A DNA stretch of 64,000 nt from positions 682,001 to 746,000 of the forward strand of contig NZ_CP150634.1 of the NCBI RefSeq assembly GCF_038051925.1, in the 5' to 3' direction. Shown here piece after piece: positions 1-64,000 of the stretch. The DNA comes from Methylotuvimicrobium sp. KM2 (GTDB lineage Bacteria > Pseudomonadota > Gammaproteobacteria > Methylococcales > Methylomonadaceae). How positions within the stretch are numbered: the stretch's first letter is position 1; each line of letters starts with the position of its first letter. Below the pieces are notes generated by a model. That model had not been told where the DNA came from and did not search any database. It saw only the letters and a list, made by a program, of their open reading frames with translations. Made by a program: the position numbers and the translations under genes.

Positions 1-1334
1 GATTGGCCGGCCGGAAGATTTTTGACTATTCTATCAAAATCAGCCACATCTCGAATGACATTATTAGCGATCCTTAAAATTACGTCGCCGCGTTGGATCC
101 CGACTTGTGCTGCCGGTCCCTTGCCGACATTCTGAACTAACACGCCGTTTTTCAAGACTTGGGTTTGTTCGCGTTGTTCTTCATTCAGGTTACTGACGCT
201 GATGCCGAGGCGATTGTCCGGTTTCGGTGCGGCTTTCGTGGTGGCTTGCTGAACATCCTCTTCCGGTAGTAGTCCGATTTTAACCTTAACTACTTTTTTA
301 TCGCCCTGGCGAATAACGGTGAGTTTGGATTTTTCATTGATCGGGCTCATGCCTACTAGTGGCGGCAGGTCTCCGGATGTTTCTATTTTTTGACCATTGA
401 ACTCGACAATGATATCGCCTATTTGAAGATCGGCAGCTTCCGCCGGACTTTGGGCGATAATCTTGGCTATCAAGGCGCCGACAGGACGTTTCATGCCGAA
501 CGATTCGGCCAATTCTCGGGTGACATCCTGAATTTGCACGCCTAGCCAGCCGCGCGATACGCTGCCTTTCGTTTTGAGCTGGTCGACGACGTTCATGACG
601 ACATCCATTGGAATCGCGAACGAAAGTCCCATGAAGCCGCCGGTCCGGCTGTAAATCTGAGAGTTGATGCCGACCACTTTGCCTTCCATGTTGAATAATG
701 GTCCGCCCGAATTGCCCGGATTAATAGCGACATCGGTTTGAATGAACGGAATATAATTTCCGCCGGGCAGGCTGCGGCCTTTTGCGCTGACGATGCCGGC
801 GGTGACCGACTGTTCGAAGCCGAATGGCGAACCGATCGCAAGTACCCATTCGCCGACCTGCAATTTTTCAGGGGAGCCGATGGCAACCGAAGGTAAATTT
901 TCAGCATCGATTTTTAACAGTGCGACATCGGTTCGTGAGTCCGACCCGATCAGTTTAGCGACTAATTCGCGTCTGTCGGTTAGTTTAACGATGATTTCAT
1001 CGGCGTCCTTGACGACATGATGGTTAGTCAGCACATAACCGTCGCCGGAAATGATAAATCCCGATCCTAACGAATTGGTTTCCCTGGGAATCATGCCGCC
1101 TCCCGGCCCTTGGAAGAAATGTTTAAACAACTCTTCCAGTTCCGGAGGTATGCCTTCCGGTAGTTGAGGCTCTCCGGGAAAGCCCGTTACTTCATTCTCC
1201 GGGGCTTTTTGGGAGGTGCTGATATTGACCACGGCTTTGCCGTTATCCCGGACCATCCCGGTAAAGTCGGGCAGTTGCGCTGCAGCGTTTTGAATGAACA
1301 ACAAGCTTAATAATAAGAGTCCATAAATTTTCAT
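1..1334 (-). CDS. mucD: Periplasmic serine protease, Do/DegP-MucD family (3' end outside window)
   Basis: Partial gene: about 444 codons are read from ATG 1334 to the window edge. An N-terminal signal peptide of about 19 residues ends in NAAA. The trypsin-like triad is visible: His in TNHHVV (about residue 107), Asp in DVALLKI (about 136) and Ser in GNSGGPL (about 207). A PDZ domain follows, and a second PDZ domain is cut by the edge. A GGAGG lies about 10 bases before the start. The family degrades or refolds misfolded envelope proteins, and in Pseudomonas MucD is the last gene of the sigma-E/AlgU operon. It follows rseB on the same strand after about 245 bases without a gene. Confidence 0.93.
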   Translation of the reverse strand, partial: MKIYGLLLLSLLFIQNAAAQLPDFTGMVRDNGKAVVNISTSQKAPENEVTGFPGEPQLPEGIPPELEELFKHFFQGPGGGMIPRETNSLGSGFIISGDGYVLTNHHVVKDADEIIVKLTDRRELVAKLIGSDSRTDVALLKIDAENLPSVAIGSPEKLQVGEWVLAIGSPFGFEQSVTAGIVSAKGRSLPGGNYIPFIQTDVAINPGNSGGPLFNMEGKVVGINSQIYSRTGGFMGLSFAIPMDVVMNVVDQLKTKGSVSRGWLGVQIQDVTRELAESFGMKRPVGALIAKIIAQSPAEAADLQIGDIIVEFNGQKIETSGDLPPLVGMSPINEKSKLTVIRQGDKKVVKVKIGLLPEEDVQQATTKAAPKPDNRLGISVSNLNEEQREQTQVLKNGVLVQNVGKGPAAQVGIQRGDVILRIANNVIRDVADFDRIVKNLPAGQ

Positions 1335-1580
1335 AGAGTGATAGCCTCCGGGTAAACTCATGATGGATCGTCGGGAATTATAGGTCATTTAGATAGCGTA
1401 TTTTGTACAGGGCAGGGTGATCTTACCGTTAGCTTTCGTAAAAGCGCATTGGGCCGATTAATTGGCCTTGCGATATAGACGTCGGGAAATCGCTTACTTG
1501 GTAAATGAGTTGAGTGGTGTGGTGAAATTATTTCAATGCACGCCGGCTTACTATATAGATACGTTGAGCAATGGCAAAAT

Positions 1581-2543
1581 TTATTGGATATCCGTGCGAA
1601 GCTCAACGCCTTCCGCGATATACCTGACGGTTTCTTCGGGTACTTCGCCCATTACGGTGACCACATGATCGTCGATGATTCGGCTATATGCATTGACAGA
1701 GTCGGTCGAGCGAGCGCCAAGCTCAATATTAGCACCTTTATTTTCAAGATAAACCGATACTGACGAAAATCCATCCGATAAGAGCAAGTGCTCCACTGGG
1801 CGATTACTGCCCTGCATCGTCATTTGCACGAAAAATTGCTGACGGAAGCCGCCGGGGACTTGTTTCAAAACAAATCCCGCGGTTTCAAAAGACATGGGTT
1901 GCCGGTTATGAATGCGTTCTACCTCTTTATCCAAGAGAGCGGAGTCGACATCGATAAAAGGCAAGCTAGGCTTGACTTCAAGTTCGGTAAATACAACCTG
2001 CTCGATGGTGTTGCCCGAGCGGTCGTAAACTTCAACCTTTAATGGTAAATATTGTCCGATGTCTATCCAGATTCGGCGTGCATAACGATACCGGTCCTTC
2101 GGAGAAATATCTAGGATTCTTGCCGGCAGCATGGCCACTTGCTCTTCGCCGGAAAACGTAAATTGATAATACGCCTCCAAGCCATTTAATTGCTCGGGTA
2201 AATCGATTAAAAAAGACCGAGCGGCAGGTCTGTGATCGACGATGACTTTAGAGGTTTCCGGGAAGAAGCAACTGACTTTATCGGCATCCCTAATGGTTTC
2301 TCGTAAGGGAGAGTTTAGCGAAACTAAGCGTTCTTGTCCTGCGCCATTGGTCGAGGCATGCGAATATTTTAAGACATTAAGCTTGCCGTTTCTTAAAAAA
2401 GCCACTGTACCTTGGTAATTAAGGTGTTTCATTGCTTGCTGCATTTTCAAAAGCGAATGCTCAGGCGACTGCTTGGCATCGATTTCGGCGGCAAACGCGT
2501 ATGCGGTCGTCAGCGACAAAACAAAACTTAAAACTTTCAACAC
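1581..2543 (-). CDS. rseB: Sigma-E factor regulatory protein RseB (MucB)
   Basis: Periplasmic sensor that binds the anti-sigma factor RseA and shields it from cleavage, releasing it when lipoprotein or lipopolysaccharide precursors accumulate (family knowledge). The reading frame is open further upstream into rseA, but a GTG at 2543, just after the rseA stop, has an AGGAA eight bases ahead. It gives 320 residues, close to the 318 of E. coli RseB, and begins directly with a signal peptide (VLSFVLSLTTAYAFAAE). A MucB/RseB N-terminal fold and C-terminal domain fit the length. The longer ATG start at 2606 would disrupt the signal peptide and is less likely. Confidence 0.93.
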   Translation of the reverse strand: MLKVLSFVLSLTTAYAFAAEIDAKQSPEHSLLKMQQAMKHLNYQGTVAFLRNGKLNVLKYSHASTNGAGQERLVSLNSPLRETIRDADKVSCFFPETSKVIVDHRPAARSFLIDLPEQLNGLEAYYQFTFSGEEQVAMLPARILDISPKDRYRYARRIWIDIGQYLPLKVEVYDRSGNTIEQVVFTELEVKPSLPFIDVDSALLDKEVERIHNRQPMSFETAGFVLKQVPGGFRQQFFVQMTMQGSNRPVEHLLLSDGFSSVSVYLENKGANIELGARSTDSVNAYSRIIDDHVVTVMGEVPEETVRYIAEGVELRTDIQ

Positions 2544-2547
2544 GCGA

Positions 2548-3105
2548 TTATTCCTGCTGATACTGAACGGTCCGCGCATAAGGCTGAAAATTGACTGCCC
2601 CATCAATGTAGCGGCTGCTGTTATGAGCTTGAAGGTATTTAATAAATCGGTTTCTCGTCAATTCCTTTTCGGATGGATAGTCAAGGGTCGGTTGAGGGTC
2701 CTGTAGTTCGGCATTCGCCGCCATGGTTACCGATTGCGATTGAGATAAGGGCGTCATGTGCGGTTGCGAGAATTGATTAATCCCTTGAGAGACAAGTACC
2801 GCGACAGCAGCTACGGAGGCGGCTAAAGCCGATATCGAGGCATAAGATTTTTTAAAGGGTTTGCGTCGCGTTGCCAGATAAACGGGCTCGGTTTGCAAGC
2901 TTCGACTAATCCGTTGGGCAAAATCCGCATCGACCGGTACGAAGCTGTCGGATTTGAGCACATGGCTGATTGCCTCATAGCGGTGCAACTGTTGCTGTAA
3001 ACCCGGTTGGTCTCGCATTTTTTTGAGTAAACTCAAGGATTCTTGATAATTAAGATCATCATCAAGGAGTTGAGAAATTTTTTGATTTAGTTCATCGACC
3101 ATCAA
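2548..3105 (-). CDS. rseA: Sigma-E anti-sigma factor RseA (MucA)
   Basis: Single-pass inner-membrane anti-sigma factor of 185 residues. The cytoplasmic N-terminal domain (about residues 1-75, starting VDELNQKISQLLDDDL) binds RpoE. A hydrophobic segment at about 92-113 (ASVAAVAVLVSQGI) is the membrane anchor, and the periplasmic tail would meet RseB. The second Met (3102) is an equally good start. It lies 9 bases after rpoE and its stop almost touches the rseB GTG start, so the three genes are translated as a tight operon. Confidence 0.92.
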   Translation of the reverse strand: MMVDELNQKISQLLDDDLNYQESLSLLKKMRDQPGLQQQLHRYEAISHVLKSDSFVPVDADFAQRISRSLQTEPVYLATRRKPFKKSYASISALAASVAAVAVLVSQGINQFSQPHMTPLSQSQSVTMAANAELQDPQPTLDYPSEKELTRNRFIKYLQAHNSSRYIDGAVNFQPYARTVQYQQE

Positions 3106-3114
3106 AAGTTACCG

Positions 3115-3705
3115 TCATTTAAGCAAAGGGGTTAATTTATTATCGATCGCTTCTCGCGCTCTAAAAATGCGCGACCGAACAGTGCCAACCGGACATTCCA
3201 TCGCATCGGCAATTTCTTCATAACTCATTCCTTCGAACTCCCGCAAGGTAATGGCTATGCGCATTTCCTCAGGTAATTTTTCGATTGCGGCTTTGATCGT
3301 TTCAAGGATTTCTTCGTTCAGCAAATGCTGTTCCGGCGTATCCATACCTTTTAGTTCCGGAGCATTTTGTATTTGTTCCGCATCGTCGATATCGATTTCA
3401 TAATCGCTACTTCGCCGTGAGCGGGCAACCAGATAGTTTTTTGCGGTATTGATGGCAATGCGGTAGAGCCAGGTATAAAAAGCGCTGTCGCCTCTAAAAT
3501 TACCAATTGCCCGGTAAGCCTTGATAAAAGATTCCTGAGCCACATCCTGCGCTTCACTGGGATCCTTGACATAGCGGTTTACCAGTTGAACTATTTTATA
3601 CTGATATTTGATGACCAATAGATCAAAGGCAGACTTGTCGCCTTGCTGCACGCGCGATACCAAGTCTTTATCCAGTTGTTCGCTGGTCCCTGTTTTAACT
3701 TTCAC
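3115..3705 (-). CDS. rpoE: RNA polymerase sigma-E factor (RpoE/AlgU)
   Basis: ECF sigma factor of 196 residues, close to E. coli RpoE. Region 2 carries QDVAQESFIKAYRA and FRGDSAFYTWLYRIA; region 4 carries MRIAITLREFEGMSYEEIA and CPVGTVRSRIFRAREAI. It directs envelope-stress transcription. The start is a GTG at 3705 with GGAAAA seven bases upstream. It is first in an rpoE-rseA-rseB-mucD operon divergent from nadB, the arrangement known from Pseudomonas and E. coli. A sigma-E-type promoter lies just upstream (separate entry), implying positive autoregulation. Confidence 0.97.
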   Translation of the reverse strand: MKVKTGTSEQLDKDLVSRVQQGDKSAFDLLVIKYQYKIVQLVNRYVKDPSEAQDVAQESFIKAYRAIGNFRGDSAFYTWLYRIAINTAKNYLVARSRRSSDYEIDIDDAEQIQNAPELKGMDTPEQHLLNEEILETIKAAIEKLPEEMRIAITLREFEGMSYEEIADAMECPVGTVRSRIFRAREAIDNKLTPLLK

Positions 3706-3725
3706 AAGTTTTCCAATGTGTTTTG

Positions 3726-3752
3726 ATAGACAGAATTAAACCGCACAAGTTC
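3726..3752 (-). promoter_or_regulatory. Sigma-E-type autoregulatory promoter of rpoE
   Basis: On the minus strand GAACTT (3752-3747) is followed by a 16-base spacer and TCTAT (3730-3726). This matches the known sigma-E/AlgU pattern GAACTT-N16/17-TCTGA with two differences in the -10 element. It sits about 20 bases before the rpoE GTG. Confidence 0.7.
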
Positions 3753-3893
3753 TTAAGCTTCAAAAAAAATTGCTAACGTATAAAAAAACGTTATTATCCA
3801 CAAACAAGGCTTATGAAGCCATATTATAGTATTGCTGTGTTAATACCCAAGAAATAACAAAAACAAATAAATACCGACAACTCCAACCACTAC

Positions 3894-5495
3894 ATGAATC
3901 AATTTGAAACTTATGATGTTCTTATCGTCGGCAGTGGCGCGGCTGGTTTGAGCTTGGCTCTCAAGCTTGCGGATCGAGTCCGTGTTGCCGTCTTGTCAAA
4001 ATGCGTGATTTTCGAAGGCAGTACTTATTATGCGCAAGGCGGAATATCCGCGGTTTTGGATGCACAAGATTCGCTCGAATCGCATATTGCCGATACGCTG
4101 GATGCCGGCGCCGGATTGTGTGATCCCGATATAGTCGAATTGACGGTCAAGCATGGCAAAGAGTCGATCGATTGGCTTAGGAATCAAGGAGTTGTATTCA
4201 CAGAAGAGCAAACCGAAACCGGCGAAACGCAATTGCATCTGAATCGCGAAGGCGGTCATTCGCACCGCCGCATTGTGCATACGGCCGACGCCACCGGTAA
4301 GGCCGTTTCGGAAATATTAATCGAAAGGGCCAGGGCACATCCTAACATTAAGATATACGAGCATCATAATGTCATCGATTTAATTTTAAGCAAAGAAACC
4401 AGTGACAGGGTCACGGGGGCTTATGTGCTCGATATCCACTCGCACCGTGTTAAGTCTATCGCGGCTAGAGCAGTCGCGCTTGCGACAGGCGGCGCCAGTA
4501 AAGTGTATTTGTACAGCACTAATCCCCAAATTGCGACCGGCGATGGTATCGCTTTGGCTTGGCGTGCCGGTTGTCGAGTTGCCAATATGGAATTCATGCA
4601 GTTTCATCCCACTTGTCTTTATCATCCGCATGGGCATTCGTTTTTGATTAGCGAGGCGGTTCGGGGAGAGGGGGGGCGTCTTATTTTGCCGGACGGGACT
4701 GCATTCATGCATCGCTATGATCCTCGCGAGGAACTGGCTCCGCGCGATATCGTTGCCAGAGCTATCGATCATGAAATGAAAAAACGCGGGATCGATTGCG
4801 TTTATCTGGATATCAGCCATAAACCGGAAGCCTTTGTGCGAGAGCATTTTCCGAACATTTATGAGCGTTGTTTAAAACTGGATATCGATATTACTAAACA
4901 ACCTATCCCGGTTGTACCGGCCGCTCATTACACTTGCGGCGGTATTTTAACCGATCGCAATGCCCGGACCGATTTGTCGAATCTCTATGCGGTCGGCGAA
5001 GTTGCCTGTACCGGTTTGCATGGCGCGAACCGCATGGCCAGCAACTCGCTGCTCGAATGTTTGGTTTTCGCTGAGCGGGCTTGCCGGGATATTCTTCAAA
5101 TACTGCCCGATATACCGGAGCCTTCCGAGGTTCCCGAATGGGATGAGTCGAAGGTCAGCGATTCCGACGAAGAGGTGGTCGTTTCTCACAATTGGAGCGA
5201 GCTCAGGCATTTTATGTGGGATTATGTCGGTATTGTTCGAACCGATAAACGCTTGAGCCGCGCGATGCGCCGAATCGAATTACTGAAAAGCGAAATCGCT
5301 GAATATTACAGCCACTTTAGAGTGACCAGCGATTTATTGGAGCTTCGTAATTTGGTGATAGTTGCCGAATTGATCGTGCGTTGTGCGCAGCTACGTAAGG
5401 AAAGCAGAGGCTTGCATTACACGCTCGATTATCCGGAAATCGATAAAAGTAAACCGGCTGTCAATACGGTTTTAACACCTTTAAAGAAAATTTGA
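3894..5495 (+). CDS. nadB: L-aspartate oxidase
   Basis: First step of de novo NAD synthesis: a flavoprotein oxidising L-aspartate to iminoaspartate, which NadA condenses to quinolinate. The 533-residue length is typical. The FAD-binding [11 protein letters not shown] motif is near the N terminus, followed by the succinate dehydrogenase/fumarate reductase-type active-site region [15 protein letters not shown] and [10 protein letters not shown]. The C-terminal helical domain ends in [13 protein letters not shown]. The gene is divergent from rpoE, as in E. coli, and its stop lies 18 bases from the convergent lipoprotein gene. Confidence 0.97.
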
Positions 5496-5512
5496 GCTTA
5501 CCATAGAATAGT

Positions 5513-5920
5513 CTAATGCAAGTGCTGAAGCAGCAAGTCGACATAGTGGGCGGCTTGTTCGCAAGGCACGACCGACCTTTCCACGCGTCGCATTAGCAGC
5601 AGGCCGGCGTTTTGGCCATCCATGCTCTTGGCCGCATATTCATTTAAAGGGCTGCAGATTTCATGCATTTTATGCTCGGCCAAGAATATATCGTTGTATT
5701 GATTGATGTCTTCGCTCCTTAGAGACAAGAGCATCACTTCGTTGGTTAGCCGGTTCTGAAATCGGAAGACTTGTTCGACATAGACCTCAAACGCATCCCG
5801 ACTTAGGCCAGTGTCCCCATAACCGCCCCAAAAAGGTTTTGCGCATCCCGATAAAACGAAAAAAAGTGTCACGGTCATTAAGGCTCCAGCGCCCGGAAGG
5901 ATAGTATTTGGTTTTTCCAT
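5513..5920 (-). CDS. Small putative lipoprotein, function unknown
   Basis: A 135-residue protein with an N-terminal hydrophobic stretch ending in the lipobox LSGC (Cys about 26), so probably lipidated and exported. The mature part is mostly helical with three more cysteines (EICSPL, VVPCEQ among them) and no family I recognise. An alternative start at the internal Met 15 would give a more usual lipoprotein signal length. Convergent to nadB with an 18-base gap. Confidence 0.6.
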   Translation of the reverse strand: MEKPNTILPGAGALMTVTLFFVLSGCAKPFWGGYGDTGLSRDAFEVYVEQVFRFQNRLTNEVMLLSLRSEDINQYNDIFLAEHKMHEICSPLNEYAAKSMDGQNAGLLLMRRVERSVVPCEQAAHYVDLLLQHLH

Positions 5921-6103
5921 CTAGCGACCCGTTTTACAGCCTCATATAAAGGTAATGATAAGCTAACTAATATACTGGCAGTTAATGACAAAGGCAAAAA
6001 CTTGGAGACCGATTGTTTTTTCTTGATCAGCGGCTTGAGTCAGTTGATGCGGCATTACTGCCGGGTAAGCTGATTTTAACGATAGTGCCGATAAGATCAT
6101 TTT

Positions 6104-6131
6104 TTGATTGCGTTTTAACTGGGTGTATACT
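6104..6131 (+). promoter_or_regulatory. Sigma-70-type promoter of the long leader
   Basis: TTGATT (6104-6109), a 16-base spacer, then TATACT (6126-6131). Both boxes are good matches to the consensus. Transcription would start near 6138, about 255 bases ahead of the next start codon. Confidence 0.55.
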
Positions 6132-6137
6132 TTAAAT

Positions 6138-6350
6138 CCTACTCAATAATCATGGAATTCAGCAAAGTTGTGCGGTCTATTGTCGTGCCGGTTGGTGTGG
6201 CAGGTAGCGGCAGTATCGATATATCGAAGGAGTGGTCGAACTCTGGGCGTTACGTCCATCCAGTTAAGATGCAACTCCGCCAACCTTGACGATTAGATTC
6301 CGGCAATCTATGCGGGAGATGTGTTTTCGTTAACGCAATGACTGTGACCC
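6138..6350 (+). ncRNA. Putative structured 5' leader RNA with pseudoknot potential
   Basis: Between a good promoter and the next gene is a long untranslated leader with several consistent helices. GGTTGGTG (6190-6197) can pair with CGCCAACC (6278-6285) with one G-U. TAGATT (6294-6299) pairs with AATCTA (6305-6310), leaving a five-base loop CCGGC (6300-6304). That loop is complementary to GCCGG at 6187-6191, which would form a pseudoknot competing with the first helix. An inner hairpin spans about 6239-6265 and CGATATATCG (6217-6226) is self-complementary. It matches no riboswitch class I can name. Structure is seen by eye only, not tested by covariation. Confidence 0.4.
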
Positions 6351-6395
6351 ATGAAGTCCGACTCAGGCGAATTAATAAAAATAAAGGTCAAACTG

Positions 6396-7787
6396 ATGAC
6401 AAAAAAAACACCCGGTAAACAATTGCTCAATATTGAAAAGCATTTTGTCGATAATAATCCGGTCTTGCTCGATGCGGCCAAGGTTTTTCACGAACTTGAT
6501 CAGCTCGAATTTGATTTGGGTCTTATCGGCGCGGACGAAACTACGGCCAGCCAACATTCCTGGTGGCCTATTATCAGCGTGATCGGCGGGTCTTCGCAGG
6601 CGAGTTCTCGGTTTATCAATCAATATTTGAATGCGAATCAGAGTTTAGCGGGAATACAATCATCCAATCATAAATTCACGGTTCTGCAGCACAATAGTCA
6701 AAACCATGCAGTCACCTTACCCGGAGCGGCGTTGGATTTGGATCACCGCTTGCCTTTTTACCGGATAAGCCGAAAATTAGAACGAGAAATACAGGGCGAA
6801 GGCAAAAATGTTAACGCGTATTTAGAGCTGAAAACCGTCAATAACGAGCGCTTGAAAGGTAAGTTGATAATCGAGTCGCCTAACTTTGGAATAGAAGCCC
6901 CGGTTAATCCGATTACAAAGCTGCTAACCCGGCATATTGTCGAGATTTCAGACTTGGTGCTCGTGTTTTGCGATGTTTTCGATAGCGAGCTGCATTCGTT
7001 GACGGGGCTAAGTCAAAGTATTGCCGAGCAGCAGGACTCCAATAAGTTTGTCTATGTCATCGATCATGCGACTGCAAATGCGGAAGTTATCAAATCATGG
7101 CAAAAAAGATTGGCTGAGTTGGGTATCAAGACCGGACAATTCGTCGTACTATCTAGTCAGGCAAACTTAGCCGATCCGCAGAATAAAGAGTCGATGGGGA
7201 TTATCGATGAGCGTATCGAAAACTTAAATCACTACCGGTCCTACCGAATTCTGCAAGCGCTCGAACAGAATATCCGCGATGTCGGCGAGGTCGTTATGCC
7301 CGAAGTCAAGCAAGCGATCGAGCTTTGGAAAGAGCGAGCGCATTTTTCCAGCCTTTTGATTTTAGGCTCCATCGTCATGTTGATGTTGTTTGCCGAAATT
7401 CAAATGGGCTTCTTTGCGATATTATTCGATCCCATTGTGGGGCCATTGGCATTGGTAGGACTGATAGCATTTATGGCGCCGCTGCATATCACGATTAGTA
7501 AATTGCAGGCGAAGTTAATTGTCGGAAGATTAGAGGAGCGGCAAAAGGAGCTTCATTTGCTGGAAAATCTAGCGGAATGGTTCGAAAAAAGCCTGACAAA
7601 CACTCACATGCTATTGCCGATCAATACGCCGGTAGGATGGAATAAGAAAACTAAGCTTCGCCTAGCTAAATTAAGCGAAAAAGCCAAAGAATTGGTCATC
7701 GCATTGAATGACGGGTTCAATGTTTATGAAGATCGATTAGATAACACCAGCAAAATTTTGGAATCCGAAAGTCCGGACGCAGAATAA
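6396..7787 (+). CDS. Degenerate dynamin-like GTPase with two C-terminal membrane helices
   Basis: 463 residues from ATG 6396, chosen because AAAGG lies seven bases ahead; an in-frame ATG at 6351 lacks a ribosome site. The middle recalls EHD/dynamin-type GTPases, but key residues are missing. The P-loop position reads VIGGSSQASSRF without the Lys-Ser/Thr, the DxPG position reads ESPNFG, and the NKxD position reads VIDHAT. Two hydrophobic helices (about 330-350 and 357-378) form a hairpin, followed by a charged helical tail with coiled-coil character. This is probably a membrane-bound pseudo-GTPase. The family call is an inference from motif layout. It is followed by a membrane protein gene on the same strand. 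Confidence 0.5.
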   Translation: MTKKTPGKQLLNIEKHFVDNNPVLLDAAKVFHELDQLEFDLGLIGADETTASQHSWWPIISVIGGSSQASSRFINQYLNANQSLAGIQSSNHKFTVLQHNSQNHAVTLPGAALDLDHRLPFYRISRKLEREIQGEGKNVNAYLELKTVNNERLKGKLIIESPNFGIEAPVNPITKLLTRHIVEISDLVLVFCDVFDSELHSLTGLSQSIAEQQDSNKFVYVIDHATANAEVIKSWQKRLAELGIKTGQFVVLSSQANLADPQNKESMGIIDERIENLNHYRSYRILQALEQNIRDVGEVVMPEVKQAIELWKERAHFSSLLILGSIVMLMLFAEIQMGFFAILFDPIVGPLALVGLIAFMAPLHITISKLQAKLIVGRLEERQKELHLLENLAEWFEKSLTNTHMLLPINTPVGWNKKTKLRLAKLSEKAKELVIALNDGFNVYEDRLDNTSKILESESPDAE

Positions 7788-7815
7788 TTTTGGATAACAA
7801 CAATTGGGGGGAGGA

Positions 7816-8310
7816 ATGGAGCTTATAAAAGCCTACGTTCCGTTGTGCTGGTTCAGGCATTGTCCGCTAGAGTTGCCGCGTTCGGTTAGTTTTTTTCAAA
7901 AAAATTTGTACTATTATTTACTAATCGAGTTATTTATTCTAGCTAATATTACCGATCCTTTAGATGCGCTGATCGAGGCTATTCTGGAAACCGGGTTAAC
8001 CTTGTTGTATGTTGAAATACTCTTGATTTTTAAAAATGCGAGCGCGGGGTTTATTTCGGCAGCGACCAGTTTTTTGATTTGTGAGAACATCATTGCCACG
8101 GCGGGTCTTCCTGTTATCGTGTGGCTAACAACTACCGACGACTTGTTGAGCTACTATATTTTATTCGGCTTGATGGTCTGGGGTTTTGCGGTCATTACCT
8201 ATTTGATCATGCGTATTTTATTAATTAAGGCCGCTTGGGCGTTTGTTTTGTCGATCGTTTATTTTAGCGTGACGCATGGCGGGGCATTTATGTTGATGCT
8301 ATTGATATAG
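7816..8310 (+). CDS. Multi-pass membrane protein, function unknown
   Basis: 164 residues from ATG 7816; GGGGGGAGGA lies directly ahead, and a TTG at 7804 is an alternative. At least four hydrophobic segments run through it (YYYLLIELFILA, TLLYVEILLIF, YYILFGLMVWGFAVITYLI, AWAFVLSIVYFSV), so it is an inner-membrane protein. No family recognised. It starts 28 bases after the pseudo-GTPase gene and probably shares its transcript, which suggests the two act together. Confidence 0.65.
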   Translation: MELIKAYVPLCWFRHCPLELPRSVSFFQKNLYYYLLIELFILANITDPLDALIEAILETGLTLLYVEILLIFKNASAGFISAATSFLICENIIATAGLPVIVWLTTTDDLLSYYILFGLMVWGFAVITYLIMRILLIKAAWAFVLSIVYFSVTHGGAFMLMLLI

Positions 8311-8395
8311 TTTATGCACAGGAAAGCGGCTGAGCACAGGTCTTTGTTATGACGCTAACACTTATTAATTGTAATTATTCACATCCCCCCCCTAT

Positions 8396-8494
8396 CGTTC
8401 CCACGCTCCAGCGTGGGAATGCAGCCCGAGACGCTCTGGCGTCTCGTACCGCTGGAGCGGTACTCAGGCATTCCCACGCAGAGCGTGGGAACGA
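8396..8494. repeat. REP-like composite palindrome
   Basis: Outer arms CGTTCCCACGCTCCAGCGTG (8396-8415) and the mirrored form ending at 8494 enclose two further hairpins (GAGACGCTCTGGCGTCTC and GTACCGCTGGAGCGGTAC). Each arm is itself self-complementary. Related units occur at 22583-22609, 15225-15312, 36058-36147 and about 36415-36575. Confidence 0.8.
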
Positions 8495-8993
8495 GAGTGG
8501 CCGGGGAACTGAATACTCACTATTAATTCAAGTTGGCCGTTTTTAGCTTGATGCGTATGGGGCAAATCCCAAGTGTGGAAAGGCGCTTTCGGCGGTCGGT
8601 TTTCAAAAAAAGATGCCCGTTGGTGCGCATAGGGGAAGATCGCATTGGCTGACTTGCGTCAAATTACGCTTTTGATTGTTATAAACTGTAGGCAATAATG
8701 AAAATTACTACGAATTCAGGCAGGGTGCCGGTTTGACAACATTCAACCTTTAGGCTATTGTCGTTATCAAGGGATAAAGGAGCGCGCGTCCCTTCGATTT
8801 AAATATCAATTTTGCATTAAGCCGATGCAATAGGGGAGTTGTTTGATGCTCAAGTAAGGAGGCTTTGGCCAGTATGGCAGTCGAATAAACCTACTGTTTC
8901 GGTCATGTGAAAACTCTTTGGGTCGGAGTTATAACAACTGAATGATTGTTATAGTGGACCTGATACCTTTAAACGTTTCGGGAGGAATCTACA
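8495..8993. other. Gene-free stretch with a possible promoter
   Basis: No supported gene. TTGACA (8733-8738), a 17-base spacer and TATTGT (8756-8761) could be the promoter of the following exported-protein pair. The remainder shows no clear structure. Confidence 0.4.
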
Positions 8994-9407
8994 ATGAATA
9001 AAAATAAATTAATCACCGCCGGCCTGTTAGTCGGCACACTCGTAACAGCAAGTCCGGGATATGCCGATGATCATGATGAAGGCTATTTGTCCGGTTTTAC
9101 TAAGAAGGTGAGTCAGGGGTTCTTTAACACGACGACCGGATTCATTGAAATACCAAAAAATATCGTCAATATCAGCAGCGATTCAAATATTTTTGTCGGC
9201 ATGAGTTGGGGGCTATTGCGTGGCGTTGGACACGGTGTGAGTCGAACCGTCATTGGTGTAGCAGAATTGATTACCTCGCCGATTCCTACAAAAGACTATA
9301 TCACTCCACCTTATGTGTGGGACCGCTTCAGTGAAGATACACGTTATTTCGGCGCCCATTATCCGGGGTTTTGGACGACTTACGGTCCATTGGATGACGG
9401 CGAATAA
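8994..9407 (+). CDS. Exported protein resembling the exosortase-associated TIGR04073 family
   Basis: 137 residues with a clear signal peptide ending at about SPGYA-DD. The mature part contains a conserved-looking core (TKKVSQGFFNTTTGFIEIPKNI, quoted here only in part, and WGLLRGVGHGVSRTVIGV) typical, as I remember it, of a small family found in genomes with PEP-CTERM/exosortase systems. Function is unknown. GGAGGA lies eight bases ahead of the start. It is 75 bases upstream of an OmpA-type lipoprotein gene and the two probably form one transcript ending at the hairpin at 10214. Confidence 0.6.
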   Translation: MNKNKLITAGLLVGTLVTASPGYADDHDEGYLSGFTKKVSQGFFNTTTGFIEIPKNIVNISSDSNIFVGMSWGLLRGVGHGVSRTVIGVAELITSPIPTKDYITPPYVWDRFSEDTRYFGAHYPGFWTTYGPLDDGE

Positions 9408-9482
9408 CCCATTTATCTTGGGTTAACAACTCTCCACTGATCTCCCGGTAGGGATCGCTTTTGATTTAAGAGGATAAAAATC

Positions 9483-10178
9483 ATGAACAGAAAACTTGTA
9501 TACCTGTCGCTTGCTATATTGGCTCCGGCATTAACGGCTTGTACCCCCCCCGCAAAAGACATTCCCGCTTTAAAATCGGAAATGGACGCAGCGGTAGCCG
9601 GAAACTTCGGGCAAGCGCTGTACCATTGGGAAGCCGCGGAAGAAAGATTCGAAGAGGCCAATCACATACTGGGTCATTGGCAAAACGACCATTATTGGAA
9701 TATCGATCAGCGGCAAAAAGCGATGAACGCGGCTCGCGATGCGGCCAGTCATCGTCTGGAATCGGAAAAAGCCATGTGCGATTGGCTGACCGAAGTTCAT
9801 AGCGATAATCACGATAAGGCGGGTAAAGTCCAAAGAGCCGGCGCATTTTTTAGCACCGGTAGCGCAACGCCTTACAATACCAATCATCATGATATCAATT
9901 TGATCGGTCAATATCTGCAAACTCACCCGAGTGCAACTGCAGATGTTGTGGCTTACACCGATACAGTCGGCAGCGCGGCTAGCAACAAAAGGCTGGCGGA
10001 ACGCCGGGCGGCAGCTGTCGCAAATATGCTGAGACAAGCAGGCGCGAGCCCGAATCAATTGCGGATATCGGCGGTTGGCGAAGCGGATGGACCTAACAAC
10101 AGTCCTAATCAGAAACACCGCGTCGTCAAAATCAGCACAGTACATGCTGAATATGTCGATTGCCCTAAACTGAAATAA
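9483..10178 (+). CDS. OmpA-family peptidoglycan-associated lipoprotein
   Basis: 231 residues. The signal peptide ends in the lipobox LTAC (Cys 20). A helical middle (about 25-120) precedes a C-terminal OmpA-like domain (about 120-222) with the Asp of YTDTVGS and the Arg-rich NKRLAERRAAAV that bind meso-diaminopimelate in this family. It is probably anchored in the outer membrane and tethered to the cell wall. The downstream hairpin at 10214-10245 closes the unit. Confidence 0.85.
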   Translation: MNRKLVYLSLAILAPALTACTPPAKDIPALKSEMDAAVAGNFGQALYHWEAAEERFEEANHILGHWQNDHYWNIDQRQKAMNAARDAASHRLESEKAMCDWLTEVHSDNHDKAGKVQRAGAFFSTGSATPYNTNHHDINLIGQYLQTHPSATADVVAYTDTVGSAASNKRLAERRAAAVANMLRQAGASPNQLRISAVGEADGPNNSPNQKHRVVKISTVHAEYVDCPKLK

Positions 10179-10213
10179 AATCGCGGCGTTCAATTCCGTT
10201 TTCAATTGATCGG

Positions 10214-10245
10214 AAACCAGGCTACGAACCCAAGTAGCCTGGTTT
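10214..10245 (+). terminator. Strong hairpin terminator
   Basis: A perfect 12-bp stem (AAACCAGGCTAC / GTAGCCTGGTTT) with an 8-base loop, 35 bases after the OmpA-family gene, ending in a short T run. Confidence 0.8.
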
Positions 10246-10353
10246 TCCGTTATTATTACCCTTAGTTTCTCCCCGCCTCTTTATAATCTAATTGACTTCC
10301 AGCAAACACGATTTCAAAGTGTCTTCTCAACTGTCACGAAAATAGGACCGTTC

Positions 10354-10545
10354 AACCTAAATTCGACAATTTAACTATGAAGCAAATGAGGTTGAAGTAT
10401 TTCCAGAGATTACCTAAACATTATTGCTAACCTCTTGAGTGAACGAAAGTTCTATGCAAATAAACAACAAGTTATTGAATTGACTTCTTATTCTTCATGA
10501 TCTTCATGGTGAAATGCTTTTTTTAGGTTTAAAAAGGATAGCGGT
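10354..10545. repeat. Long dispersed repeat (type D)
   Basis: AT-rich element containing ATTACCTAAACATT, GTTATTGAATTGACTT and TTCATGGTGAAATGCTTTTT. The same order of blocks recurs at 61749-61922, and its ends recur near 22665-22735 and 45232-45260. It fills most of the gap between the OmpA-family gene and the DmeF-like gene. No gene is supported inside. Confidence 0.65.
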
Positions 10546-10587
10546 CGTTATTGCCAATTTCAACGTTTTAATGCCGGAAAGGATCGT

Positions 10588-11508
10588 ATGCGCGACGCGG
10601 ATTCAAAACTGAGTTGCAATTTGCACCGGGATATCGAACAGCATAAAAAAGCCGAGAAAAAGACAAGTTTCGTCCTTTTTTTAACCGCCGTGACAATGGT
10701 GGCCGAAATAACGGCCGGAATCTTTTATGGTTCGATGGCCTTGTTGGCCGACGGTTGGCACATGGGTACCCATGTCGCGGCGTTCATGATCACGGTATTT
10801 GCCTATCGTTATGCGAGAAAAAACGCCCGTAATCCTAGGTTTTCATTCGGCACCGGGAAAGTCGGCGTGTTGGGCGGTTTTGCCAGTGCCGTTACCTTGG
10901 CTGTCGTTGCCGCGGTCATGGCGATGGAATCGATCAAATATCTTTTCGATCCGCAAACCATTCGTTTCGACGAAGCGATCGTGGTGGCCGGGATTGGCTT
11001 GTTCATTAATTTGCTGTGCGCGCTAATACTGATTGACCGCCACGATCACGGACACGGCGACGAGCACGAACATCATCACGATCATAATCTCGAGGCGGCG
11101 TTTTTTCATGTGCTGGCCGATGCGTTGACCTCGGTTTTAGCGATTGCCGCATTGCTGAGCGGAAAATATTACGGATTGAATTGGCTGGATCCCGCGATGG
11201 GCATATTGGGTGCATTGATTATTCTGCGTTGGTCGATGACCTTGTTGAAGAAAACCGGACCAATATTGCTGGACGGCAGTATCGAGGAAAATTACACAGC
11301 CGCGATCAAGATGACGTTGGAAAACGACTCGGATAATCGAGTGGCCGATCTCCATGTCTGGCAAATCGGCCCTAACCAATATGCCGCGATCGTTGCCGTG
11401 ACGACTCGTTTTCCAAAGCCGCCGGACTATTATAAAGCCTTGCTCGGCGACTTTCGCCGAATCAAACACATCACGGTCGAAGTGCAAGCCTTGGCATCAT
11501 CGCAATGA
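10588..11508 (+). CDS. dmeF: Cation diffusion facilitator, DmeF-like Co/Ni/Zn efflux transporter
   Basis: 306 residues with six membrane helices. The metal-site motifs fit the DmeF branch: HMGTH in helix 2 and HVLADALTS in helix 5. A His-rich cytoplasmic loop (HDHGHGDEHEHHHDHN, about 151-166) lies between helices 4 and 5, and a short C-terminal cytoplasmic domain follows. It exports divalent cations, typically cobalt and nickel, in exchange for protons. Metal specificity is inferred from motifs only. Followed by a 28-bp palindrome. Confidence 0.88.
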   Translation: MRDADSKLSCNLHRDIEQHKKAEKKTSFVLFLTAVTMVAEITAGIFYGSMALLADGWHMGTHVAAFMITVFAYRYARKNARNPRFSFGTGKVGVLGGFASAVTLAVVAAVMAMESIKYLFDPQTIRFDEAIVVAGIGLFINLLCALILIDRHDHGHGDEHEHHHDHNLEAAFFHVLADALTSVLAIAALLSGKYYGLNWLDPAMGILGALIILRWSMTLLKKTGPILLDGSIEENYTAAIKMTLENDSDNRVADLHVWQIGPNQYAAIVAVTTRFPKPPDYYKALLGDFRRIKHITVEVQALASSQ

Positions 11509-11529
11509 AGCTTCGCGCTCAATTCTTCT

Positions 11530-11557
11530 GCAGGACGGGTTATATAACCCGTCCTGC
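11530..11557. repeat. Perfect palindrome after dmeF
   Basis: Two 14-base arms (GCAGGACGGGTTAT and its complement) form a perfect palindrome. A near copy is at 11905-11933 and another at about 60503-60527. It could end the dmeF transcript but has no T run. Confidence 0.7.
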
Positions 11558-11584
11558 CAAGGAATAATAATCCTAAATTCCTCT

Positions 11585-11960
11585 GCAAATGGCATCGAGG
11601 TCACAAAGACTAAGATATGCTGTTACCCAAGCTCCAGCTCTCGCCGTTATACACAAGTATCGGTAAACTTGCTAAACAGAGGTTATCGTATACCTGGAAA
11701 CGGTGCTGTTTGATAAATCTGCGGATATTGAACATCAGTGGCTTTCCCTCACCTAGCGTTAGGTGAGGGAAAGTCGGGAACGTTGGGCGACAAAAATGGT
11801 ATCGAGGCCTCATTGGCTAAGATTGCAAAACGGTATTTTTTGACTTATGTATAACGATGAGAGCTCCAGCTTGGGTAACCTATTCAGGAAGCTCTAGCTT
11901 CTTCTGCGGGATGGGTTATTTAACCCGTCCTGCCAAGATCCGAGGCATTCGGGGCTACGC
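11585..11960. repeat. Mosaic repeat (type C)
   Basis: Blocks shared with 15098-15240, 30395-30720, 35985-36425, 37500-37690 and 53495-53655. They include the palindrome CTTTCCCTCACCTA-gcgt-TAGGTGAGGGAAAG (11742-11773), a CGACAAAAATGGTATCGAG block and a GACTTATGTATAACGATGAG block. No gene is supported. Confidence 0.7.
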
Positions 11961-11996
11961 GCTTGTTTAGGTCGCGGCCGGAATAGCATTTTCGGA

Positions 11997-13091
11997 TTAA
12001 TGAGGGGCAAGTAGGTTATAAGGTTCCGGGTCGAGCATCGGTGTTTTACCGAGAATCAAATCCGCCATCAAGCTCGTCGATGCCGGCGCCATGACCAAGC
12101 CGTTACGGAAATGACCGGCGTTGACGCTCAGATTTTCAAGGTCGGGATGCCGAAAAATATAAGGAACGCCATGCGCGGTGCCGGGGCGTAAACCGGCCCA
12201 GTGGCTAATGATCGACGCCCTTTTCAATGCGGGACATAACTGTTCGGCGAAAGACTTGATCTTGTGGTATGTCGCTTCCGAGGTCGATTTATCGAAGCCG
12301 CACTGTTCCACGCTGCTGCCGGCCAGTATTTTACCGTCGAGGCGCGGAATCAAATAGTGATCGTTCTCGAGAATCATGCCCGGCAAAAGATCGGGCGGCG
12401 CGTCGTAAAGCAGCATTTGGCCTTTGATCGGCTTGATGTCAGGTGCCGCGAGTCCGGGAAAAAAGCGCTCGAATAAAATGTTCGTCCAGGCGCCGGCGCT
12501 GACAATCAGATGGCCGACCGAACGCTCGCCTCTGTCGGTGGTTAGTGAAACGATTCTGCCGTTATTAACGGTGACGTTTTGCACATCGCAATGTTCGAGC
12601 AACTCGACGTTTCGGTTTTCCGCATCCCGGCGGGCCGACTTCAACAAGCGAGGATTGCGGGTATGAGCGATATCGGGTAGCCAGAGCGGATTGAGTGGGT
12701 CGCAATTTAAATTATCCAAACTAGGCGTTTGTGCGGTCCGATAATCGATACTATAACGTTCGCACCAATCGATAGCCCGTTCGATATCGGGGTTGCGGCT
12801 GATAAACAGTCCGCACGGACTCCATTCAGGGTCGATGCCGGTCGATTCTCTGAGCTCCGTCGCCAGCGTGGGGTAAATATCCAAGCTGTGCCGGACCAAT
12901 TCGGAAATCGCGCTAGGTTGTCGCCACGGATAAATCGGCAATAAGATGCCGCCGCCGGCCCAGGAAGACTCTCGTCCGATAGCGTTTTTTTCCAGAATGC
13001 TCACGCGGGCGCCGGCCATGGTGAGTTCGCGGGCGGTCAAGAGGCCGATAATGCCGCCGCCGATAATCGTTATGTCAGGAATGGTAGTCAT
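11997..13091 (-). CDS. thiO: Glycine oxidase ThiO
   Basis: 364-residue FAD-dependent D-amino acid oxidase-type enzyme that oxidises glycine to iminoglycine for the thiazole ring of thiamine. The N-terminal dinucleotide motif reads IIGGGIIGLLTA, the substrate region GRESSWAGGGIL is typical of ThiO, and the C terminus has HFRNGLVMAPAS. It stands alone on the minus strand, with no other thiamine gene in view. Confidence 0.88.
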   Translation of the reverse strand: MTTIPDITIIGGGIIGLLTARELTMAGARVSILEKNAIGRESSWAGGGILLPIYPWRQPSAISELVRHSLDIYPTLATELRESTGIDPEWSPCGLFISRNPDIERAIDWCERYSIDYRTAQTPSLDNLNCDPLNPLWLPDIAHTRNPRLLKSARRDAENRNVELLEHCDVQNVTVNNGRIVSLTTDRGERSVGHLIVSAGAWTNILFERFFPGLAAPDIKPIKGQMLLYDAPPDLLPGMILENDHYLIPRLDGKILAGSSVEQCGFDKSTSEATYHKIKSFAEQLCPALKRASIISHWAGLRPGTAHGVPYIFRHPDLENLSVNAGHFRNGLVMAPASTSLMADLILGKTPMLDPEPYNLLAPH

Positions 13092-13255
13092 TTTGGTTTA
13101 ATTTGGTTTAGACGTTTCCGCGCGGGGCCTGTCGTATTGAGGCTCGATAAATCATCGGATGTCTGTTCGTGTATGGTTTGATTAAAGCGCTATTTTACGC
13201 GGCTTTAACCGGTGCGACCATTAGATGAAGCAAAAAACGAAAGTCAATGATGTTT

Positions 13256-13570
13256 GAAGAGAGGGTGTCTAACGTTCATGAAGGCCCGGCAAATGAAAGT
13301 GCGAGGGATGGCTGGGTACGGTCACTCGCCCGACAAGACGCCGTGAACCCAGCACCTAAATTCTATAGGTCTTTGGCAATGATTCAAAATCATGGCTTAT
13401 TTAGGTGCTGGGTGAATACGTCCATGTAGGCTCGACGGCGGCTGTCCCTGCCGCCGACGCCTGTCGATCGAGCAACCGCACCCGCTTCAGAAACGGAATT
13501 GCCAGAACGGAGATTTGCAGATCAAAAGATTAGATAAAGAACCCAAATCTACGAACTTTCACAGTAAAAA
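13256..13570. repeat. Long composite repeat (type E)
   Basis: Begins AACGTTCATGAAGGCC, contains an inverted pair CCAGCACCTAAAT (about 13349) / ATTTAGGTGCTGG, a GGCGGC...GCCGCC stem, and ends with ACTTTCACAGTAA. Inverted copies of the same order lie at about 55183-55712 (interrupted by another element). The same two ends bracket different contents at 42215-42415. It fills most of the gap between thiO and the outer-membrane gene. Confidence 0.65.
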
Positions 13571-13841
13571 CTGCAAAAGAGCGTTACTAAATACCGCATG
13601 GTCAGAGCTCGGCCAAATTTTAATAGATTGTTGTTTTTAGCATACAGATCGAACCTTTGTTGATGTTGTTTTCATTAGTGTTTGATTAATAATGATTATC
13701 CAATAAAAAATAAAAATCCTTAATTACTGTAAGGATCTTGTAAGGATCGGCTTTAGCTGCTATTATCTTTTTCGTGAAAAAGTCTTGTTGTTTTAAGGCA
13801 AAAAAAAACATAAACAAAAAATCTCTTACGAGGGGGAAACG

Positions 13842-14717
13842 ATGAAACTGAACAAAACTCAAACGGCTCTGGGAGTGGCTGCGGTATTGGCGGCAGGCGC
13901 GCTGGCCGCACCGACCGCATCGGCCGATGCCAGAGTGGAAGCGCTGGAAGCGCAAGTCAATCAAATGTCGCAAATGCTGCAGGAAATGCAAGGCGAATTG
14001 AACCGCGTGCGCGATGCGGCGAGCCGTTCTGCCTCCGAAAACACCGCGAAAGTTCAGGAATTGGATCAATGGGTGGCCTCGGTCAAATCGGCTCCGGCAG
14101 CAGAGCAAGCGAAGGACCATACCTTCTCGGTTCGTGGTGGATGGTATCGGTTCAATCAAAATCGAGGAGATAGCGTACAAACTCTCGGTACCGGTTATGG
14201 TGAAGATTTGCTGACCAGCGAAACCGACCAAGACGCTTTCTACTATGGCGGCGCGATCGACTTCAATGTCAACAACGATCTGTTCGGCCTGATGGATCAT
14301 ACCTCTTTTGCACTTGAGTTAGGCGTCGAATACACCGAGATTAAGGATGAGAGACGTAATGGTTTAAACCCTGCGTTAACACTTTTAAGTGGTGGAGCTG
14401 TACCAGCAAACACACAAGAGACTGTTACTGTCAACATGATAAGACTCAGCGCCGCGCCGAAGATCAAATTCATGCACGGCAGCAAATTCCGTCCTTGGTT
14501 GATCCCGGTTGGTCTGGACATGAACATCATCAGCCCGCCGTCCGATGCGATTACCGTATTGAACACCGGCATGCAGTTCGGTATCGGTGCCGAATATGAA
14601 ATCTGGAACGGCATCGTGCTCGGCGCGGACAGCCGTTATCACCACACATTCGACGATATTGACGGCGTCGATACCGACGGCTTCACGTTGGGTGGTTCTT
14701 TGGGTTTCAAGTTTTAA
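13842..14717 (+). CDS. Outer-membrane beta-barrel protein with N-terminal coiled coil (Lpg1974/porin-like)
   Basis: 291 residues. A signal peptide ends near TASA-DA. A heptad-rich coiled coil covers about 31-65 (VEALEAQVNQMSQMLQEMQ). The rest alternates amphipathic strands and ends in Phe (GGSLGFKF), the usual outer-membrane insertion signal. The Lpg1974-type family is an inference from layout. A strong GAGGGGG site precedes the ATG, and the codon choice and terminator suggest high expression. Confidence 0.75.
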   Translation: MKLNKTQTALGVAAVLAAGALAAPTASADARVEALEAQVNQMSQMLQEMQGELNRVRDAASRSASENTAKVQELDQWVASVKSAPAAEQAKDHTFSVRGGWYRFNQNRGDSVQTLGTGYGEDLLTSETDQDAFYYGGAIDFNVNNDLFGLMDHTSFALELGVEYTEIKDERRNGLNPALTLLSGGAVPANTQETVTVNMIRLSAAPKIKFMHGSKFRPWLIPVGLDMNIISPPSDAITVLNTGMQFGIGAEYEIWNGIVLGADSRYHHTFDDIDGVDTDGFTLGGSLGFKF

Positions 14718-14739
14718 CTCTAAATACATAAGCCAAGCA

Positions 14740-14769
14740 AAAAGGAGGGCTTCATGCCCTCCTTTTTTT
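14740..14769 (+). terminator. Hairpin terminator of the outer-membrane protein gene
   Basis: AAAAGGAGGGC - TTCAT - GCCCTCCTTTT followed by a run of T, 22 bases after the stop codon. Confidence 0.85.
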
Positions 14770-14849
14770 ATGTCTTCGTAGGGTGCGCATCGCGCACCTT
14801 TTGGTTTTGGCCGCTTGTCAAATGATGACAAGACTGTAAAATTCAGCTT

Positions 14850-15020
14850 GTGAACATTTTATCCGACACCAGTATATTTTTAGCGGTGGTTTTTGATGAG
14901 CCGGAAAGAGAGAGCATCATCCAACATACTTCGGGCGCCAGTATCTATGCTCCTGAAATATTACCATATGAAATCGGTAATGCTTTATCCGCGATGATCA
15001 AGCCTTGTAGGTCGGGTTAG
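14850..15020 (+). pseudogene. Truncated PIN-domain (VapC-like) toxin gene
   Basis: From GTG 14850 the frame reads a PIN-domain N terminus: the first acidic residue in LSDTSIFLAVVFDEPER, then SGASIYAPEILPYEIGNALSAMIK. After about 51 codons it runs straight into a palindromic repeat and stops at 15020. The C-terminal half with the remaining acidic residues is absent, so the product cannot be an active nuclease. No antitoxin gene is seen upstream. Confidence 0.7.
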
Positions 15021-15092
15021 GCGTAAGCCGTAACCCGACTTATTCGATTGTCATGTCGGGTTACGCTCTCGCTAACCCGACCTACAGGCTCC
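15006..15092. repeat. Palindromic repeat that truncates the PIN gene
   Basis: TGTAGGTCGGGTTAGGCG at the left pairs with CGCTAACCCGACCTACAGG at the right around a TCGGGTTACG-containing centre. Its left edge coincides with the end of PIN homology. Confidence 0.7.
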
Positions 15093-15097
15093 CACAA

Positions 15098-15312
15098 GGG
15101 GCTTATGCTCTGTGGGAGCGATCCCCAGATCGCGATTTCGAAGTCGGGAACGTGGGGCGACAAAAAATGGTATCGAAGCCTCATTAGCTAAGATTGCAAA
15201 ACAGTAATTTTTGACTTATGTATAACGATGAGCGGTCCGCCGTGGGAATGCATACCGAGCTTGTTTCGTCAGCCAACGTATGGGTTCCCACGGAAGACCT
15301 TGGGAACCAGAA
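15098..15312. repeat. Mosaic repeats (type C plus REP-like unit)
   Basis: The left part matches the type C blocks (GTGGGAGCGATCCCC, CGACAAAAAATGGTATCGA, GACTTATGTATAACGATGAG). The right part, from CCGTGGGAATGCATACCG to GGGAACCAGAAA, matches 36080-36147. The right edge enters the next gene. Confidence 0.7.
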
Positions 15313-15515
15313 AATTCTTCTTTTATGCCAATGAACATGAACCAAAACATGTTCATGTTGTAAAAGGGGATGCGTATGCGAAAATTGAATTGTATGATCT
15401 TCGCGTCGTCAAGAATTACATGAAACCGAAAGATTTGAAGGCGGCTATAAGCCTGCTTGAAATCCATAAAGATGAATTTGAAAGGCAATGGGATGACTAT
15501 TTCAGTGAAAGGTAA
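15228..15515 (+). pseudogene. DUF4160 gene with 5' end replaced by a repeat
   Basis: The frame from ATG 15228 to about 15312 is repeat DNA. Family homology begins only at FFFYANEHEPKHVHV and runs through EIHKDEFERQWDDYF. Compared with the intact relative at 39307, about the first 12 residues, including the start, are missing. The chimeric frame stays open, so a fused product is possible. It overlaps the DUF2442 gene by 23 bases, as in the other pair. Confidence 0.65.
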
Positions 15516-15723
15516 ATCGGTGCATTTCGACGATCGGTATTTACATGTCGAGCTAGAAGACAGCCGATTAATATCGACGCCGATGGCATGGTATAAAGAA
15601 TTACAAGAAGCGTCGTTCAAAGAATTGTCGAATTATCGTTTTATTTGTCGCGGGACGGGAATCGAATGGCCCGGATTGGATTATCATTTGAGCATAGAAA
15701 GCATGCTTCGAATCGACGTTTAG
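15493..15723 (+). CDS. DUF2442 domain protein
   Basis: 76 residues from ATG 15493, which overlaps the end of the DUF4160 frame. The family pattern is visible: KSVHFDDRYLHVELEDSR, then YKELQEAS and the ending WPGLDYHLSIESML. DUF4160 and DUF2442 genes are often adjacent and are suspected to work as a pair, possibly toxin-antitoxin-like. The function is unproven. Here the partner is damaged. Confidence 0.8.
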   Translation: MTISVKGKSVHFDDRYLHVELEDSRLISTPMAWYKELQEASFKELSNYRFICRGTGIEWPGLDYHLSIESMLRIDV

Positions 15724-15791
15724 CAAAAAGCCGCCTAAAACTAAACATAAGGTTTTAATATGGCTGGAATTTCCGTCAGCCCTATAATTTG

Positions 15792-16748
15792 ATGAAAACC
15801 CTCTATCCCGAAATATCCCCATTCGATACGTTCTTTTTGAACGCCGGCAAGCACTCGGTCTATGTCGAGCAATGCGGCAATCCGGACGGTCTGCCCGTGG
15901 TGTTTTTGCACGGCGGGCCGTGTTCCGGTATCAAGCCCGATCATCGGCGTTTTTTCGACCCCGAAAGATTTCGAATCGTTCTATTCGACCAGCGCGGCTG
16001 CGGTCAGTCCCTGCCGTTCGGCGAATTGGCAGACAATAATACTCAAGCCCTGATCGACGACATGGAACGGATTCGCATTCGATTGAACATCGAGCAATGG
16101 CTCGTGTTCGGCGGTTCGTGGGGTGGTGCGCTTGCCTTGTTGTATGCTCAGCGGCATACCGGCAAGGTGCTGGGCTTGATCATTCGCGGCGTTTTCCTGG
16201 CTCGGCAACAGGACTTGGACTGGTTCGTCAAAAGCGGAGCGGGGCGCATCTATCCCGAACAATGGGCGCGTTTGGCCGATTGCATTCCCTCCGAATTTGA
16301 GCAGGACCCGGTGCAAGGTTTGTGCGATGCCTTGTGGGGTGAGGACGAGTTGGCGCGGCTGCGCGCGGCGAAGGAATGGACCGCCTGGGGCGGGCAAGTC
16401 GCTTTGGGTTCCGATTTCAAGTCGGCGCCGCACGAGAAACATGCGACGTATACGATGCTCGAACAAGTTCGCATGGAGCTGCATTATGCGAAACATCGTT
16501 ATTTTATCGACGAAAATCAGATTCTCGACAATTGCGCGTGTTTAGAGGCTATTCCGACGATCATCATTCACGGCCGCAACGACCTGGTTTGTCCGATCGA
16601 GGCCGGTTGGCGATTGCATAAAGCCATGCCGCATGCCGAATTCATCGTATTGCCGAATGCCGGGCATATCGCGCAGGGCAAGGACATGATCGACGCCTTG
16701 GTGTCGGCGACCGATGCAATGGCCGATAAGCTTCCGTGGAATCAATAA
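15792..16748 (+). CDS. pip: Proline iminopeptidase
   Basis: 318 residues, alpha/beta hydrolase of peptidase family S33, removing N-terminal proline from peptides. Nucleophile Ser lies in GGSWGG (about 106); Asp and His lie in the GRNDLVCP and NAGHIAQG regions. The oxyanion motif reads HGGPCSG where the family usually has HGGPGGG. ATG 15792 is preferred to the TTG three bases before it. It ends 4 bases before ubiX, so the two are co-transcribed. Confidence 0.92.
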   Translation: MKTLYPEISPFDTFFLNAGKHSVYVEQCGNPDGLPVVFLHGGPCSGIKPDHRRFFDPERFRIVLFDQRGCGQSLPFGELADNNTQALIDDMERIRIRLNIEQWLVFGGSWGGALALLYAQRHTGKVLGLIIRGVFLARQQDLDWFVKSGAGRIYPEQWARLADCIPSEFEQDPVQGLCDALWGEDELARLRAAKEWTAWGGQVALGSDFKSAPHEKHATYTMLEQVRMELHYAKHRYFIDENQILDNCACLEAIPTIIIHGRNDLVCPIEAGWRLHKAMPHAEFIVLPNAGHIAQGKDMIDALVSATDAMADKLPWNQ

Positions 16749-16752
16749 AGTC

Positions 16753-17328
16753 ATGAATACAAAAAAACGACTCGTCATAGGCATCACCGGCGCGACCGGC
16801 GCGATTTACGGGCTCCGATTCCTGCAAGTGTTGCGCGATCAGTCCGATTGGGAAACGCATTTGGTCATTTCATCGGCCGGTTTGGTCAACCTGAAACATG
16901 AGATGGCTATGTCGCGCAAACAGCTCTATGAGTGGGCCGATGTAGCGCACGATATCAACGACGTCGCCGCGACGATCGCGAGCGGCGGTTTCAAGACCGA
17001 AGGCATGATCATAGCGCCGTGTTCGATGAAAACCTTGGCGGCGGTCGCGCACGGTTTCGGCGATAACTTGATTTCGCGCGCGGCCGATGTCGTGCTGAAG
17101 GAGCGCCGGCGTTTGGTGATCATGCCGCGCGAAACGCCGTTGAATCTCGCGCACATCCGCAACATGGCGGCGGTGACTGAAATGGGCGGCATCATCTATC
17201 CGCCGATGCCGGCTTTTTACAACAAGTCGAACTCGATCGAAGCGATGGTCGACGACGGAGTAGGGCGTATTCTGGCGATGTTCGGCGTCGAAACCGAAGG
17301 CTTATTTACTCCGTGGGAAGGTTTGTAA
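16753..17328 (+). CDS. ubiX: Flavin prenyltransferase UbiX
   Basis: 191 residues. Makes prenylated FMN from reduced FMN and dimethylallyl phosphate, the cofactor of the ubiquinone decarboxylase UbiD. Motifs: GITGATGAIYG at the N terminus, IAPCSMKTLAAVAHG in the middle and PRETPLNLAHIRNM before the C terminus. It starts 4 bases after pip. Confidence 0.95.
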   Translation: MNTKKRLVIGITGATGAIYGLRFLQVLRDQSDWETHLVISSAGLVNLKHEMAMSRKQLYEWADVAHDINDVAATIASGGFKTEGMIIAPCSMKTLAAVAHGFGDNLISRAADVVLKERRRLVIMPRETPLNLAHIRNMAAVTEMGGIIYPPMPAFYNKSNSIEAMVDDGVGRILAMFGVETEGLFTPWEGL

Positions 17329-17361
17329 AATAGTCGATGTAGTGTAAGTATCGCATGCCTT

Positions 17362-17456
17362 ACGACGAGTAGCCCGGATGGAGCCTGGCTCCTCCTAGAA
17401 GTTCGAAAACACGCCATTCCCGTATTCCGCTACGCTGCATACGGGCTACATGACTT
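17362..17456. repeat. REP-like palindrome (type B)
   Basis: GTAGCCCGGATGGAGC at the left and GCTGCATACGGGCTAC at the right form an imperfect palindrome, also seen at 42270-42353 and 60408-60495. Its right end overlaps the pqqE stop region. Confidence 0.7.
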
Positions 17457-18573
17457 GCCGCGAATTTTTGCTGTTGCGGAAAATCAACGGCTTTTCGCCT
17501 GGCGCCAATGATGCGGACTTCGCCGAGTCAATGGCTTCTCGTACGACATGCCGGTTCGGCGATTTGCTGCAGACCGGGTCGGTGTTGTACATATCGCCGG
17601 TCAACAAATAGGCTTGGCAGCGGCAGCCGCCGAAGTCTTTTTCCTTTTCGTCGCAACTGCGGCAGGGTTCCTTCATCCAATCGAAGCCTCGAAAGAAATT
17701 GAAGGCTTTCGACTCATTCCAAATTTCCTCGATGCTGTAATCGTTGACATTCGGGCAATCCAGGCCCGGCAGTTCGCGGGCCGAATGGCAAGGCAGCGCG
17801 ACGCCGTCCGGCGCGATCGTCAGAAAAGTCGTGCCCCAGCCGTTCATGCAGGCTTTCGGGCGGTCTTCGTAATAATCGGGCACGACATAATAGATTTTCA
17901 TCTTGCCGGCGACTCTTTCTTTATAAGCCTGAGCGATCGCTTCGGCCTGTTCGAATTGTTCCCGGGTCGGTAGCAACAGGTCGCGGTTGGCATGGGCCCA
18001 GCCGTAATATTGCGTGTTCGCGAGCTCCAGATAATCGGCGCCGAGTTCTTCGGCCATTTCAAGTATCTGTTGCATTTGATGAATGTTTTCGCGGTGAATC
18101 ACGACGCATAAGACCATCGGATAGCCGTGTTTCTTGACCAAATGCGCGACTTCTCTCTTATGTTCGTAAGACGTGGTGCCGGCAATATGGTCGTTCAATT
18201 CCTGCGTGCTGGCCTGAATGCTGACTTGAATATGGTCGAGCCCGGCTTGTTTCAGTTCGACGATGCGCTCTTCGGTCAGGCCATAGCCTGATGTGATCAA
18301 GTTCGAATAATAACCCAATTCGCGCGCGTGCTTGACCAGTTCGGACAAATCGCGGCGCACCAGCGGCTCGCCGCCGGACAAGCCTAGTTGTACCGCGCCC
18401 ATCTTGCGCGCTTGAGACAAGATTCGTTTCCAGTCATCGGTTGAAAGCTCCGACGGGTATTTTGCATAATCGAGCGGATTCGAGCAATAAGGACACTGCA
18501 GCGGGCAAGCATAAGTTAGCTCGGCCAGCAGCCAGCGGGGAGGGGTAATATTAATCTTGTCTGATCCAGCCAT
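17446..18573 (-). CDS. pqqE: PqqA peptide cyclase PqqE (radical SAM)
   Basis: 375 residues. Radical SAM enzyme that links Glu and Tyr of the PqqA peptide, the first committed step of PQQ synthesis. The cluster motif is Cys23-x3-Cys27-x2-Cys30 (CPLQCPYC). The C-terminal SPASM cysteines are in [28 protein letters not shown] and DPVCSKS. The start overlaps the end of pqqD by 23 bases, consistent with PqqD presenting PqqA to PqqE. Confidence 0.97.
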
Positions 18574-18823
18574 TTTGTAGTGCTACGTCCAGAAATGCGA
18601 TGATGTCGTTACGAAGACCTGTGGTTTCGAACTTTCGTTCCAATTCGTCGACGATTTGCTGCGGTTTACGCTTGCCGTCGCAAAGCTTTAGGATTTCGGC
18701 GGAGCTTTGGTTGAGCTCGACCATGCCTTCGGGATAGAGAATAACGTCTTTTTGTTGGGCTTCTTCCCATTGCAGCCGGTGCGTCGGCGAGAAGCGGATG
18801 TTTTTTTCCGGGTCGATGGTCAT
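18551..18823 (-). CDS. pqqD: PQQ synthesis peptide chaperone PqqD
   Basis: 90 residues. Binds the PqqA precursor and delivers it to PqqE. Typical features are [14 protein letters not shown] at the N terminus, YPEGMVELN and a C-terminal helical part ending LQNGWIRQD. It lies 85 bases downstream of a Uma2-family gene that separates it from pqqC. Confidence 0.95.
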
Positions 18824-18907
18824 AGTGTTTTGATTCGAATAATGGCTAATGGTAATACCGAAAAATTTTCAAGTAGCAGGTTGCGGTGAGGTTCCGGTTT
18901 TGCCTTT

Positions 18908-19468
18908 TCAATCAAGCAGGCTGCCTAAGTTGATTGAAAGGCAATCGAATTGAATCGATTGTCCGGATTCCTCGGCATGGTAAATGTGCTGCATTTTATA
19001 GCTGTTTTCAAGCGGTTCGGTAAAACGGGTCACTGTTTTTTTGTCGATATCGATCAGCCAGCACTCGGGAATCGCATATTTGGCATAGAGCGGTATTTTG
19101 GTGTTCAAGTCGTAACTGGCGGTCGAGTCGGACACCTCGATCAGCAACAGAATTTCGTTCGCTTCCGGATGCCGTGTTCGATAAAAATCGGTTTTAGGTT
19201 CGACGACCGCCAAGTCGGGTTGCGGCACGGAAAAATCGCCGAGTCGAACCGGGTCCTGAATGCGCACGATTGCGCGGTCGCTCAGTTTTTTAATCAAGGC
19301 ACTTGCCAAAAAGCTGACGATGCTTGCATGCTTGCTGCCAATCGGTGCCATATCGAAAAACTCTCCTTCAATCAATTCGATGCGGGACTCTTCATTGAAC
19401 AGGCCTCGTTCCGCCATGCGATCGAAATCTGAAATGCTGAACAAATGTTTTTGTATCGCCGTTTGCAT
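18908..19468 (-). CDS. Uma2-family (DUF820) putative endonuclease, first of two in the pqq cluster
   Basis: 186 residues. The PD-(D/E)xK-type core is visible: GEFFDMAPIGSKH, PQPDLAVVEP (acidic), and ILLLIEVSDSTASYDLNTK followed by YAKYAIPECWLID. Uma2 proteins are predicted nucleases, very common in cyanobacteria and in genomes rich in repeats. Their role is unproven. It sits between pqqC and pqqD, an unusual position. Confidence 0.85.
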   Translation of the reverse strand: MQTAIQKHLFSISDFDRMAERGLFNEESRIELIEGEFFDMAPIGSKHASIVSFLASALIKKLSDRAIVRIQDPVRLGDFSVPQPDLAVVEPKTDFYRTRHPEANEILLLIEVSDSTASYDLNTKIPLYAKYAIPECWLIDIDKKTVTRFTEPLENSYKMQHIYHAEESGQSIQFDCLSINLGSLLD

Positions 19469-19477
19469 TACGTTATT

Positions 19478-19948
19478 TCAACTCGGTAGATGGATTTCGA
19501 CATTCATCTTGGATTTTTCGATTTTGCCGGAGGCGTCGTAATAATCGATAAGTCCGTTTTCCCAAACGATCCAGACTTCACCGGCACCAGCTTCCAAATA
19601 GCATTGGGTTTTTTTCAGCATCTCCTCTCTCGAGTTGGAAGGCGATACGATTTCGACGCAAACTTCCGGTGCCTGACTGTACGGCGTTTCGTAACCGTGG
19701 CGATCGATAAAATCTTTTGAGCACCAGGCAACATCGGCAACCTTGACGCCTTCCGTGGTTTGAATGGAGCATTCGGTGATTGTCTCTCCGTTTTTAAGAT
19801 TTTGCTCGAGCCGGTTGCCGAGGAAGAGTTGCAATCGACCGTGTTTGTTCGAGGCCGGCGTCATTTCGATTTTGCCATAGCGATTCAGCTCTATCTTGAA
19901 GGGAAGGTTTTGTAAACTTGGGTCATTGATGACATCGGACCATTGCAT
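19478..19948 (-). CDS. Uma2-family (DUF820) putative endonuclease, second of two in the pqq cluster
   Basis: 156 residues from the ATG at 19948, chosen because it falls 13 bases after the pqqC stop; an upstream frame extension would overlap pqqC. Core motifs: MTPASNKHGRLQ, GVKVADVAWCS, PEVCVEIVSPSNS and YLEAGAGEVWIVW. It is 9 bases ahead of the other Uma2 gene and only distantly similar to it, so they are not a recent duplication. Confidence 0.85.
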   Translation of the reverse strand: MQWSDVINDPSLQNLPFKIELNRYGKIEMTPASNKHGRLQLFLGNRLEQNLKNGETITECSIQTTEGVKVADVAWCSKDFIDRHGYETPYSQAPEVCVEIVSPSNSREEMLKKTQCYLEAGAGEVWIVWENGLIDYYDASGKIEKSKMNVEIHLPS

Positions 19949-19961
19949 CGTGATTACCGGA

Positions 19962-20693
19962 TCAGGCTTTGATGTTGAAATAAGGCGGCATTTCGTTAAT
20001 ATAAGCCATATACATCGCATCGGCCATCGTCCAGAGCACGTTCAGCTTAAACTGTAGGATTTCGACCATGCGTTCCTGCTGTTCGCGGGTCTTGAACCAG
20101 TCCAGCGTCAATTCCAGTCCGTGTTCGACATCGCGGCGCGCTTCGGTGAGGCGCTTGCGAAAATAAATGTAACCTTCCTTTTCAACCCACGGATAATGTG
20201 TCGGCCAGTTGTCGAGGCGTTGCTGATGAATTTTCGGCGCGAACAGTTCGGTCAACGACGAACTGGCGGCCTCATGCCAATCGGCGCGGCGCGCGAAGTT
20301 GACATAGGCATCGACCGCGAAACGCACGCCGGGTAGTACATATTGAAGTGACGTAATTTCATCGCGAGTCAGGCCGACCGCGATACCGAGCCTAATCCAG
20401 GCTTCGATGCCGCCGGGATCGTTCGGATGGCCGTCATGATCCAATATCCGTTGAATCCAGATCGCGCGGGTCTTGCGGTCCGGACAATTGGCTAGGATGT
20501 TAGCATCCTTGATCGGAATCATGACCTGGTAATAATAGCGGTTCGCGACCCAGCCTTGGATTTGTTCCTTGGTCAGTTTGCCCTCGTTCATCAGCGTGTG
20601 ATACGGATGGTGGATATGGTAATACTTTTCCATCCCGCGAAGCTGGGCTTCGAATTCTTCACGGGTCCAGGGTTTTGATTCGCTGTTGCTCAT
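19962..20693 (-). CDS. pqqC: Pyrroloquinoline-quinone synthase PqqC
   Basis: 243 residues, a cofactor-free oxidase catalysing the last ring closure and oxidation in PQQ synthesis. Family motifs: [18 protein letters not shown] near the N terminus, [16 protein letters not shown] and [10 protein letters not shown]. It starts 20 bases after pqqB. Confidence 0.97.
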
Positions 20694-20713
20694 AGGATTT
20701 ACCGGGGTTTCTT

Positions 20714-21628
20714 TTATAAAACGATTTCCATGCCGTCGTAGGATACTTCGATGCCGGCGGCATCGAGTGTTTTACGCTGCTCGGAGTCTTCGTCCAAAAT
20801 CGGATTGGTGTTATTGATATGGATCAGTATTTTACGGGTGTTCGGCACGCCGTTCAGCACTTCGATCATGCCGCCTGGGCCAGATTGCGGTAAATGACCG
20901 ATTTCGCGGGCGCGTTTGTGACTGATGTTTTGCGAGACCATTTCGTCGTCGGTCCAAAATGTGCCGTCGACCATTACGCAATCGGCCAGTTGCATGGCGT
21001 CCATGACATGCGGTTCGATTTCGCCGAGCCCCGGTGCGTAGAAGGCTTTTTTTCCGGTCGAAATCTGTTCGATGATCACGCCGATATTGTCGCCGTCATG
21101 CGGGTCGTGGCGATGCGGCGAATAGGGCGGCGCCTTGCTTTTCAGCGACTGGGTATAAAATTTCAAATCTTCGATACCGGCAATCGTAAAGCTGCTGCCG
21201 TCTAGCGGAACCGGATGATGATTGACGGTGCAGTAATCTTCGAGCATTTTGAAGGTCGGGAAGCCGGTGCTGAGGTCTTGTTTGACCATGTCGCTGCAAT
21301 AAATATCGAGCGGCTGCCGGCTTTCGCGCAGCATCAATAAACCGGTCGTATGATCGATTTGGCTGTCGATCAGCAGGATTGCCTTGATGCCGGTGTCGCG
21401 GACGCCTTCGCGCGGTTGAATCGCCGGAAATGCATGGAGCTGTGTCAGGATGTCCGGAGATGTGTTGAACAGCAGCCAATTTCGGTCATCGGTGCTGACC
21501 GCGATCGACGACTGGGTGCGAGGGACGCCGTTCATTTCATTGCGGCGAATACGATGACAATTGTGGCAGTTGCAGTTCCATTGCGGAAAACCGCCGCCGG
21601 CTGCCGAGCCGAGAACTCTGATTTTCAT
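20714..21628 (-). CDS. pqqB: PQQ biosynthesis protein PqqB
   Basis: 304 residues from ATG 21628 ([19 protein letters not shown]), the usual length; the frame is open further upstream but lacks homology. Metallo-beta-lactamase-like fold, proposed to hydroxylate the PqqA-derived tyrosine. First gene of pqqB-C-uma2-uma2-D-E. It is separated from pqqA by about 410 bases that hold a terminator and a repeat. Confidence 0.95.
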
Positions 21629-21828
21629 GGCATTGTTTCGAATGATTAAAAGAGCTGAATCATACGTCAATTAAAGGTTGTCCGCAAACGGCCGGGGCTT
21701 TGTTGCGTGCAAGGAAAGACTTTTAAGTCAAGCCGGGAAAATTTCTTATTCGAAACAGGAATTCGACGCAAAAAAGGCTATGTTTGCGTTAATAATTGAA
21801 ATTAATAATATGCGAATGCCGAAAAGAC

Positions 21829-21930
21829 TGTAGGGTACGCTGTGCGTACCGCAGGAGACCCGCCCGTAGCTTAACGTGCGCTCATGGGTTCCGTTGTGCC
21901 GACATTTAGGTACGCGTAGCGTACCCTACA
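21829..21930. repeat. Palindromic repeat between pqqA and pqqB
   Basis: TGTAGGGTACGC at the left and GCGTACCCTACA at the right are exact complements around a centre with GTGCGTACCGC and GGTACGCGTAG. It lies downstream of the pqqA terminator. Confidence 0.75.
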
Positions 21931-21994
21931 ATTCGTTTTGAGTTTTCAAGTGTTTCCGGTAGCGGAGGCAGCTATTACCGTATAAATAGCCAAA

Positions 21995-22020
21995 AAAAGG
22001 GGCTTTTACAAGCCCCTTTT
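21995..22020 (-). terminator. Terminator/attenuator just after pqqA
   Basis: AAAAGGGGCTT - loop - AAGCCCCTTTT forms an 11-bp hairpin. Read on the minus strand it is followed by a run of seven T. It starts 18 bases after the pqqA stop, so most transcripts should end there and a minority continue into pqqB. Confidence 0.85.
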
Positions 22021-22037
22021 CTATTCGACCGTAATGA

Positions 22038-22112
22038 TTAACGGTTGTAGATATACATCGTTACTTCAAAACCGAAACGCAGGTCTGTGTAGCTAGGTGT
22101 TTCCCATTTCAT
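22038..22112 (-). CDS. pqqA: PQQ precursor peptide PqqA
   Basis: 24-residue peptide. It carries the conserved EVTMY segment whose Glu and Tyr become PQQ, preceded by YTDLRFGF, and ends YIYNR. A GGAGG lies seven bases before the ATG and a near-consensus promoter lies 65 bases upstream. It is the substrate of PqqE/PqqD. The terminator after it gives the peptide its own abundant transcript. Confidence 0.97.
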   Translation of the reverse strand: MKWETPSYTDLRFGFEVTMYIYNR

Positions 22113-22177
22113 AATCAATACCTCCAGAAGTATGTTTATAAGTGTTATGCCAGCTTGATCAAGTAAGCTAGGTCGGA

Positions 22178-22206
22178 AGTATACGACGATAATTTAGGCA
22201 AAGCAA
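22178..22206 (-). promoter_or_regulatory. Promoter of pqqA
   Basis: On the minus strand TTGCTT (22206-22201), a 17-base spacer, then TATACT (22183-22178): a near-consensus sigma-70 promoter pointing at pqqA. Confidence 0.7.
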
Positions 22207-22357
22207 CCGATTGGTTTAGCGAATAGGCTTGGTTTGGAGCGGTGAAAAACCGAGATTCATATCGGAAATTGCATTTTTCGCTTGAGCCATCGTAATGACG
22301 GCGTTATATTCCTGATTCCAATAAAAAAAATAATGTTATAAAAACGAGGAGGAAATC

Positions 22358-22567
22358 ATGTCCGGTGATCTTATTCAATTGGTTGTGGCGATGTTAGTCA
22401 TTGCCTTGGTAGCTTTTGCACCGCTGGGTTATTTTATTTTGAAGTTCACACAGGAAAACGGCAAGCCGTTCGGCGAAGTCGAGCCTCATGGCGATAGTCC
22501 GTCTTTGGTCAACGATCTGGCGGAAAAGGCGATCGCGTTCGCGAAAGGACTGATGTCTAAGCAATAA
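22358..22567 (+). CDS. Small single-pass membrane protein, function unknown
   Basis: 69 residues with one N-terminal membrane helix (about 6-29, LIQLVVAMLVIALVAFAPLGYF) and a soluble tail with an amphipathic helix (LVNDLAEKAIAFAKGL). It has an excellent ribosome site (GAGGAGG, seven bases ahead). Divergent from pqqA across about 245 bases. I recognise no family. Confidence 0.7.
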   Translation: MSGDLIQLVVAMLVIALVAFAPLGYFILKFTQENGKPFGEVEPHGDSPSLVNDLAEKAIAFAKGLMSKQ

Positions 22568-22582
22568 TAATTTAATTCTAGA

Positions 22583-22735
22583 GGGTTCCCTCGCTCTGCG
22601 TGGGAACCCGGCTTAAGTCAAGCGTGCCGAATTTTAAATCGGTGATTTCATCATAAAAAAATTCACCATGAAGAGCATGAAGACAATGAAGAAAAAGACT
22701 ATAAAATTAACAGTCTAATTCTTCATGGTTATTCC
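22583..22735. repeat. REP-like unit and type D fragment
   Basis: GGGTTCCC...GGGAACCC hairpin (22583-22609), then a stretch with ACCATGAAGAGCATGAAGAC and TTCTTCATGGTTATTCC that matches the ends of the type D repeat. Confidence 0.6.
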
Positions 22736-22781
22736 GTAGTCATGAAAACCTTCACAGTCTCTGGAACGAGGAAACAAAGAA

Positions 22782-23345
22782 ATGAATTGGAAAAACACGC
22801 CTCGACGTTACGGTTCGCTGGCGATAAGCCTGCACTGGCTGATGTTTTTATTGATGGCGGGCCTTTATGCATGCATCGAATTGCGCGTACTATACCCGAA
22901 AGGCAGCGATCCGCGCGAAGCGTTGAAAATGTGGCATTTTATGTTGGGGTTGTCGGTCGGCTTATTGGTGTGGCTGCGTCTGACTGTACGCCTGAGTAAC
23001 GTCAAGCCGATGATCGAACCCGCCATTGCCGCATGGCAAAAATATTTGGCTTCCGCCGTTCACTGGAGTCTTTATTTGTTGATGATCGGCATGCCTTTGG
23101 CCGGATGGTTCATGCTAAGCGCAGCCGGTAAACCGATACCCTTTTTCGGCTTGGAACTTCCGCCTTTGATCGGCAAGAATCCGGAGCTCGCCAAAACGAT
23201 CAAGGAAGTCCATGCGACGGTCGGCACGGTCGGTTATTACGTAATTGGCTTGCATGTCTTGGCCGCGCTGTATCATCATTATCTCGCGAAGGATGATGCA
23301 CTGGTTCGAATGTTGCCGTTCAAAAAATATACTCATCGCACATGA
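22782..23345 (+). CDS. cybB: Cytochrome b561
   Basis: 187-residue di-haem inner-membrane cytochrome with four helices. Candidate haem ligands are His in SLHWLM (helix 1), WHFMLG (helix 2), VHWSLYLLM (helix 3) and LHVLAALYHHY (helix 4). The family passes electrons from quinol, in some cases to superoxide. GAGGAAA precedes the start. The physiological partner is not evident. Confidence 0.88.
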   Translation: MNWKNTPRRYGSLAISLHWLMFLLMAGLYACIELRVLYPKGSDPREALKMWHFMLGLSVGLLVWLRLTVRLSNVKPMIEPAIAAWQKYLASAVHWSLYLLMIGMPLAGWFMLSAAGKPIPFFGLELPPLIGKNPELAKTIKEVHATVGTVGYYVIGLHVLAALYHHYLAKDDALVRMLPFKKYTHRT

Positions 23346-23393
23346 AAATTCGGCATTATAATCCCTCGCCCACAATGGGAGAGGGCTCTGGGG

Positions 23394-23569
23394 CATAAGC
23401 GCCAACTTAAGGAAAAACGCGTCATTCCGCCAGGGATTGGCGGAATCCAGGGCTAGGGATGGCAATGCTTAGCTTCACACCCATGTAACATGGATATCGG
23501 CAATCCATGTTGATATGACGAATCAAGCCACAAATGCACTATAGAATAAACATTAAGTTGGCGCCTATG
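23394..23569. mobile_element. MITE, CATAAGCGCC family, copy 1
   Basis: 176 bp with inverted ends CATAAGCGCCAACTTAA and TTAAGTTGGCGCCTATG and no coding capacity. Shares TTCCGCCAGGGATTGGCGGA, GATATGACGAAT and CATAGAATA-like blocks with the copy at 55472. It splits a CCCTCGCCC...GGGTGAGGG repeat. Confidence 0.8.
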
Positions 23570-23742
23570 GAGGGCTGGGGTGAGGGGTTTAAAAAACCGA
23601 AATTTGAAGTGCGATAGGTATAACACACAGCGCTCTTGATGTTATGAGTCAAGATTCCCAAGCTTTCCATGAAACCCGCCGGAGACCCTTTAATACCACG
23701 ATTTTCCGGCGAAAACGATCAATTCTTTCACTCCTTGTTCAA

Positions 23743-24756
23743 ATGAACCTTTATCCATTAATTCGCCCGATATTATTTTCCCTCGATCCCGAAGTCAGTC
23801 ACAACCTAACCTTGAAGGCGCTGCAAGCCGCGCATCGTTCGGGATTGTCATCGGTGCTGTATCCTAAACTGCCTGCCAAGCCGGTCAAGATCATGGGGCT
23901 CGAATTCAAGAATCCGGTTGGCTTGGCCGCCGGGCTCGACAAAAACGGGGATTATATCGATGCGATGGCTGCCTTAGGTTTCGGCTTCATCGAAATCGGT
24001 ACGGTCACGCCGCGCCCGCAACCGGGTAATCCGAAACCGCGCTTGTTCCGTCTGCCCGAGCATCAGGCGATCATCAATCGCATGGGCTTCAACAATAAAG
24101 GCATCGATCATCTGTTGAACCGCGTCGAACACTGTCGATATAAAGGCGTGCTCGGCATCAACATCGGCAAGAATTTCGACACGCCGATCGAAAAGGCCGC
24201 CGACGATTATTTGATCGGCTTGCGCAAGGCCTACCGTGCGGCAAGCTACATCACGATCAATATTTCCTCGCCGAATACGAAAAATCTTCGGCAATTGCAG
24301 CAGGGCGACGAAATCAAGGGTCTGATTGCGGCATTGAAGGAAGAACAAGTGAAATTGCAACGAGAACACGGCAAATACACGCCGTTGGCGCTCAAGATCG
24401 CGCCCGACTTGACGCCGGATGAGGTCCGCCATATCGCAGCGCTATTGCTCGAGTTTGAAATCGACGCGGTTATTGCAACCAACACGACGATCGCAAGGGA
24501 TGCAATCGCGGGCCATAAATTGGCCGAAGAGGCCGGCGGCTTGAGCGGAGCGCCGGTCAAGAAAAAATCGACCGAAGTCGTCGCTGCCTTGGCAACGGAA
24601 TTGAACGGTAAGCTACCGATTATCGCGGCCGGCGGAATACTGAGCGGAGACGATGCATTGGAAAAGCTACAAGCCGGCGCGAGTCTAGTTCAGGTCTATA
24701 GCGGCCTGATTTACAAAGGTCCGGAATTGATCGCCGATATTTTGCGGAAAATTTGA
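23743..24756 (+). CDS. pyrD: Dihydroorotate dehydrogenase (quinone), class 2
   Basis: 337 residues from ATG 23743. The frame is open about 100 bases upstream, but the family begins with the membrane-associating helix [14 protein letters not shown]. Converts dihydroorotate to orotate with ubiquinone as acceptor. FMN and active-site motifs: [37 protein letters not shown] (catalytic Ser) and [12 protein letters not shown]. Stands alone between repeats. Confidence 0.96.
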
Positions 24757-24892
24757 GCGTTGTAGCCCATCTTTTATCGAGAAGCAGAGAGTTTCTCGAG
24801 CTGAACTCCCAAGCAAAGAGCTTGGGAATGCGCGGTGAGCGGAATCGTGTCATAGCAGGTCTTCTGTGAGGTAACGCTTCCGCCGTCCCTTG

Positions 24893-26272
24893 CTATTTCG
24901 TATCGACCAAAGGCCAAAAACTTCGTTTCCGTCCGTGTTGCGCGCGCAATTGCTGCTCATAGACAGTATGGTTGATCATCGGGCCGTATTCCGGTTTTTG
25001 CTGATCCAGTTTGCGCAGTTCTTTGAGATAATCGGCGGCATAATGGTAGGCTTGGGATTTGCCTCTATTCAGAATGTCGTCGAGCAGACAACGTTGCAGG
25101 ATGATACGAATCAAAACGGCGCCGGCCGGCACCAGTCCAAGCAAATGGGTCAATGTCAGGTAATGACATTTAGCCAGTTCGCCCGACTCTGCAAACAACA
25201 CCTGACGAGAGCGGTCGAACTCGCCCAATTGGAACAACAATTCTAGCTTTGCCGAGACAGAACTTTTAAGCATGGCCTGCTCGATCGTTCGTTGGCGCAG
25301 ATCCTCGGCCTCATCTTTCTCGGCCAGTGGCAAAAGCGCTTGAAGATTTTCAAAGGTTGGGCTGATGTCGAGGCGGGCTTTAAGTGCCTCCTTTTGCTGG
25401 TGCGGCAGATCAAGCGCACGGTAACATTCGGCCAATAGAGATAATCGTTCGGCATTGTTGTTTTGCCAACCGGTAGCCGGCCACGGTTCAGTTAGCCATT
25501 TGAGCGCGCCTTGATAATCTTCGCAGCGCAAATAAAAACGCGCCAGATTGCCGATCTGTAACGAATTCGGTTCCGGACTGACCAATAGCATCGAGCGTTC
25601 ATACAGAGCCGGATCTTTCAAGGCTTCGGCAATGCCTTGCAAATTCGCTAGCTCGCTAAAATAACCGGTACCGTTGGGGTTTTGGTTCAGCGCATTGCGC
25701 ACGCCTGTTTCATAAAACAACGCCAAGTGTCTCAATTCTTCTTCGGGTAACAGTTGATGCGCATTCGGCAGCAAGACGTCGTATATACCATAGTCATTTT
25801 CATTGACCAGGTTTTTGACTCGATCCTGCCATCCTTCCGGCGGGGCGGGGCTCAATCGGGCGGCTTGCAGCCATAATATGCAAGCATCCTGATAAACACC
25901 GCCGATAGCACCATTGGAATCATCACTGCGTTCCAGGCTATTGACGGAAGTGGCCAGCAAGGCATCTAGCAGCTTAAATGCCTGTTCCGGCGCTGAGGGC
26001 ATTATATGGTGTTCGATTTCCGCCAAAAGTTCTTGTATCTCATCCGCCAAGGACTCGGCTTCGTAGTAATCGACAAAGTTTTTTTGATGTTTCAGTGTCG
26101 AGATTTGCTGTCTCAACGATCTCGTCAAGGCATTGCTGTCTTCGCTTATCAGTAAGCGCTCTATACGTCGGTCGAGTCTTTCATCTTCGCCGTACAGGCT
26201 GCAGATAAAATCGGCAAGTACTTCTTGCGGTAGTTCGTTTAAGCGTGTTCGCAACGTGTTTTCTTCATTCAT
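24893..26272 (-). CDS. DUF6880-like helical repeat protein
   Basis: 459 residues, almost entirely helical with TPR-like pairs in the middle (LARFYLRCEDYQGALKWL, LLAECYRALDLPHQQKEAL). The N-terminal part (LPQEVLADFICSLYGED, RIERLL) and the ending RSFWPLV match, as I recall it, the DUF6880 family. Probably a cytoplasmic protein-protein interaction scaffold; function unknown. It is convergent with pyrD. Confidence 0.6.
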   Translation of the reverse strand: MNEENTLRTRLNELPQEVLADFICSLYGEDERLDRRIERLLISEDSNALTRSLRQQISTLKHQKNFVDYYEAESLADEIQELLAEIEHHIMPSAPEQAFKLLDALLATSVNSLERSDDSNGAIGGVYQDACILWLQAARLSPAPPEGWQDRVKNLVNENDYGIYDVLLPNAHQLLPEEELRHLALFYETGVRNALNQNPNGTGYFSELANLQGIAEALKDPALYERSMLLVSPEPNSLQIGNLARFYLRCEDYQGALKWLTEPWPATGWQNNNAERLSLLAECYRALDLPHQQKEALKARLDISPTFENLQALLPLAEKDEAEDLRQRTIEQAMLKSSVSAKLELLFQLGEFDRSRQVLFAESGELAKCHYLTLTHLLGLVPAGAVLIRIILQRCLLDDILNRGKSQAYHYAADYLKELRKLDQQKPEYGPMINHTVYEQQLRAQHGRKRSFWPLVDTK

Positions 26273-26378
26273 TTAAAACAATCTCATCGAATTTCTTTTT
26301 TTTCTGTTCGCTGTTATTTTTCTGTTTCTCAAGCTCTGTTTGGGAAGCTAAGCAGGGAAGCTCCGGCTTCCAGAAAAC

Positions 26379-26510
26379 TCACCAGTCACGAACGACATCG
26401 ATCAAGCCCGCCTGCCCCGGATAGTTCCGAACGCTCGGATAGCGCCAATATTCGGGCAGATCCACGTAACCGTGTTTCACGGTATTGTGATGAATATAGT
26501 TCAGTTTCTA
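26379..26510 (-). pseudogene. C-terminal fragment of a REP-associated tyrosine transposase (RAYT)
   Basis: The minus frame ending at the TGA at 26379 reads NYIHHNTVKHGYVDLPEYW, then RYPSVRNY and VVRDW. This is the conserved C terminus of Y1-type transposases of the RAYT group, which are thought to move REP elements. An in-frame stop at 26508 ends the upstream reading, and the catalytic His-x-His and Tyr parts are missing. It lies in decayed DNA. Confidence 0.8.
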
Positions 26511-27516
26511 CCGCATGACCGCATCGGATTAGATCAATTTTGCAGTTTCCAAAGCTCCGCTTGTCGGCCTCGGGAAGCAGGAACTTCCGGGGACTGCATT
26601 CCCAAGCAAAGAGCTAGGGAATGGGTGCTGGTACAAACAAGATACCCGATTCCACCCAAAGTTCCACCGATAAACTCAAATTCAGCCGCGTGAACGCCAC
26701 CGGTTCGGTGCTTCAAAAAGCCGGCCTGGTTCGCGACGCCGAAAATCGTACGCTGTTGCAAAAAGCCGATGATTAATGAATTGAATGATTTAACCCGCGG
26801 GCTTGCGTTATGAGGAGGCATATTGTTTGGCTTTACAGAGCCAAAGATAGAAATACTTGGATGCTAGTCGGGCCTAAAGAAGACCCAGGTGCGCGCACGG
26901 CAGGGAGAGCTACACATGCGCCTACGCAACCCGACGCTTCGCTTACCCGCGGCGGATTGGGAGCTGGAGTCGTGGCCCCCGATGCCGAAGCTACGCACCG
27001 GGACACTTCGAAGAGTGGCCGCCCAGTGGGAGCGGGAAGCAAGATTAAGATTGCCCGATTCCCCCAAAAGTTTCACCGATAATCTTAAATTCAGCCACGC
27101 CTAGAGCGGCGCCGGCAACGATATCCGCGCTTCGGCGCTCAGGAAAACCGGCCTGGTCAATGAATTAGATAATTCGGCCCGTGTCGGCTTGCACCCGTAT
27201 TGCATGGCTTTCCGGAGCCAAAGGCAGAAATACCAGGATGGTAACGAGCTGTGAATTCAAACCAAGTGGCGCAAGCTCAGCTTCTGATGCACTTGCGCCT
27301 ACGCGTCTTGAACTCTGCTGCAAATAACCGATGATTTGCGCAAGGACTTCAAGCGCCAATGGGGAACCCTTCTCGAAAACTATGTATACCGAACTCTGAA
27401 AGCTAGAGAGCTTGTCGTGCTGCATTTCCAAGTAAGGAGCTTGGGGATGCACGGAAGGTATCGATTTCCATGAAGAACCGCAAAAACCATAAAATGCTAT
27501 TGGTTTGATATATTTT
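26511..27516. other. Decayed, gene-free region with a diverged duplication
   Basis: No intact gene is supported. Two segments about 410 bases apart (about 26640-26860 and 27050-27240) share order and wording: GATACCCGATTCC/TGCCCGATTCC, CACCGATAA, AATTCAGCC, CCGGCCTGGT, AATGAATT and GGCTTTACAGAGCC/GGCTTTCCGGAGCC. The first encodes a C-terminal-looking tail (VLQKAGLVRDAENRTLLQKA, then DD and a stop). CCCAAGCxxxxAGCTTGGG-type small hairpins also occur. Confidence 0.45.
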
Positions 27517-27672
27517 TCAGTTGCTAAATAAAATGGATAAGAACAAACCAGTTATCAACCATTTCAAGAAGCTATCCTGTCGGTGATCGATGTCGAAAAG
27601 CCAGCACGACAAACGCCATATCGAATACAGAAAGCCTAGAAACGCCAGTAACAACCCGATTAAGACGCCCAT
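27517..27672 (-). CDS. Mini membrane protein downstream of the HIRAN gene
   Basis: 51 residues from the ATG at 27672, five bases after the HIRAN stop. Two hydrophobic segments (MGVLIGLLLAFLGFLYSIW and FLKWLITGLFLSILFS) flank a short charged linker (DIDHRQDS). No family is recognised and the ribosome site is weak. Its place at the end of a tight minus-strand run suggests translation coupled to the HIRAN gene. Confidence 0.45.
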   Translation of the reverse strand: MGVLIGLLLAFLGFLYSIWRLSCWLFDIDHRQDSFLKWLITGLFLSILFSN

Positions 27673-27677
27673 ATCCG

Positions 27678-28085
27678 TTATCGTTCGGTCAGATGAACCG
27701 CGAACTGGATGCGCTTCCATGGATTATGCGACTTGTTCAACGCAACGATACGCGCGCTCAAGCGCCTGCCGTTATCCAACAAATGGCAGCAGGCGGCATT
27801 GTCGATGCGCGGCACGTAGCCGAGCTTGTAACCCCGCCATTCGACGCGAACCGCACGCGGGTCGTAGCGGTTTTCAGGCTCGCGAATCAAGTGAAGATCA
27901 TCGTTTACGGACAATCGATCCCACACCGCTTCGCCTTCGTGATACTGGAAACCGGCGATCGGCGAGCGTTGTAATTCGATGTCCGGCTGGTTATCCGTTT
28001 GCCGCCTGAAAGAACGTGTTTCCGCCGATACGCTGCCCGCGCCGAGTAGCGCTGTCAATGCCGTGATAAAAGATCGTCTTTTCAT
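27678..28085 (-). CDS. Exported HIRAN-domain protein
   Basis: 135 residues. HIRAN core at about 38-130: SPIAGFQYHEGEAVWDRL, LIREPENRYDPRAVRVEW, KLGYVPRIDNAACCHLLDNG. HIRAN domains of the helicase HLTF bind 3' ends of single-stranded DNA at stalled forks. Unusually for a DNA-binding domain, the N terminus (MKRRSFITALTALLGAGSVSA) looks like a Tat or Sec signal peptide. It lies 9 bases after an unknown gene and 5 bases before the mini membrane protein. Confidence 0.8.
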   Translation of the reverse strand: MKRRSFITALTALLGAGSVSAETRSFRRQTDNQPDIELQRSPIAGFQYHEGEAVWDRLSVNDDLHLIREPENRYDPRAVRVEWRGYKLGYVPRIDNAACCHLLDNGRRLSARIVALNKSHNPWKRIQFAVHLTER

Positions 28086-28094
28086 GTGCTTACC

Positions 28095-29174
28095 TCAATG
28101 ATGCACCAGCCATAAATAGCCTTGCAGCCATAACCTTCCTTCGATGTCCTGGCCGATTTGCGGCGGTTCCGAACCGGACCAGACTTTGCGTGAAATATAG
28201 ATGTCCAAGTCGGCATCTTCGTCAAATCGCATGACCGTCGCGCGAACCCGCCAACCCTCTTGACCGAGCCAATCCTTGAATTCGCATACCGACTTGATAG
28301 GAGCATGAAAACTGTAATCGTCGCGGTCCCAGTCGGTTATCGGCAAAAAGATTGCCGAACCGTCAAAAGAAATCGTCAACTCGGTCGATACAGGCGTTTC
28401 TTCGGCGGATAAATGCCGGTTGAGCCAGGCCGCTTCGTCGGGATGTCGCTTGATTGGCATTTCCAAATGCTCGGCAGGCCGAGCGTCGTAGGCGATTCCC
28501 GCTAAAATGAAGTCGTATGTTCGCCCTGACTCATACCAATGACGGTTGATCAAAAAACGGGTGTCGAAAAACTCGATTTCGGCAATGCCCCAGCTTGCTT
28601 TTATTGTGGCTTCGACGCCGCTTTCCCATACCGAAACCCTGTCGAGTGTCAGCGTTTGTTGCATGCCGGCATCGGAAAATGGGAAGATTCCGACAACCCC
28701 ATTGCCCTCCGGTTTTTTGTCGATGACGATTGCCAAACCTTGTTGCCGTTCCGGCCAGGCTAATTGAAAGCCTTCTCGCCAAGTTTCCGGTTTAATACGA
28801 GGCGGCGGATAAAAGTCGCCGTAACCTGATTGCACCGATGCTTGCGGCAGAATTTCCGGCAATTGCTCCAACAGATCCTGTGCGTCGGCAAAGAACGCCA
28901 GCCAATGCGATCCTGGAAAATGCTCGGCTTCGGCGGTTTCATAAACAAACGTCGAATCGGGCCAAGATGCCGGAATATCCGATTTGTCAGCATTTTCCTC
29001 CGGGAGCAATGGTTTGGCGAAGAGTTCCTGCTCAAGTAATTCTTTCTTGATCAGTACTTCTTTACGATTTTCCAGCTCGAGACCGACATACTGCTCGCCA
29101 ACGAAGCAAACACGGCAGTGACCATGTTTTGGATGTTGAATGATGCTGTTCAATGTCAAATCGTTTGCATGCAT
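28095..29174 (-). CDS. Unknown protein upstream of the HIRAN gene
   Basis: 359 residues from ATG 29174; a TTG at 29186 is an alternative. The first 45 residues (IIQHPKHGHCRVCFVGEQY, VLIKKELL) resemble a small beta-barrel such as a CarD/Tudor-like fold. The rest is mixed alpha/beta with many tryptophans and acidic patches (WREGFQLAWPERQ, PITDWDRDDYSFHAPI). I do not recognise a family. It forms a tight minus-strand run with the HIRAN and mini membrane genes. Confidence 0.6.
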   Translation of the reverse strand: MHANDLTLNSIIQHPKHGHCRVCFVGEQYVGLELENRKEVLIKKELLEQELFAKPLLPEENADKSDIPASWPDSTFVYETAEAEHFPGSHWLAFFADAQDLLEQLPEILPQASVQSGYGDFYPPPRIKPETWREGFQLAWPERQQGLAIVIDKKPEGNGVVGIFPFSDAGMQQTLTLDRVSVWESGVEATIKASWGIAEIEFFDTRFLINRHWYESGRTYDFILAGIAYDARPAEHLEMPIKRHPDEAAWLNRHLSAEETPVSTELTISFDGSAIFLPITDWDRDDYSFHAPIKSVCEFKDWLGQEGWRVRATVMRFDEDADLDIYISRKVWSGSEPPQIGQDIEGRLWLQGYLWLVHH

Positions 29175-29384
29175 GGCGTTACTCAAAGGTCGGTAATGGG
29201 ATGTTGATTTGCGTTAGGCGATTTGCTGTTTCCCAAACTCCGGTTTGGGAAACCCTTGCCGGCATCGGGAAGCAGAGCTTCCAGTCCTGCATTCCCAAGC
29301 AAGAGCTTAGGAATGAGCGGAATTTTAAAATCCCTAACGCGAGGCCAGCATAAACTCTCAGTGGCTCAAAAACTGAGGCAGCGC

Positions 29385-30359
29385 TCAATCCCGGTAAATT
29401 TTTGCGATGCGGTTTGCTTCTTCGGCGACAGTATCGCGCAAGGATGGCGGCGATTCGACTTCGACATGATGGCCGTGGCGAAGAATGTCCATTAACAATT
29501 CGCGTGTGTCGGCGAACGGCAATGTGAGACGGTAGCTGCCGTCCGGCAAATCCTCGCCGACTTGATCGGGATGCCAGCTTTCGTAACGGACCCAGCGGGA
29601 ACGCTCCGCCGAAAATTTCAAAACCGCCCAATCGACGGGTTGGCCCGAGAAGATGCCGTAAGCGCGGGCCAAATGTTCGTCGAGTCGCTCGGGCGGTATG
29701 TCGCGCGCGGCATCGGGCGAAATCGTCATTCGCTTCAGGCAGTCCACCGAAAACGTTCGCAAGGACTGCCGCCAGTGACACCAGGCGTCCAGATACCAGT
29801 TGTCGCGGTAGTGAATCAACCGTTGCGGGGAGACGATACGCCGGTTGATTTCATCACGTCCGCGGTTCCAAGCGTCGATTTCGAGTCGCTTGCGATTCAA
29901 CAAGGCTGAAGCGATTTCACTGAAAAAATGCGGCTCGACGTGGCGTTTCGCGATCGATAGCAGCCTAACTCGCTCGGCGATTTCGCCGGCCTGATGACCG
30001 CCGGCTTCCAGCAAACCGGTCAGGCGCGTCTGCAATGGAGCGATATGTCTAGCCAGGATGCCGGGTTCGAGGTCCGACAGCAATTTTTGTGCGGCCAACA
30101 ATGCATACAATTCTCCGGCACTGAACCACAATCCGGGAAGCTCGTGAGCTGGTCCTTCACAAGGCGGATCGTCGAAGCGATAACCGCCTTCCTCACGGTC
30201 CCAAACGATCGGCGCATGCAAGCGGTCGCGTAGATATTCGATGTCGCGCGTGAACGTGGAGCGGGAGATGCAGAGTCGTTCGAGAAAAACGGCGATCGGC
30301 ACGACGCGCTGCTGGCGTAGCAGGTGTTCAATCGCGTAAAAGCGTTCGGTTCGGTTCAT
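29385..30359 (-). CDS. WYL-domain transcriptional regulator (YafY family)
   Basis: 324 residues from the Met that opens the helix-turn-helix (MNRTERFYAIEHLL); the frame extends 12 codons further. Winged HTH at about 1-60 (SRSTFTRDIEYLRDRL), WYL domain at about 130-205 (RDNWYLDAWCHW) and a C-terminal extension. WYL regulators sense ligands such as nucleic-acid products and control phage defence systems (BrxR, CapW) and the DNA-damage response. It is divergent from the helicase fusion gene across about 420 bases of repeats. Confidence 0.9.
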   Translation of the reverse strand: MNRTERFYAIEHLLRQQRVVPIAVFLERLCISRSTFTRDIEYLRDRLHAPIVWDREEGGYRFDDPPCEGPAHELPGLWFSAGELYALLAAQKLLSDLEPGILARHIAPLQTRLTGLLEAGGHQAGEIAERVRLLSIAKRHVEPHFFSEIASALLNRKRLEIDAWNRGRDEINRRIVSPQRLIHYRDNWYLDAWCHWRQSLRTFSVDCLKRMTISPDAARDIPPERLDEHLARAYGIFSGQPVDWAVLKFSAERSRWVRYESWHPDQVGEDLPDGSYRLTLPFADTRELLMDILRHGHHVEVESPPSLRDTVAEEANRIAKIYRD

Positions 30360-30394
30360 TGGCGGATTCGGTGTATTGTTATCGCTGTTTCCCA

Positions 30395-30720
30395 AGCTCC
30401 GTTCTCATCGTTATACATAAGTCAAAAATTATGGTTTTGCAATCTTAGCTAATGAGGCTTCGATACCATTTTTTGTCGCCCAACGTTCCCGACTTTCCCT
30501 CACCTAGCGTTAGGTGAGGGACGACGAAGGCGTCGCTCCCACAAGGGGCTGAATGCTCTGTGGGAGCAATCCCCTGATCGCGATTTCGGAGCCACTGATA
30601 TCCAATATCCGCAGATTTATCAAACAGCACCGTTTCCATTTATACGATGACCTCTGTTTAGGAAGTTTACCGATACTTGTGTATAAAGGCGAGAGCAGAG
30701 CTTGGGAATGAGCGGAACGT
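30395..30720. repeat. Mosaic repeat (type C) between the WYL and helicase genes
   Basis: Shares the TCCCTCACCTAGCGTTAGGTGAGGGA hairpin core (about 30496-30521; shorter arms than elsewhere), GTGGGAGC units and ATACCATTTTTTGTCGCCCA with 11585-11960 and 35985-36425. Any shared operator for the divergent genes would have to lie here or in the 60 bases before the helicase start. Confidence 0.65.
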
Positions 30721-30780
30721 AAGAATGGTTTACAATCAATCAACAATAACTCCGCGCCTCAGTGCGAGAAATAGATAACT

Positions 30781-33700
30781 ATGACAACGGACTGGCAAGC
30801 CTTTCAAAACGACTGTTGCAGCCTCGATCTCGAAACTAACGAAAACGGCGAGATTTTTGCGCTCGGCGGGCGCTTTCGCGGGCAGGAGTTTATTCGCAAG
30901 GCGCCTTTCGATATTCGAAGAGTCTTAGGCGAATTCGACCGCTTTGCCTCCGAGGCTGAATGTATCCTAGGTCATAACCTGCTCGGCCACGACTTGCCGG
31001 TTTGCCGTGCGATAGCTCCGAATCATGGCTTTTTGAACAAACCGGTCGTCGATACGCTGTATCTGTCGCCGCTGGCTTTTCCCGAAAATCCGTATCATCG
31101 CCTCGTCAAGAATTACGAGTTGGTGCGCGACGGCCTGAGCGATCCTTTGCTCGACGCCAAGTTGGCCGAGTCGCTGTTTCAGGATCAATGGAATGCCTTG
31201 CGCGAACAGCAACAAGCCTTCGGCATCGTATCGTTTTATCACTACGCCTTTTCCGGCGATCCTGATTTCAGCGGAATCTGCCGCATGATGGAGTCCGTTG
31301 GGGCCGAATTACCGGGCGCCTCGCAAGCCTTCGATATATTCAAGCAAACCTCGTCCGGTAAAGTCTGCGAGACCGCGTTCAACAAGGTCGTGTTGTCCTA
31401 TCTGCCCGATCCACGTTTGCGTCAAGCGTTGGCTTATTGCCTAGCCTGGCTGCGGGTCGCGGGCGGCAATTCGGTGCTGCCGCCGTGGGTTCGGCAACGC
31501 TTTCACGATGTCGCGCCGGTGTTAAGTCAACTGCGCGATATTCCATGCGGCAATCCGGCATGCGCTTATTGCGCCGGCGTGCACGATCCGGTGAGTCAAT
31601 TGACGCGCTATTTCGGATTTCCGGCTTTTCGCGAGGAACCGGCAAGCGATGACGGCGGCAGCTTACAGCAAGCGATCGTGCAGGCCGCGATGAGCGACCG
31701 GCCGTTGTTTGCGGTATTGCCGACCGGCGGCGGTAAGTCGTTGTGTTTTCAATTGCCGGCATTGGTGCGCTATCAGCGGCGCGGCGTGTTGACGGTCGTG
31801 ATTTCGCCGCTGCAGGCCTTGATGAAGGATCAGGTCGATAATTTGCGCAACAAGACCGGCGCGCCGAATGTCGCCGCGCTCTACGGTCTGTTGACCGCAC
31901 CCGAGCGAGGCGAAGTGCTCAGAGCGATACAGTTGGGCGACATCGCGATACTCTATGTCTCTCCCGAACAACTGCGCAATACCGGTTTTCAAAATGCGAT
32001 CGCGCAACGAGAAATCGGCTGCTGGGTGTTCGACGAAGCGCATTGTTTATCGAAATGGGGACACGATTTTCGGCCCGATTATCTCTATGCCGCGCGCTTC
32101 ATCAAGGAATTCGCCGCGAAGCACCACGCGCCGCTGCCGCCGGTGCAATGCTTCACCGCGACCGCGAAGCAAGACGTCAAGGATGAAATCATCGATTATT
32201 TCCGCGCTCATTTGGGTCAGGAGCTGGCGGTTTTCGAGGGCGGCGTCGAACGCAGCAATTTGCATTTCGAAGTGCAGACCGTCAATGCCGCCGACAAGTA
32301 TCCGCGCATCCACTCCCTATTGACCGAGCGCTTGACCGGCAAGACCGGCAGCGCGATCGTTTATTGTTCGACCCAAAAAAACACCGAAGCGGTGGCCGAG
32401 TTTCTGCAACAAGCAGGATGGCAAGCCGAGGCCTTTCACGCCGGCAAGGATGCGGCCGAGAAAAAGCATATCCAGGAAAACTTCGTCGGCGGCATCACCC
32501 GCGTGATTAGCGCGACCAATGCGTTCGGCATGGGTATCGACAAGGAAGACGTACGCTTGGTGATTCATGCCGACATTCCGGGCTCGCTCGAAAACTATTT
32601 GCAGGAAGCGGGGCGCGCCGGGCGCGACCGTCAGGATGCCGAATGCGTGCTGTTGTTCGATGAGAACGATATCGACACGCAATTCAAACTATCGGCGCAC
32701 TCGCAAATCACGCAGCGCGATATCGCACAGTTGCTACGCGGAATCAGGCGATGCAAAAAAGACAAGTCCGGCAATGTCGTCTTGACGGCCGGCGAGCTAT
32801 TGCAGAACGATGCGGTCGACACGTCGTTCGGTAGCGACGATTATAATGCCGCAACTAAAGTCGTCACGGCGGTTTCTTGGCTGGAGCGGGCCGGTTTCGT
32901 GGAGCGCAACGAAAACCGTACGCAAGTTTTCCAGGGTCGACCGAAGGTCAAAAGTCTCGACGAAGCCGAAGCCAAGATCGATAAATTACCGCTGTCGCAA
33001 CGCCAGAAAAAGCGCTGGCTGGCGATTCTCGAAGAATTGTTCAATGCCGACAGTGACGAAGGCTTCAGCGCCGACCAACTGGCGATGCTCGGCGCGTTTG
33101 CCGAAAATGACGAAGACAAACCCGGCGAAACAGCCAGTCAACGCGTGATCAGAACTTTGTACGACATGGCCGAGCAGGGGCTGATTCAAAAAAGTCTGCT
33201 ACTGACCGCATTCATCCGCTACAAGGTGACCCAATCATCTCAGGCACGGTTAACCAAGGTCTGCGATCTGGAGAGGGCGATGATCGCCGCGATGCGTGAA
33301 TTAGCGCCCGATGCCGCAGGCGACGATTGGCAGGTCTTGTCGCTTCGGCATCTGAACCAACATTTGCTGGATCAAGGTTTCGAACAAAGCCATTTGGAAG
33401 CGCTGCGCCTGTTGTTGAACAGTTTGAGTCGGGACGGCTTGGGCCTTGCCGGCAACAAAGGCAGTTTGTTCGTGCGCCATCGGGGGCTCGATCAATATGC
33501 GGTCAAATTAAACCGCGGCTGGCCCGCGCTGATTGCGACTGCCGAAAAACGGCAAGGCATCGCCAAGATCGTGTTGGATTGCATCGTCCGAAGGGTACCG
33601 GAAGGCACGCCGCCGGCCGCCGATGTGCTGGTCGAATTTGCCGCCGAAGACTTGCTCTCGGCCTTGCAGCAAGATGCGGTCGCATTGGCGGAAGTGAAAG

Positions 33701-35949
33701 ATCCGCTCGCAGCGGTCGAGCGGGCGCTGAATTTTTTGCATGAACAAAAAATCATTACCTTGCAAAAAGGCCTGGCGGTTTTTCGTCAGGCGATGACCAT
33801 CAATGTTTTGCCGGAAGCAAAATCGCGGCGCTACCGCAAGGGCGATTACGAACCGCTGTCGCAGCATTACGGCGAACGGGTGTTTCAGGTGCATGTGATG
33901 AACGAATATGCGCGGCGCGGACTCGAAAAAATCGGTCAGGCGCTGGCCTTCGTCGTCGCCTATTTTTCGCTCGATAAGGCCGAATTCGTGCAGCGCTATT
34001 TTGCCGGGCGCAAGGAAATACTCGAACGCGCGGCCAGCCAACAAGCCTTTCAGCGCATCGCCTCCGATCTCAATAACCCCGAGCAAATCGCGCTGGTCTC
34101 GGCGCCGGAAGACGACAATGCGCTGATTCTGGCGGGGCCGGGTTCCGGAAAGACGCGTGTCGTCGTGCACCGCTGCGCGTATTTGTTACGCGTCAAGCAA
34201 GTACCGGCGCGGGCGATTTTGGTACTGTGTTTCAACCGTTCCGCCGCGAATGAAATTCGGCGCCGGTTGATCGAGCTGGCCGGCGATGAAGCACGCTACG
34301 TAACCGTGCAAACCTATCATGGTTTCAGTTTGCGCTTGACCGGTCATGCCGTAAGCGGTCTGTACAGCGACGGTGAAGCCTCGAGCGAACCGTTCGCCGA
34401 AATGATCGGCGAGGCGATTGCTCTGTTGAAGGGCGAAAAAAATTTGCTCGGCGTCGAACCGGACGCAGCCCGAGATAGATTGCTGGCCGGTTACCGTTTC
34501 ATCCTGGTTGACGAATACCAGGATATCGACGAGGCACAATACCGGCTCATTTCAGCGATTGCCGGACGCAGTCTCGACGACGACAGCCGATTGACGATTC
34601 TCGCGGTCGGCGACGACGACCAGAATATTTACCAATTTCGCGGCGCGAATGTCGAGTTCATCCGGCAATTTCAGCAAGACTATCAAGCGCAGGTGCATTA
34701 CCTAGTCGAAAATTACCGCTCGAGCGCGCATATCATTGCCGCCTCGAACGCCTTGATCGGACATAACCGGGATAGGATGAAACAACAGCATCCGATACGG
34801 ATCAACAAACAGCGAGGCAATCTCGAGCCCGGCGGGCGATGGCAAGCGCTCGATACCCTAACGCGCGGCAGAGTTAGGCAAATCGATACCCTAGGCGAGT
34901 CGATGCAAGCCTTGCAGGTTGCCGAAGAACTCAAGCGGCTGCGGCAATTAGACGTTCGCCTGCAATGGCCGAACTGCGCGGTGCTTGCACGCGAATGGCA
35001 GTTTTTGAGTCCGGTTCGGGCCGTTTTCGAGGCGCAAGGCATTCCTGTCAGCATCGTGCTGCCGGCCGATCGCAGGCCGCCGCCGTTTCGCATTCGCGAA
35101 AACGCGGGTTTACTCGATGCGTTGAAACATCATGAGGAACCGCTGACGCGTCCGTCTTATTGGCTCGATTGGTTGGACGAACATTATGGCGAGCAACCGG
35201 GTAACCCATGGCTATTGCAGCTCAAAGGACTTCTCGGCGACTGGCGGAATGTAACCGGAGACGGCGAGACGGCCAATAGTCAGACTCTCGATTTCATCGC
35301 CGAAACGCTCGTCGAACAACGCCTCGACCGAACCTTCGGACAGGGCGTCTTGCTCGGCACCGTGCATTCGGTCAAAGGTCTCGAATTCGATCATGTCGTG
35401 GTAATCGACGGCGGTTGGAATTCGCGAGCCGGAGAAGAAGAGCAGCGCCGTCTACTCTATGTTGCAATGACCCGCGCGCGAGAAACGCTTTGCCTGATGC
35501 ATCGTAAGGATCTTCGCAATCCGTATCTGTCCGAGCTACGGGGCGATCATTTGCTGATTACCGAAGCGCCGGAGCTCGACGCGCAAGATCGGCCAATCAT
35601 TCTTCGCGATTACGAAATCCTGGGCTTAAAAGACTTCAACATCGGTTATGCCGGTTTATTTCCCGAACAACATTCGATACACCGACGTCTCGCGGAATTG
35701 AATCCGGGCTGCGAACTGAATTTCGCCCGTATCAACAGTAAATTGGTTTTGCAATCCGGCGGCGAGACCGTAGCCGCGCTGTCGCAAAAAGCCCAACATG
35801 AATGGGCGGACAAATACGTCAATGCAGAAAAAGTGACCGTGCTTGCAATGATCCGCCGCCATGCCGAAGACGGCGAGGAGCAATATCGCAAGCGCTCTCA
35901 ATGCCCGGTATGGGAGATTCCGTTCGTCGAAGTCGTGTGTCGGGGCTAG
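30781..35949 (+). CDS. DEDDh exonuclease - RecQ helicase - UvrD helicase fusion
   Basis: 1722 residues. About 1-200: 3'-5' exonuclease-like, with SLDLE (Asp16, Glu18), GHNLLGHDLP and a C-terminal HRLV...LLDAKLAE motif. A possible zinc knuckle (CGNPACAYC) is near 259. About 290-900: superfamily 2 RecQ helicase with LPTGGGKS (about 316), FDEAHC (about 417), FTATAKQ and QEAGRAGRDRQ. About 1090-1640: superfamily 1 UvrD/Rep helicase with LAGPGSGKT (about 1120), VDEYQDID (about 1243), GDDDQNIYQFRG, ENYRSS, GTVHSVKGLEFDH and YVAMTRARE. It probably unwinds and trims DNA in repair or defence. Intact and apparently functional at all motor motifs. Its neighbours are a WYL regulator and a HIRAN protein. 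Confidence 0.9.
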   Translation: MTTDWQAFQNDCCSLDLETNENGEIFALGGRFRGQEFIRKAPFDIRRVLGEFDRFASEAECILGHNLLGHDLPVCRAIAPNHGFLNKPVVDTLYLSPLAFPENPYHRLVKNYELVRDGLSDPLLDAKLAESLFQDQWNALREQQQAFGIVSFYHYAFSGDPDFSGICRMMESVGAELPGASQAFDIFKQTSSGKVCETAFNKVVLSYLPDPRLRQALAYCLAWLRVAGGNSVLPPWVRQRFHDVAPVLSQLRDIPCGNPACAYCAGVHDPVSQLTRYFGFPAFREEPASDDGGSLQQAIVQAAMSDRPLFAVLPTGGGKSLCFQLPALVRYQRRGVLTVVISPLQALMKDQVDNLRNKTGAPNVAALYGLLTAPERGEVLRAIQLGDIAILYVSPEQLRNTGFQNAIAQREIGCWVFDEAHCLSKWGHDFRPDYLYAARFIKEFAAKHHAPLPPVQCFTATAKQDVKDEIIDYFRAHLGQELAVFEGGVERSNLHFEVQTVNAADKYPRIHSLLTERLTGKTGSAIVYCSTQKNTEAVAEFLQQAGWQAEAFHAGKDAAEKKHIQENFVGGITRVISATNAFGMGIDKEDVRLVIHADIPGSLENYLQEAGRAGRDRQDAECVLLFDENDIDTQFKLSAHSQITQRDIAQLLRGIRRCKKDKSGNVVLTAGELLQNDAVDTSFGSDDYNAATKVVTAVSWLERAGFVERNENRTQVFQGRPKVKSLDEAEAKIDKLPLSQRQKKRWLAILEELFNADSDEGFSADQLAMLGAFAENDEDKPGETASQRVIRTLYDMAEQGLIQKSLLLTAFIRYKVTQSSQARLTKVCDLERAMIAAMRELAPDAAGDDWQVLSLRHLNQHLLDQGFEQSHLEALRLLLNSLSRDGLGLAGNKGSLFVRHRGLDQYAVKLNRGWPALIATAEKRQGIAKIVLDCIVRRVPEGTPPAADVLVEFAAEDLLSALQQDAVALAEVKDPLAAVERALNFLHEQKIITLQKGLAVFRQAMTINVLPEAKSRRYRKGDYEPLSQHYGERVFQVHVMNEYARRGLEKIGQALAFVVAYFSLDKAEFVQRYFAGRKEILERAASQQAFQRIASDLNNPEQIALVSAPEDDNALILAGPGSGKTRVVVHRCAYLLRVKQVPARAILVLCFNRSAANEIRRRLIELAGDEARYVTVQTYHGFSLRLTGHAVSGLYSDGEASSEPFAEMIGEAIALLKGEKNLLGVEPDAARDRLLAGYRFILVDEYQDIDEAQYRLISAIAGRSLDDDSRLTILAVGDDDQNIYQFRGANVEFIRQFQQDYQAQVHYLVENYRSSAHIIAASNALIGHNRDRMKQQHPIRINKQRGNLEPGGRWQALDTLTRGRVRQIDTLGESMQALQVAEELKRLRQLDVRLQWPNCAVLAREWQFLSPVRAVFEAQGIPVSIVLPADRRPPPFRIRENAGLLDALKHHEEPLTRPSYWLDWLDEHYGEQPGNPWLLQLKGLLGDWRNVTGDGETANSQTLDFIAETLVEQRLDRTFGQGVLLGTVHSVKGLEFDHVVVIDGGWNSRAGEEEQRRLLYVAMTRARETLCLMHRKDLRNPYLSELRGDHLLITEAPELDAQDRPIILRDYEILGLKDFNIGYAGLFPEQHSIHRRLAELNPGCELNFARINSKLVLQSGGETVAALSQKAQHEWADKYVNAEKVTVLAMIRRHAEDGEEQYRKRSQCPVWEIPFVEVVCRG

Positions 35950-35984
35950 AAAAAACATTGGCTCTAAAATGTAACCCGACCCTG

Positions 35985-36600
35985 AGATATCCCCACAAAA
36001 CGCTCGTTCCCATGCTCTGCGCTCCGTTATACATAAGTCAAAATCGACCGTTTTACTCGTTCCCACCGCTTCAGCGTGGGAATGCATACCGATCTTGCCT
36101 CGGCTGACAAGGTATGGGTTCCCACGGAGGACCGTGGGAACCAGAAAAAATTACTGTTTTGCAATCTTAGCTAATGAGGCCTCGATACCATTTTTTGTCG
36201 CTCAACGTTCCCGACTTTCCCTCATCTAGCGTTAGGTGAGGGACGATCTGGGGATCGCTCCCACAGAGCATCCGGCCCCCTTGTGGGAGCGACGCCTTCG
36301 TCGCGATTTCGAAGCCACCGATGTTCAATATCCGCAGATTTATCAAACAGCACCGTTTCCAGGTGTACGATGACCTTTGTTTAGCAAGTTTACCGATACT
36401 TGTGTATAACGGCGAGTGCTCTGCGTGGGAATGCCGCTTTAGACGCTCTGCGTCGACTGCGGCGGGCAATTGGATTAAGAAACAGTCGAGCATGTATCGT
36501 TGCTCTTTTCGGGATTATCGACCCCTGGGGACGCAGAGCGTCCCGGGATGCATTCCCACGCAGAGCGTAGGAACGATGAAAAAATCAATATATCTATCAA
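35985..36600. repeat. Mosaic repeats (type C and REP-like)
   Basis: CGTTCCCA...TGGGAACG hairpins, GCATACCGATCTTGCCTCGG (shared with 15245), GAGGGACGATCTGGGGATCG and GACGCTCTGCGTCG units in series. No gene is supported. Confidence 0.65.
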
Positions 36601-36719
36601 TTTTCAGCCATAGCAAATCGTTTTATTTGGCTATTTTGTGGGGATACCTCAGAATCTGACCCCTTTTTTATGGGTCTTTTGCGGAACGTTTGGAGGCTTT
36701 TTGTCGCTATCGACTCTTC

Positions 36720-37277
36720 TCAATCCCAAGCCGATTCATAAATCCGCTCGATGGGAATCTCCTGCTCCACCGAGTGTAAGGGGATCGTCGCCCCGTCTGT
36801 GTAAATTGACATTTCCCAGCCACTGGCGGCACGGCGGAACACGCGCACGTCCATAAAGCTTTGCGCAACCAGCACGTATTCCTGCAAGCTTTCGATTGAC
36901 TGGTACATCAGGCGCTTATCTTCTTTATCGTATTTGGCCGTGGAATCGGACAAAACCTCGATCACCAGCTTCGGTTTTTCCCGGAAATGACTGTTCGGGG
37001 CGGTTTCGCAGGTAACCATCAGATCAGGATACAAAAAGGCGTCTGCTGTGCCGACTTTTAATTTCAGGTCGGACATGAACACTCGGCAGGGTGTGCCGCG
37101 TAAGTGCTCGCGCAATATAAAAGCAAGGTTCAGGGAAATAATGTTATGACTATCGCTTGTGCCGGTCATCGCGAAAATTTCACCGGCCACGAATTCATGT
37201 TTAATTGGACTGCTTAGCTCCATCTCCAGGTACTCCTCGGCACTGAGGCGGGTTAATTTGGGATGAGGTACAGACAT
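36720..37277 (-). CDS. Uma2-family (DUF820) putative endonuclease
   Basis: 185 residues from the ATG at 37277, which has AGGAG eight bases ahead; the frame extends eight codons further without a site. Core: SPIKHEFVAGEIFAMTG, ALFLYPDLMV-like acidic motif (AFLYPDLMVTCE), KLVIEVLSDSTAKYDKEDK and YQSIESLQEYVLV. Third member of the family in this window, closer to the cyanobacterial type than the two in the pqq cluster. Role unknown. Confidence 0.88.
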   Translation of the reverse strand: MSVPHPKLTRLSAEEYLEMELSSPIKHEFVAGEIFAMTGTSDSHNIISLNLAFILREHLRGTPCRVFMSDLKLKVGTADAFLYPDLMVTCETAPNSHFREKPKLVIEVLSDSTAKYDKEDKRLMYQSIESLQEYVLVAQSFMDVRVFRRAASGWEMSIYTDGATIPLHSVEQEIPIERIYESAWD

Positions 37278-37499
37278 ACAGTCTCCTGAAAAAGCTGGCA
37301 ATTAACTAACCCTATTCTTCATGGGTTTTTGTGCATTTGCAACTTGAACTTGTATGTGAATCGGCGTTTCTCTCCCAAGCCCCGGCTCTCACTGTTACAC
37401 GCAAGTATAAATATAACTGTCTTGCAAAAAGCAATTCCAGAACGCGAGATTGCCGAGCCTTACGGAAACGCTTTTGGTGTTAAAGCACTAGCGGAGTTT

Positions 37500-37689
37500 C
37501 CTTGCCCGCCGTTAGGTGAGGGACAACGTAGACGTTGTTCCCGCAAGGGTTCGGTTTCTCTGTGGGAGCGATCCCCAGATCGCGATTTCGAAGTCCGGAG
37601 CGTTAGGTAATAATAAATGTCATCGAGGTCACATTATAAAAGAGCAAGACGGTATCTACGACTTTGTATAACGAAGAGAACCCCTGCTT
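37500..37689. repeat. Mosaic repeat (type C) that truncates the integrase
   Basis: GCCGTTAGGTGAGGGACAAC, GTGGGAGCGATCCCCAGATC, a TAATAAATGTCATCGAGGTC block and TTTGTATAACGAAGAGAA. Its right edge meets the end of integrase homology at about 37690. Confidence 0.6.
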
Positions 37690-37923
37690 GGGAGCGAGAT
37701 AAAAACTGCTTTACCTCGCTAGCGGCCAAGTCACGCGGATGGCGTTTGCCAAAATGCAAAATATAGCGTTTAATCCACTCCTATAGGCTTGTTCAGTACG
37801 GATGCTATAGTGCTTCAAACGAATCTTGGCCTGAACTTGATCCAATAATGTCGGTGAATTTTCCGAAGCCGACAATGACGTTTTTTGTATTTTTATTAGG
37901 AAAGGTTGTTTTTTACAACTCAC
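37690..37923 (-). pseudogene. Integron integrase (IntI-like), frameshifted and truncated
   Basis: From ATG 37923 the minus frame reads LLDQVQAKIRLKHYSIRTEQ, then AY: the characteristic N terminus of integron integrases. A one-base deletion at about 37783 shifts the frame. The correct continuation, EWIKRYILHFGKRHPRDLAA then SEVKQFLS, is present in the next frame. Homology then ends at a type C repeat. The whole catalytic domain (Arg-His-Arg-Tyr) is missing. It is divergent from a cassette row, as in a standard integron. Confidence 0.85.
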
Positions 37924-38022
37924 TGAAAGTTTTATGATTTTAATTTTAAAAACCGAATTAGGCAGCTGTTTGACGCAATATTTTGCGTCATTTAGTATGT
38001 CTAATTATAGTTATGCGTTAAA
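37924..38022 (+). other. Probable attI region of the integron remnant
   Basis: Between the integrase start and the first cassette. It holds a perfect inverted repeat TGACGCAA-tatt-TTGCGTCA (about 37972-37991) and ends in GCGTTAAAG (38015-38023), a near match to the GTTRRRY insertion core. The first cassette start codon follows 20 bases later. Confidence 0.55.
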
Positions 38023-38041
38023 GATAGGTCGGCAACACAAT

Positions 38042-38767
38042 ATGGCTAAACATCCGTTACAGCAAATAAGCATTATTCAAGAACTTGAGTTGTCGATTGA
38101 AACCATTAAATCAGCCTTGTCGATCATTCAAAAGATAGAACACCAAAAAACGCCTTCATTTTTGATATTTCTATTACTTTCTACTGGCATTGAAAGATTG
38201 TTCAAGATAATTATAGGTATGCGTCTTCTATCTGACGGTAAGCAATTTCCTACGGAAGAAGAGTTAAAGCGAAAATACGGACATGATCTATCCAAATTAA
38301 AAAGAAAGTTATTGGCTCTTTGCGTTGCTAAACCACCATCCGTTCCAGTATCTAAGGAAGATAAGGATTTTCTTGAAAATGATGTTGTGCTTAATGAACT
38401 GCTAGCACATTTAAGTGAGTTCGCATTAAAAGATCGATATGTGTATATGAATAGAATTGCAAACGAGGAGTCTACCGGGAAATGGCTTTCTCATCGCTGG
38501 GACGAAATTGAATCTAAAATTGTTCCTCAAAAACAAGCAATAGAAATGATATTAAATAACAAGCAAAATGAATATAAGAGCATAATAGCACTTCAACTTG
38601 TTATTACGGTTGAGCGTTTATTAGGTGCTGTATGCCGGATGGTTACGCTCGGCAAAATGGATGGTGACTCTAATAGCGCAGCCACATTACTTTACGATTT
38701 TTTATTCCTTAAAGAGTCTGATTTAGGAAAGCGTAATTATGACCTTTTTGGCTATTCACCGATATAA
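38042..38767 (+). CDS. Cassette 1: orphan helical protein
   Basis: 241 residues from ATG 38042, the first start after the attI-like core; the frame is open 36 codons upstream but that is attI DNA. AT-rich, unlike its neighbours. Mostly helical. ERLFKIIIGMRL and RKYGHDLSKLKRKLLAL recall HEPN-type proteins (a polar G-H-D-L motif), but the match is too weak to assign. It ends six bases before attC1, the tight packing typical of integron cassettes. Confidence 0.65.
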   Translation: MAKHPLQQISIIQELELSIETIKSALSIIQKIEHQKTPSFLIFLLLSTGIERLFKIIIGMRLLSDGKQFPTEEELKRKYGHDLSKLKRKLLALCVAKPPSVPVSKEDKDFLENDVVLNELLAHLSEFALKDRYVYMNRIANEESTGKWLSHRWDEIESKIVPQKQAIEMILNNKQNEYKSIIALQLVITVERLLGAVCRMVTLGKMDGDSNSAATLLYDFLFLKESDLGKRNYDLFGYSPI

Positions 38768-38772
38768 ATATC

Positions 38773-38863
38773 GCATAACAAGGCCAATCCAGCCGACCCA
38801 AAAAGCGACGCGCCTCCTACGTGGCGCTTCGCTTTTTGGGTCGGCTGATTGGCAGCGTTAACA
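38773..38863 (+). other. attC site 1 (59-base element)
   Basis: GCATAAC at the left and GTTAACA at the right frame a long imperfect hairpin. CCAATC-c-AGCCGACCCAAAAAGCG pairs with CGCTTTTTGGGTCGGCT-GATTGG with extrahelical bases, the hallmark of attC. Loop around TCCTAC. Confidence 0.85.
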
Positions 38864-38866
38864 GTC

Positions 38867-39196
38867 ATGAACATAACCGATGCAACACCACAGCGCCGGA
38901 AGTTGGGAATAGAGCTGTTTGTCGATGGCACAGAGAGCCTTGTCTACGAGGGCGTCGTTTTTCATCGGCACGAGGGGCACCTCGTTGTGGCCTCTTACTC
39001 GGACTTCATACATAGCGAGAACAGTTCGCTCCGTGAAGCGATAGAAAAGATAGAGCGCTCAAAGGCAGTTTTGGCTGCCTTCAGCGCGGTTTCGGCTTCG
39101 TTGCCCCACAAATATGAGTTCTGTTACGACTATGGCATGGGTACGGTAAAGCTCGCGGAACTACAAGGAAGCGAAGTCGTTTGGTGCGCGAAATGA
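38867..39196 (+). CDS. Cassette 2: small protein of unknown function
   Basis: 109 residues from ATG 38867, three bases after attC1, and ending one base before attC2. The sequence is mixed: FVDGTESLVYEGVVFHRHEG, then a helix LREAIEKIERSKAVLAAF. No family is recognised. Position between two attC sites shows it is a mobile gene cassette. Confidence 0.7.
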   Translation: MNITDATPQRRKLGIELFVDGTESLVYEGVVFHRHEGHLVVASYSDFIHSENSSLREAIEKIERSKAVLAAFSAVSASLPHKYEFCYDYGMGTVKLAELQGSEVVWCAK

Positions 39197-39197
39197 C

Positions 39198-39266
39198 TGC
39201 TAACAATGCGCTCCAGCCAACTCCAGGCCGCGATGCGGCCTTCCGCGGCTGAGCGCAACGTTAAGC
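39198..39266 (+). other. attC site 2
   Basis: TGCTAAC at the left, GTTAAGC at the right. TGCGCTC-c-AGCC pairs with GGCT-GAGCGCA, and an inner GGCCGC/GCGGCC stem closes the loop. Confidence 0.85.
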
Positions 39267-39306
39267 GCTGTTCCCATAGGAAAAAGTTACGTGTATCATT
39301 TGGTCT

Positions 39307-39546
39307 ATGAGTCCAACAGTTTTCCGCGAAGCCGGTTTCCGATTTTTCTTTTTTTCGCGGGAAGAACCGAGAATGCATGTTCATGTGCAAGGCCAAAACG
39401 GCGAAGCCAAATATTGGCTTGATCCAAAAATTGAACTTGCTCAATCTGTCGGTTTTTCTCGACGTGAAATCCACGAAGCACTTCGCCTTGTACAGGAGCA
39501 TGAATGTGAAATCCGCAGCGCTTGGCATAAGCACTTCCCCTGTTGA
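39307..39546 (+). CDS. Cassette 3, gene 1: DUF4160 domain protein
   Basis: 79 residues, intact. FRFFFFSREEPRMHVHVQG and the C-terminal helix REIHEALRLVQEHECEIRSAW are typical of DUF4160. It overlaps the following DUF2442 gene, the same arrangement as at 15228-15723. It starts 41 bases after attC2. Confidence 0.82.
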   Translation: MSPTVFREAGFRFFFFSREEPRMHVHVQGQNGEAKYWLDPKIELAQSVGFSRREIHEALRLVQEHECEIRSAWHKHFPC

Positions 39547-39775
39547 AGTAACCAATATCTCTAAATACGGCTTCTGGCTGCTGTTGGGAGATGAAGAACT
39601 TTTCTTGCCATTTTCCGAATTCCCGTGGTTTCGAGATGCCAATATTGCAAAGATTTTGCATGTCGAGCTTCCTTCTTCGAATCATCTGTACTGGCCCGAG
39701 TTAGATATTGACTTAGCCGTTGAATCAATCCGTCATCCCGAACAGTTTCCGCTGGTCAGCCATGTCAGCGCCTAA
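39500..39775 (+). CDS. Cassette 3, gene 2: DUF2442 domain protein
   Basis: 91 residues from ATG 39500; a GTG at 39506 better placed after AGGAG is possible. DUF2442 features: YGFWLLLGDEELFLPFSEF, then HLYWPELDIDLAVESIRHPE. The stop codon lies inside the left end of attC3 (GCCTAAC), a frequent cassette feature. Two genes in one cassette is unusual but known for toxin-antitoxin pairs. Confidence 0.8.
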   Translation: MNVKSAALGISTSPVEVTNISKYGFWLLLGDEELFLPFSEFPWFRDANIAKILHVELPSSNHLYWPELDIDLAVESIRHPEQFPLVSHVSA

Positions 39776-39828
39776 CGAATAAGGTTAGATTTTGTGAGAA
39801 ACGCGAACCAAAATCTGAACCGTTTGTT
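39770..39828 (+). other. attC site 3, right end degenerate
   Basis: GCCTAAC at the left; GGTTAGATTTTG (39783-39794) pairs with CAAAATCTGAACC (39809-39821) with an extrahelical base. The right core reads GTTTGTT instead of GTTRRRY, so the site is imperfect or cut. Confidence 0.6.
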
Positions 39829-39841
39829 GAAATAACTGGGG

Positions 39842-40186
39842 TCAGAGTATAGAGTTTTCGAGGCCTTGCAAAAAGGCTTGTCTGGCTCGGTAACGGGTGC
39901 GGCGAACCCGTTGCCCGAGTTGTTAATCGCGATGCAATCGGACTATCGATTGTTCGGCAATAAGGCGCAATCGGTGCAGCACTGTCTCGATGTCTGGAAT
40001 CGCTTCCGGGATGCTAGCGGTTATTGTGAAATTTCCTTGGTTAAAGCCGCCATGGGGGATCGAATCGATGGTTTTCCAATTCATGTGCGTGCACCGTTGA
40101 TGTCGGTCCCAACCGAAGCTATCGATCCGATTCGAAAGGTCATCTGTCAATGTAGGGAGAATTTTCGACAGTTGCTTGCGGCTTAG
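39842..40186 (+). pseudogene. 3' fragment of a dihydrodipicolinate synthase/N-acetylneuraminate lyase family gene
   Basis: The frame reads SEYRVFEALQKGLSGSVTGA, then NPLPELLIAMQSD and a helical C terminus with ISLVKAAMGDRI. This matches, as far as I can judge, the last third of DapA-type aldolases (VISGAAN-like segment). There is no start codon or ribosome site, and the homology begins directly after attC3, so the 5' two thirds have been lost. Confidence 0.5.
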
Positions 40187-40535
40187 CGGAGATAAGGCGT
40201 TTAATCGTAACCGAACAGCGGAAAAAAGGGGTAGGGTTAAATTCAAGCATAATGGTGGGTAATAAACAAGTAACCCGCCCCCCTTCCCTGCGTGTCAAGG
40301 AGGGATATTCCAATCAAGCCTTTATAAATACAGACGCCGCGTCGTTAGATGCAAACCGAAATACAGTTTCTGCAGGGTGGATAAAAAAGGTGGCGTTTTA
40401 TGTTGCTCCACCACTTTTGAACATTAGACGATTTTTTCGATTGGATGTGCGTAGTTTTTAATTAACTCTCTTTTACCCTGCTAAACGGGTTAAAATGGGC
40501 GGTTTTTTACCACACTTATATATCCGGACAAAATC
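40187..40535. other. Gene-free stretch before ybiT
   Basis: No supported gene; short open frames here lack ribosome sites and homology. AAACTCTCTTTTACC...GGGTTAAAATGGG just before ybiT could hold its promoter but no clear boxes are seen. Confidence 0.35.
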
Positions 40536-42128
40536 TTGATTTCAACAGCTAATATCACCATGCAATTTGGGGCAAAACCCCTGTTTGAAAATATTTCCGT
40601 CAAATTCGGCGAGGGTAACCGTTACGGCCTGATCGGCGCTAACGGTTGCGGTAAATCGACTCTCATGAAAATTTTAAGCGGCGAATTGGAACCTTCCGCC
40701 GGTAACGTCAGTATCGGTCCGAATGAGCGTTTGGGTAATTTGCGGCAGGATCAATTTGCGTTCGAGACATTTACGGTGCTGGATACCGTCATCATGGGTC
40801 ATGAAGAGCTATGGCGCGTTAAACAGGAGCGCGACCGCATTTATTCGCTGCCGGAAATGAGCGAAGAAGAGGGGATGCAAGTTGCCGAGCTGGAAGTGGA
40901 ATTCGCGGAACTGGACGGGTATACCGCCGAATCTCGCGCAGGCGAATTGCTGCTAGGCTTGGATATTCCTCAGGAACAGCATGCCGGCTTGATGAGTGCC
41001 GTTGCGCCCGGCTGGAAATTGCGCGTCTTGTTGGCGCAAGCCTTATTTGCCGATCCCGACATTCTGCTGTTGGATGAGCCGACTAACAACCTCGATATCA
41101 ACACGATTCGCTGGCTGGAAAATATCTTGAACGAGCGCGACTCGACGATGATTATCATCTCGCATGACCGCCACTTTTTAAATAGCGTTTGTACGCACAT
41201 GGCGGATTTAGACTATGGTGAACTGCGTATTTATCCGGGGAATTACGACGAATACATGACCGCGGTCACCGAAGTGCGCGAGCGTCTGCTGGCCGGCAAT
41301 GCCAAAAAGAAAGCCCAAATTGCCGAATTACAAACCTTCGTCAGCCGGTTTTCGGCCAATGCCTCTAAAGCCAAGCAAGCGACTTCACGCGCCAGACAAT
41401 TGGAAAAAATTAAGTTGGACGAAGTGAAGCCTTCTAGTCGAGTCAATCCCTTCATTCGTTTCGATCAAGATAAAAAGCTGCATCGCTTGGCGTTGGAAGT
41501 GGAAGGTTTGAGCAAAGGCTACGGCGCCGAGCCCTTGTTCAAAGATCTCAAGCTCATGGTTTCGGTCGGCGAACGCGTCGCTGTAATCGGTCCTAACGGC
41601 ATCGGTAAAACCACCTTGCTCCGTACTCTGGTGCGCGATTTGATTGCCGATGACGGGGTGATCAAGTGGTCCGAAAATTCCAGCGTCGGCTATTACGCGC
41701 AGGACCATGCCGGCGACTTTGCCGAAGACATTACGTTGACGGAATGGATGGGCCAATGGCGGCAGCCCGGCGATGACGATCAAACTATTCGCGGTACTTT
41801 AGGGCGCTTGTTGTTTTCGCAGGATGATATTCACAAATCGGTCAAAGTGCTGTCCGGCGGCGAAAAAGGCCGGATGCTGTTCGGCAAATTGATTTTGCAA
41901 AAAAACAATATCATGGTCATGGACGAACCGACCAATCACTTAGATATGGAATCGATAGAATCGTTGAATACCGCGCTGGAAAACTACCCCGGAACGCTGA
42001 TTTTCGTCAGCCATGACCGCGAATTCGTGTCCTCGTTGGCAACTCGGGTCATTGAATTGACTCCGCAGGGCATCGTCGATTTTAACGGCAATTATGAAGA
42101 TTATTTAGCCAGCCAAAGTTTGAATTGA
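40536..42128 (+). CDS. ybiT: ABC-F family ATPase YbiT
   Basis: 530 residues, closely like E. coli YbiT. Two ABC domains: Walker [10 protein letters not shown] (about 37) and GPNGIGKTT (about 353), signatures in [14 protein letters not shown] and [10 protein letters not shown], Walker B with DEPTNNLDI and [10 protein letters not shown]. The linker between the domains has the arm [21 protein letters not shown] proteins act on the ribosome E site rather than in transport. The start is a TTG: it aligns exactly with the E. coli N terminus. Confidence 0.95.
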
Positions 42129-42214
42129 GGCTAAGGTTACGGTAAACAATAAATTCCCTAAAGTTACTCATGCGGAGCGTTGTCAAATATCAATAAATCG
42201 AGGGTGCTCTTTTT

Positions 42215-42420
42215 CAGTAACGTTCATGAAGGCCTAGCCATCGCCCCGGCAAATGAAAGTTTAACCGCGTAGCCCGGATGGAGCGCAAGCGCAATCCGGG
42301 ACGTTCGAGGCCACGCAATCCCCGTATTCCGCTTACGCTGCATACGGGCTACGCGCTCAAATTATCTATCGAAAAATTAGATAATGAGTCTTAATCTACG
42401 AGCTTTCACAGTAAGAAAGA
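42215..42420. repeat. Type E element with a REP-like unit inside
   Basis: Starts AACGTTCATGAAGGCC and ends GCTTTCACAGTAA, like 13256-13570. The interior is the type B palindrome TAGCCCGGATGGAGC...TACGGGCTACGCG (42271-42355). Confidence 0.65.
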
Positions 42421-42482
42421 AGTATGTTTGGCGCTGGGTTATGCTTAAGCGTAATTTGGTTTGATTTTTGGAGAATTTGACG

Positions 42483-42737
42483 ATGTTGACTAAAGGGTTG
42501 CAATCTTTGTTGCTTGGAATAGTCCGTTTTTACCGGCTTGTCATTTCTCCTCTTTTGCCGCCTTCGTGCCGGTATCAGCCTACCTGTTCCGAATATGCGA
42601 TAGAAGCGATCACTCGACATGGTCCATTTAAAGGCTTGTGGCTGACGTTAAAACGACTTGGTCGATGTCAGCCATGGGGCGGTCACGGCTATGACCCGGT
42701 TCCGCCCAAAGAGCCGGACACGACCAATAAGTCCTGA
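42483..42737 (+). CDS. yidD: Membrane protein insertion efficiency factor YidD
   Basis: 84 residues from ATG 42483 with GGAG nine bases ahead. Conserved core: [20 protein letters not shown] and [29 protein letters not shown]. Assists YidC-dependent insertion. It is usually next to rpmH-rnpA-yidC; here it stands alone. Confidence 0.93.
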
Positions 42738-43034
42738 ATATGCGTTATTTCCGGCGAATCGTTAATCAAACACTTTTTCATGTGGGGCGGCAGACCCTGC
42801 TGTGTCGGTATGCTCGTCAAATCACAGCTCGAATTTCTTAAAAACTAGAAGTTTTTTTGTTCAAAAAAGAGTAGTGCCGGAAGCGAGCGCTATACAATCT
42901 GCTAACATTAATCCTGATTAGCAAGATGCTTCAACTTGCCGAAGCCGAGTGTCCGGGCAGGGGGGGGGGCAGTCGTATTCGCAGCCACTCCTTCATGACA
43001 GTCCCTGAAAAAATTCAGGGGGCTCTGTCAGATT
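42738..43034. other. Gene-free stretch
   Basis: No gene. Contains a nine-G run (42961-42969) and CCCTGAAAAAATTCAGGG (43003-43020), a small hairpin. Confidence 0.4.
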
Positions 43035-43098
43035 TATACCTTTCGCACTTCAAATTTCGGCAGTGCCCGAGGCCGAATTTTCATCAACGATGAGTATA
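43035..43098. mobile_element. Minimal TATACC-family MITE
   Basis: 64 bp made only of the two family ends: TATACCTTTCGCACTTCAAA and CCGAATTTTCATCAACG then TGAGTATA. The interior found in larger copies (61965-62193, 53037-53196, 56982-57120) is absent. It ends five bases before the DUF3754 start codon. Confidence 0.7.
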
Positions 43099-43103
43099 AC
43101 GAG

Positions 43104-44384
43104 ATGAGCTTTGATCAAGAGAGTATGCTAGAGCATTTCATTCCGGTGGATATAAGTGATTTAATCTCCGGATTGTTGGCCGAGTTGGATTTGCCGGAGG
43201 AAGAAAAGCGACTGTTCAAACAGTTTTGTAAAATTTTTCTTGCGCTTTATCACGCCCATTTTTTTACCAAATTGCAAAGTCTGAAACACAATTATTTACC
43301 GTTCAGTCCCGATCGTACGACATTGTTGTTGCAAACGCATTCAAATGAGGCATTGCAAGTCATGCAAAACACTTTGATCGAGGAGATCAAGGGCATCATC
43401 ACCAAGGCCAATTACAGGCCAATTGGTCAAGAAGAACTAAATCAAGCACTATCTGAAACTTCGCCTTACGGTTTGGATTTATCCATCGATTTCGACGATT
43501 TCGATGAAATACATTTGTACTATCGGGGATGGGCTAGCCGGACCGAGCAAAAACGCTCTTGGCGGACATTTTTTTTAACGCCCGAAACAATCGAAATTCC
43601 AATTTATCGCCGGTTGTTTTTGGTTCTGAAACTGAAGCCAACCAAGAAAAAAGCGGTTAGTGCTTCGTTTTTCTCTGATCCCAAAGCCTTTGTGCTCGAT
43701 AAATGGCGTCAGCTATTTCAGATGCAAATGTCTCAAGAGGGAGATAATTCGGTTATCTATCTCAAGTTGTTCAAAGATATTCCACGGGCCGATTTGGAAA
43801 TGTTGTTTCCGAATACCCGCGTGGAAATGCGACGGCTCGATAAGGTTAAGATAGGAGTCGGTGGTGGGGGAGGCGTCATAGGTGGAATTTTTACTGTCGT
43901 GTCGAAATTGGCGCGAGCCGCGCATCCGGCTGCAATCGTGTTGGCGGTTGCCAGCTTCATGGGGTTGATGTGGCGGCAAGCCGGAAAAGTGTTGTCAAGC
44001 CGTAACCGCTATCTTTCCGCGCTAGCCAAAAGCCTGTATTTTCATAATCTCGACAACAATTTGGGTGTTTTGTCCAATTTGATCGAAATGGCGGAGGAAG
44101 AGGAATGCAAAGAAGCGATACTCGCTTATGGATTCTTATTGCACAAAAAGCATCAGGGTTGTTCGGCGCATCAGTTGGATAGGCTGATCGAAGATCATTT
44201 ACAGAAGCTCTATGGCGTCGAAGTTGATTTCGAGATGAGTGATGGCATACGCAAATTGAGCGAAGCGGGCTTGATCGAAGAGACTCCCGATCATTTGATA
44301 AAGCCCTGTTCTCTTAACGATGCACTGCTTCGACTGGACCAGGAGTGGGATGGTTTGTTTTCTTTTGAAAAGTGTTCCGCATGA
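43104..44384 (+). CDS. DUF3754-family membrane protein
   Basis: 426 residues. The N-terminal soluble part has HFIPVDISDLISGLL and a region with FDDFDEIHLYYRGW and RRLFLVLKLKP. Two hydrophobic segments lie at about 250-270 (glycine-rich, VGGGGGVIGGIFTVV) and 275-292 (AAIVLAVASFMGLMW). The C-terminal part is helical with a short winged-helix look. This layout fits the DUF3754/TMEM143 group; function unknown. Its leader is supplied by a minimal MITE. Confidence 0.7.
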   Translation: MSFDQESMLEHFIPVDISDLISGLLAELDLPEEEKRLFKQFCKIFLALYHAHFFTKLQSLKHNYLPFSPDRTTLLLQTHSNEALQVMQNTLIEEIKGIITKANYRPIGQEELNQALSETSPYGLDLSIDFDDFDEIHLYYRGWASRTEQKRSWRTFFLTPETIEIPIYRRLFLVLKLKPTKKKAVSASFFSDPKAFVLDKWRQLFQMQMSQEGDNSVIYLKLFKDIPRADLEMLFPNTRVEMRRLDKVKIGVGGGGGVIGGIFTVVSKLARAAHPAAIVLAVASFMGLMWRQAGKVLSSRNRYLSALAKSLYFHNLDNNLGVLSNLIEMAEEEECKEAILAYGFLLHKKHQGCSAHQLDRLIEDHLQKLYGVEVDFEMSDGIRKLSEAGLIEETPDHLIKPCSLNDALLRLDQEWDGLFSFEKCSA

Positions 44385-44586
44385 CTTTCTTAACCGATAT
44401 CGTTTTAAATTTAACAAAGTAAATCATTGCGCGTATCGCGTATGTATACCCTTTACCAGTCTAATTTCGGAACTGGGTGAATGTCGATTTTGCAGGAGCG
44501 AAAATCGACTGAACACCCCGAAGCTCCATACGCTAAAACCGAAATTTGATGAGATAGGTAGAGAACCAGTCTTGATTGTCCGCGTG

Positions 44587-44976
44587 TTATTTTTTGGTCA
44601 TGAAAAAATAATTCGATGGGCATTTAAGAATCATTTTGTCGTTTTCTTTTTCAATCGCGGTGCAAGTTTCCATTCTAGAGCGGCCCGGCGCGGCTTGTTT
44701 GACCAATTTGCCGTCTTCGACCGAATAGTTCAATACTGCGCGAAGTGTATCGATCCGGGCGTGAACGTCCGATTCTTGAGACTTTCCTTCCATAGTGCCG
44801 TCTTCCCTGAACGTCCAGGTAGTATTCAAGCTTCTGGATTTGGTGCCTTCGCGGTCGACCGATTCCTTATCGATTTGCCAGGTGCCGAGCAGATCGGCTT
44901 GGGTCAACTGAACATCGGCATTCACGGAAAAAGCAAAAAATAGGAGCGAGAAAGTTGAAAGTTTAGTTAATTGCAT
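44587..44976 (-). CDS. Small exported protein, lipocalin-like
   Basis: 129 residues with a signal peptide ending VNA-DV. The mature part reads like a small beta-barrel (LLGTWQIDKESV, TTWTFREDGTMEGKS, MILKCPSNYFF) with two cysteines (ETCTAIE, LKCPS) that may pair. The layout resembles lipocalin-like stress proteins, but I cannot assign a family. Confidence 0.6.
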   Translation of the reverse strand: MQLTKLSTFSLLFFAFSVNADVQLTQADLLGTWQIDKESVDREGTKSRSLNTTWTFREDGTMEGKSQESDVHARIDTLRAVLNYSVEDGKLVKQAAPGRSRMETCTAIEKENDKMILKCPSNYFFMTKK

Positions 44977-45119
44977 AATAAAACCTTTTAGTTTGTTTTT
45001 AGGAGTCTAGGATTGTAGCACAGAAAAGCCTTTAGATAAGTATGGTATTTGATAATAACATAGTATTTTCATAGGTTTATACTTGCTTCGCTGCTCCCTT
45101 CATGCTCAAAAAATGGTTG

Positions 45120-45262
45120 TGCTCATCGTAGATTAAAATTCGGCGACGGGGCGTCTTGTCGGGCGAGTGACCGTAACCTCAGCCACCCTCGCACTTTCAT
45201 TGGCCGGGACGATGCCAAGCCCTCACAACCGTTATGGTGAAATGCTTTTTCTAGGATAATGG
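45120..45262. repeat. Fragments of TATACC-family and type D repeats
   Basis: ATCGTAGATTAAAATTCGGC matches one end of the TATACC-family MITEs, CTTGTCGGGCGAGTGACCG matches type E, and TTATGGTGAAATGCTTTTTC matches type D. They sit ahead of the sucrose operon. Confidence 0.5.
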
Positions 45263-45327
45263 GCTGAGGTTTCAAGGTGATCCGGTGGATGCCGCAAGTT
45301 AGTGTTACTTGAGATAGTTGTTCGTGA

Positions 45328-47490
45328 ATGAGAGAATACAATTTATCTCCAGCTGAAATGAGTTCGATCATGACGAGCAAGAAGGTTTCGCATTATATTC
45401 TTTTAATCAGTGTTCACGGCCTGATACGCGGACGAGATTTAGAACTGGGACGCGATGCCGATACCGGAGGTCAGACCAAGTATGTCGTGGATTTAGCGAG
45501 GGCGTTAGCGTACCAACCTTCGGTAGGTCGGGTTGATTTAGCAACGCGATTGATTGACGATCCCGAGGTTGGTGCCGATTATCGCAAAGCGCTTGAGCCG
45601 CTGGATAAAAACGCGCAAATCGTCCGGATTCCGGCCGGTCCCGAAGGCTATATCAAGAAAGAGGAGCTTTGGGATTATCTCGATATTTTCGCCGACAATT
45701 TGTTGGAGTGGCTCCGGCAACAGACGCGTATGCCGGACGTGATTCATAGTCATTATGCCGACGCCGGCTATGTGGGCGTGCGGCTGTCGCTTTTGACCGG
45801 TATCCCATTGGTGCATACCGGGCATTCACTGGGCAGAGACAAGCTCGGTCGTTTGCTGGCAATGGGCTTACCGAATGATTTGATCGAACAGCGATATCAT
45901 ATTTCCAAAAGAATCAGCGCCGAAGAGGACGTGCTGGCCAATGCCGAATTGGTCGTGACTAGTACTCGCAACGAGATTGCCGAACAATACGAGCTCTACG
46001 ACTATTATCAGCCGGAACGCATGGTCGTGATTCCGCCGGGAACCGATCTGGAGCAGTTTCATCCTCCTGAAAACAAGGTAAAAATAGCCTTCGGCAAATC
46101 GCTGGAGCCTTTTTTGAATAATCCTAAAAAACCGATGATTCTGGCGTTGTCGCGTCCTGACGAACGCAAGAACATAGTCTCGCTAGTTCATGCTTACGGC
46201 GAGTCTCCCGAATTACAGAAATTAGCGAATTTAGTGATCGTAGCCGGCAATCGCGACGATATCCGGGAAATGGACGAAGGCGCGCAAGCGGTGCTGACCG
46301 AAATTCTATTACTGGTCGATTACTACGACTTATACGGCCATATTGCGATCCCTAAGCACCACAAACAGGAGGATGTTCCGGATATTTACCGCTTGGCCGC
46401 GCAATCGAAAGGCGTGTTCGTCAATCCGGCATTGACCGAGCCGTTCGGCTTAACTTTACTGGAGGCGGCAGCATGCGGATTGCCGCTGGTCGCGACCGAA
46501 AACGGCGGCCCGGTCGATATTATCGGTGCTTGCCATAACGGTATTCTCGTCGATCCGCTGGATAGCAGCGCGATAGCGAATGCGTTGCTGGACATTTTAA
46601 GCAGTCCGAAAAAATGGGAAAAATTTTCCGAAAAAGGCCTTAAAAATGTTCGGAAACGCTATTCCTGGGATGCGCATGCACAAAAGTATCTTGAGACGAT
46701 ACAGCCATTATTGGAGCATCATCCGGAGTTTCCGAAAGTGGCGCGCGTGCGAGGCGATTTGAGCTATCGCGATCGAGCCGTTTTTTCCGATATCGATCAA
46801 AGTTTATTGGGCAGCGCCGAAGGTTTGAAAGCGTTTGCCGCTTATTTGGCCGAGAATCGAAAAAAAGTTTTTTTCGGTGTCGCGACCGGCCGCAGACTCG
46901 ATTCGGCGATGACAATTTTAAAGAGAAACGGCCTGCCGGTACCGGATGTTTTAATCACCAGCTTGGGAACCGAAATTGTTTATTCGCCCCAAATGACGCC
47001 GGACAGCGCTTGGGCAAGACATATCGATTACCACTGGAATAGCAAGGCCATACGCCGCATTATCGGGGAATTGCCCGGTTTGACTTTACAGTCCAAAAGC
47101 GAGCAAAGCCGATTCAAGATTTCCTATCATTACGATGCCGAGCAGGCGCCGACGGTAGAAGAGATTCAAACGTTGTTACGTCAGGAGGAGCAGGCGGTCA
47201 ATGTGTATTTATCATTCGGGCAATTTTTCGACATCGTTCCGGTGCGGGCTTCGAAAGGTTTGGCCTTGCGTTATTTTGCCCAGCAGTGGAATCTGCCGTT
47301 GGAGCGTATTTTAGTCGCCGGCGGCTCCGGCGCCGATGAAGACATGATGCAGGGCAATACCTTGGCGGTTGTCGTCGCTAATCGGCATCGCGAGGAATTA
47401 TCGGGTTTACGCGAGCCCGAGCGGATTTATTTTGCGGCGCAACCTTTTGCGCTCGGTATCATCGAGGCGATAGAACATTATGATTTTTAA
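45328..47490 (+). CDS. sps: Sucrose-phosphate synthase (two-domain)
   Basis: 720 residues from ATG 45328; an ATG at 45370 (MTSKKVSHYILLISVHG) is equally possible as neither has a clear ribosome site. The GT4 glycosyltransferase domain spans about 20-475: HGLIRGRDLELGRDADTGGQ, HSHYADAGYVG, NPALTEPFGLTLLEAAACG. A C-terminal HAD phosphatase-like domain (about 490-720) begins VFSDIDQSLLG. Makes sucrose-6-phosphate from UDP-glucose and fructose-6-phosphate; sucrose serves as osmolyte in halotolerant methanotrophs. First gene of sps-spp-fruK, followed by ams. Confidence 0.94.
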   Translation: MREYNLSPAEMSSIMTSKKVSHYILLISVHGLIRGRDLELGRDADTGGQTKYVVDLARALAYQPSVGRVDLATRLIDDPEVGADYRKALEPLDKNAQIVRIPAGPEGYIKKEELWDYLDIFADNLLEWLRQQTRMPDVIHSHYADAGYVGVRLSLLTGIPLVHTGHSLGRDKLGRLLAMGLPNDLIEQRYHISKRISAEEDVLANAELVVTSTRNEIAEQYELYDYYQPERMVVIPPGTDLEQFHPPENKVKIAFGKSLEPFLNNPKKPMILALSRPDERKNIVSLVHAYGESPELQKLANLVIVAGNRDDIREMDEGAQAVLTEILLLVDYYDLYGHIAIPKHHKQEDVPDIYRLAAQSKGVFVNPALTEPFGLTLLEAAACGLPLVATENGGPVDIIGACHNGILVDPLDSSAIANALLDILSSPKKWEKFSEKGLKNVRKRYSWDAHAQKYLETIQPLLEHHPEFPKVARVRGDLSYRDRAVFSDIDQSLLGSAEGLKAFAAYLAENRKKVFFGVATGRRLDSAMTILKRNGLPVPDVLITSLGTEIVYSPQMTPDSAWARHIDYHWNSKAIRRIIGELPGLTLQSKSEQSRFKISYHYDAEQAPTVEEIQTLLRQEEQAVNVYLSFGQFFDIVPVRASKGLALRYFAQQWNLPLERILVAGGSGADEDMMQGNTLAVVVANRHREELSGLREPERIYFAAQPFALGIIEAIEHYDF

Positions 47491-47508
47491 ACGACTGAGA
47501 GCAGAACT

Positions 47509-48357
47509 ATGACCGACCGGCTTTTGCTTTGCACCGACCTTGATCGAACCTTATTGCCGAACGGCAATGAGCCGGAGTCGTCGATGGCGAGGGTTTATTT
47601 CAAGGCCTTGGCGCGCCATCCCGGGGCCACGCTGGCATATGTGACCGGCAGGCATCAGGCCTTAGTGCAGCAAGCAATAGCCGAATACGATTTGCCGTTG
47701 CCGGATTATGTGATCGGCGATGTCGGTACTACGATTTATCAAATCGTCGATCATGAATGGCAAGAGTGGCCGCAATGGAGTCATGAAATCGAACCGGATT
47801 GGGCCGGACGCGAACATGCCGAGATGCATCGTTTGTTCAGTGAATTGTCCGAATTGACGCTACAGGAAGACGCGAAGCAGAATCGTTTCAAGCTCAGTTA
47901 TTATGTATCGGCAGCAATCGATCCGAAGCCTTTGTTGACTGAAATGAGAAAACGCTTGGCGTCGAATTCGATTCGAGCAGAGCTCATTTACAGTGTCGAC
48001 GAAACCACGCATACTGGGCTGCTGGATGTTTTACCGGCTTGCGCGACTAAGTTTCATGCGGTCGAGTTTTTAATGAAGCAGCTCGGTTTTGGTTTGGATA
48101 ACACGGTTTTCGCCGGCGATAGCGGTAATGATCTACCCGTGCTGACTAGCCCGATTAACTCGGTGTTGGTCGCCAATGCGACCGGCGAGGTACGCAAGCA
48201 GGCGCTGCAATTGGCTCGGGAGCAATCGACCGAGCAATCCTTGTATTTGGCTGAAGGCGGTTTTCTCGGAATGAACGGTAATTACAGTGCCGGTATTTTA
48301 GAAGGCGTTGTGCATTATTTACCCGAAATCAAACACTGGATTATTGGCGATGAATAA
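47509..48357 (+). CDS. spp: Sucrose-6-phosphate phosphatase
   Basis: 282 residues, HAD superfamily. The nucleophile motif is CTDLDRTLLPNG; the later motifs include FKLSYYV and VFAGDSGNDLPVL. It releases sucrose from the product of Sps. 18 bases after sps; its last codons overlap the fruK start (ATGAATAA). Confidence 0.93.
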   Translation: MTDRLLLCTDLDRTLLPNGNEPESSMARVYFKALARHPGATLAYVTGRHQALVQQAIAEYDLPLPDYVIGDVGTTIYQIVDHEWQEWPQWSHEIEPDWAGREHAEMHRLFSELSELTLQEDAKQNRFKLSYYVSAAIDPKPLLTEMRKRLASNSIRAELIYSVDETTHTGLLDVLPACATKFHAVEFLMKQLGFGLDNTVFAGDSGNDLPVLTSPINSVLVANATGEVRKQALQLAREQSTEQSLYLAEGGFLGMNGNYSAGILEGVVHYLPEIKHWIIGDE

Positions 48358-49258
48358 AAATCCGATCACTATTTTCGGCGAGGTTTTGTTCGATCATTTT
48401 CCCGACGGCAGCCGGGTGCTCGGCGGCGCGCCGTTCAATGTCGCATGGCATTTGCAGGCCTTCCGGCAAGAACCGCATTTCATCAGTCGTGTCGGTCAGG
48501 ATGCGACCGGAGACTCGGTCATTGCCGCGATGCATAAGTGGGGCATGGATATGTCGGGTTTGCAAAGGGATAGCCGGCATCCTACCGGTGTCGTCGATAT
48601 CGTCATCGAGCAGGGCGAACCCGCCTATACGATCGTACCGGAACAGGCCTACGATTATATTGATGAAGACGAGCTTCAAGATACGGATCGTCCCGGATTG
48701 CTTTATCACGGCACGCTGTCCTTGCGTCAGCCGGTTTCAAGGGCGGCTTTGGACGTTCTTAAAGACGGACACAAGGGGCGTATATTCATGGATGTCAATT
48801 TGCGCGAACCTTGGTGGCAAAAAGACCAAGTGCTTGAATGGCTCGGTCAAGCCGATTGGGTCAAGCTGAATCATCATGAGTTGGCGGCGCTTTATCAGGT
48901 TTCGGGCGATCTTAAGTCCGATATGCGGCGCTTTGTCGAGCTTTACCGATTACAAGGATTGATCGTTACGAGCGGCAAGCAAGGCGCGTTTGCGACCGAT
49001 CGCCACGGTGAATCGTGCCGGGTTATGCCGGGCGAAATCGCCCAAGTGATCGATACGGTCGGTGCCGGCGATGCGTTCGCTTCGGTGATGCTACTCGGGC
49101 TCAATCTCGATTGGCCGCTGCAAATCACGATGGAGCGCGCGCAAGCATTTGCTTCGGCCATGGTCGGCCAAAGAGGTGCGACGGTCAGCGATCCTGTATT
49201 TTATGAAACGTTCATAGCTGATTGGGATCTACTCCCATTTGATCGAAAAACCGTCTAA
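48350..49258 (+). CDS. fruK: Fructokinase (PfkB family)
   Basis: 302 residues from ATG 48350, overlapping spp by eight bases. PfkB features: VLGGAPFNVAWHLQAF at the N terminus and VDTVGAGDAFASVM (GAGD catalytic motif) at the C terminus. Phosphorylates fructose, recycling sucrose breakdown products. The last nine residues (LLPFDRKTV) and the stop lie within the CTACTCCC-family MITE, so the native C terminus was replaced on insertion. Confidence 0.92.
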   Translation: MNKNPITIFGEVLFDHFPDGSRVLGGAPFNVAWHLQAFRQEPHFISRVGQDATGDSVIAAMHKWGMDMSGLQRDSRHPTGVVDIVIEQGEPAYTIVPEQAYDYIDEDELQDTDRPGLLYHGTLSLRQPVSRAALDVLKDGHKGRIFMDVNLREPWWQKDQVLEWLGQADWVKLNHHELAALYQVSGDLKSDMRRFVELYRLQGLIVTSGKQGAFATDRHGESCRVMPGEIAQVIDTVGAGDAFASVMLLGLNLDWPLQITMERAQAFASAMVGQRGATVSDPVFYETFIADWDLLPFDRKTV

Positions 49259-49404
49259 GAATAAAAGGTATGGGATGTGTCTATCGAGGACCGCCGTGAA
49301 CCCATCCATGGGGGCTTGGCGGCAGCTCCCTGCTGCCGACATCCTCGCTAGCCACACCCCATACCTTCATAAAGTTAGCTAATTTTTGAGTATAAAGGGA
49401 GTAG
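49229..49404. mobile_element. MITE, CTACTCCC family, copy 1
   Basis: 176 bp from CTACTCCCATTTGATCG to GAGTATAAAGGGAGTAG with inverted ends. Contains GGTATGGGATGTGTC...GCCACACCCCATACC and GGCGGCAG...CTGCCGAC stems. Copy 2 lies inverted at 53272-53449 on the far side of ams-fetAB. Starts within fruK. Confidence 0.8.
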
Positions 49405-49491
49405 ACTAAGCTATCCATTCTTTAGTCGTGACCGGGTCGAGCCTTAGCGCTACCGGGTTACGAAATTTTACATTTTTCCCACATCCTAACC

Positions 49492-51447
49492 ATGTACGAA
49501 CAGATTTCGCATTCCTTATTAAATGAAATTTTAGATGATCTTAAGCCGGAAATCCGCAGGCAGGATTTACGGCATTTTTACACGCGTCTCGGCGCGAATT
49601 TTTATGCGATTCATAATCTGTTTCATCATCTATACGGCCGCCGCGACGATTTCAAGGAGCAAATGCTCAAGTTGGTCGAAACCTTGGCCCGGCAATATAT
49701 TCAGCGGCCGGAAGAGTTGGAAAGACTCGATATCGCGCGGGAAAATGATCACAACTGGTTTTTGAATCAAAAATGGGTCGGTATGGCTTTGTACAGTGCA
49801 GGGTTTGCCGACGACTTGGCCGGCGTGGCGGATAATACCTCTTATTTTCAAGAGCTCGGCGTCAATTTGGTGCACATCATGCCGATTCTCGAGTGTCCTA
49901 CCGGCAAAAGCGACGGCGGTTATGCGGTCAGTAATTTCAGGCAGATCGATAGCCGTGTCGGCAAACTAGAAGATTTACAGCGGGTTTCAAGCGAGTTCAG
50001 AAAGCGCGATATTCTGTTGACTTTGGACGTTGTGTTGAATCATACCTCGGACGAGCATGAATGGGCTCAGCGGGCGAAGGCAGGAGAACAAAAATATCAA
50101 GATTATTATTACATCTTCGATAATCGTGAAATTCCCGATATGTTCGAACAAAGCATGCCCGAAATTTTTCCGGAAACCGCACCGGGTAATTTTACCTGGG
50201 ACGAAACCCTGCAGAAATGGGTGATGACGGTCTTTAACGATTATCAATGGGATCTCAACTACAGCAACCCTTCGGTATTCATCGAAATGCTCGACGTGAT
50301 TCTCTTTTGGATCAATCAAGGCGCCGATATTATCCGGCTCGATGCCGTGGCTTTTTTATGGAAGAAAATGGGTACGACCTGTCAAAACGAACGCGAAGCG
50401 CATCTGTTGCTGCAGTTGATGAAAGACTGTTGCCAAGTAACCGCGCCGGGATCCTTGTTTATTGCCGAGGCGATTGTCGCGCCGGTCGAGATTACTAAAT
50501 ATTTCGGCGAGGACGCGATTATCGCGAAAGAGTGTGAAATCGCCTATAACGCGACGCTGATGGCCTTGCTTTGGGATGCCTTGGCGACGCGCAATAGCAA
50601 ATTACTGTATCAAGGCTTGAAAAGCCTGCCCGATAAATTGGAGCGAGCGACTTGGTTGAATTATGTGCGTTGCCATGACGATATCGGCCTAGGATTCGAT
50701 GATAACGATGTGCGGCATGTCGGTTATGATCCGGTCGCGCATCGTCGCTTTCTGGTCGATTTCTATACAGGGGTTTATGAGGACTCAATCGCGAGCGGCG
50801 TGCCGTTCATGCGTAACGACAAAACCGGCGATGCGCGGATTGCCGGGTCGCTGGCTTCGCTGGCCGGTCTTGAGACGGCGATTCAGTCCGATGACGAGCA
50901 TGCGATCGATATCGCGCTAAACAAAATCATATTAATGCATAGCGTGATATTTTCATTCGGCGGCCTTCCGCTTCTGTATTACGGCGATGAGATCGCGACC
51001 TTCAATGATCACAGTTATCTCGATCAACCCGATAAGGCCAACGATAGCCGCTGGATTCACCGGCCCAAGATCGATTGGGAACGGGCCGAGCAACGTAAAA
51101 AACAAGGTACGGTCGAGCATGCCGTATTTAGCGCATTGAAAAAAATGATCGCGATTCGCAAGGAAACCACGGCTTTTGCCGACTTCAATAATCGGCAGTT
51201 GATCGATTGCGAAAACCCGCATATTTTTTCGTTTATCCGTTACGATCATAACCGGCCTTCGGAGCAAGTGCTGGTGATTTGTAATTTCAGCGAGCAAGCG
51301 CAGCGTATCAAGATGGAAAAATTTAATACAGCAGGGTTTGGCATTTACGGACAAATCAGCGATTTATACACCGGCAAGCGTCCGACTGAATTCGACCAGC
51401 AACTGGTCATTCAGCCGTGCCAATTTTATTGGTTGACTGAGTATTGA
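49492..51447 (+). CDS. ams: Amylosucrase (GH13)
   Basis: 651 residues. Splits sucrose into fructose and a growing glucan. GH13 motifs: LDVVLNHTSDEH, IIRLDAVAFLW (nucleophile Asp), LFIAEAIVAP (acid Glu), VRCHDDIGLGF (Asp). The N-terminal helical domain (about 1-90) is typical of amylosucrases. It completes the sucrose cluster of halotolerant methanotrophs and may return stored sucrose to glycogen-like polymer. A MITE separates it from fruK, so it may have its own promoter. Confidence 0.95.
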   Translation: MYEQISHSLLNEILDDLKPEIRRQDLRHFYTRLGANFYAIHNLFHHLYGRRDDFKEQMLKLVETLARQYIQRPEELERLDIARENDHNWFLNQKWVGMALYSAGFADDLAGVADNTSYFQELGVNLVHIMPILECPTGKSDGGYAVSNFRQIDSRVGKLEDLQRVSSEFRKRDILLTLDVVLNHTSDEHEWAQRAKAGEQKYQDYYYIFDNREIPDMFEQSMPEIFPETAPGNFTWDETLQKWVMTVFNDYQWDLNYSNPSVFIEMLDVILFWINQGADIIRLDAVAFLWKKMGTTCQNEREAHLLLQLMKDCCQVTAPGSLFIAEAIVAPVEITKYFGEDAIIAKECEIAYNATLMALLWDALATRNSKLLYQGLKSLPDKLERATWLNYVRCHDDIGLGFDDNDVRHVGYDPVAHRRFLVDFYTGVYEDSIASGVPFMRNDKTGDARIAGSLASLAGLETAIQSDDEHAIDIALNKIILMHSVIFSFGGLPLLYYGDEIATFNDHSYLDQPDKANDSRWIHRPKIDWERAEQRKKQGTVEHAVFSALKKMIAIRKETTAFADFNNRQLIDCENPHIFSFIRYDHNRPSEQVLVICNFSEQAQRIKMEKFNTAGFGIYGQISDLYTGKRPTEFDQQLVIQPCQFYWLTEY

Positions 51448-51460
51448 GTAGAGAATAGTT

Positions 51461-51502
51461 AGCAGTGAGCAGTGAGCAGTGAATAGTGAATAGTGAATAA
51501 GG
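51461..51502. repeat. Short tandem repeat, 7-bp units
   Basis: About six units in a row of AGCAGTG then AATAGTG, between ams and fetA. Confidence 0.75.
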
Positions 51503-51546
51503 CAAGTAGTGAGTTCGGGCTTATGTTCTTTTAAATCATTAAATCA

Positions 51547-52209
51547 ATGAATCCAATCATTCGATTCGATCGAGTATCGGTAGCGGTTCGTGAAAAAACC
51601 ATCCTATCCAATATTAGTTTTGCCCTGTTCCCCGGCGAAAAAGCAGTTTTATGCGGTAAGTCGGGTTCCGGCAAGAGTAGCGTGTTGAGAGCCTTTATCG
51701 GACTTCATGCCGTCGCCGCCGGCGGCGTCTATTTTCAGCAAATGCAATTGACTCCCGCATCGGTCCATACGATTCGAAGTGCGACGGCTTATATCGGCCA
51801 AGAACCCATACTTGGCGCCGAGACCGTACGCGAAGCTTTGTTGTTGCCTTTTCAGTTTAAAACCCATCGGAACCAAAGGCCTCCGGATGCTCGGCTGGTT
51901 GAAGTATTGAATCGTTTGCATCTGTCGCTCGATATTTTAAAGCGGAAATGTAGCCGAATATCCGGTGGCGAAAAACAACGGATTGCATTGGCGCGAGGAC
52001 TACTATTAGGTAAAAGCTTGTATTTGTTGGATGAGATTACCAGCGCATTGGATGCGGAAAGCAAACAAGCGGTATTCGATGTGTTTTCCGACCCTCAATT
52101 AACGGTGCTTTCAGTCGCTCACGATACGGAGTGGTTGGCGCGCTGCGATCGTATTTTAGAACTGGAAGCGGGCCGCTTGGTTCGGGAAAGAACATATGGA
52201 AACGCTTGA
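51547..52209 (+). CDS. fetA: ABC transporter ATP-binding protein FetA (YbbL)
   Basis: 220 residues. Walker A GKSGSGKSS (about 38), signature RISGGEKQRIALARGL, Walker B LYLLDEITSALD, then the H-loop SVAHD. With FetB it forms an exporter linked to iron homeostasis and oxidative stress in E. coli. It overlaps fetB by 14 bases. Confidence 0.88.
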   Translation: MNPIIRFDRVSVAVREKTILSNISFALFPGEKAVLCGKSGSGKSSVLRAFIGLHAVAAGGVYFQQMQLTPASVHTIRSATAYIGQEPILGAETVREALLLPFQFKTHRNQRPPDARLVEVLNRLHLSLDILKRKCSRISGGEKQRIALARGLLLGKSLYLLDEITSALDAESKQAVFDVFSDPQLTVLSVAHDTEWLARCDRILELEAGRLVRERTYGNA

Positions 52210-52987
52210 TATCGAACTGCCGCGAATGGCGCTGCTCTATGGCCTTTGTTTACTGCCTTGGTTGTTGCTGCGAATGCTTGGCTTGCTGCTTAGCCGGGAT
52301 ATCGGCATTAGCGTTTTACGGATGAGCGTGCAGTTGGCCTTGGTCGGGTTTTATCTGAAGTGGCTGTTCGAACTCAACAATCCTTGGTTCAATGGCTTAT
52401 GGATACTGGTGATGCTTTTGGTCGCCGATTTCAGCATTTTACGTCGAGCAGGCCTTAAAGTGCGTTATTTTGCCTTGGTCACATTTATAGCCATTGCTTT
52501 CAGTATTTTGTTCTCGTCTGCATTTTTGGTGTTTTGGGTAATACGACCGACGCTTTTTTACGATGCTCGGTATGTTGTCCCGTTGGCCGGCATGATTCTA
52601 GGCAACTGTCTGCAAGGCAACGTGATCGCATTGGAACGATTCTATTCGGCATTACGCAAGAACGAGAACGAGTACGCGACTTTTCTGATGCTAGGGGCAA
52701 CACGCATGGAGGCAGTTCGGCCATATTTTCGAGATGCGATAAAAGCTGCAATCAATCCGACGATTGCCGGCATGGCGACGATGGGATTGGTTTCTTTGCC
52801 CGGCATGATGACCGGACAGATTCTCGGCGGCAGCGAGCCCTGGGTGGCGGTAAAATATCAAATCGCGATCATGATTTGTATTTTTACCAGCACCACGCTC
52901 GCGACGATTATAAATTTACGGCTCACCCTGAATAGTGCGTTCAATGAATTTGATGTGTTGCGCGACGAAGCGATCAAGTCGTCTTGA
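52196..52987 (+). CDS. fetB: ABC transporter permease FetB (YbbM)
   Basis: 263 residues with about seven membrane helices. The family core is present: VPLAGMILGNCLQGNVIALER, LMLGATRMEAVRPYFRDAI and GLVSLPGMMTGQILGG. Partner of FetA, starting inside its 3' end. Confidence 0.9.
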   Translation: METLDIELPRMALLYGLCLLPWLLLRMLGLLLSRDIGISVLRMSVQLALVGFYLKWLFELNNPWFNGLWILVMLLVADFSILRRAGLKVRYFALVTFIAIAFSILFSSAFLVFWVIRPTLFYDARYVVPLAGMILGNCLQGNVIALERFYSALRKNENEYATFLMLGATRMEAVRPYFRDAIKAAINPTIAGMATMGLVSLPGMMTGQILGGSEPWVAVKYQIAIMICIFTSTTLATIINLRLTLNSAFNEFDVLRDEAIKSS

Positions 52988-53036
52988 ATCAATGGTTAAG
53001 TAACTGTCCATCATTTACTTAGGATTTGGCCGTAAA

Positions 53037-53196
53037 TATACCCATCGGAGATCAAAATTCGGCGCCGGGGCACCCGTCAAAGGACGCCGTGAATACCTCC
53101 CTGTAGGCTCTATGCCAGCTCCATGCTGGCAAAGCCTTTGCCGAGCACCCCGGCGCCTCCTAAGTTACTGCCGAAATTTGATGTGCGAACACTATA
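53037..53196. mobile_element. TATACC-family MITE, inverted copy
   Basis: From TATACCCATCGGAGATCAAA to a right end reading ACTGCCGAAATTTGATGTGC then ACTATA. Interior has CTCCATGCTGGCAAAGCC and TAGGCTCTATGCCAGC, shared in reverse with 61965-62193. Confidence 0.7.
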
Positions 53197-53271
53197 TTTA
53201 TCACGAAATCCTTGCCGAAGTTTAACGTAACGCACCCAATAAAATCGGGGAGCTGCTTTTAAACAGTTACT

Positions 53272-53449
53272 TACTCCCTTTATACTCAAAAATTAGCTAA
53301 CTTTGTGAAGGTATGGGGTGTGGCTAGCGAGGATGTCGGCAGCAGGGATCGCTGCCGTCAAGCCCCCATGGACGGGTTCACGGCGGTCCTCGATAGACAT
53401 ATCCCATGCCTTTTTATTCTTAGACGGTTTTTCAATCAAAAGGGAGTAG
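53272..53449. mobile_element. MITE, CTACTCCC family, copy 2 (inverted)
   Basis: Reverse complement of the element at 49229-49404 over its whole length, about 178 bp, with ends TACTCCCTTTATACTC and TCAAAAGGGAGTAG. Confidence 0.8.
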
Positions 53450-53494
53450 CCAATAAGTCCTCGACATCAATTATTGTCGTTTGACGCTCTCGGC

Positions 53495-53655
53495 CTTGAA
53501 ATCGCGACGAAGGCGTCGCTCCCACAACGCGTCGGGAGCTCTGTGGGAGCGATCCCCGGATCGTCCCTCACCTAGCGTTAGGTGAGGGAGAGCAAGGTGC
53601 GCTAAGTAACAACAAACGGTATCGATGTCGCATTCGCTAAGATTCATCATTTTTT
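53495..53655. repeat. Mosaic repeat (type C)
   Basis: GCGACGAAGGCGTCGCTCCC, GTGGGAGCGATCCCCGGATC and the CCCTCACCTAGCGTTAGGTGAGGG hairpin core, then AACAAACGGTATCGATGTCG. Confidence 0.65.
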
Positions 53656-53757
53656 ACCGAAGTTTAGCGTAACGGATCCGATAAAATCGGGAGATAGTTC
53701 TTAGACAGTTACTAAACTGCCGAATTCAGGGTAAAGCGCGCAATCCAACGAGCGCTC

Positions 53758-54201
53758 TCATTGCCGGGTAACGTATTTGAGAATTTCGATCACTTGCAGC
53801 GAATCTTGTGTGACAGCAAGGGCGGTCGCGTCGATTTCTTTCAGGGCGTGGGTAAGTTCGGGATCATGCATCACGACGATAGGAATGCCCATGCCTATCG
53901 CAAGGCCGGCATCGAATGCCGCTTCCCATTGTTTGTATTTTTCTCCGAAACGGACGACGACCAGGTCGGCTTGACCGAGATAATGATTATTGCGCAGTGC
54001 GTTGATCTTAGCGCTTTTATGATCGCGCCAGAAATTGTTTTCTTCCGGACCCAAGATTTCAGATCCGATGTTTTCACTGATGTTAAGGTCGGTAATCGGC
54101 CCGAGTACCTCGATGTCCAGATCGTTGTTTTCGATGCCCTGAATGATTTGGTCGCGCCAATCGGTATGCGTTTCACCGGATAAATATATTGTATAAGCCA
54201 T
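53758..54201 (-). CDS. ytoQ: YtoQ family protein
   Basis: 147 residues. Similar to Bacillus YtoQ: YLSGETHTDWRDQI at the N terminus, ENIGSEILGPEENNFWRDH, then RFGEKYKQWEAAFDAGLA. The fold is nucleoside 2-deoxyribosyltransferase-like; function unproven. Confidence 0.88.
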   Translation of the reverse strand: MAYTIYLSGETHTDWRDQIIQGIENNDLDIEVLGPITDLNISENIGSEILGPEENNFWRDHKSAKINALRNNHYLGQADLVVVRFGEKYKQWEAAFDAGLAIGMGIPIVVMHDPELTHALKEIDATALAVTQDSLQVIEILKYVTRQ

Positions 54202-54510
54202 AGGGGTACCTGCTTTGTGTGGTGGGTTTTCGCAAGGGTTTAAGCTTCACGCGTCGGTTTTTACAATGTGGGCCATAAGCGATTTATTTTTTTATACCTT
54301 TCGCACTTTAACCCAGCTTTAACAAGTGTAGTGCCATAAAATTAATTATTGCATATTATTCAATAACCTATTGACGCGCAATGTTAAGGCTGGGTTAAGT
54401 TTCGTCAGTTTCTAAGGAGGCGCCAGGGATGCAGCAATATCTTAAATCTACGGATTCGCGTTAGAATGGTAAACCATAAACGTTTATTTTAATGTAGGCA
54501 AGTATATTCA
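54202..54510. other. Gene-free stretch
   Basis: No gene. ATACCTTTCGCACTTTAACC (54293-54312) looks like an isolated end of the TATACC family, and TTAACCCAGC...GCTGGGTTAA-type blocks repeat (AACCCAGCTTTAAC, GGCTGGGTTAAG). Confidence 0.4.
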
Positions 54511-54840
54511 ATGTCGGAAAAACTTATTTATAAGGTCGTGTTTGTTAACCAGGATCAAGTTTACGAGATTTATGCTAAAAACGTATACCAAGGAGATCTT
54601 TACGGTTTTATTGTGGTTGAGGATTTTGTGTTCGGCGAAAAAAGCGCGATTGTGATTGATCCTTCAGAGGAGAGGCTCAGAATGGAATTCGAGGGTGTCA
54701 ATCGTTCATTCATTCCGATGCACGAAATTATCAGAATCGATCAAGTCAAAAAACGGGGGGTGGCTAAGATCATTGCACAGACGGACTCCGGAAAGTCTTC
54801 GGGAAAAGTTTCGACGCTGTATTCCCCAGATAAAAAATAA
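54511..54840 (+). CDS. DUF1820 family protein
   Basis: 109 residues. Conserved segments: YKVVFVNQDQVYEIYAKNVY, LYGFIVVEDFVFGEKSAIVI, RSFIPMHEIIRIDQVKKRG. Widely kept in gammaproteobacteria, function unknown. The tail is polar and Ser/Lys-rich. Confidence 0.88.
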   Translation: MSEKLIYKVVFVNQDQVYEIYAKNVYQGDLYGFIVVEDFVFGEKSAIVIDPSEERLRMEFEGVNRSFIPMHEIIRIDQVKKRGVAKIIAQTDSGKSSGKVSTLYSPDKK

Positions 54841-54949
54841 CAGTACGAATTTGGTGGGTGGTTAAGTTTTCTGTGCGATGCTCAGAAGGAAGAGAGTGGA
54901 GGGCTTTTCTTAGGCTATGTTTGCATTATTAGCAGTTTAAGAGGCTCTC

Positions 54950-55180
54950 TTATCTGCTATACCCATCGCGTCCTTTCATCTGATTAGCAAGATGCTTCAG
55001 CATGCCGAAGCCAAGTTCCGAGTAGACGGCAGTTATAGTCGCAAAAACTAAAATATGCTGTTACCCAAGCCGGGGCTTGGCAAAGAGCCTACAGGGACGT
55101 ATCCACGGCGTCCTTTGACGAGCACCCCGGTGCCGAATTTTGATCTACGAGGGTATACTATGAAGGAGGCGATGTCTTGT
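54950..55180. repeat. Fragments of TATACC-family and other repeats
   Basis: TATACCCATCGCGTC near 54958, then ACGGCGTCCTTTGACGAGC and CCCCGGTGCCGAATTTTGAT with ACGAGGGTATA near 55157. These are the blocks of 61965-62193 in degraded form. No gene. Confidence 0.5.
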
Positions 55181-55182
55181 TC

Positions 55183-55712
55183 TTTACTGTGAAAGTTCGT
55201 AGATTTAGGCTCATTATCTAATTTTTCGATATACAACTCTCCGTTCTGGCTATTCCGGTTCCGAAGAGGGTGCGGTTGCTCGACCGACAGGCGTTGGGGG
55301 CAGGGCAGATTTTTGCTCCTGCAAAATCTGCATTCATGCCATCCATGGCAATCAGTCGCCGCCGTCGAGCCTACAGGGATGTATTCATCCAGCACCTAAA
55401 TTCCATAGCCCATTGGCTATGGAATTTAGGTGCTGGGTTCACGGCGACCTGTCGGGCGAGTGACCGCGCCCCATAAGCGCCAACTTAAGGAAGGAACTCG
55501 TCATTCCGCCAGGGATTGGCGGAATCCAGGGCCACGGATGGCAATGCGTAGCACCACATCCTATCGACAACTCATACCGATATGACGAATAAAGCCATAA
55601 ACGCACCATAGAATAGGCACTAAGTTGGCGCTTATGTGACCGCACCATCCGCCGCCAGAGAACTTTCATTTGTCGGCGTGATGGCCAGGCCTTCATGAAC
55701 GTTACGTTCTTC
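55183..55712. repeat. Type E element, inverted, interrupted by a MITE
   Basis: Reads in reverse the order of 13256-13570: TTACTGTGAAAGTTCGTAG at the left, the CAGCACCTAAATTCC...GGAATTTAGGTGCTG stem in the middle, GGCCTTCATGAACGTT at the right. The element at 55472-55636 is inserted in it. Confidence 0.65.
55472..55636. mobile_element. MITE, CATAAGCGCC family, copy 2, with target duplication
   Basis: 165 bp between CATAAGCGCCAACTTAAGG and TAAGTTGGCGCTTATG. Flanked by TGACCGCGCC (55461-55470) and TGACCGCACC (55637-55646), a 10-bp direct duplication with one mismatch. It lies inside a type E repeat. Confidence 0.82.
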
Positions 55713-55782
55713 ATGGTTGTTGACCGGCTATCTCGACTACTTTTATCGCTATCCGTTAAACTTTGAGTATTGAGTGGTTGCT

Positions 55783-56160
55783 CTATTTAACGACGCGCAA
55801 TTGCGGGCGAGTCGGTTTTTTTTCCGGTGGCGGCTCATCATCGCCCGAGTCTTCTTCACGATCGAAAATCATCCCTTTGCCGTTTTCCTTGGCGTAAATG
55901 GCCATCACTGCTGGCATAGGCACGAGGATGTGCATGGGTTTGCCGCTGAAGCGGGCGTTGAACTCTATGTCTTCATTTCCCAGAGTAAGTCCTTGTATTG
56001 CCGGCGGATTAATGTTGAGTACGATTCTACCGTCCTCGACAAAATTACCAGGCAAAACCGTGCCTTCGTATTCGGCGTCGACTAATAGATGCGGCGTAAG
56101 TTCGTTGTCTAAGATCCATTCGTAGATCGAACGGATTAAATAGGGTTTTAAAGATGTCAT
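55783..56160 (-). CDS. sspB: ClpXP protease specificity-enhancing factor SspB
   Basis: 125 residues. Delivers ssrA-tagged and other substrates to ClpXP. N-terminal dimer/substrate domain (YLIRSIYEWILDNELTPHLL, GNEDIEFNARFSGKP), acidic linker, and a C-terminal ClpX-binding tail ending RPQLRVVK. Its ATG overlaps the sspA stop by four bases. Confidence 0.95.
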   Translation of the reverse strand: MTSLKPYLIRSIYEWILDNELTPHLLVDAEYEGTVLPGNFVEDGRIVLNINPPAIQGLTLGNEDIEFNARFSGKPMHILVPMPAVMAIYAKENGKGMIFDREEDSGDDEPPPEKKPTRPQLRVVK

Positions 56161-56792
56161 TTCGGGATTTCGTTCATTTCTTTTTCGGAGCTGCTTAAAC
56201 TGAGTGCGAAAGCCGGTCTGCGGAATAAGCGATTGGCGTAGTTTTTTAATCCTTCGCCGGTCGTTGCGGTTTCAATGCCGAGAATAGGTAGGCGCCATAA
56301 GAGCGGAGCCATCACACAATCGATTAATGAAAATTCGTCGCTCATGAAAAAAGGACGCGCTTCGAATACCGGGGCCGCGGAAAGCAGGCTTTCCTTGAGC
56401 AGTTTTTTGGCTCGAGCCGATTTTTTTTCGCCGGAATGAATGATTTCATTCATCAGTTCGTACCAGTCTTGATCGATACGTTTGATGATCATTCGGGCGT
56501 TGGCCCTGGAAACAGGGTCCATTTGATGGAGAGGGGGGTGCGGGAACCGCTCATCCAAATACTCCATGATTATGCGCGCATCGTACAGGACTAGCCCGCG
56601 TTCCAGCAAGGTTGGCGAAGTTCCTGTTGGATTGAACTCCAGTAAGTCCTCAGGCGGTTGGTTGATGTCATAATATTCAATGTCCGCCGCAATGGCTTTC
56701 TCATGAAGAACCAATCGGGCGCCGTGGCTCATCGCGCATGTCGGAGATGAAAAAAGAGTCATAGCGGATTTACGAGTAGTTGGTTGTGCCAC
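56157..56792 (-). CDS. sspA: Stringent starvation protein A
   Basis: 211 residues, glutathione S-transferase fold that binds RNA polymerase and regulates transcription under starvation and acid stress. TLFSSPTCAMSHGARLVLHE, then NPTGTSPTLLERGLVLYDAR in the thioredoxin-like domain; C-terminal helical domain follows. The true start may be the internal Met 11. Downstream of petC and in operon with sspB. Confidence 0.94.
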   Translation of the reverse strand: MAQPTTRKSAMTLFSSPTCAMSHGARLVLHEKAIAADIEYYDINQPPEDLLEFNPTGTSPTLLERGLVLYDARIIMEYLDERFPHPPLHQMDPVSRANARMIIKRIDQDWYELMNEIIHSGEKKSARAKKLLKESLLSAAPVFEARPFFMSDEFSLIDCVMAPLLWRLPILGIETATTGEGLKNYANRLFRRPAFALSLSSSEKEMNEIPK

Positions 56793-56981
56793 GAATCATA
56801 ACCTCATTAGGATACACGGAGTCTAAAATGGCAATTATATCATGAAAAATTCGACATTTTATTTGCTTGTATCCGTTTGCAGTTTTTCCCTGCTTAAGAA
56901 AATTCGCTGTGTTCAAGGAGTGGAGTATGTTTGCCGAGGGTCGATGTGAAACCAGCGATTAAGGTAGGAATGGCTCATAAA

Positions 56982-57120
56982 TATACCTTTCGCACTTCAA
57001 ATTTCGGCAGTACCGGGGAGGAGGTTTCGGGGTACTAGGTCGATTTTGCTCCTGCAAAATCGACATTCACGCCATGGATGGTCAACCCCGAGGCCGAGTT
57101 TTCATTTACGATTGAGTATA
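56982..57120. mobile_element. TATACC-family MITE, medium copy
   Basis: Ends TATACCTTTCGCACTTCAAA and TTCATTTACGATTGAGTATA; the interior includes the hairpin GTCGATTTTGCTCCTGCAAA-ATCGAC. Lies between sspA and petC. Confidence 0.7.
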
Positions 57121-57157
57121 ATACGGGTAAAACGTCCCTGTTTTACGAATGGGGGGA

Positions 57158-57880
57158 TTAATGAATGTCCTTCCAATACTCGCGTTTCAATAGATAGGCA
57201 AGTATGAAAATCATGAAAATGAAAAACAAAACATATTTGCCCATGCTTCGCCGCTCGAGCTGTCCAGGCTCTCCAACGTAAACAAGGAAATTGACTAGGT
57301 CGTTAATCATGCGATCAAAATCTTTTTCCGGAAGTTGTCCGGGAATTTCGGTAACCAGTTTGTCGATGACTTGTTGGTCGCCGTCTTTTTTGAAAACCGG
57401 TTTTTGTTCGCCTTGTAATTGCCATAAAACGTTCGGCATGCCAACATCCGGAAAAACGACATTATTGACGCCGAGAGGCTTGGAGGAGTCGGAATAAAAG
57501 CCTTTCAAGTAACTGTAAAGCCAATCCGGTCCGCGTGACCGTGAAATCAGTGATAAGTCGGGCGGCATGATACCGAACCATTTTTCGGCGTCATGGGCGT
57601 TCATCGCCGAATTCATTTTGTCGTAGATATTGGCGCCTTCGGGGGCGATATCTTTGAGCACTTTATCTTTTTCGATATCGAAGTCGAGCGCTATCCTGAG
57701 GTATCGAATGTGTTTTGCAGAATGGCACCCTAAACAATAAGTCACAAAATGTTTCGCGCCGCGCTGCAAGGAGCTTTTATCGCTGAGGTCGAAATCCGCG
57801 CTCTGGAGTTCGACGCCGCCACCGGCGAAAACGCCGAAAGGCAGCGACAACAGTATCAAGGTATTGAGTAGTCTTTTCAT
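57158..57880 (-). CDS. petC: Cytochrome c1 of the bc1 complex
   Basis: 240 residues. Signal peptide, haem site CLGCH (about 49-53), sixth ligand Met probably in the FGIMPPDLSLI region, and one C-terminal membrane anchor (YVLFFIFMIFILAYLL). Passes electrons from the Rieske protein to soluble cytochrome c. Starts five bases after petB. Confidence 0.95.
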   Translation of the reverse strand: MKRLLNTLILLSLPFGVFAGGGVELQSADFDLSDKSSLQRGAKHFVTYCLGCHSAKHIRYLRIALDFDIEKDKVLKDIAPEGANIYDKMNSAMNAHDAEKWFGIMPPDLSLISRSRGPDWLYSYLKGFYSDSSKPLGVNNVVFPDVGMPNVLWQLQGEQKPVFKKDGDQQVIDKLVTEIPGQLPEKDFDRMINDLVNFLVYVGEPGQLERRSMGKYVLFFIFMIFILAYLLKREYWKDIH

Positions 57881-57885
57881 AATTA

Positions 57886-59274
57886 TTAATCCAAGCTGCC
57901 TTTAATTCTTTTTAAAAAACGGATGCTAACGGCGGATAACCCTTGGTAATTGAGTTTTCTGCTGAACAGGCCGGATTTGCCCTCGGTTTTCACCGTGACT
58001 TCATTGAAAGTGTCAACAAGATCCGGTATTCGATCCTCGAGGCTAGGTTGTTCGGTTAGACGGTCCGGTACAGGCTTGGTTTTTTCCCAGCGAGTATAGA
58101 TTGGCATCAATAGGAAAAAGCCGAAATAAATCGCCGTCAAAACGCGGGCGACGGCGGTAGCGCCGGGCGTTGCAGGCTGAGTGCCCAGATAGCCTAAACC
58201 GATAAAGCTAATTACGAAAAGTAGAAGCGCTTTTTTATAGATGCCGCCGCGATAACGGATGGATCTGACTTCGCTGCGGTCCAGCCATGGCAATAGAAAC
58301 AGCACAACAATGGCTCCGCCCATCGCAATGACGCCGGCAAACTTATCCGGAACCGCGCGCAGAATCGCGTAGAAGGGGGTGAAATACCAGACCGGAGCGA
58401 TGTGTTCCGGCGTTTTCAATGGGTCGGCAGGTATGAAGTTGGCGTGTTCGAGGAAGAATCCTCCCATCTCCGGCATATAAAAAATAACGACTGCAAAAAA
58501 GAACATGAAGACCGCGAAGCCGACCAAGTCCTTGACAGTGTAGTAAGGGTGGAATGGAATGCCGTCCAATGGTATGCCGTTGGCGTCCTTATTTTTTTTG
58601 ATGTCGACGCCGTCCGGGTTATTCGAGCCGACTTCGTGTAACGCGATGATATGCAGTAATACCAGCAATACCAGAACCAAAGGTACTGCGATGACGTGAA
58701 ATGCAAAGAATCGGTTCAATGTTGCATCGGATACGACATAGTCGCCCCTGATCCATAATGAGAGCTCTTCTCCGACGACAGGGATCGCGCTGAATAGCGA
58801 AATGATGACCTGGGCTCCCCAATAAGACATTTGCCCCCAAGGAAGCAAGTAGCCCATGAACGCTTCGGCCATCAAAGCGACAAACAGCAGCATGCCGAAT
58901 ATCCAGATCAGTTCGCGAGGCTGTTTAAAAGAGCCGTATAGTAAGCCCCTAAACATATGCAGATAGATCACGATGAAAAATGCCGAAGCACCGGTCGAGT
59001 GCATGTAGCGGATTAACCAGCCCCAATTGACTTCGCGCATGATGTATTCGACCGAATCGAACGCTAATTTGGCGTCCGGTTTATAGTTCATCGTCAGCAA
59101 GATGCCGGTGACGAATTGATTGACTAACACCAGCAAGGCGAGCGAGCCGAAAAAATACCAAAAGTTAAAATTCTTGGGCGCATAATAATGCGCCATATGT
59201 TCGTTCCAGAACTTAGTTAGCGGAAAACGATCTAGTATCCAGTTGCCACAATCAGTCCAGCGGTTCGTTTTCAT
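57886..59274 (-). CDS. petB: Cytochrome b of the bc1 complex
   Basis: 462 residues, eight membrane helices. Haem-ligand histidines lie in helix 2 (YMHSTGASAFFIVIYLHMF) and helix 4 (FFAFHVIAVPLVLVLLVLLH). The Qo-site motif PEW is represented by PVWYFTPFYAILR. The start overlaps the petA stop (ATGA). Confidence 0.96.
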   Translation of the reverse strand: MKTNRWTDCGNWILDRFPLTKFWNEHMAHYYAPKNFNFWYFFGSLALLVLVNQFVTGILLTMNYKPDAKLAFDSVEYIMREVNWGWLIRYMHSTGASAFFIVIYLHMFRGLLYGSFKQPRELIWIFGMLLFVALMAEAFMGYLLPWGQMSYWGAQVIISLFSAIPVVGEELSLWIRGDYVVSDATLNRFFAFHVIAVPLVLVLLVLLHIIALHEVGSNNPDGVDIKKNKDANGIPLDGIPFHPYYTVKDLVGFAVFMFFFAVVIFYMPEMGGFFLEHANFIPADPLKTPEHIAPVWYFTPFYAILRAVPDKFAGVIAMGGAIVVLFLLPWLDRSEVRSIRYRGGIYKKALLLFVISFIGLGYLGTQPATPGATAVARVLTAIYFGFFLLMPIYTRWEKTKPVPDRLTEQPSLEDRIPDLVDTFNEVTVKTEGKSGLFSRKLNYQGLSAVSIRFLKRIKGSLD

Positions 59275-59870
59275 GCGCTTGTCTCCACGGTGTCTTCGCC
59301 AATAATGATCTGTGTTTCGCTAATATAGCGATAGGGTGGAATTTCAAGGTTGGTCGGAGCCGGAACGCCACGAAAAACCCGGCCGGCCAGATCGAACCAA
59401 GAGCCGTGGCAAGGGCAGAAAAAACCGCCTTTCCAGTCGGGTCCCAGGTCGGCCGGTGCGATTTCGGGCCGGAAGGTGGGCGAACAGCCCAGATGCGTGC
59501 ATAAGCCGACGGCAACAAAAATTTCCGGTTTCAATGCGCGAGTAGGGTTTTTGGTGTACACCGGTTGTATGGATTCTGAAGACTGAGGGTCTCTGAGTTG
59601 GTCGTCTAATGTTTTCAGTGTTTCCAGCACTTCCGGCGTGCGGTTAAGCAGCCAAACCGGTTTGCCGCGCCAAGCAACACGGATTAGCTGTCCCGGTTCC
59701 ATTTTACTAATATCGACGGTGACCGGCGCGCCTGCGGCCATGGCTTTTGTGCTGGGTTGCATTTGCGCGAGAAAGGGAACCGCAATATAGCCGGTACCGA
59801 CAGCTCCGACCACGGTCAGCGCCGAGGTTAGAAACTGGCGCTTGGATTTATCGACGCCTTCAATATTCAT
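59271..59870 (-). CDS. petA: Rieske iron-sulfur subunit of the bc1 complex
   Basis: 199 residues. N-terminal Tat-type signal anchor (KSKRQFLTSALTVVGAVGTGYI-like, with SKRQFLT). The 2Fe-2S ligands are in CTHLGC and CPCHGSWFD. First gene of petABC; with quinol as donor it builds the respiratory proton gradient. Confidence 0.96.
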   Translation of the reverse strand: MNIEGVDKSKRQFLTSALTVVGAVGTGYIAVPFLAQMQPSTKAMAAGAPVTVDISKMEPGQLIRVAWRGKPVWLLNRTPEVLETLKTLDDQLRDPQSSESIQPVYTKNPTRALKPEIFVAVGLCTHLGCSPTFRPEIAPADLGPDWKGGFFCPCHGSWFDLAGRVFRGVPAPTNLEIPPYRYISETQIIIGEDTVETSA

Positions 59871-60084
59871 TTATTGCACTCCTGGTAAAGGCTGAGCCTC
59901 GTATACTTGATTTTTATAGTTTTCGACATGGCAATATACCATTATAGTTAGCCGAATTTGAAGCAGTTATAACGGTTGATGAACTCGTTTTTCAAGTTTT
60001 TCAACCGCTTTCTTTGTATGAGCAGTGTTTATGCGTCTTAGGATTTCGTGATAAATAACCTCCTGGAGCTATGAGCTTTGTTGA

Positions 60085-60255
60085 GGGTTCGGTAACTCGC
60101 TTGACAGGACGCCGTGAACCCAGCACCTAAATTCCTTAGTCCATTGGCTATGTTTAATATAATGGCTAATTTAGGTGCTGGGTGAATACGTCCGTGTAGG
60201 CTTGACGGCGGCTTTCCCTGCCGCCGACACCTGCCAATCGAGCTACCGAACCCCC
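60085..60255. repeat. Type E repeat fragment
   Basis: GACAGGACGCCGTGAACCCA, the CAGCACCTAAATTCC...AATTTAGGTGCTGGG stem and GACGGCGGCTTTCCCTGCCG, as at 13310-13480. Confidence 0.6.
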
Positions 60256-60357
60256 CCATAAAACAGGGAAGTTATTTACGACCAAATCCTTAGCTTTCTT
60301 GATGCGTGTCTCAAAAGTCCTACGGTTACGCCTTGCGCCCGTCAAGCCTGTTTAACA

Positions 60358-60535
60358 TTAACGTTCATGAAGGTCCGGTCATCGCCCCGGTAAATGAAAG
60401 TTTAACCGCGTAGCCCGGGTGGAGCGCAAGCGCAATCCGGGATGTTCGAGGTCACGCAATCCCCGTATTCCGCTTACGCTGCATAAGGGTTACGCACCCC
60501 TGCGTGACGGGTTATTTAACCCGTCCCCAACGTTT
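60358..60535. repeat. Type E left end, type B palindrome and GACGGGTTA hairpin
   Basis: AACGTTCATGAAGGTCCGG, then TAGCCCGGGTGGAGC...TAAGGGTTACGC, then GACGGGTTATTTAACCCGTC. Same order as 42215-42355 for the first two blocks. Confidence 0.6.
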
Positions 60536-60597
60536 CTGTTTTGCCAAGAAATACGAAAAGTATATGAAAGCACACGTTATGATAGGAGTTTTTCTCG

Positions 60598-61704
60598 CTA
60601 ACCATTTAGTTGTTCAAAACTTGACGATAACGCTTGTAAAAAGGCGTCATTTTCATCGGGCGTGCCGATCGTGACGCGTAGGCAATCCAGTAAGAGGCCG
60701 CCTTGAGGCGACAGGTTTTTGATTAAGATGCCTTTTGTCTTAAGCATTTCGAAGAGCGACGCGGCTTTATCGGGCGGCGTTCTAAATAAAATGAAATTAG
60801 CTTCGCTCGGGTAGGTAGTGATGCCTTCGATCGAACGTATTTCGCGCAATACTCGACTTCTTTCGCTTCGAATTTGTGAGGTTTGTTGCTTGAATAAGTC
60901 GCTGTTGTTCAGCGCGAATTCGGCCGTTATTTGAGTCAGCGTATTGATGTTGTAAGGCAGTCTAATTTTGTTCAATTCGCCGATAATAGAGGATTCTCCC
61001 ACGATGTAGCCAAGACGAAGTCCGGCCAAACCGAGTTTCGAGAGAGTGCGCATCACTAGCAAGTTACTATATTCGCCGAGTACGTCGATAAAGCTTTGGT
61101 CGGTGAATGGCGCATAGGCTTCGTCGACAACGACCAGTCCGGGAGCGGCTTCGAAAATTTTTTTAATAGAAGTTTCGCTGAACAGGTTGCCGGTAGGGTT
61201 GTTCGGGTAGGCCAGAAAAATAAGCGAAGGCTGGTGTTTGTCGATCGCCTCGAGCATGGCCGGCAAATCCAGGTCGAAATCGCCGGATTGTAGCGGAATG
61301 TCGATATAATCGAGCCCGAGGCATCGGCTCAATTGTCGATACATCACGAAGCCCGGCGATGGCGAGAGTACCTTTGCGTGTGTCGGCAAGGCCATCAGTA
61401 GTAACTGTATGATTTCGTCCGAGCCATTGCCGAGCAGCATCTCTAAGTTCCCGGAAATACCATCGATCTTTTTCAGGGTAGCGCTTAGCCTACGTGCTTC
61501 AGGGTCCGGATAGCGATTGATTTCGGCTTCTTTGATAACGTCGAGCCATTCTTTTATGACCGGTTCCGGCCAACGATAAGGATTTTCCATTGCGTCGAGT
61601 TTGATCAGTCCGCCGGCATCGGCGACTTTATAGGCCGATAAGTCCAGCACTTCTTTACGGAAAATAGAGCTAATAAAATGGGGTTGTGGCATGAGTCGAG
61701 TCAA
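60598..61704 (-). CDS. hisC: Histidinol-phosphate aminotransferase
   Basis: 368 residues, PLP-dependent fold type I. Motifs: LDAMENPYRWP at the N terminus, GNGSDEIIQLL, FLAYPNNPTGN, VVDEAYAPF, and the PLP lysine in MRTLSKLGLAGLRLGY. Follows hisG-hisD in the usual order but is separated from hisD by about 525 bases of repeats. Confidence 0.95.
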   Translation of the reverse strand: MTRLMPQPHFISSIFRKEVLDLSAYKVADAGGLIKLDAMENPYRWPEPVIKEWLDVIKEAEINRYPDPEARRLSATLKKIDGISGNLEMLLGNGSDEIIQLLLMALPTHAKVLSPSPGFVMYRQLSRCLGLDYIDIPLQSGDFDLDLPAMLEAIDKHQPSLIFLAYPNNPTGNLFSETSIKKIFEAAPGLVVVDEAYAPFTDQSFIDVLGEYSNLLVMRTLSKLGLAGLRLGYIVGESSIIGELNKIRLPYNINTLTQITAEFALNNSDLFKQQTSQIRSERSRVLREIRSIEGITTYPSEANFILFRTPPDKAASLFEMLKTKGILIKNLSPQGGLLLDCLRVTIGTPDENDAFLQALSSSFEQLNG

Positions 61705-61748
61705 TGGTATTCAGAGTGATGGCTGGGTTTGTCGCAGGTTAATCGATA

Positions 61749-61922
61749 AACCTAAATTCGGCAGTTTAACCATGAAGCACATGAAGTTCATGAAGGATTT
61801 CAAGAAATTACCTAAGCATTCTCTTTAACCTTGTTGGTGAATGAAAATTCTCTACAAACGTGTAATAAGTTATTGAATTAACTTTCTATCCTTCATGGTG
61901 AAATGCTTTTTATAGGATAAAG
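61749..61922. repeat. Type D repeat, second copy
   Basis: AACCTAAATTCGGCAGTTTA, GAAATTACCTAAGCATTC, GTTATTGAATTAACTTTC and CTTCATGGTGAAATGCTTTT in the same order as 10354-10545. Confidence 0.65.
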
Positions 61923-61964
61923 GAATCAATGCCTGTCGATCTAACGGATTGCTCCGGATTCTTA

Positions 61965-62193
61965 TATACCTTTCGTACTTCAAATTTCGGCAGTGCCTTA
62001 GGAGGCGCCGGGGTGCTCGGCAAAGGCTTTGCCAGCATGGAGCTGGCATAGAGCCTACATGGACGTATTCACCCAGCACCTAAATTCCATGGCCCATTGG
62101 CTATGCTTAACCATCTGGGATAATTTAGGTGCTGGGTTCACGGCGTCCTTTGACGGGCACCCCGGTGCCGAATTTTGATCTCCGATAAGTATA
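61965..62193. mobile_element. TATACC-family MITE, largest copy
   Basis: 229 bp. Ends TATACCTTTCGTACTTCAAA and TTTTGATCTCCGATAAGTATA (trimmed here); internal CAGCACCTAAATTCC...AATTTAGGTGCTGGG and CCGGGGTGC...GCACCCCGG stems. Lies between hisD and hisC. Confidence 0.72.
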
Positions 62194-62228
62194 TAAATCC
62201 GGGGGATCTATGTGACAATTCCGAGCCG

Positions 62229-63536
62229 TTACGATTTGATTCTATATTCCGCCGATCGAGCATGCGCGGTTAAACTTTCTCCGCGAGCCAAAATCGAGGC
62301 GGTTTTGCCTAGCGTATCGGCGCCGGTTTCCGAACAATTGATTAGACTCGAACGTTTTTGGAAGTCGTAAACGCCGAGCGGCGATGAAAACTTTGCCGTG
62401 CCGGATGTCGGTAACACATGATTAGGTCCCGCACAATAATCGCCTAAAGCTTCTGCGGTATAGCGGCCCATGAAAATCGCGCCGGCATTGCGGATTTTCG
62501 CACACAGCGAGTCCGGGTCGGCGACCGACAATTCGAGATGTTCCGGTGCGATACGGTTGGCGATTTCGGCGGCTTCATCGAGGCCGGCAGTCTTGATGAG
62601 TGCGCCACGGCCGGACAGCGAAGCTTTAATGACTTCGGCGCGTTCCATTTCAGGCAATAATTTTAAGATGCTGCGCTCAACGGCGTCCAAATATTCGGCG
62701 CTATCGGATAACAAGATCGATTGCGCATTTTCATCGTGCTCGGCTTGTGAAAACAAATCCATCGCAATCCAGTCCGGGTTAGTATGGCCGTCGCAAATGA
62801 TTAATATCTCGGACGGTCCCGCGATCATGTCGATGCCGACTTGACCGAATACCAATTTCTTCGCGGTAGCAACATAGATATTGCCCGGGCCGACGATTTT
62901 GCAGACGGCCGGAACGGTTTCGGTGCCGTATGCGAGAGCCGCGACCGCTTGCGCGCCGCCTATTGAAAAAGCCCGGTCGACGCCGGCCAGATAAGCTGCC
63001 GCCAATACCAGCTGATTGGATTCGCCTTGAGGGGTCGGCACGACCATGATTAATTCCGGAACGCCGGCAACCTTTGCCGGTATTGCATTCATCAATACCG
63101 AGGATGGATAAGCGGCTTTGCCGCCCGGAACATAAAGGCCGACTCGGTCCAACGGGGTGATTTTTTGGCCGAGTAGCGTGCCGTCTTCCTCGCTGAATTG
63201 CCAGGATGCCACGGTTTGTTTTTCGGCATAAGCGCGAATTCGCCGAGCGGCGGTATCGAGAGCTTCGGCTTGCATGCTGGGGAGAGAGTCCCAGGCGGCT
63301 TTTAGGGTTTCCTTGTTGATTTCCAGTTCGTTTGCCGCCTGAATGCTGCGTCGGTCGAAGCGATTCGTATAATCGATGACGGCTTGGTCGCCCGACTTTT
63401 TGACGGCGGCAATGATATCCAAGACTTGCTTTTGAATCTCGAAGTCGTCTTGTTCGTTCCAATCCAGCAAGGATTTCAGGCGGCGTTCGAAATCCAAGTC
63501 GACGGTATCGAGTCGGTTTATTGAAAAATCGGTCAT
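62229..63536 (-). CDS. hisD: Histidinol dehydrogenase
   Basis: 435 residues. Oxidises histidinol to histidine in two NAD-dependent steps. Motifs: [51 protein letters not shown] and [13 protein letters not shown], and zinc-binding residues in SQAEHDE. Four bases after hisG. Confidence 0.97.
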
Positions 63537-63540
63537 GGAG

Positions 63541-64000
63541 TTACCTCTTGGCCAGGGTTTTTTCGAATTGATCGAGCAGGGATTGGATGGCTTGGTGTTT
63601 CATCTTCATTGCGGCTTTATTGACGACCAGTCTCGAGCTGATGTTCATGATCAAGTCGCGCGGCTCGAGTCCGTTGGCTTTTAGGGTGTTGCCGGTATCG
63701 ACCAGGTCGACGATGCAGTCGGCGAGACCGACCAATGGCGCAAGCTCCATCGATCCGTAAAGTTTGATGATGTCGGCTTGTATGCCCAATTCCGCGAAAT
63801 ATTTCTTGGCGGTTTTGACATACTTAGTCGCAACTCGCACGCGGCGTGAAATATCCGGCGCGTCCTTATGTGCCGCAGTCATCAGCCGGCAGGTTGCAAT
63901 ATTCAAATCCAATGGCTCGTAAAGGCTTTCGGCTCCGTGTTCGAGCAGAACGTCTTTGCCGGCGATCCCCATGTCGGCCGCGCCGTATTCGACGAAAGTC
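63541..64000 (-). CDS. hisG: ATP phosphoribosyltransferase, short form (5' end outside window)
   Basis: C-terminal about 153 codons; the frame is open to the edge, where it reads [18 protein letters not shown]. Later motifs include [20 protein letters not shown] and [14 protein letters not shown]. First enzyme of histidine synthesis. The regulatory C-terminal domain of the long form is absent, so this is the short form that needs HisZ. Confidence 0.94.

Follow-up and report, generated by a model that had tools for sequence, protein, structure and literature searches.

A candidate WRN-like helicase-nuclease gene beside an orphan CRISPR-ancillary-type cassette in Methylotuvimicrobium

Our analysis of a 64,000-nucleotide stretch of DNA from Methylotuvimicrobium sp. 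KM2 (the window, from a genome of 5.0 Mb in one contig) suggests that the five genes at 27517-35949 are probably two independent accessory units lying side by side: a gene for a WRN-like helicase-nuclease and an orphan cassette of CRISPR-ancillary type that is without cas genes. A first-pass annotation of the window had read the same genes as one regulated locus. Its description of the parts holds well, since all five genes are present where it placed them and its domain identifications are borne out by the ORF list, by Pfam and, for the smallest gene, by a copy in another genome (G094). The joining of the parts into one locus, on the other hand, fails once relatives are compared. For both units, we infer the biochemistry and the physiological roles throughout.

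Arrangement of the block and independence of the units

The fusion gene (Unit A; 30781-35949, plus strand) encodes a protein of 1722 aa in which a DEDD exonuclease-like domain, a RecQ helicase and a UvrD helicase share one chain, the two helicases being matched by Pfam, NCBIfam and PADLOC. The cassette (Unit B) lies on the minus strand and comprises, in order, a regulator with WYL and WCX domains and an N-terminal HTH (29385-30359), a protein of 359 aa from a rare family, which we call U359 (28095-29174), a HIRAN protein with a twin-arginine-type signal (27678-28085), and a membrane protein of 51 aa (27517-27672). Searches for Rfam families and tandem repeats between 24 and 39 kb returned none, and promoter and terminator scans gave matches at chance level.

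The two units come apart in a genome sample of one per species. In G094 all four cassette genes are intact and in unchanged order at C2:602-605 kb, and the fusion lies at C2:1,818 kb, 1.2 Mb away. In L001 (the same as G078) the DNA matching window positions 27514-27840 and 30126-30389 is contiguous; about 2.3 kb is missing, and the deletion joins WYL residue ~91 in frame to the middle of HIRAN, with the fusion left intact and 96% identical. In the Methylotuvimicrobium contigs that we read, the fusion follows pyrD, and the WYL block is either absent or present only as a deleted remnant; four loci (L002, L003, L004 and G037) have the fusion downstream of pyrD without the cassette. Moreover, the DNA upstream of the fusion is conserved in relatives only from 30697-30745, short of the WYL gene.

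Could the WYL regulator, U359, HIRAN, the membrane protein and the fusion nevertheless form one regulated system? Their divergent adjacency in the window would fit such a system, as would the presence of the fusion in every genome with a Tat-type HIRAN gene. However, the fusion has no conserved neighbours, it is far removed from the cassette in G094, it was kept in L001/G078 where the cassette was lost, and its conserved upstream DNA ends before the WYL gene is reached. We reject the single system on this synteny and consider it very improbable. What is possible is a loose association at the level of whole genomes: a Tat-type HIRAN gene or remnant is found in four genomes (G000, G078, G094 and G098), and all four carry the fusion, against 46 of 151 overall, although four is a tiny number and two of these genomes belong to one genus. 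Chance would hardly produce such an overlap among independent genomes, but these are related as well as few.

The first-pass annotation also took repeats on both sides of the block as a sign of an accessory island. The repeats are real: a palindrome-bearing element of 287 nt is present in two direct copies, about 85-90% identical, one in the spacer between the divergent WYL and fusion genes (30424-30710) and the other downstream of the fusion (36146-36433). However, the element is dispersed, with 65 matches across the whole chromosome, and therefore the repeats do not mark the block and say nothing on an island; an island reading that starts from the flanking repeats is rejected because of this genome-wide dispersal. 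Judged by comparison with relatives, the spacer repeat is lineage-specific and lies outside both units.

Domains and motifs of the fusion

The exonuclease-like domain occupies roughly residues 1-150. Profile searches against Pfam and PDB gave it nothing significant among RNase_T or known exonucleases; its matches to known exonucleases are sub-threshold, with the motifs aligned. The four DEDD acids (D16, E18, D71 and D125) are invariant in every row of the alignment that covers them, so that this much of the DEDDh exonuclease named in the first-pass annotation stands. The histidine does not. Its position, five residues before the last Asp, falls at residue 120 when the domain is aligned to a Thiothrix plasmid exonuclease and to DnaQ-like proteins encoded in this genome, and this residue is Asn in 58 of the 69 rows and Ser in the other 11, including Ser120 in the window. 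Because the general-base histidine of DEDDh enzymes is absent, nuclease activity of the domain is uncertain.

A helical linker with a CCCH cluster (C256, C261, C264, H268), conserved in an alignment of 70 sequences, leads into the RecQ core at about residues 265-645 (Pfam DEAD and Helicase_C), in which the RecQ signature, motif 0 F.R..Q together with DEAHC.S.WGHDFRP.Y, is invariant. Against TIGR00614 (recQ_fam) the fusion scores 290.8 bits, above the cut-off of 219.8, and thus belongs with the RecQ-family SF2 cores. Against the recQ equivalog TIGR01389 it scores 336 bits, below the cut-off of 640, and covers only positions 5-346 of 591 in the profile. Since this second cut-off is missed, the fusion is RecQ-related rather than RecQ itself. 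The RecQ core is confirmed by a structure match at the level of the predicted model: in the structure that AlphaFold predicts for residues 1-1085 (mean pLDDT 80.7), it aligns with 1oyy at Z 25.5 and rmsd 2.5 over 370 residues (Foldseek/VIA). The VIA matches of this N-terminal half are dominated by RecQ, and concern the RecQ core and not the exonuclease domain.

Beyond the RecQ core, residues ~645-1085 are predicted to be mixed helix and strand, and are followed at about residues 1085-1580 by the UvrD-like SF1 helicase (PF00580 at 6e-42, PF13361 at 3e-18), with the motifs AGPGSGKT, DEYQDID, GDDDQNIY, ENYRS, T.H..KG.E and YV..TRA. The C-terminal domain, about residues 1590-1722, is unmatched, and a profile search of it against solved structures gave nothing significant. 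The motifs of the two helicases are kept across the 70 aligned sequences, in agreement with the intact motor motifs that had been noticed in the window sequence.

How does this chain compare with known helicases? As in WRN-type RecQ helicases, a DEDD-family 3'-5' exonuclease-like domain precedes the RecQ core, and in the model this core superposes on those of WRN, BLM, RECQL5 and E. coli RecQ. Unlike the WRN type, the fusion is bacterial, has Asn or Ser at the general-base site throughout its family, and carries an extra, complete UvrD-type motor after RecQ; unlike bacterial RecQ, its profile matches end before the RecQ C-terminal part. Motor motifs are shared with UvrD, PcrA and Rep and with the SF1A helicases AddA and RecB. 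However, the motor here is the C-terminal half of a fusion that misses all of the NCBIfam equivalog cut-offs (172.5, 172.3 and 143.1 bits for uvrD, pcrA and rep, against cut-offs >900), and no AddA/RecB nuclease domain is seen in it. Among the defence proteins in PADLOC, DpdF, PsyrT and GajB match the fusion through their RecQ-like or UvrD-like motor domains. In all three the likeness is confined to motor parts; for DpdF the NCBIfam score is 198.9 against a cut-off of 550 bits, and the ORFs neighbouring the fusion include no partner genes of the Dpd, Gabija or PsyrA type; in particular, no GajA gene is found among them, and the GajB match arises via the motor only.

Spread and proposed role of the fusion

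In public genomes we matched 325 relatives of the fusion and kept 80 loci, most of which align end to end, from Methylococcales, Thermodesulfobacteriota, Verrucomicrobiota, Kiritimatiellota, Myxococcota and others. An exonuclease-RecQ-UvrD chain of ~1720 aa is thus conserved over its whole length across several phyla and is without description in the literature that we searched, where no paper on a RecQ-UvrD fusion was found; it is listed under no other name than 'RecQ family ATP-dependent DNA helicase'. The phyla are intermixed in its tree, where 16 label changes are counted and 6 would be the minimum, a sign but no proof of horizontal transfer. Within the family the fusion is present in 46 of 151 genomes and absent from about 70%. 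It also occurs on 19 plasmid records, from Alphaproteobacteria, Gammaproteobacteria and Bacteroidales, and in none of the phage records. Five other Methylotuvimicrobium genomes carry it at 96% identity, and the nearest named relatives among the fusion loci are from Methylotuvimicrobium and Methylomicrobium, again with proteins 96% identical.

ORF clustering around 78 fusion loci found no neighbour family that recurs at a fixed distance, the exception being a chromosomal context shared within Methylotuvimicrobium and within small groups. At 23 further fusion loci of the family, the neighbours vary by lineage and are mostly housekeeping genes. With tblastn, homologues of WYL, U359 and HIRAN were found near the fusion only in L001, and WYL alone in L005 and L042. 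The first-pass annotation had staked its association on a patchy distribution of the fusion and on conserved neighbours, with WYL, U359 and HIRAN co-occurring and defence genes close by. The patchy distribution is there, both among family genomes and on plasmids. The conserved neighbours are not, the three cassette homologues lie near almost no fusion relatives, and a sampled PADLOC scan (a crude one, of 100 neighbours close by and 100 further off, with the top 25 families listed) gives no visible excess of defence families near the fusion over 6-10 kb away. Judged from these neighbourhoods, the fusion is a stand-alone gene without a dedicated partner. Restriction, HipA or toxin genes do occur close to some copies.

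What might such a chain do? The mechanism that we propose rests on domain knowledge of RecQ, WRN and UvrD. The DEDD exonuclease domain would trim a 3' DNA end, and the two motors, RecQ (SF2) and UvrD-type (SF1), each of them expected to run 3'-5', would unwind or strip the substrate; one chain would in this way do the work of a WRN-like exonuclease-RecQ and of a UvrD/AddA-like motor. Most likely it would serve as an auxiliary to the host's own helicases, processing DNA that is damaged, stalled or foreign; for those helicases the chromosome has separate recQ (1656655), uvrD-like (3004924) and rep-like (4804866) genes.

Whether this processing serves repair or defence, the data do not decide. 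The fusion could be an accessory DNA-repair or replication-restart enzyme, engaged in WRN-like processing of ends and forks and unrelated to phage, and we regard this as evenly poised between right and wrong. The domain logic of exonuclease, RecQ and UvrD speaks for repair, as do the sampled PADLOC scan, in which defence genes do not stand out, and the fact that the gene is single, chromosomal and vertically kept in the genus. However, canonical recQ, uvrD and rep are already present in the host, and most genomes of the family (about 70%) lack the fusion. On the other hand, the fusion could be a single-gene anti-phage protein that loads on invading DNA ends and degrades them, like a one-polypeptide RecBCD or a Gabija-type nuclease/helicase, a role that we consider conceivable but rather doubtful. 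The patchy, horizontally mixed spread and the plasmid copies speak for defence, and some copies have restriction, HipA or toxin genes nearby; DpdF, PsyrT and GajB are moreover the best PADLOC matches, though via generic motor domains only. Yet in the sampled scan defence families are no commoner beside the fusion than 6-10 kb off, many copies sit among housekeeping genes, no phage record holds the gene, and in Methylotuvimicrobium it is stably kept at pyrD. In either role, the fusion offers a tractable way to study, through a single gene, two different helicase superfamilies joined in one molecule, and it gives bacteria an example of a WRN-like layout.

The cassette and its CRISPR-linked relatives

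The regulator of the cassette matches Pfam WCX at 2e-19 and WYL at 2e-18. Its ORF opens at an in-frame TTG (30395), and the ATG at 30359 gives 324 aa; the ATG is the likelier start because this length equals that of the G094 homologue. Pfam, NCBIfam and PADLOC place U359 in no family. It is rare, with 2 further genomes in ~368 in a class search and 3 further in ~397 in a phylum search, and exact patterns found it in no viral contig. Its AlphaFold model (pLDDT 72.6, built from only seven sequences) returned nothing with E below 0.001 in Foldseek. With VIA, residues 5-51 show a weak likeness to the barrel by which CarD interacts with RNA polymerase and to the C-terminal barrel of UvrD (Z 5.0-5.7; CarD 5.7 over 47 residues), and the C-terminal half weakly resembles paired OB barrels, for example those of ModG (Z 8.1 over 131 residues). 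We treat the putative CarD-like barrel and OB-like half as weak leads, not identifications.

The HIRAN protein (135 aa; Pfam HIRAN 7.8e-18) begins with the twin-arginine-type signal MKRRSFITALTALLGAGSVSA, and an RR-x-F/L motif with a hydrophobic stretch is present in the copies of the window, G094 and G098. Its HIRAN domain also has a match in PDC-M03, a PADLOC candidate system, where it aligns to the C-terminal part of PDC-M03B models. However, the match covers positions 137-227 of 250 in the profile and so falls short of full length, with the N-terminal half replaced by the Tat-type signal. As for the smallest gene, the gene right after HIRAN in G094 encodes 51 aa that can be aligned with it and are, judged by eye, about two thirds identical, and because of this conserved copy we take the membrane protein to be a real gene; its DNA is also conserved in L001. 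The other G094 homologues are about 70% (WYL), 65% (U359) and 60% (HIRAN) identical.

Relatives of the cassette genes are repeatedly found beside cas genes. WYL-type relatives have cas genes directly downstream in 33 of 40 other family loci, and the link between WYL regulators and phage defence that the first-pass annotation drew is to this extent upheld. Of the seven remaining loci, five have a NUDIX/ADP-ribosylglycohydrolase/histone-deacetylase-type set, a sixth has neither, and the contig of the seventh ends too soon to tell. In representative WYL loci PADLOC identified Cas3e/Cas8e, Cas9/Cas1 of type II, Cas3f, Cas3g/Cas7g/Cas8g/Cas1g and Cas1f; subtypes I-E, I-F, I-G and II were checked in this way, and the remaining subtypes were read by resemblance. 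Although it is of the same WYL+WCX family as the regulators at the head of CRISPR-Cas operons, the window WYL heads cassette genes and no cas, and it groups closest with G094 and then with the NUDIX/ADP-ribosylglycohydrolase/deacetylase set, not with most CRISPR WYLs. U359 homologues are found in four type I-G/I-U CRISPR loci (G027, G052, G065 and, from another family, G214), and in the first three they lie directly upstream of cas4-cas1, a gene pair that occurs in I-G/I-U form in 10 of the 151 family genomes, 3 of the 10 having U359. Finally, in G098 a Tat-type HIRAN gene stands between a WYL gene and the downstream cas1 (cas1f) of a type I-F locus; no paper among those listed in a literature search connects HIRAN proteins with CRISPR loci.

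The window block itself has no such surroundings. Apart from the WYL models and the helicase motors, Pfam, NCBIfam and PADLOC give no Cas match among its proteins, there is no tandem (CRISPR) array at 24000-39000, and cas1 occurs at three other places on the chromosome, none near the cassette. Might the cassette then be a decaying, now functionless leftover from a CRISPR-Cas locus that has been lost? Its parts have cas-linked relatives and yet no cas gene or array remains beside them, and in L001/G078 the cassette is partly deleted. On the other hand, the four genes are intact and unchanged in order in both G000 and G094 despite a protein difference of 30-40%, which suggests selection, and we consider a functionless remnant unlikely. 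We favour a functional orphan cassette, in which the WYL protein would control an accessory module that binds nucleic acid and has its relatives among CRISPR ancillary genes. A far more specific scheme can be imagined, namely a CRISPR-derived, cas-independent defence module in which WYL, on sensing infection or damaged DNA, switches on U359, seen as a nucleic-acid-binding protein with paired OB folds and a barrel of RNA-polymerase-interaction type, together with the exported HIRAN and a membrane partner, the last two binding incoming DNA ends at the envelope, and in which U359 and HIRAN serve spacer acquisition where they stand beside cas1; to so detailed a scheme we attach very little probability. 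More modestly, the cassette singles out U359 and the Tat-type HIRAN as functionally uncharacterised, CRISPR-linked proteins whose roles are testable. Its oddest feature is that a HIRAN protein is predicted to be exported.

Surroundings of the fusion gene in the window

A repeat of about 285 nt with a palindromic part lies at window positions 30424-30710 and 36146-36433, and a related copy is found at 37497-37593. We count at least 40 occurrences of this repeat in the chromosome, as 65 matching pieces, and it is a MITE/REP-like dispersed element.

Between pyrD and the cassette (the WYL regulator, U359, HIRAN and 51-residue membrane protein genes) lies a minus-strand gene for a 459-residue DUF6880 protein (24893-26272), which is absent between pyrD and the fusion in L003 and L004, two relatives without the cassette. 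Adjoining the fusion is a gene that Pfam places in the Uma2 family, encoding a putative endonuclease (36720-37301, minus strand); two more window ORFs (18908-19468 and 19478-20020, minus strand) resemble it by eye. Further along, a near-perfect inverted repeat of 25 nt with an 8-nt gap (38790-38847) sits just downstream of a 277-residue ORF without a family match (37934-38767).

Variants of the fusion in relatives

Two overlapping ORFs make up the fusion in L194, a locus of genome G146 (3125-8271), with the break at about residue 1110, which separates the RecQ half from the UvrD half; this is either a frameshift or a natural fission. Where the cassette is partly deleted (L001/L115), a group II intron reverse transcriptase is inserted between its remains and the fusion (9510-10859).

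Relatives of the cassette genes and a CRISPR locus

Behind the cassette-type WYL family a non-CRISPR set recurs in five loci (L139, L140, L141, L142 and L168), comprising a NUDIX protein, an ADP-ribosylglycohydrolase and a histone-deacetylase-like protein, and this set is possibly an NAD/ADP-ribose-based system. A distant relative of U359, the rare-family 359-residue protein, is flanked in L112 (genome G072, 6500-7510) by what look like the RNA-repair genes rtcA and rtcB, and an rtcB gene also lies about 5 kb from the cassette of G094, a relative carrying it away from the fusion, with integrases close by too. In L109 a HepT/MNT-type toxin-antitoxin pair (8603-9254) is inserted into a I-G-variant cas operon, beside U359. 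Finally, a CRISPR locus in the genome from which the window comes (L127, G000:C1:3336000-3355000) resembles type III-B, and its cas1 is followed immediately by a gene for a reverse transcriptase.
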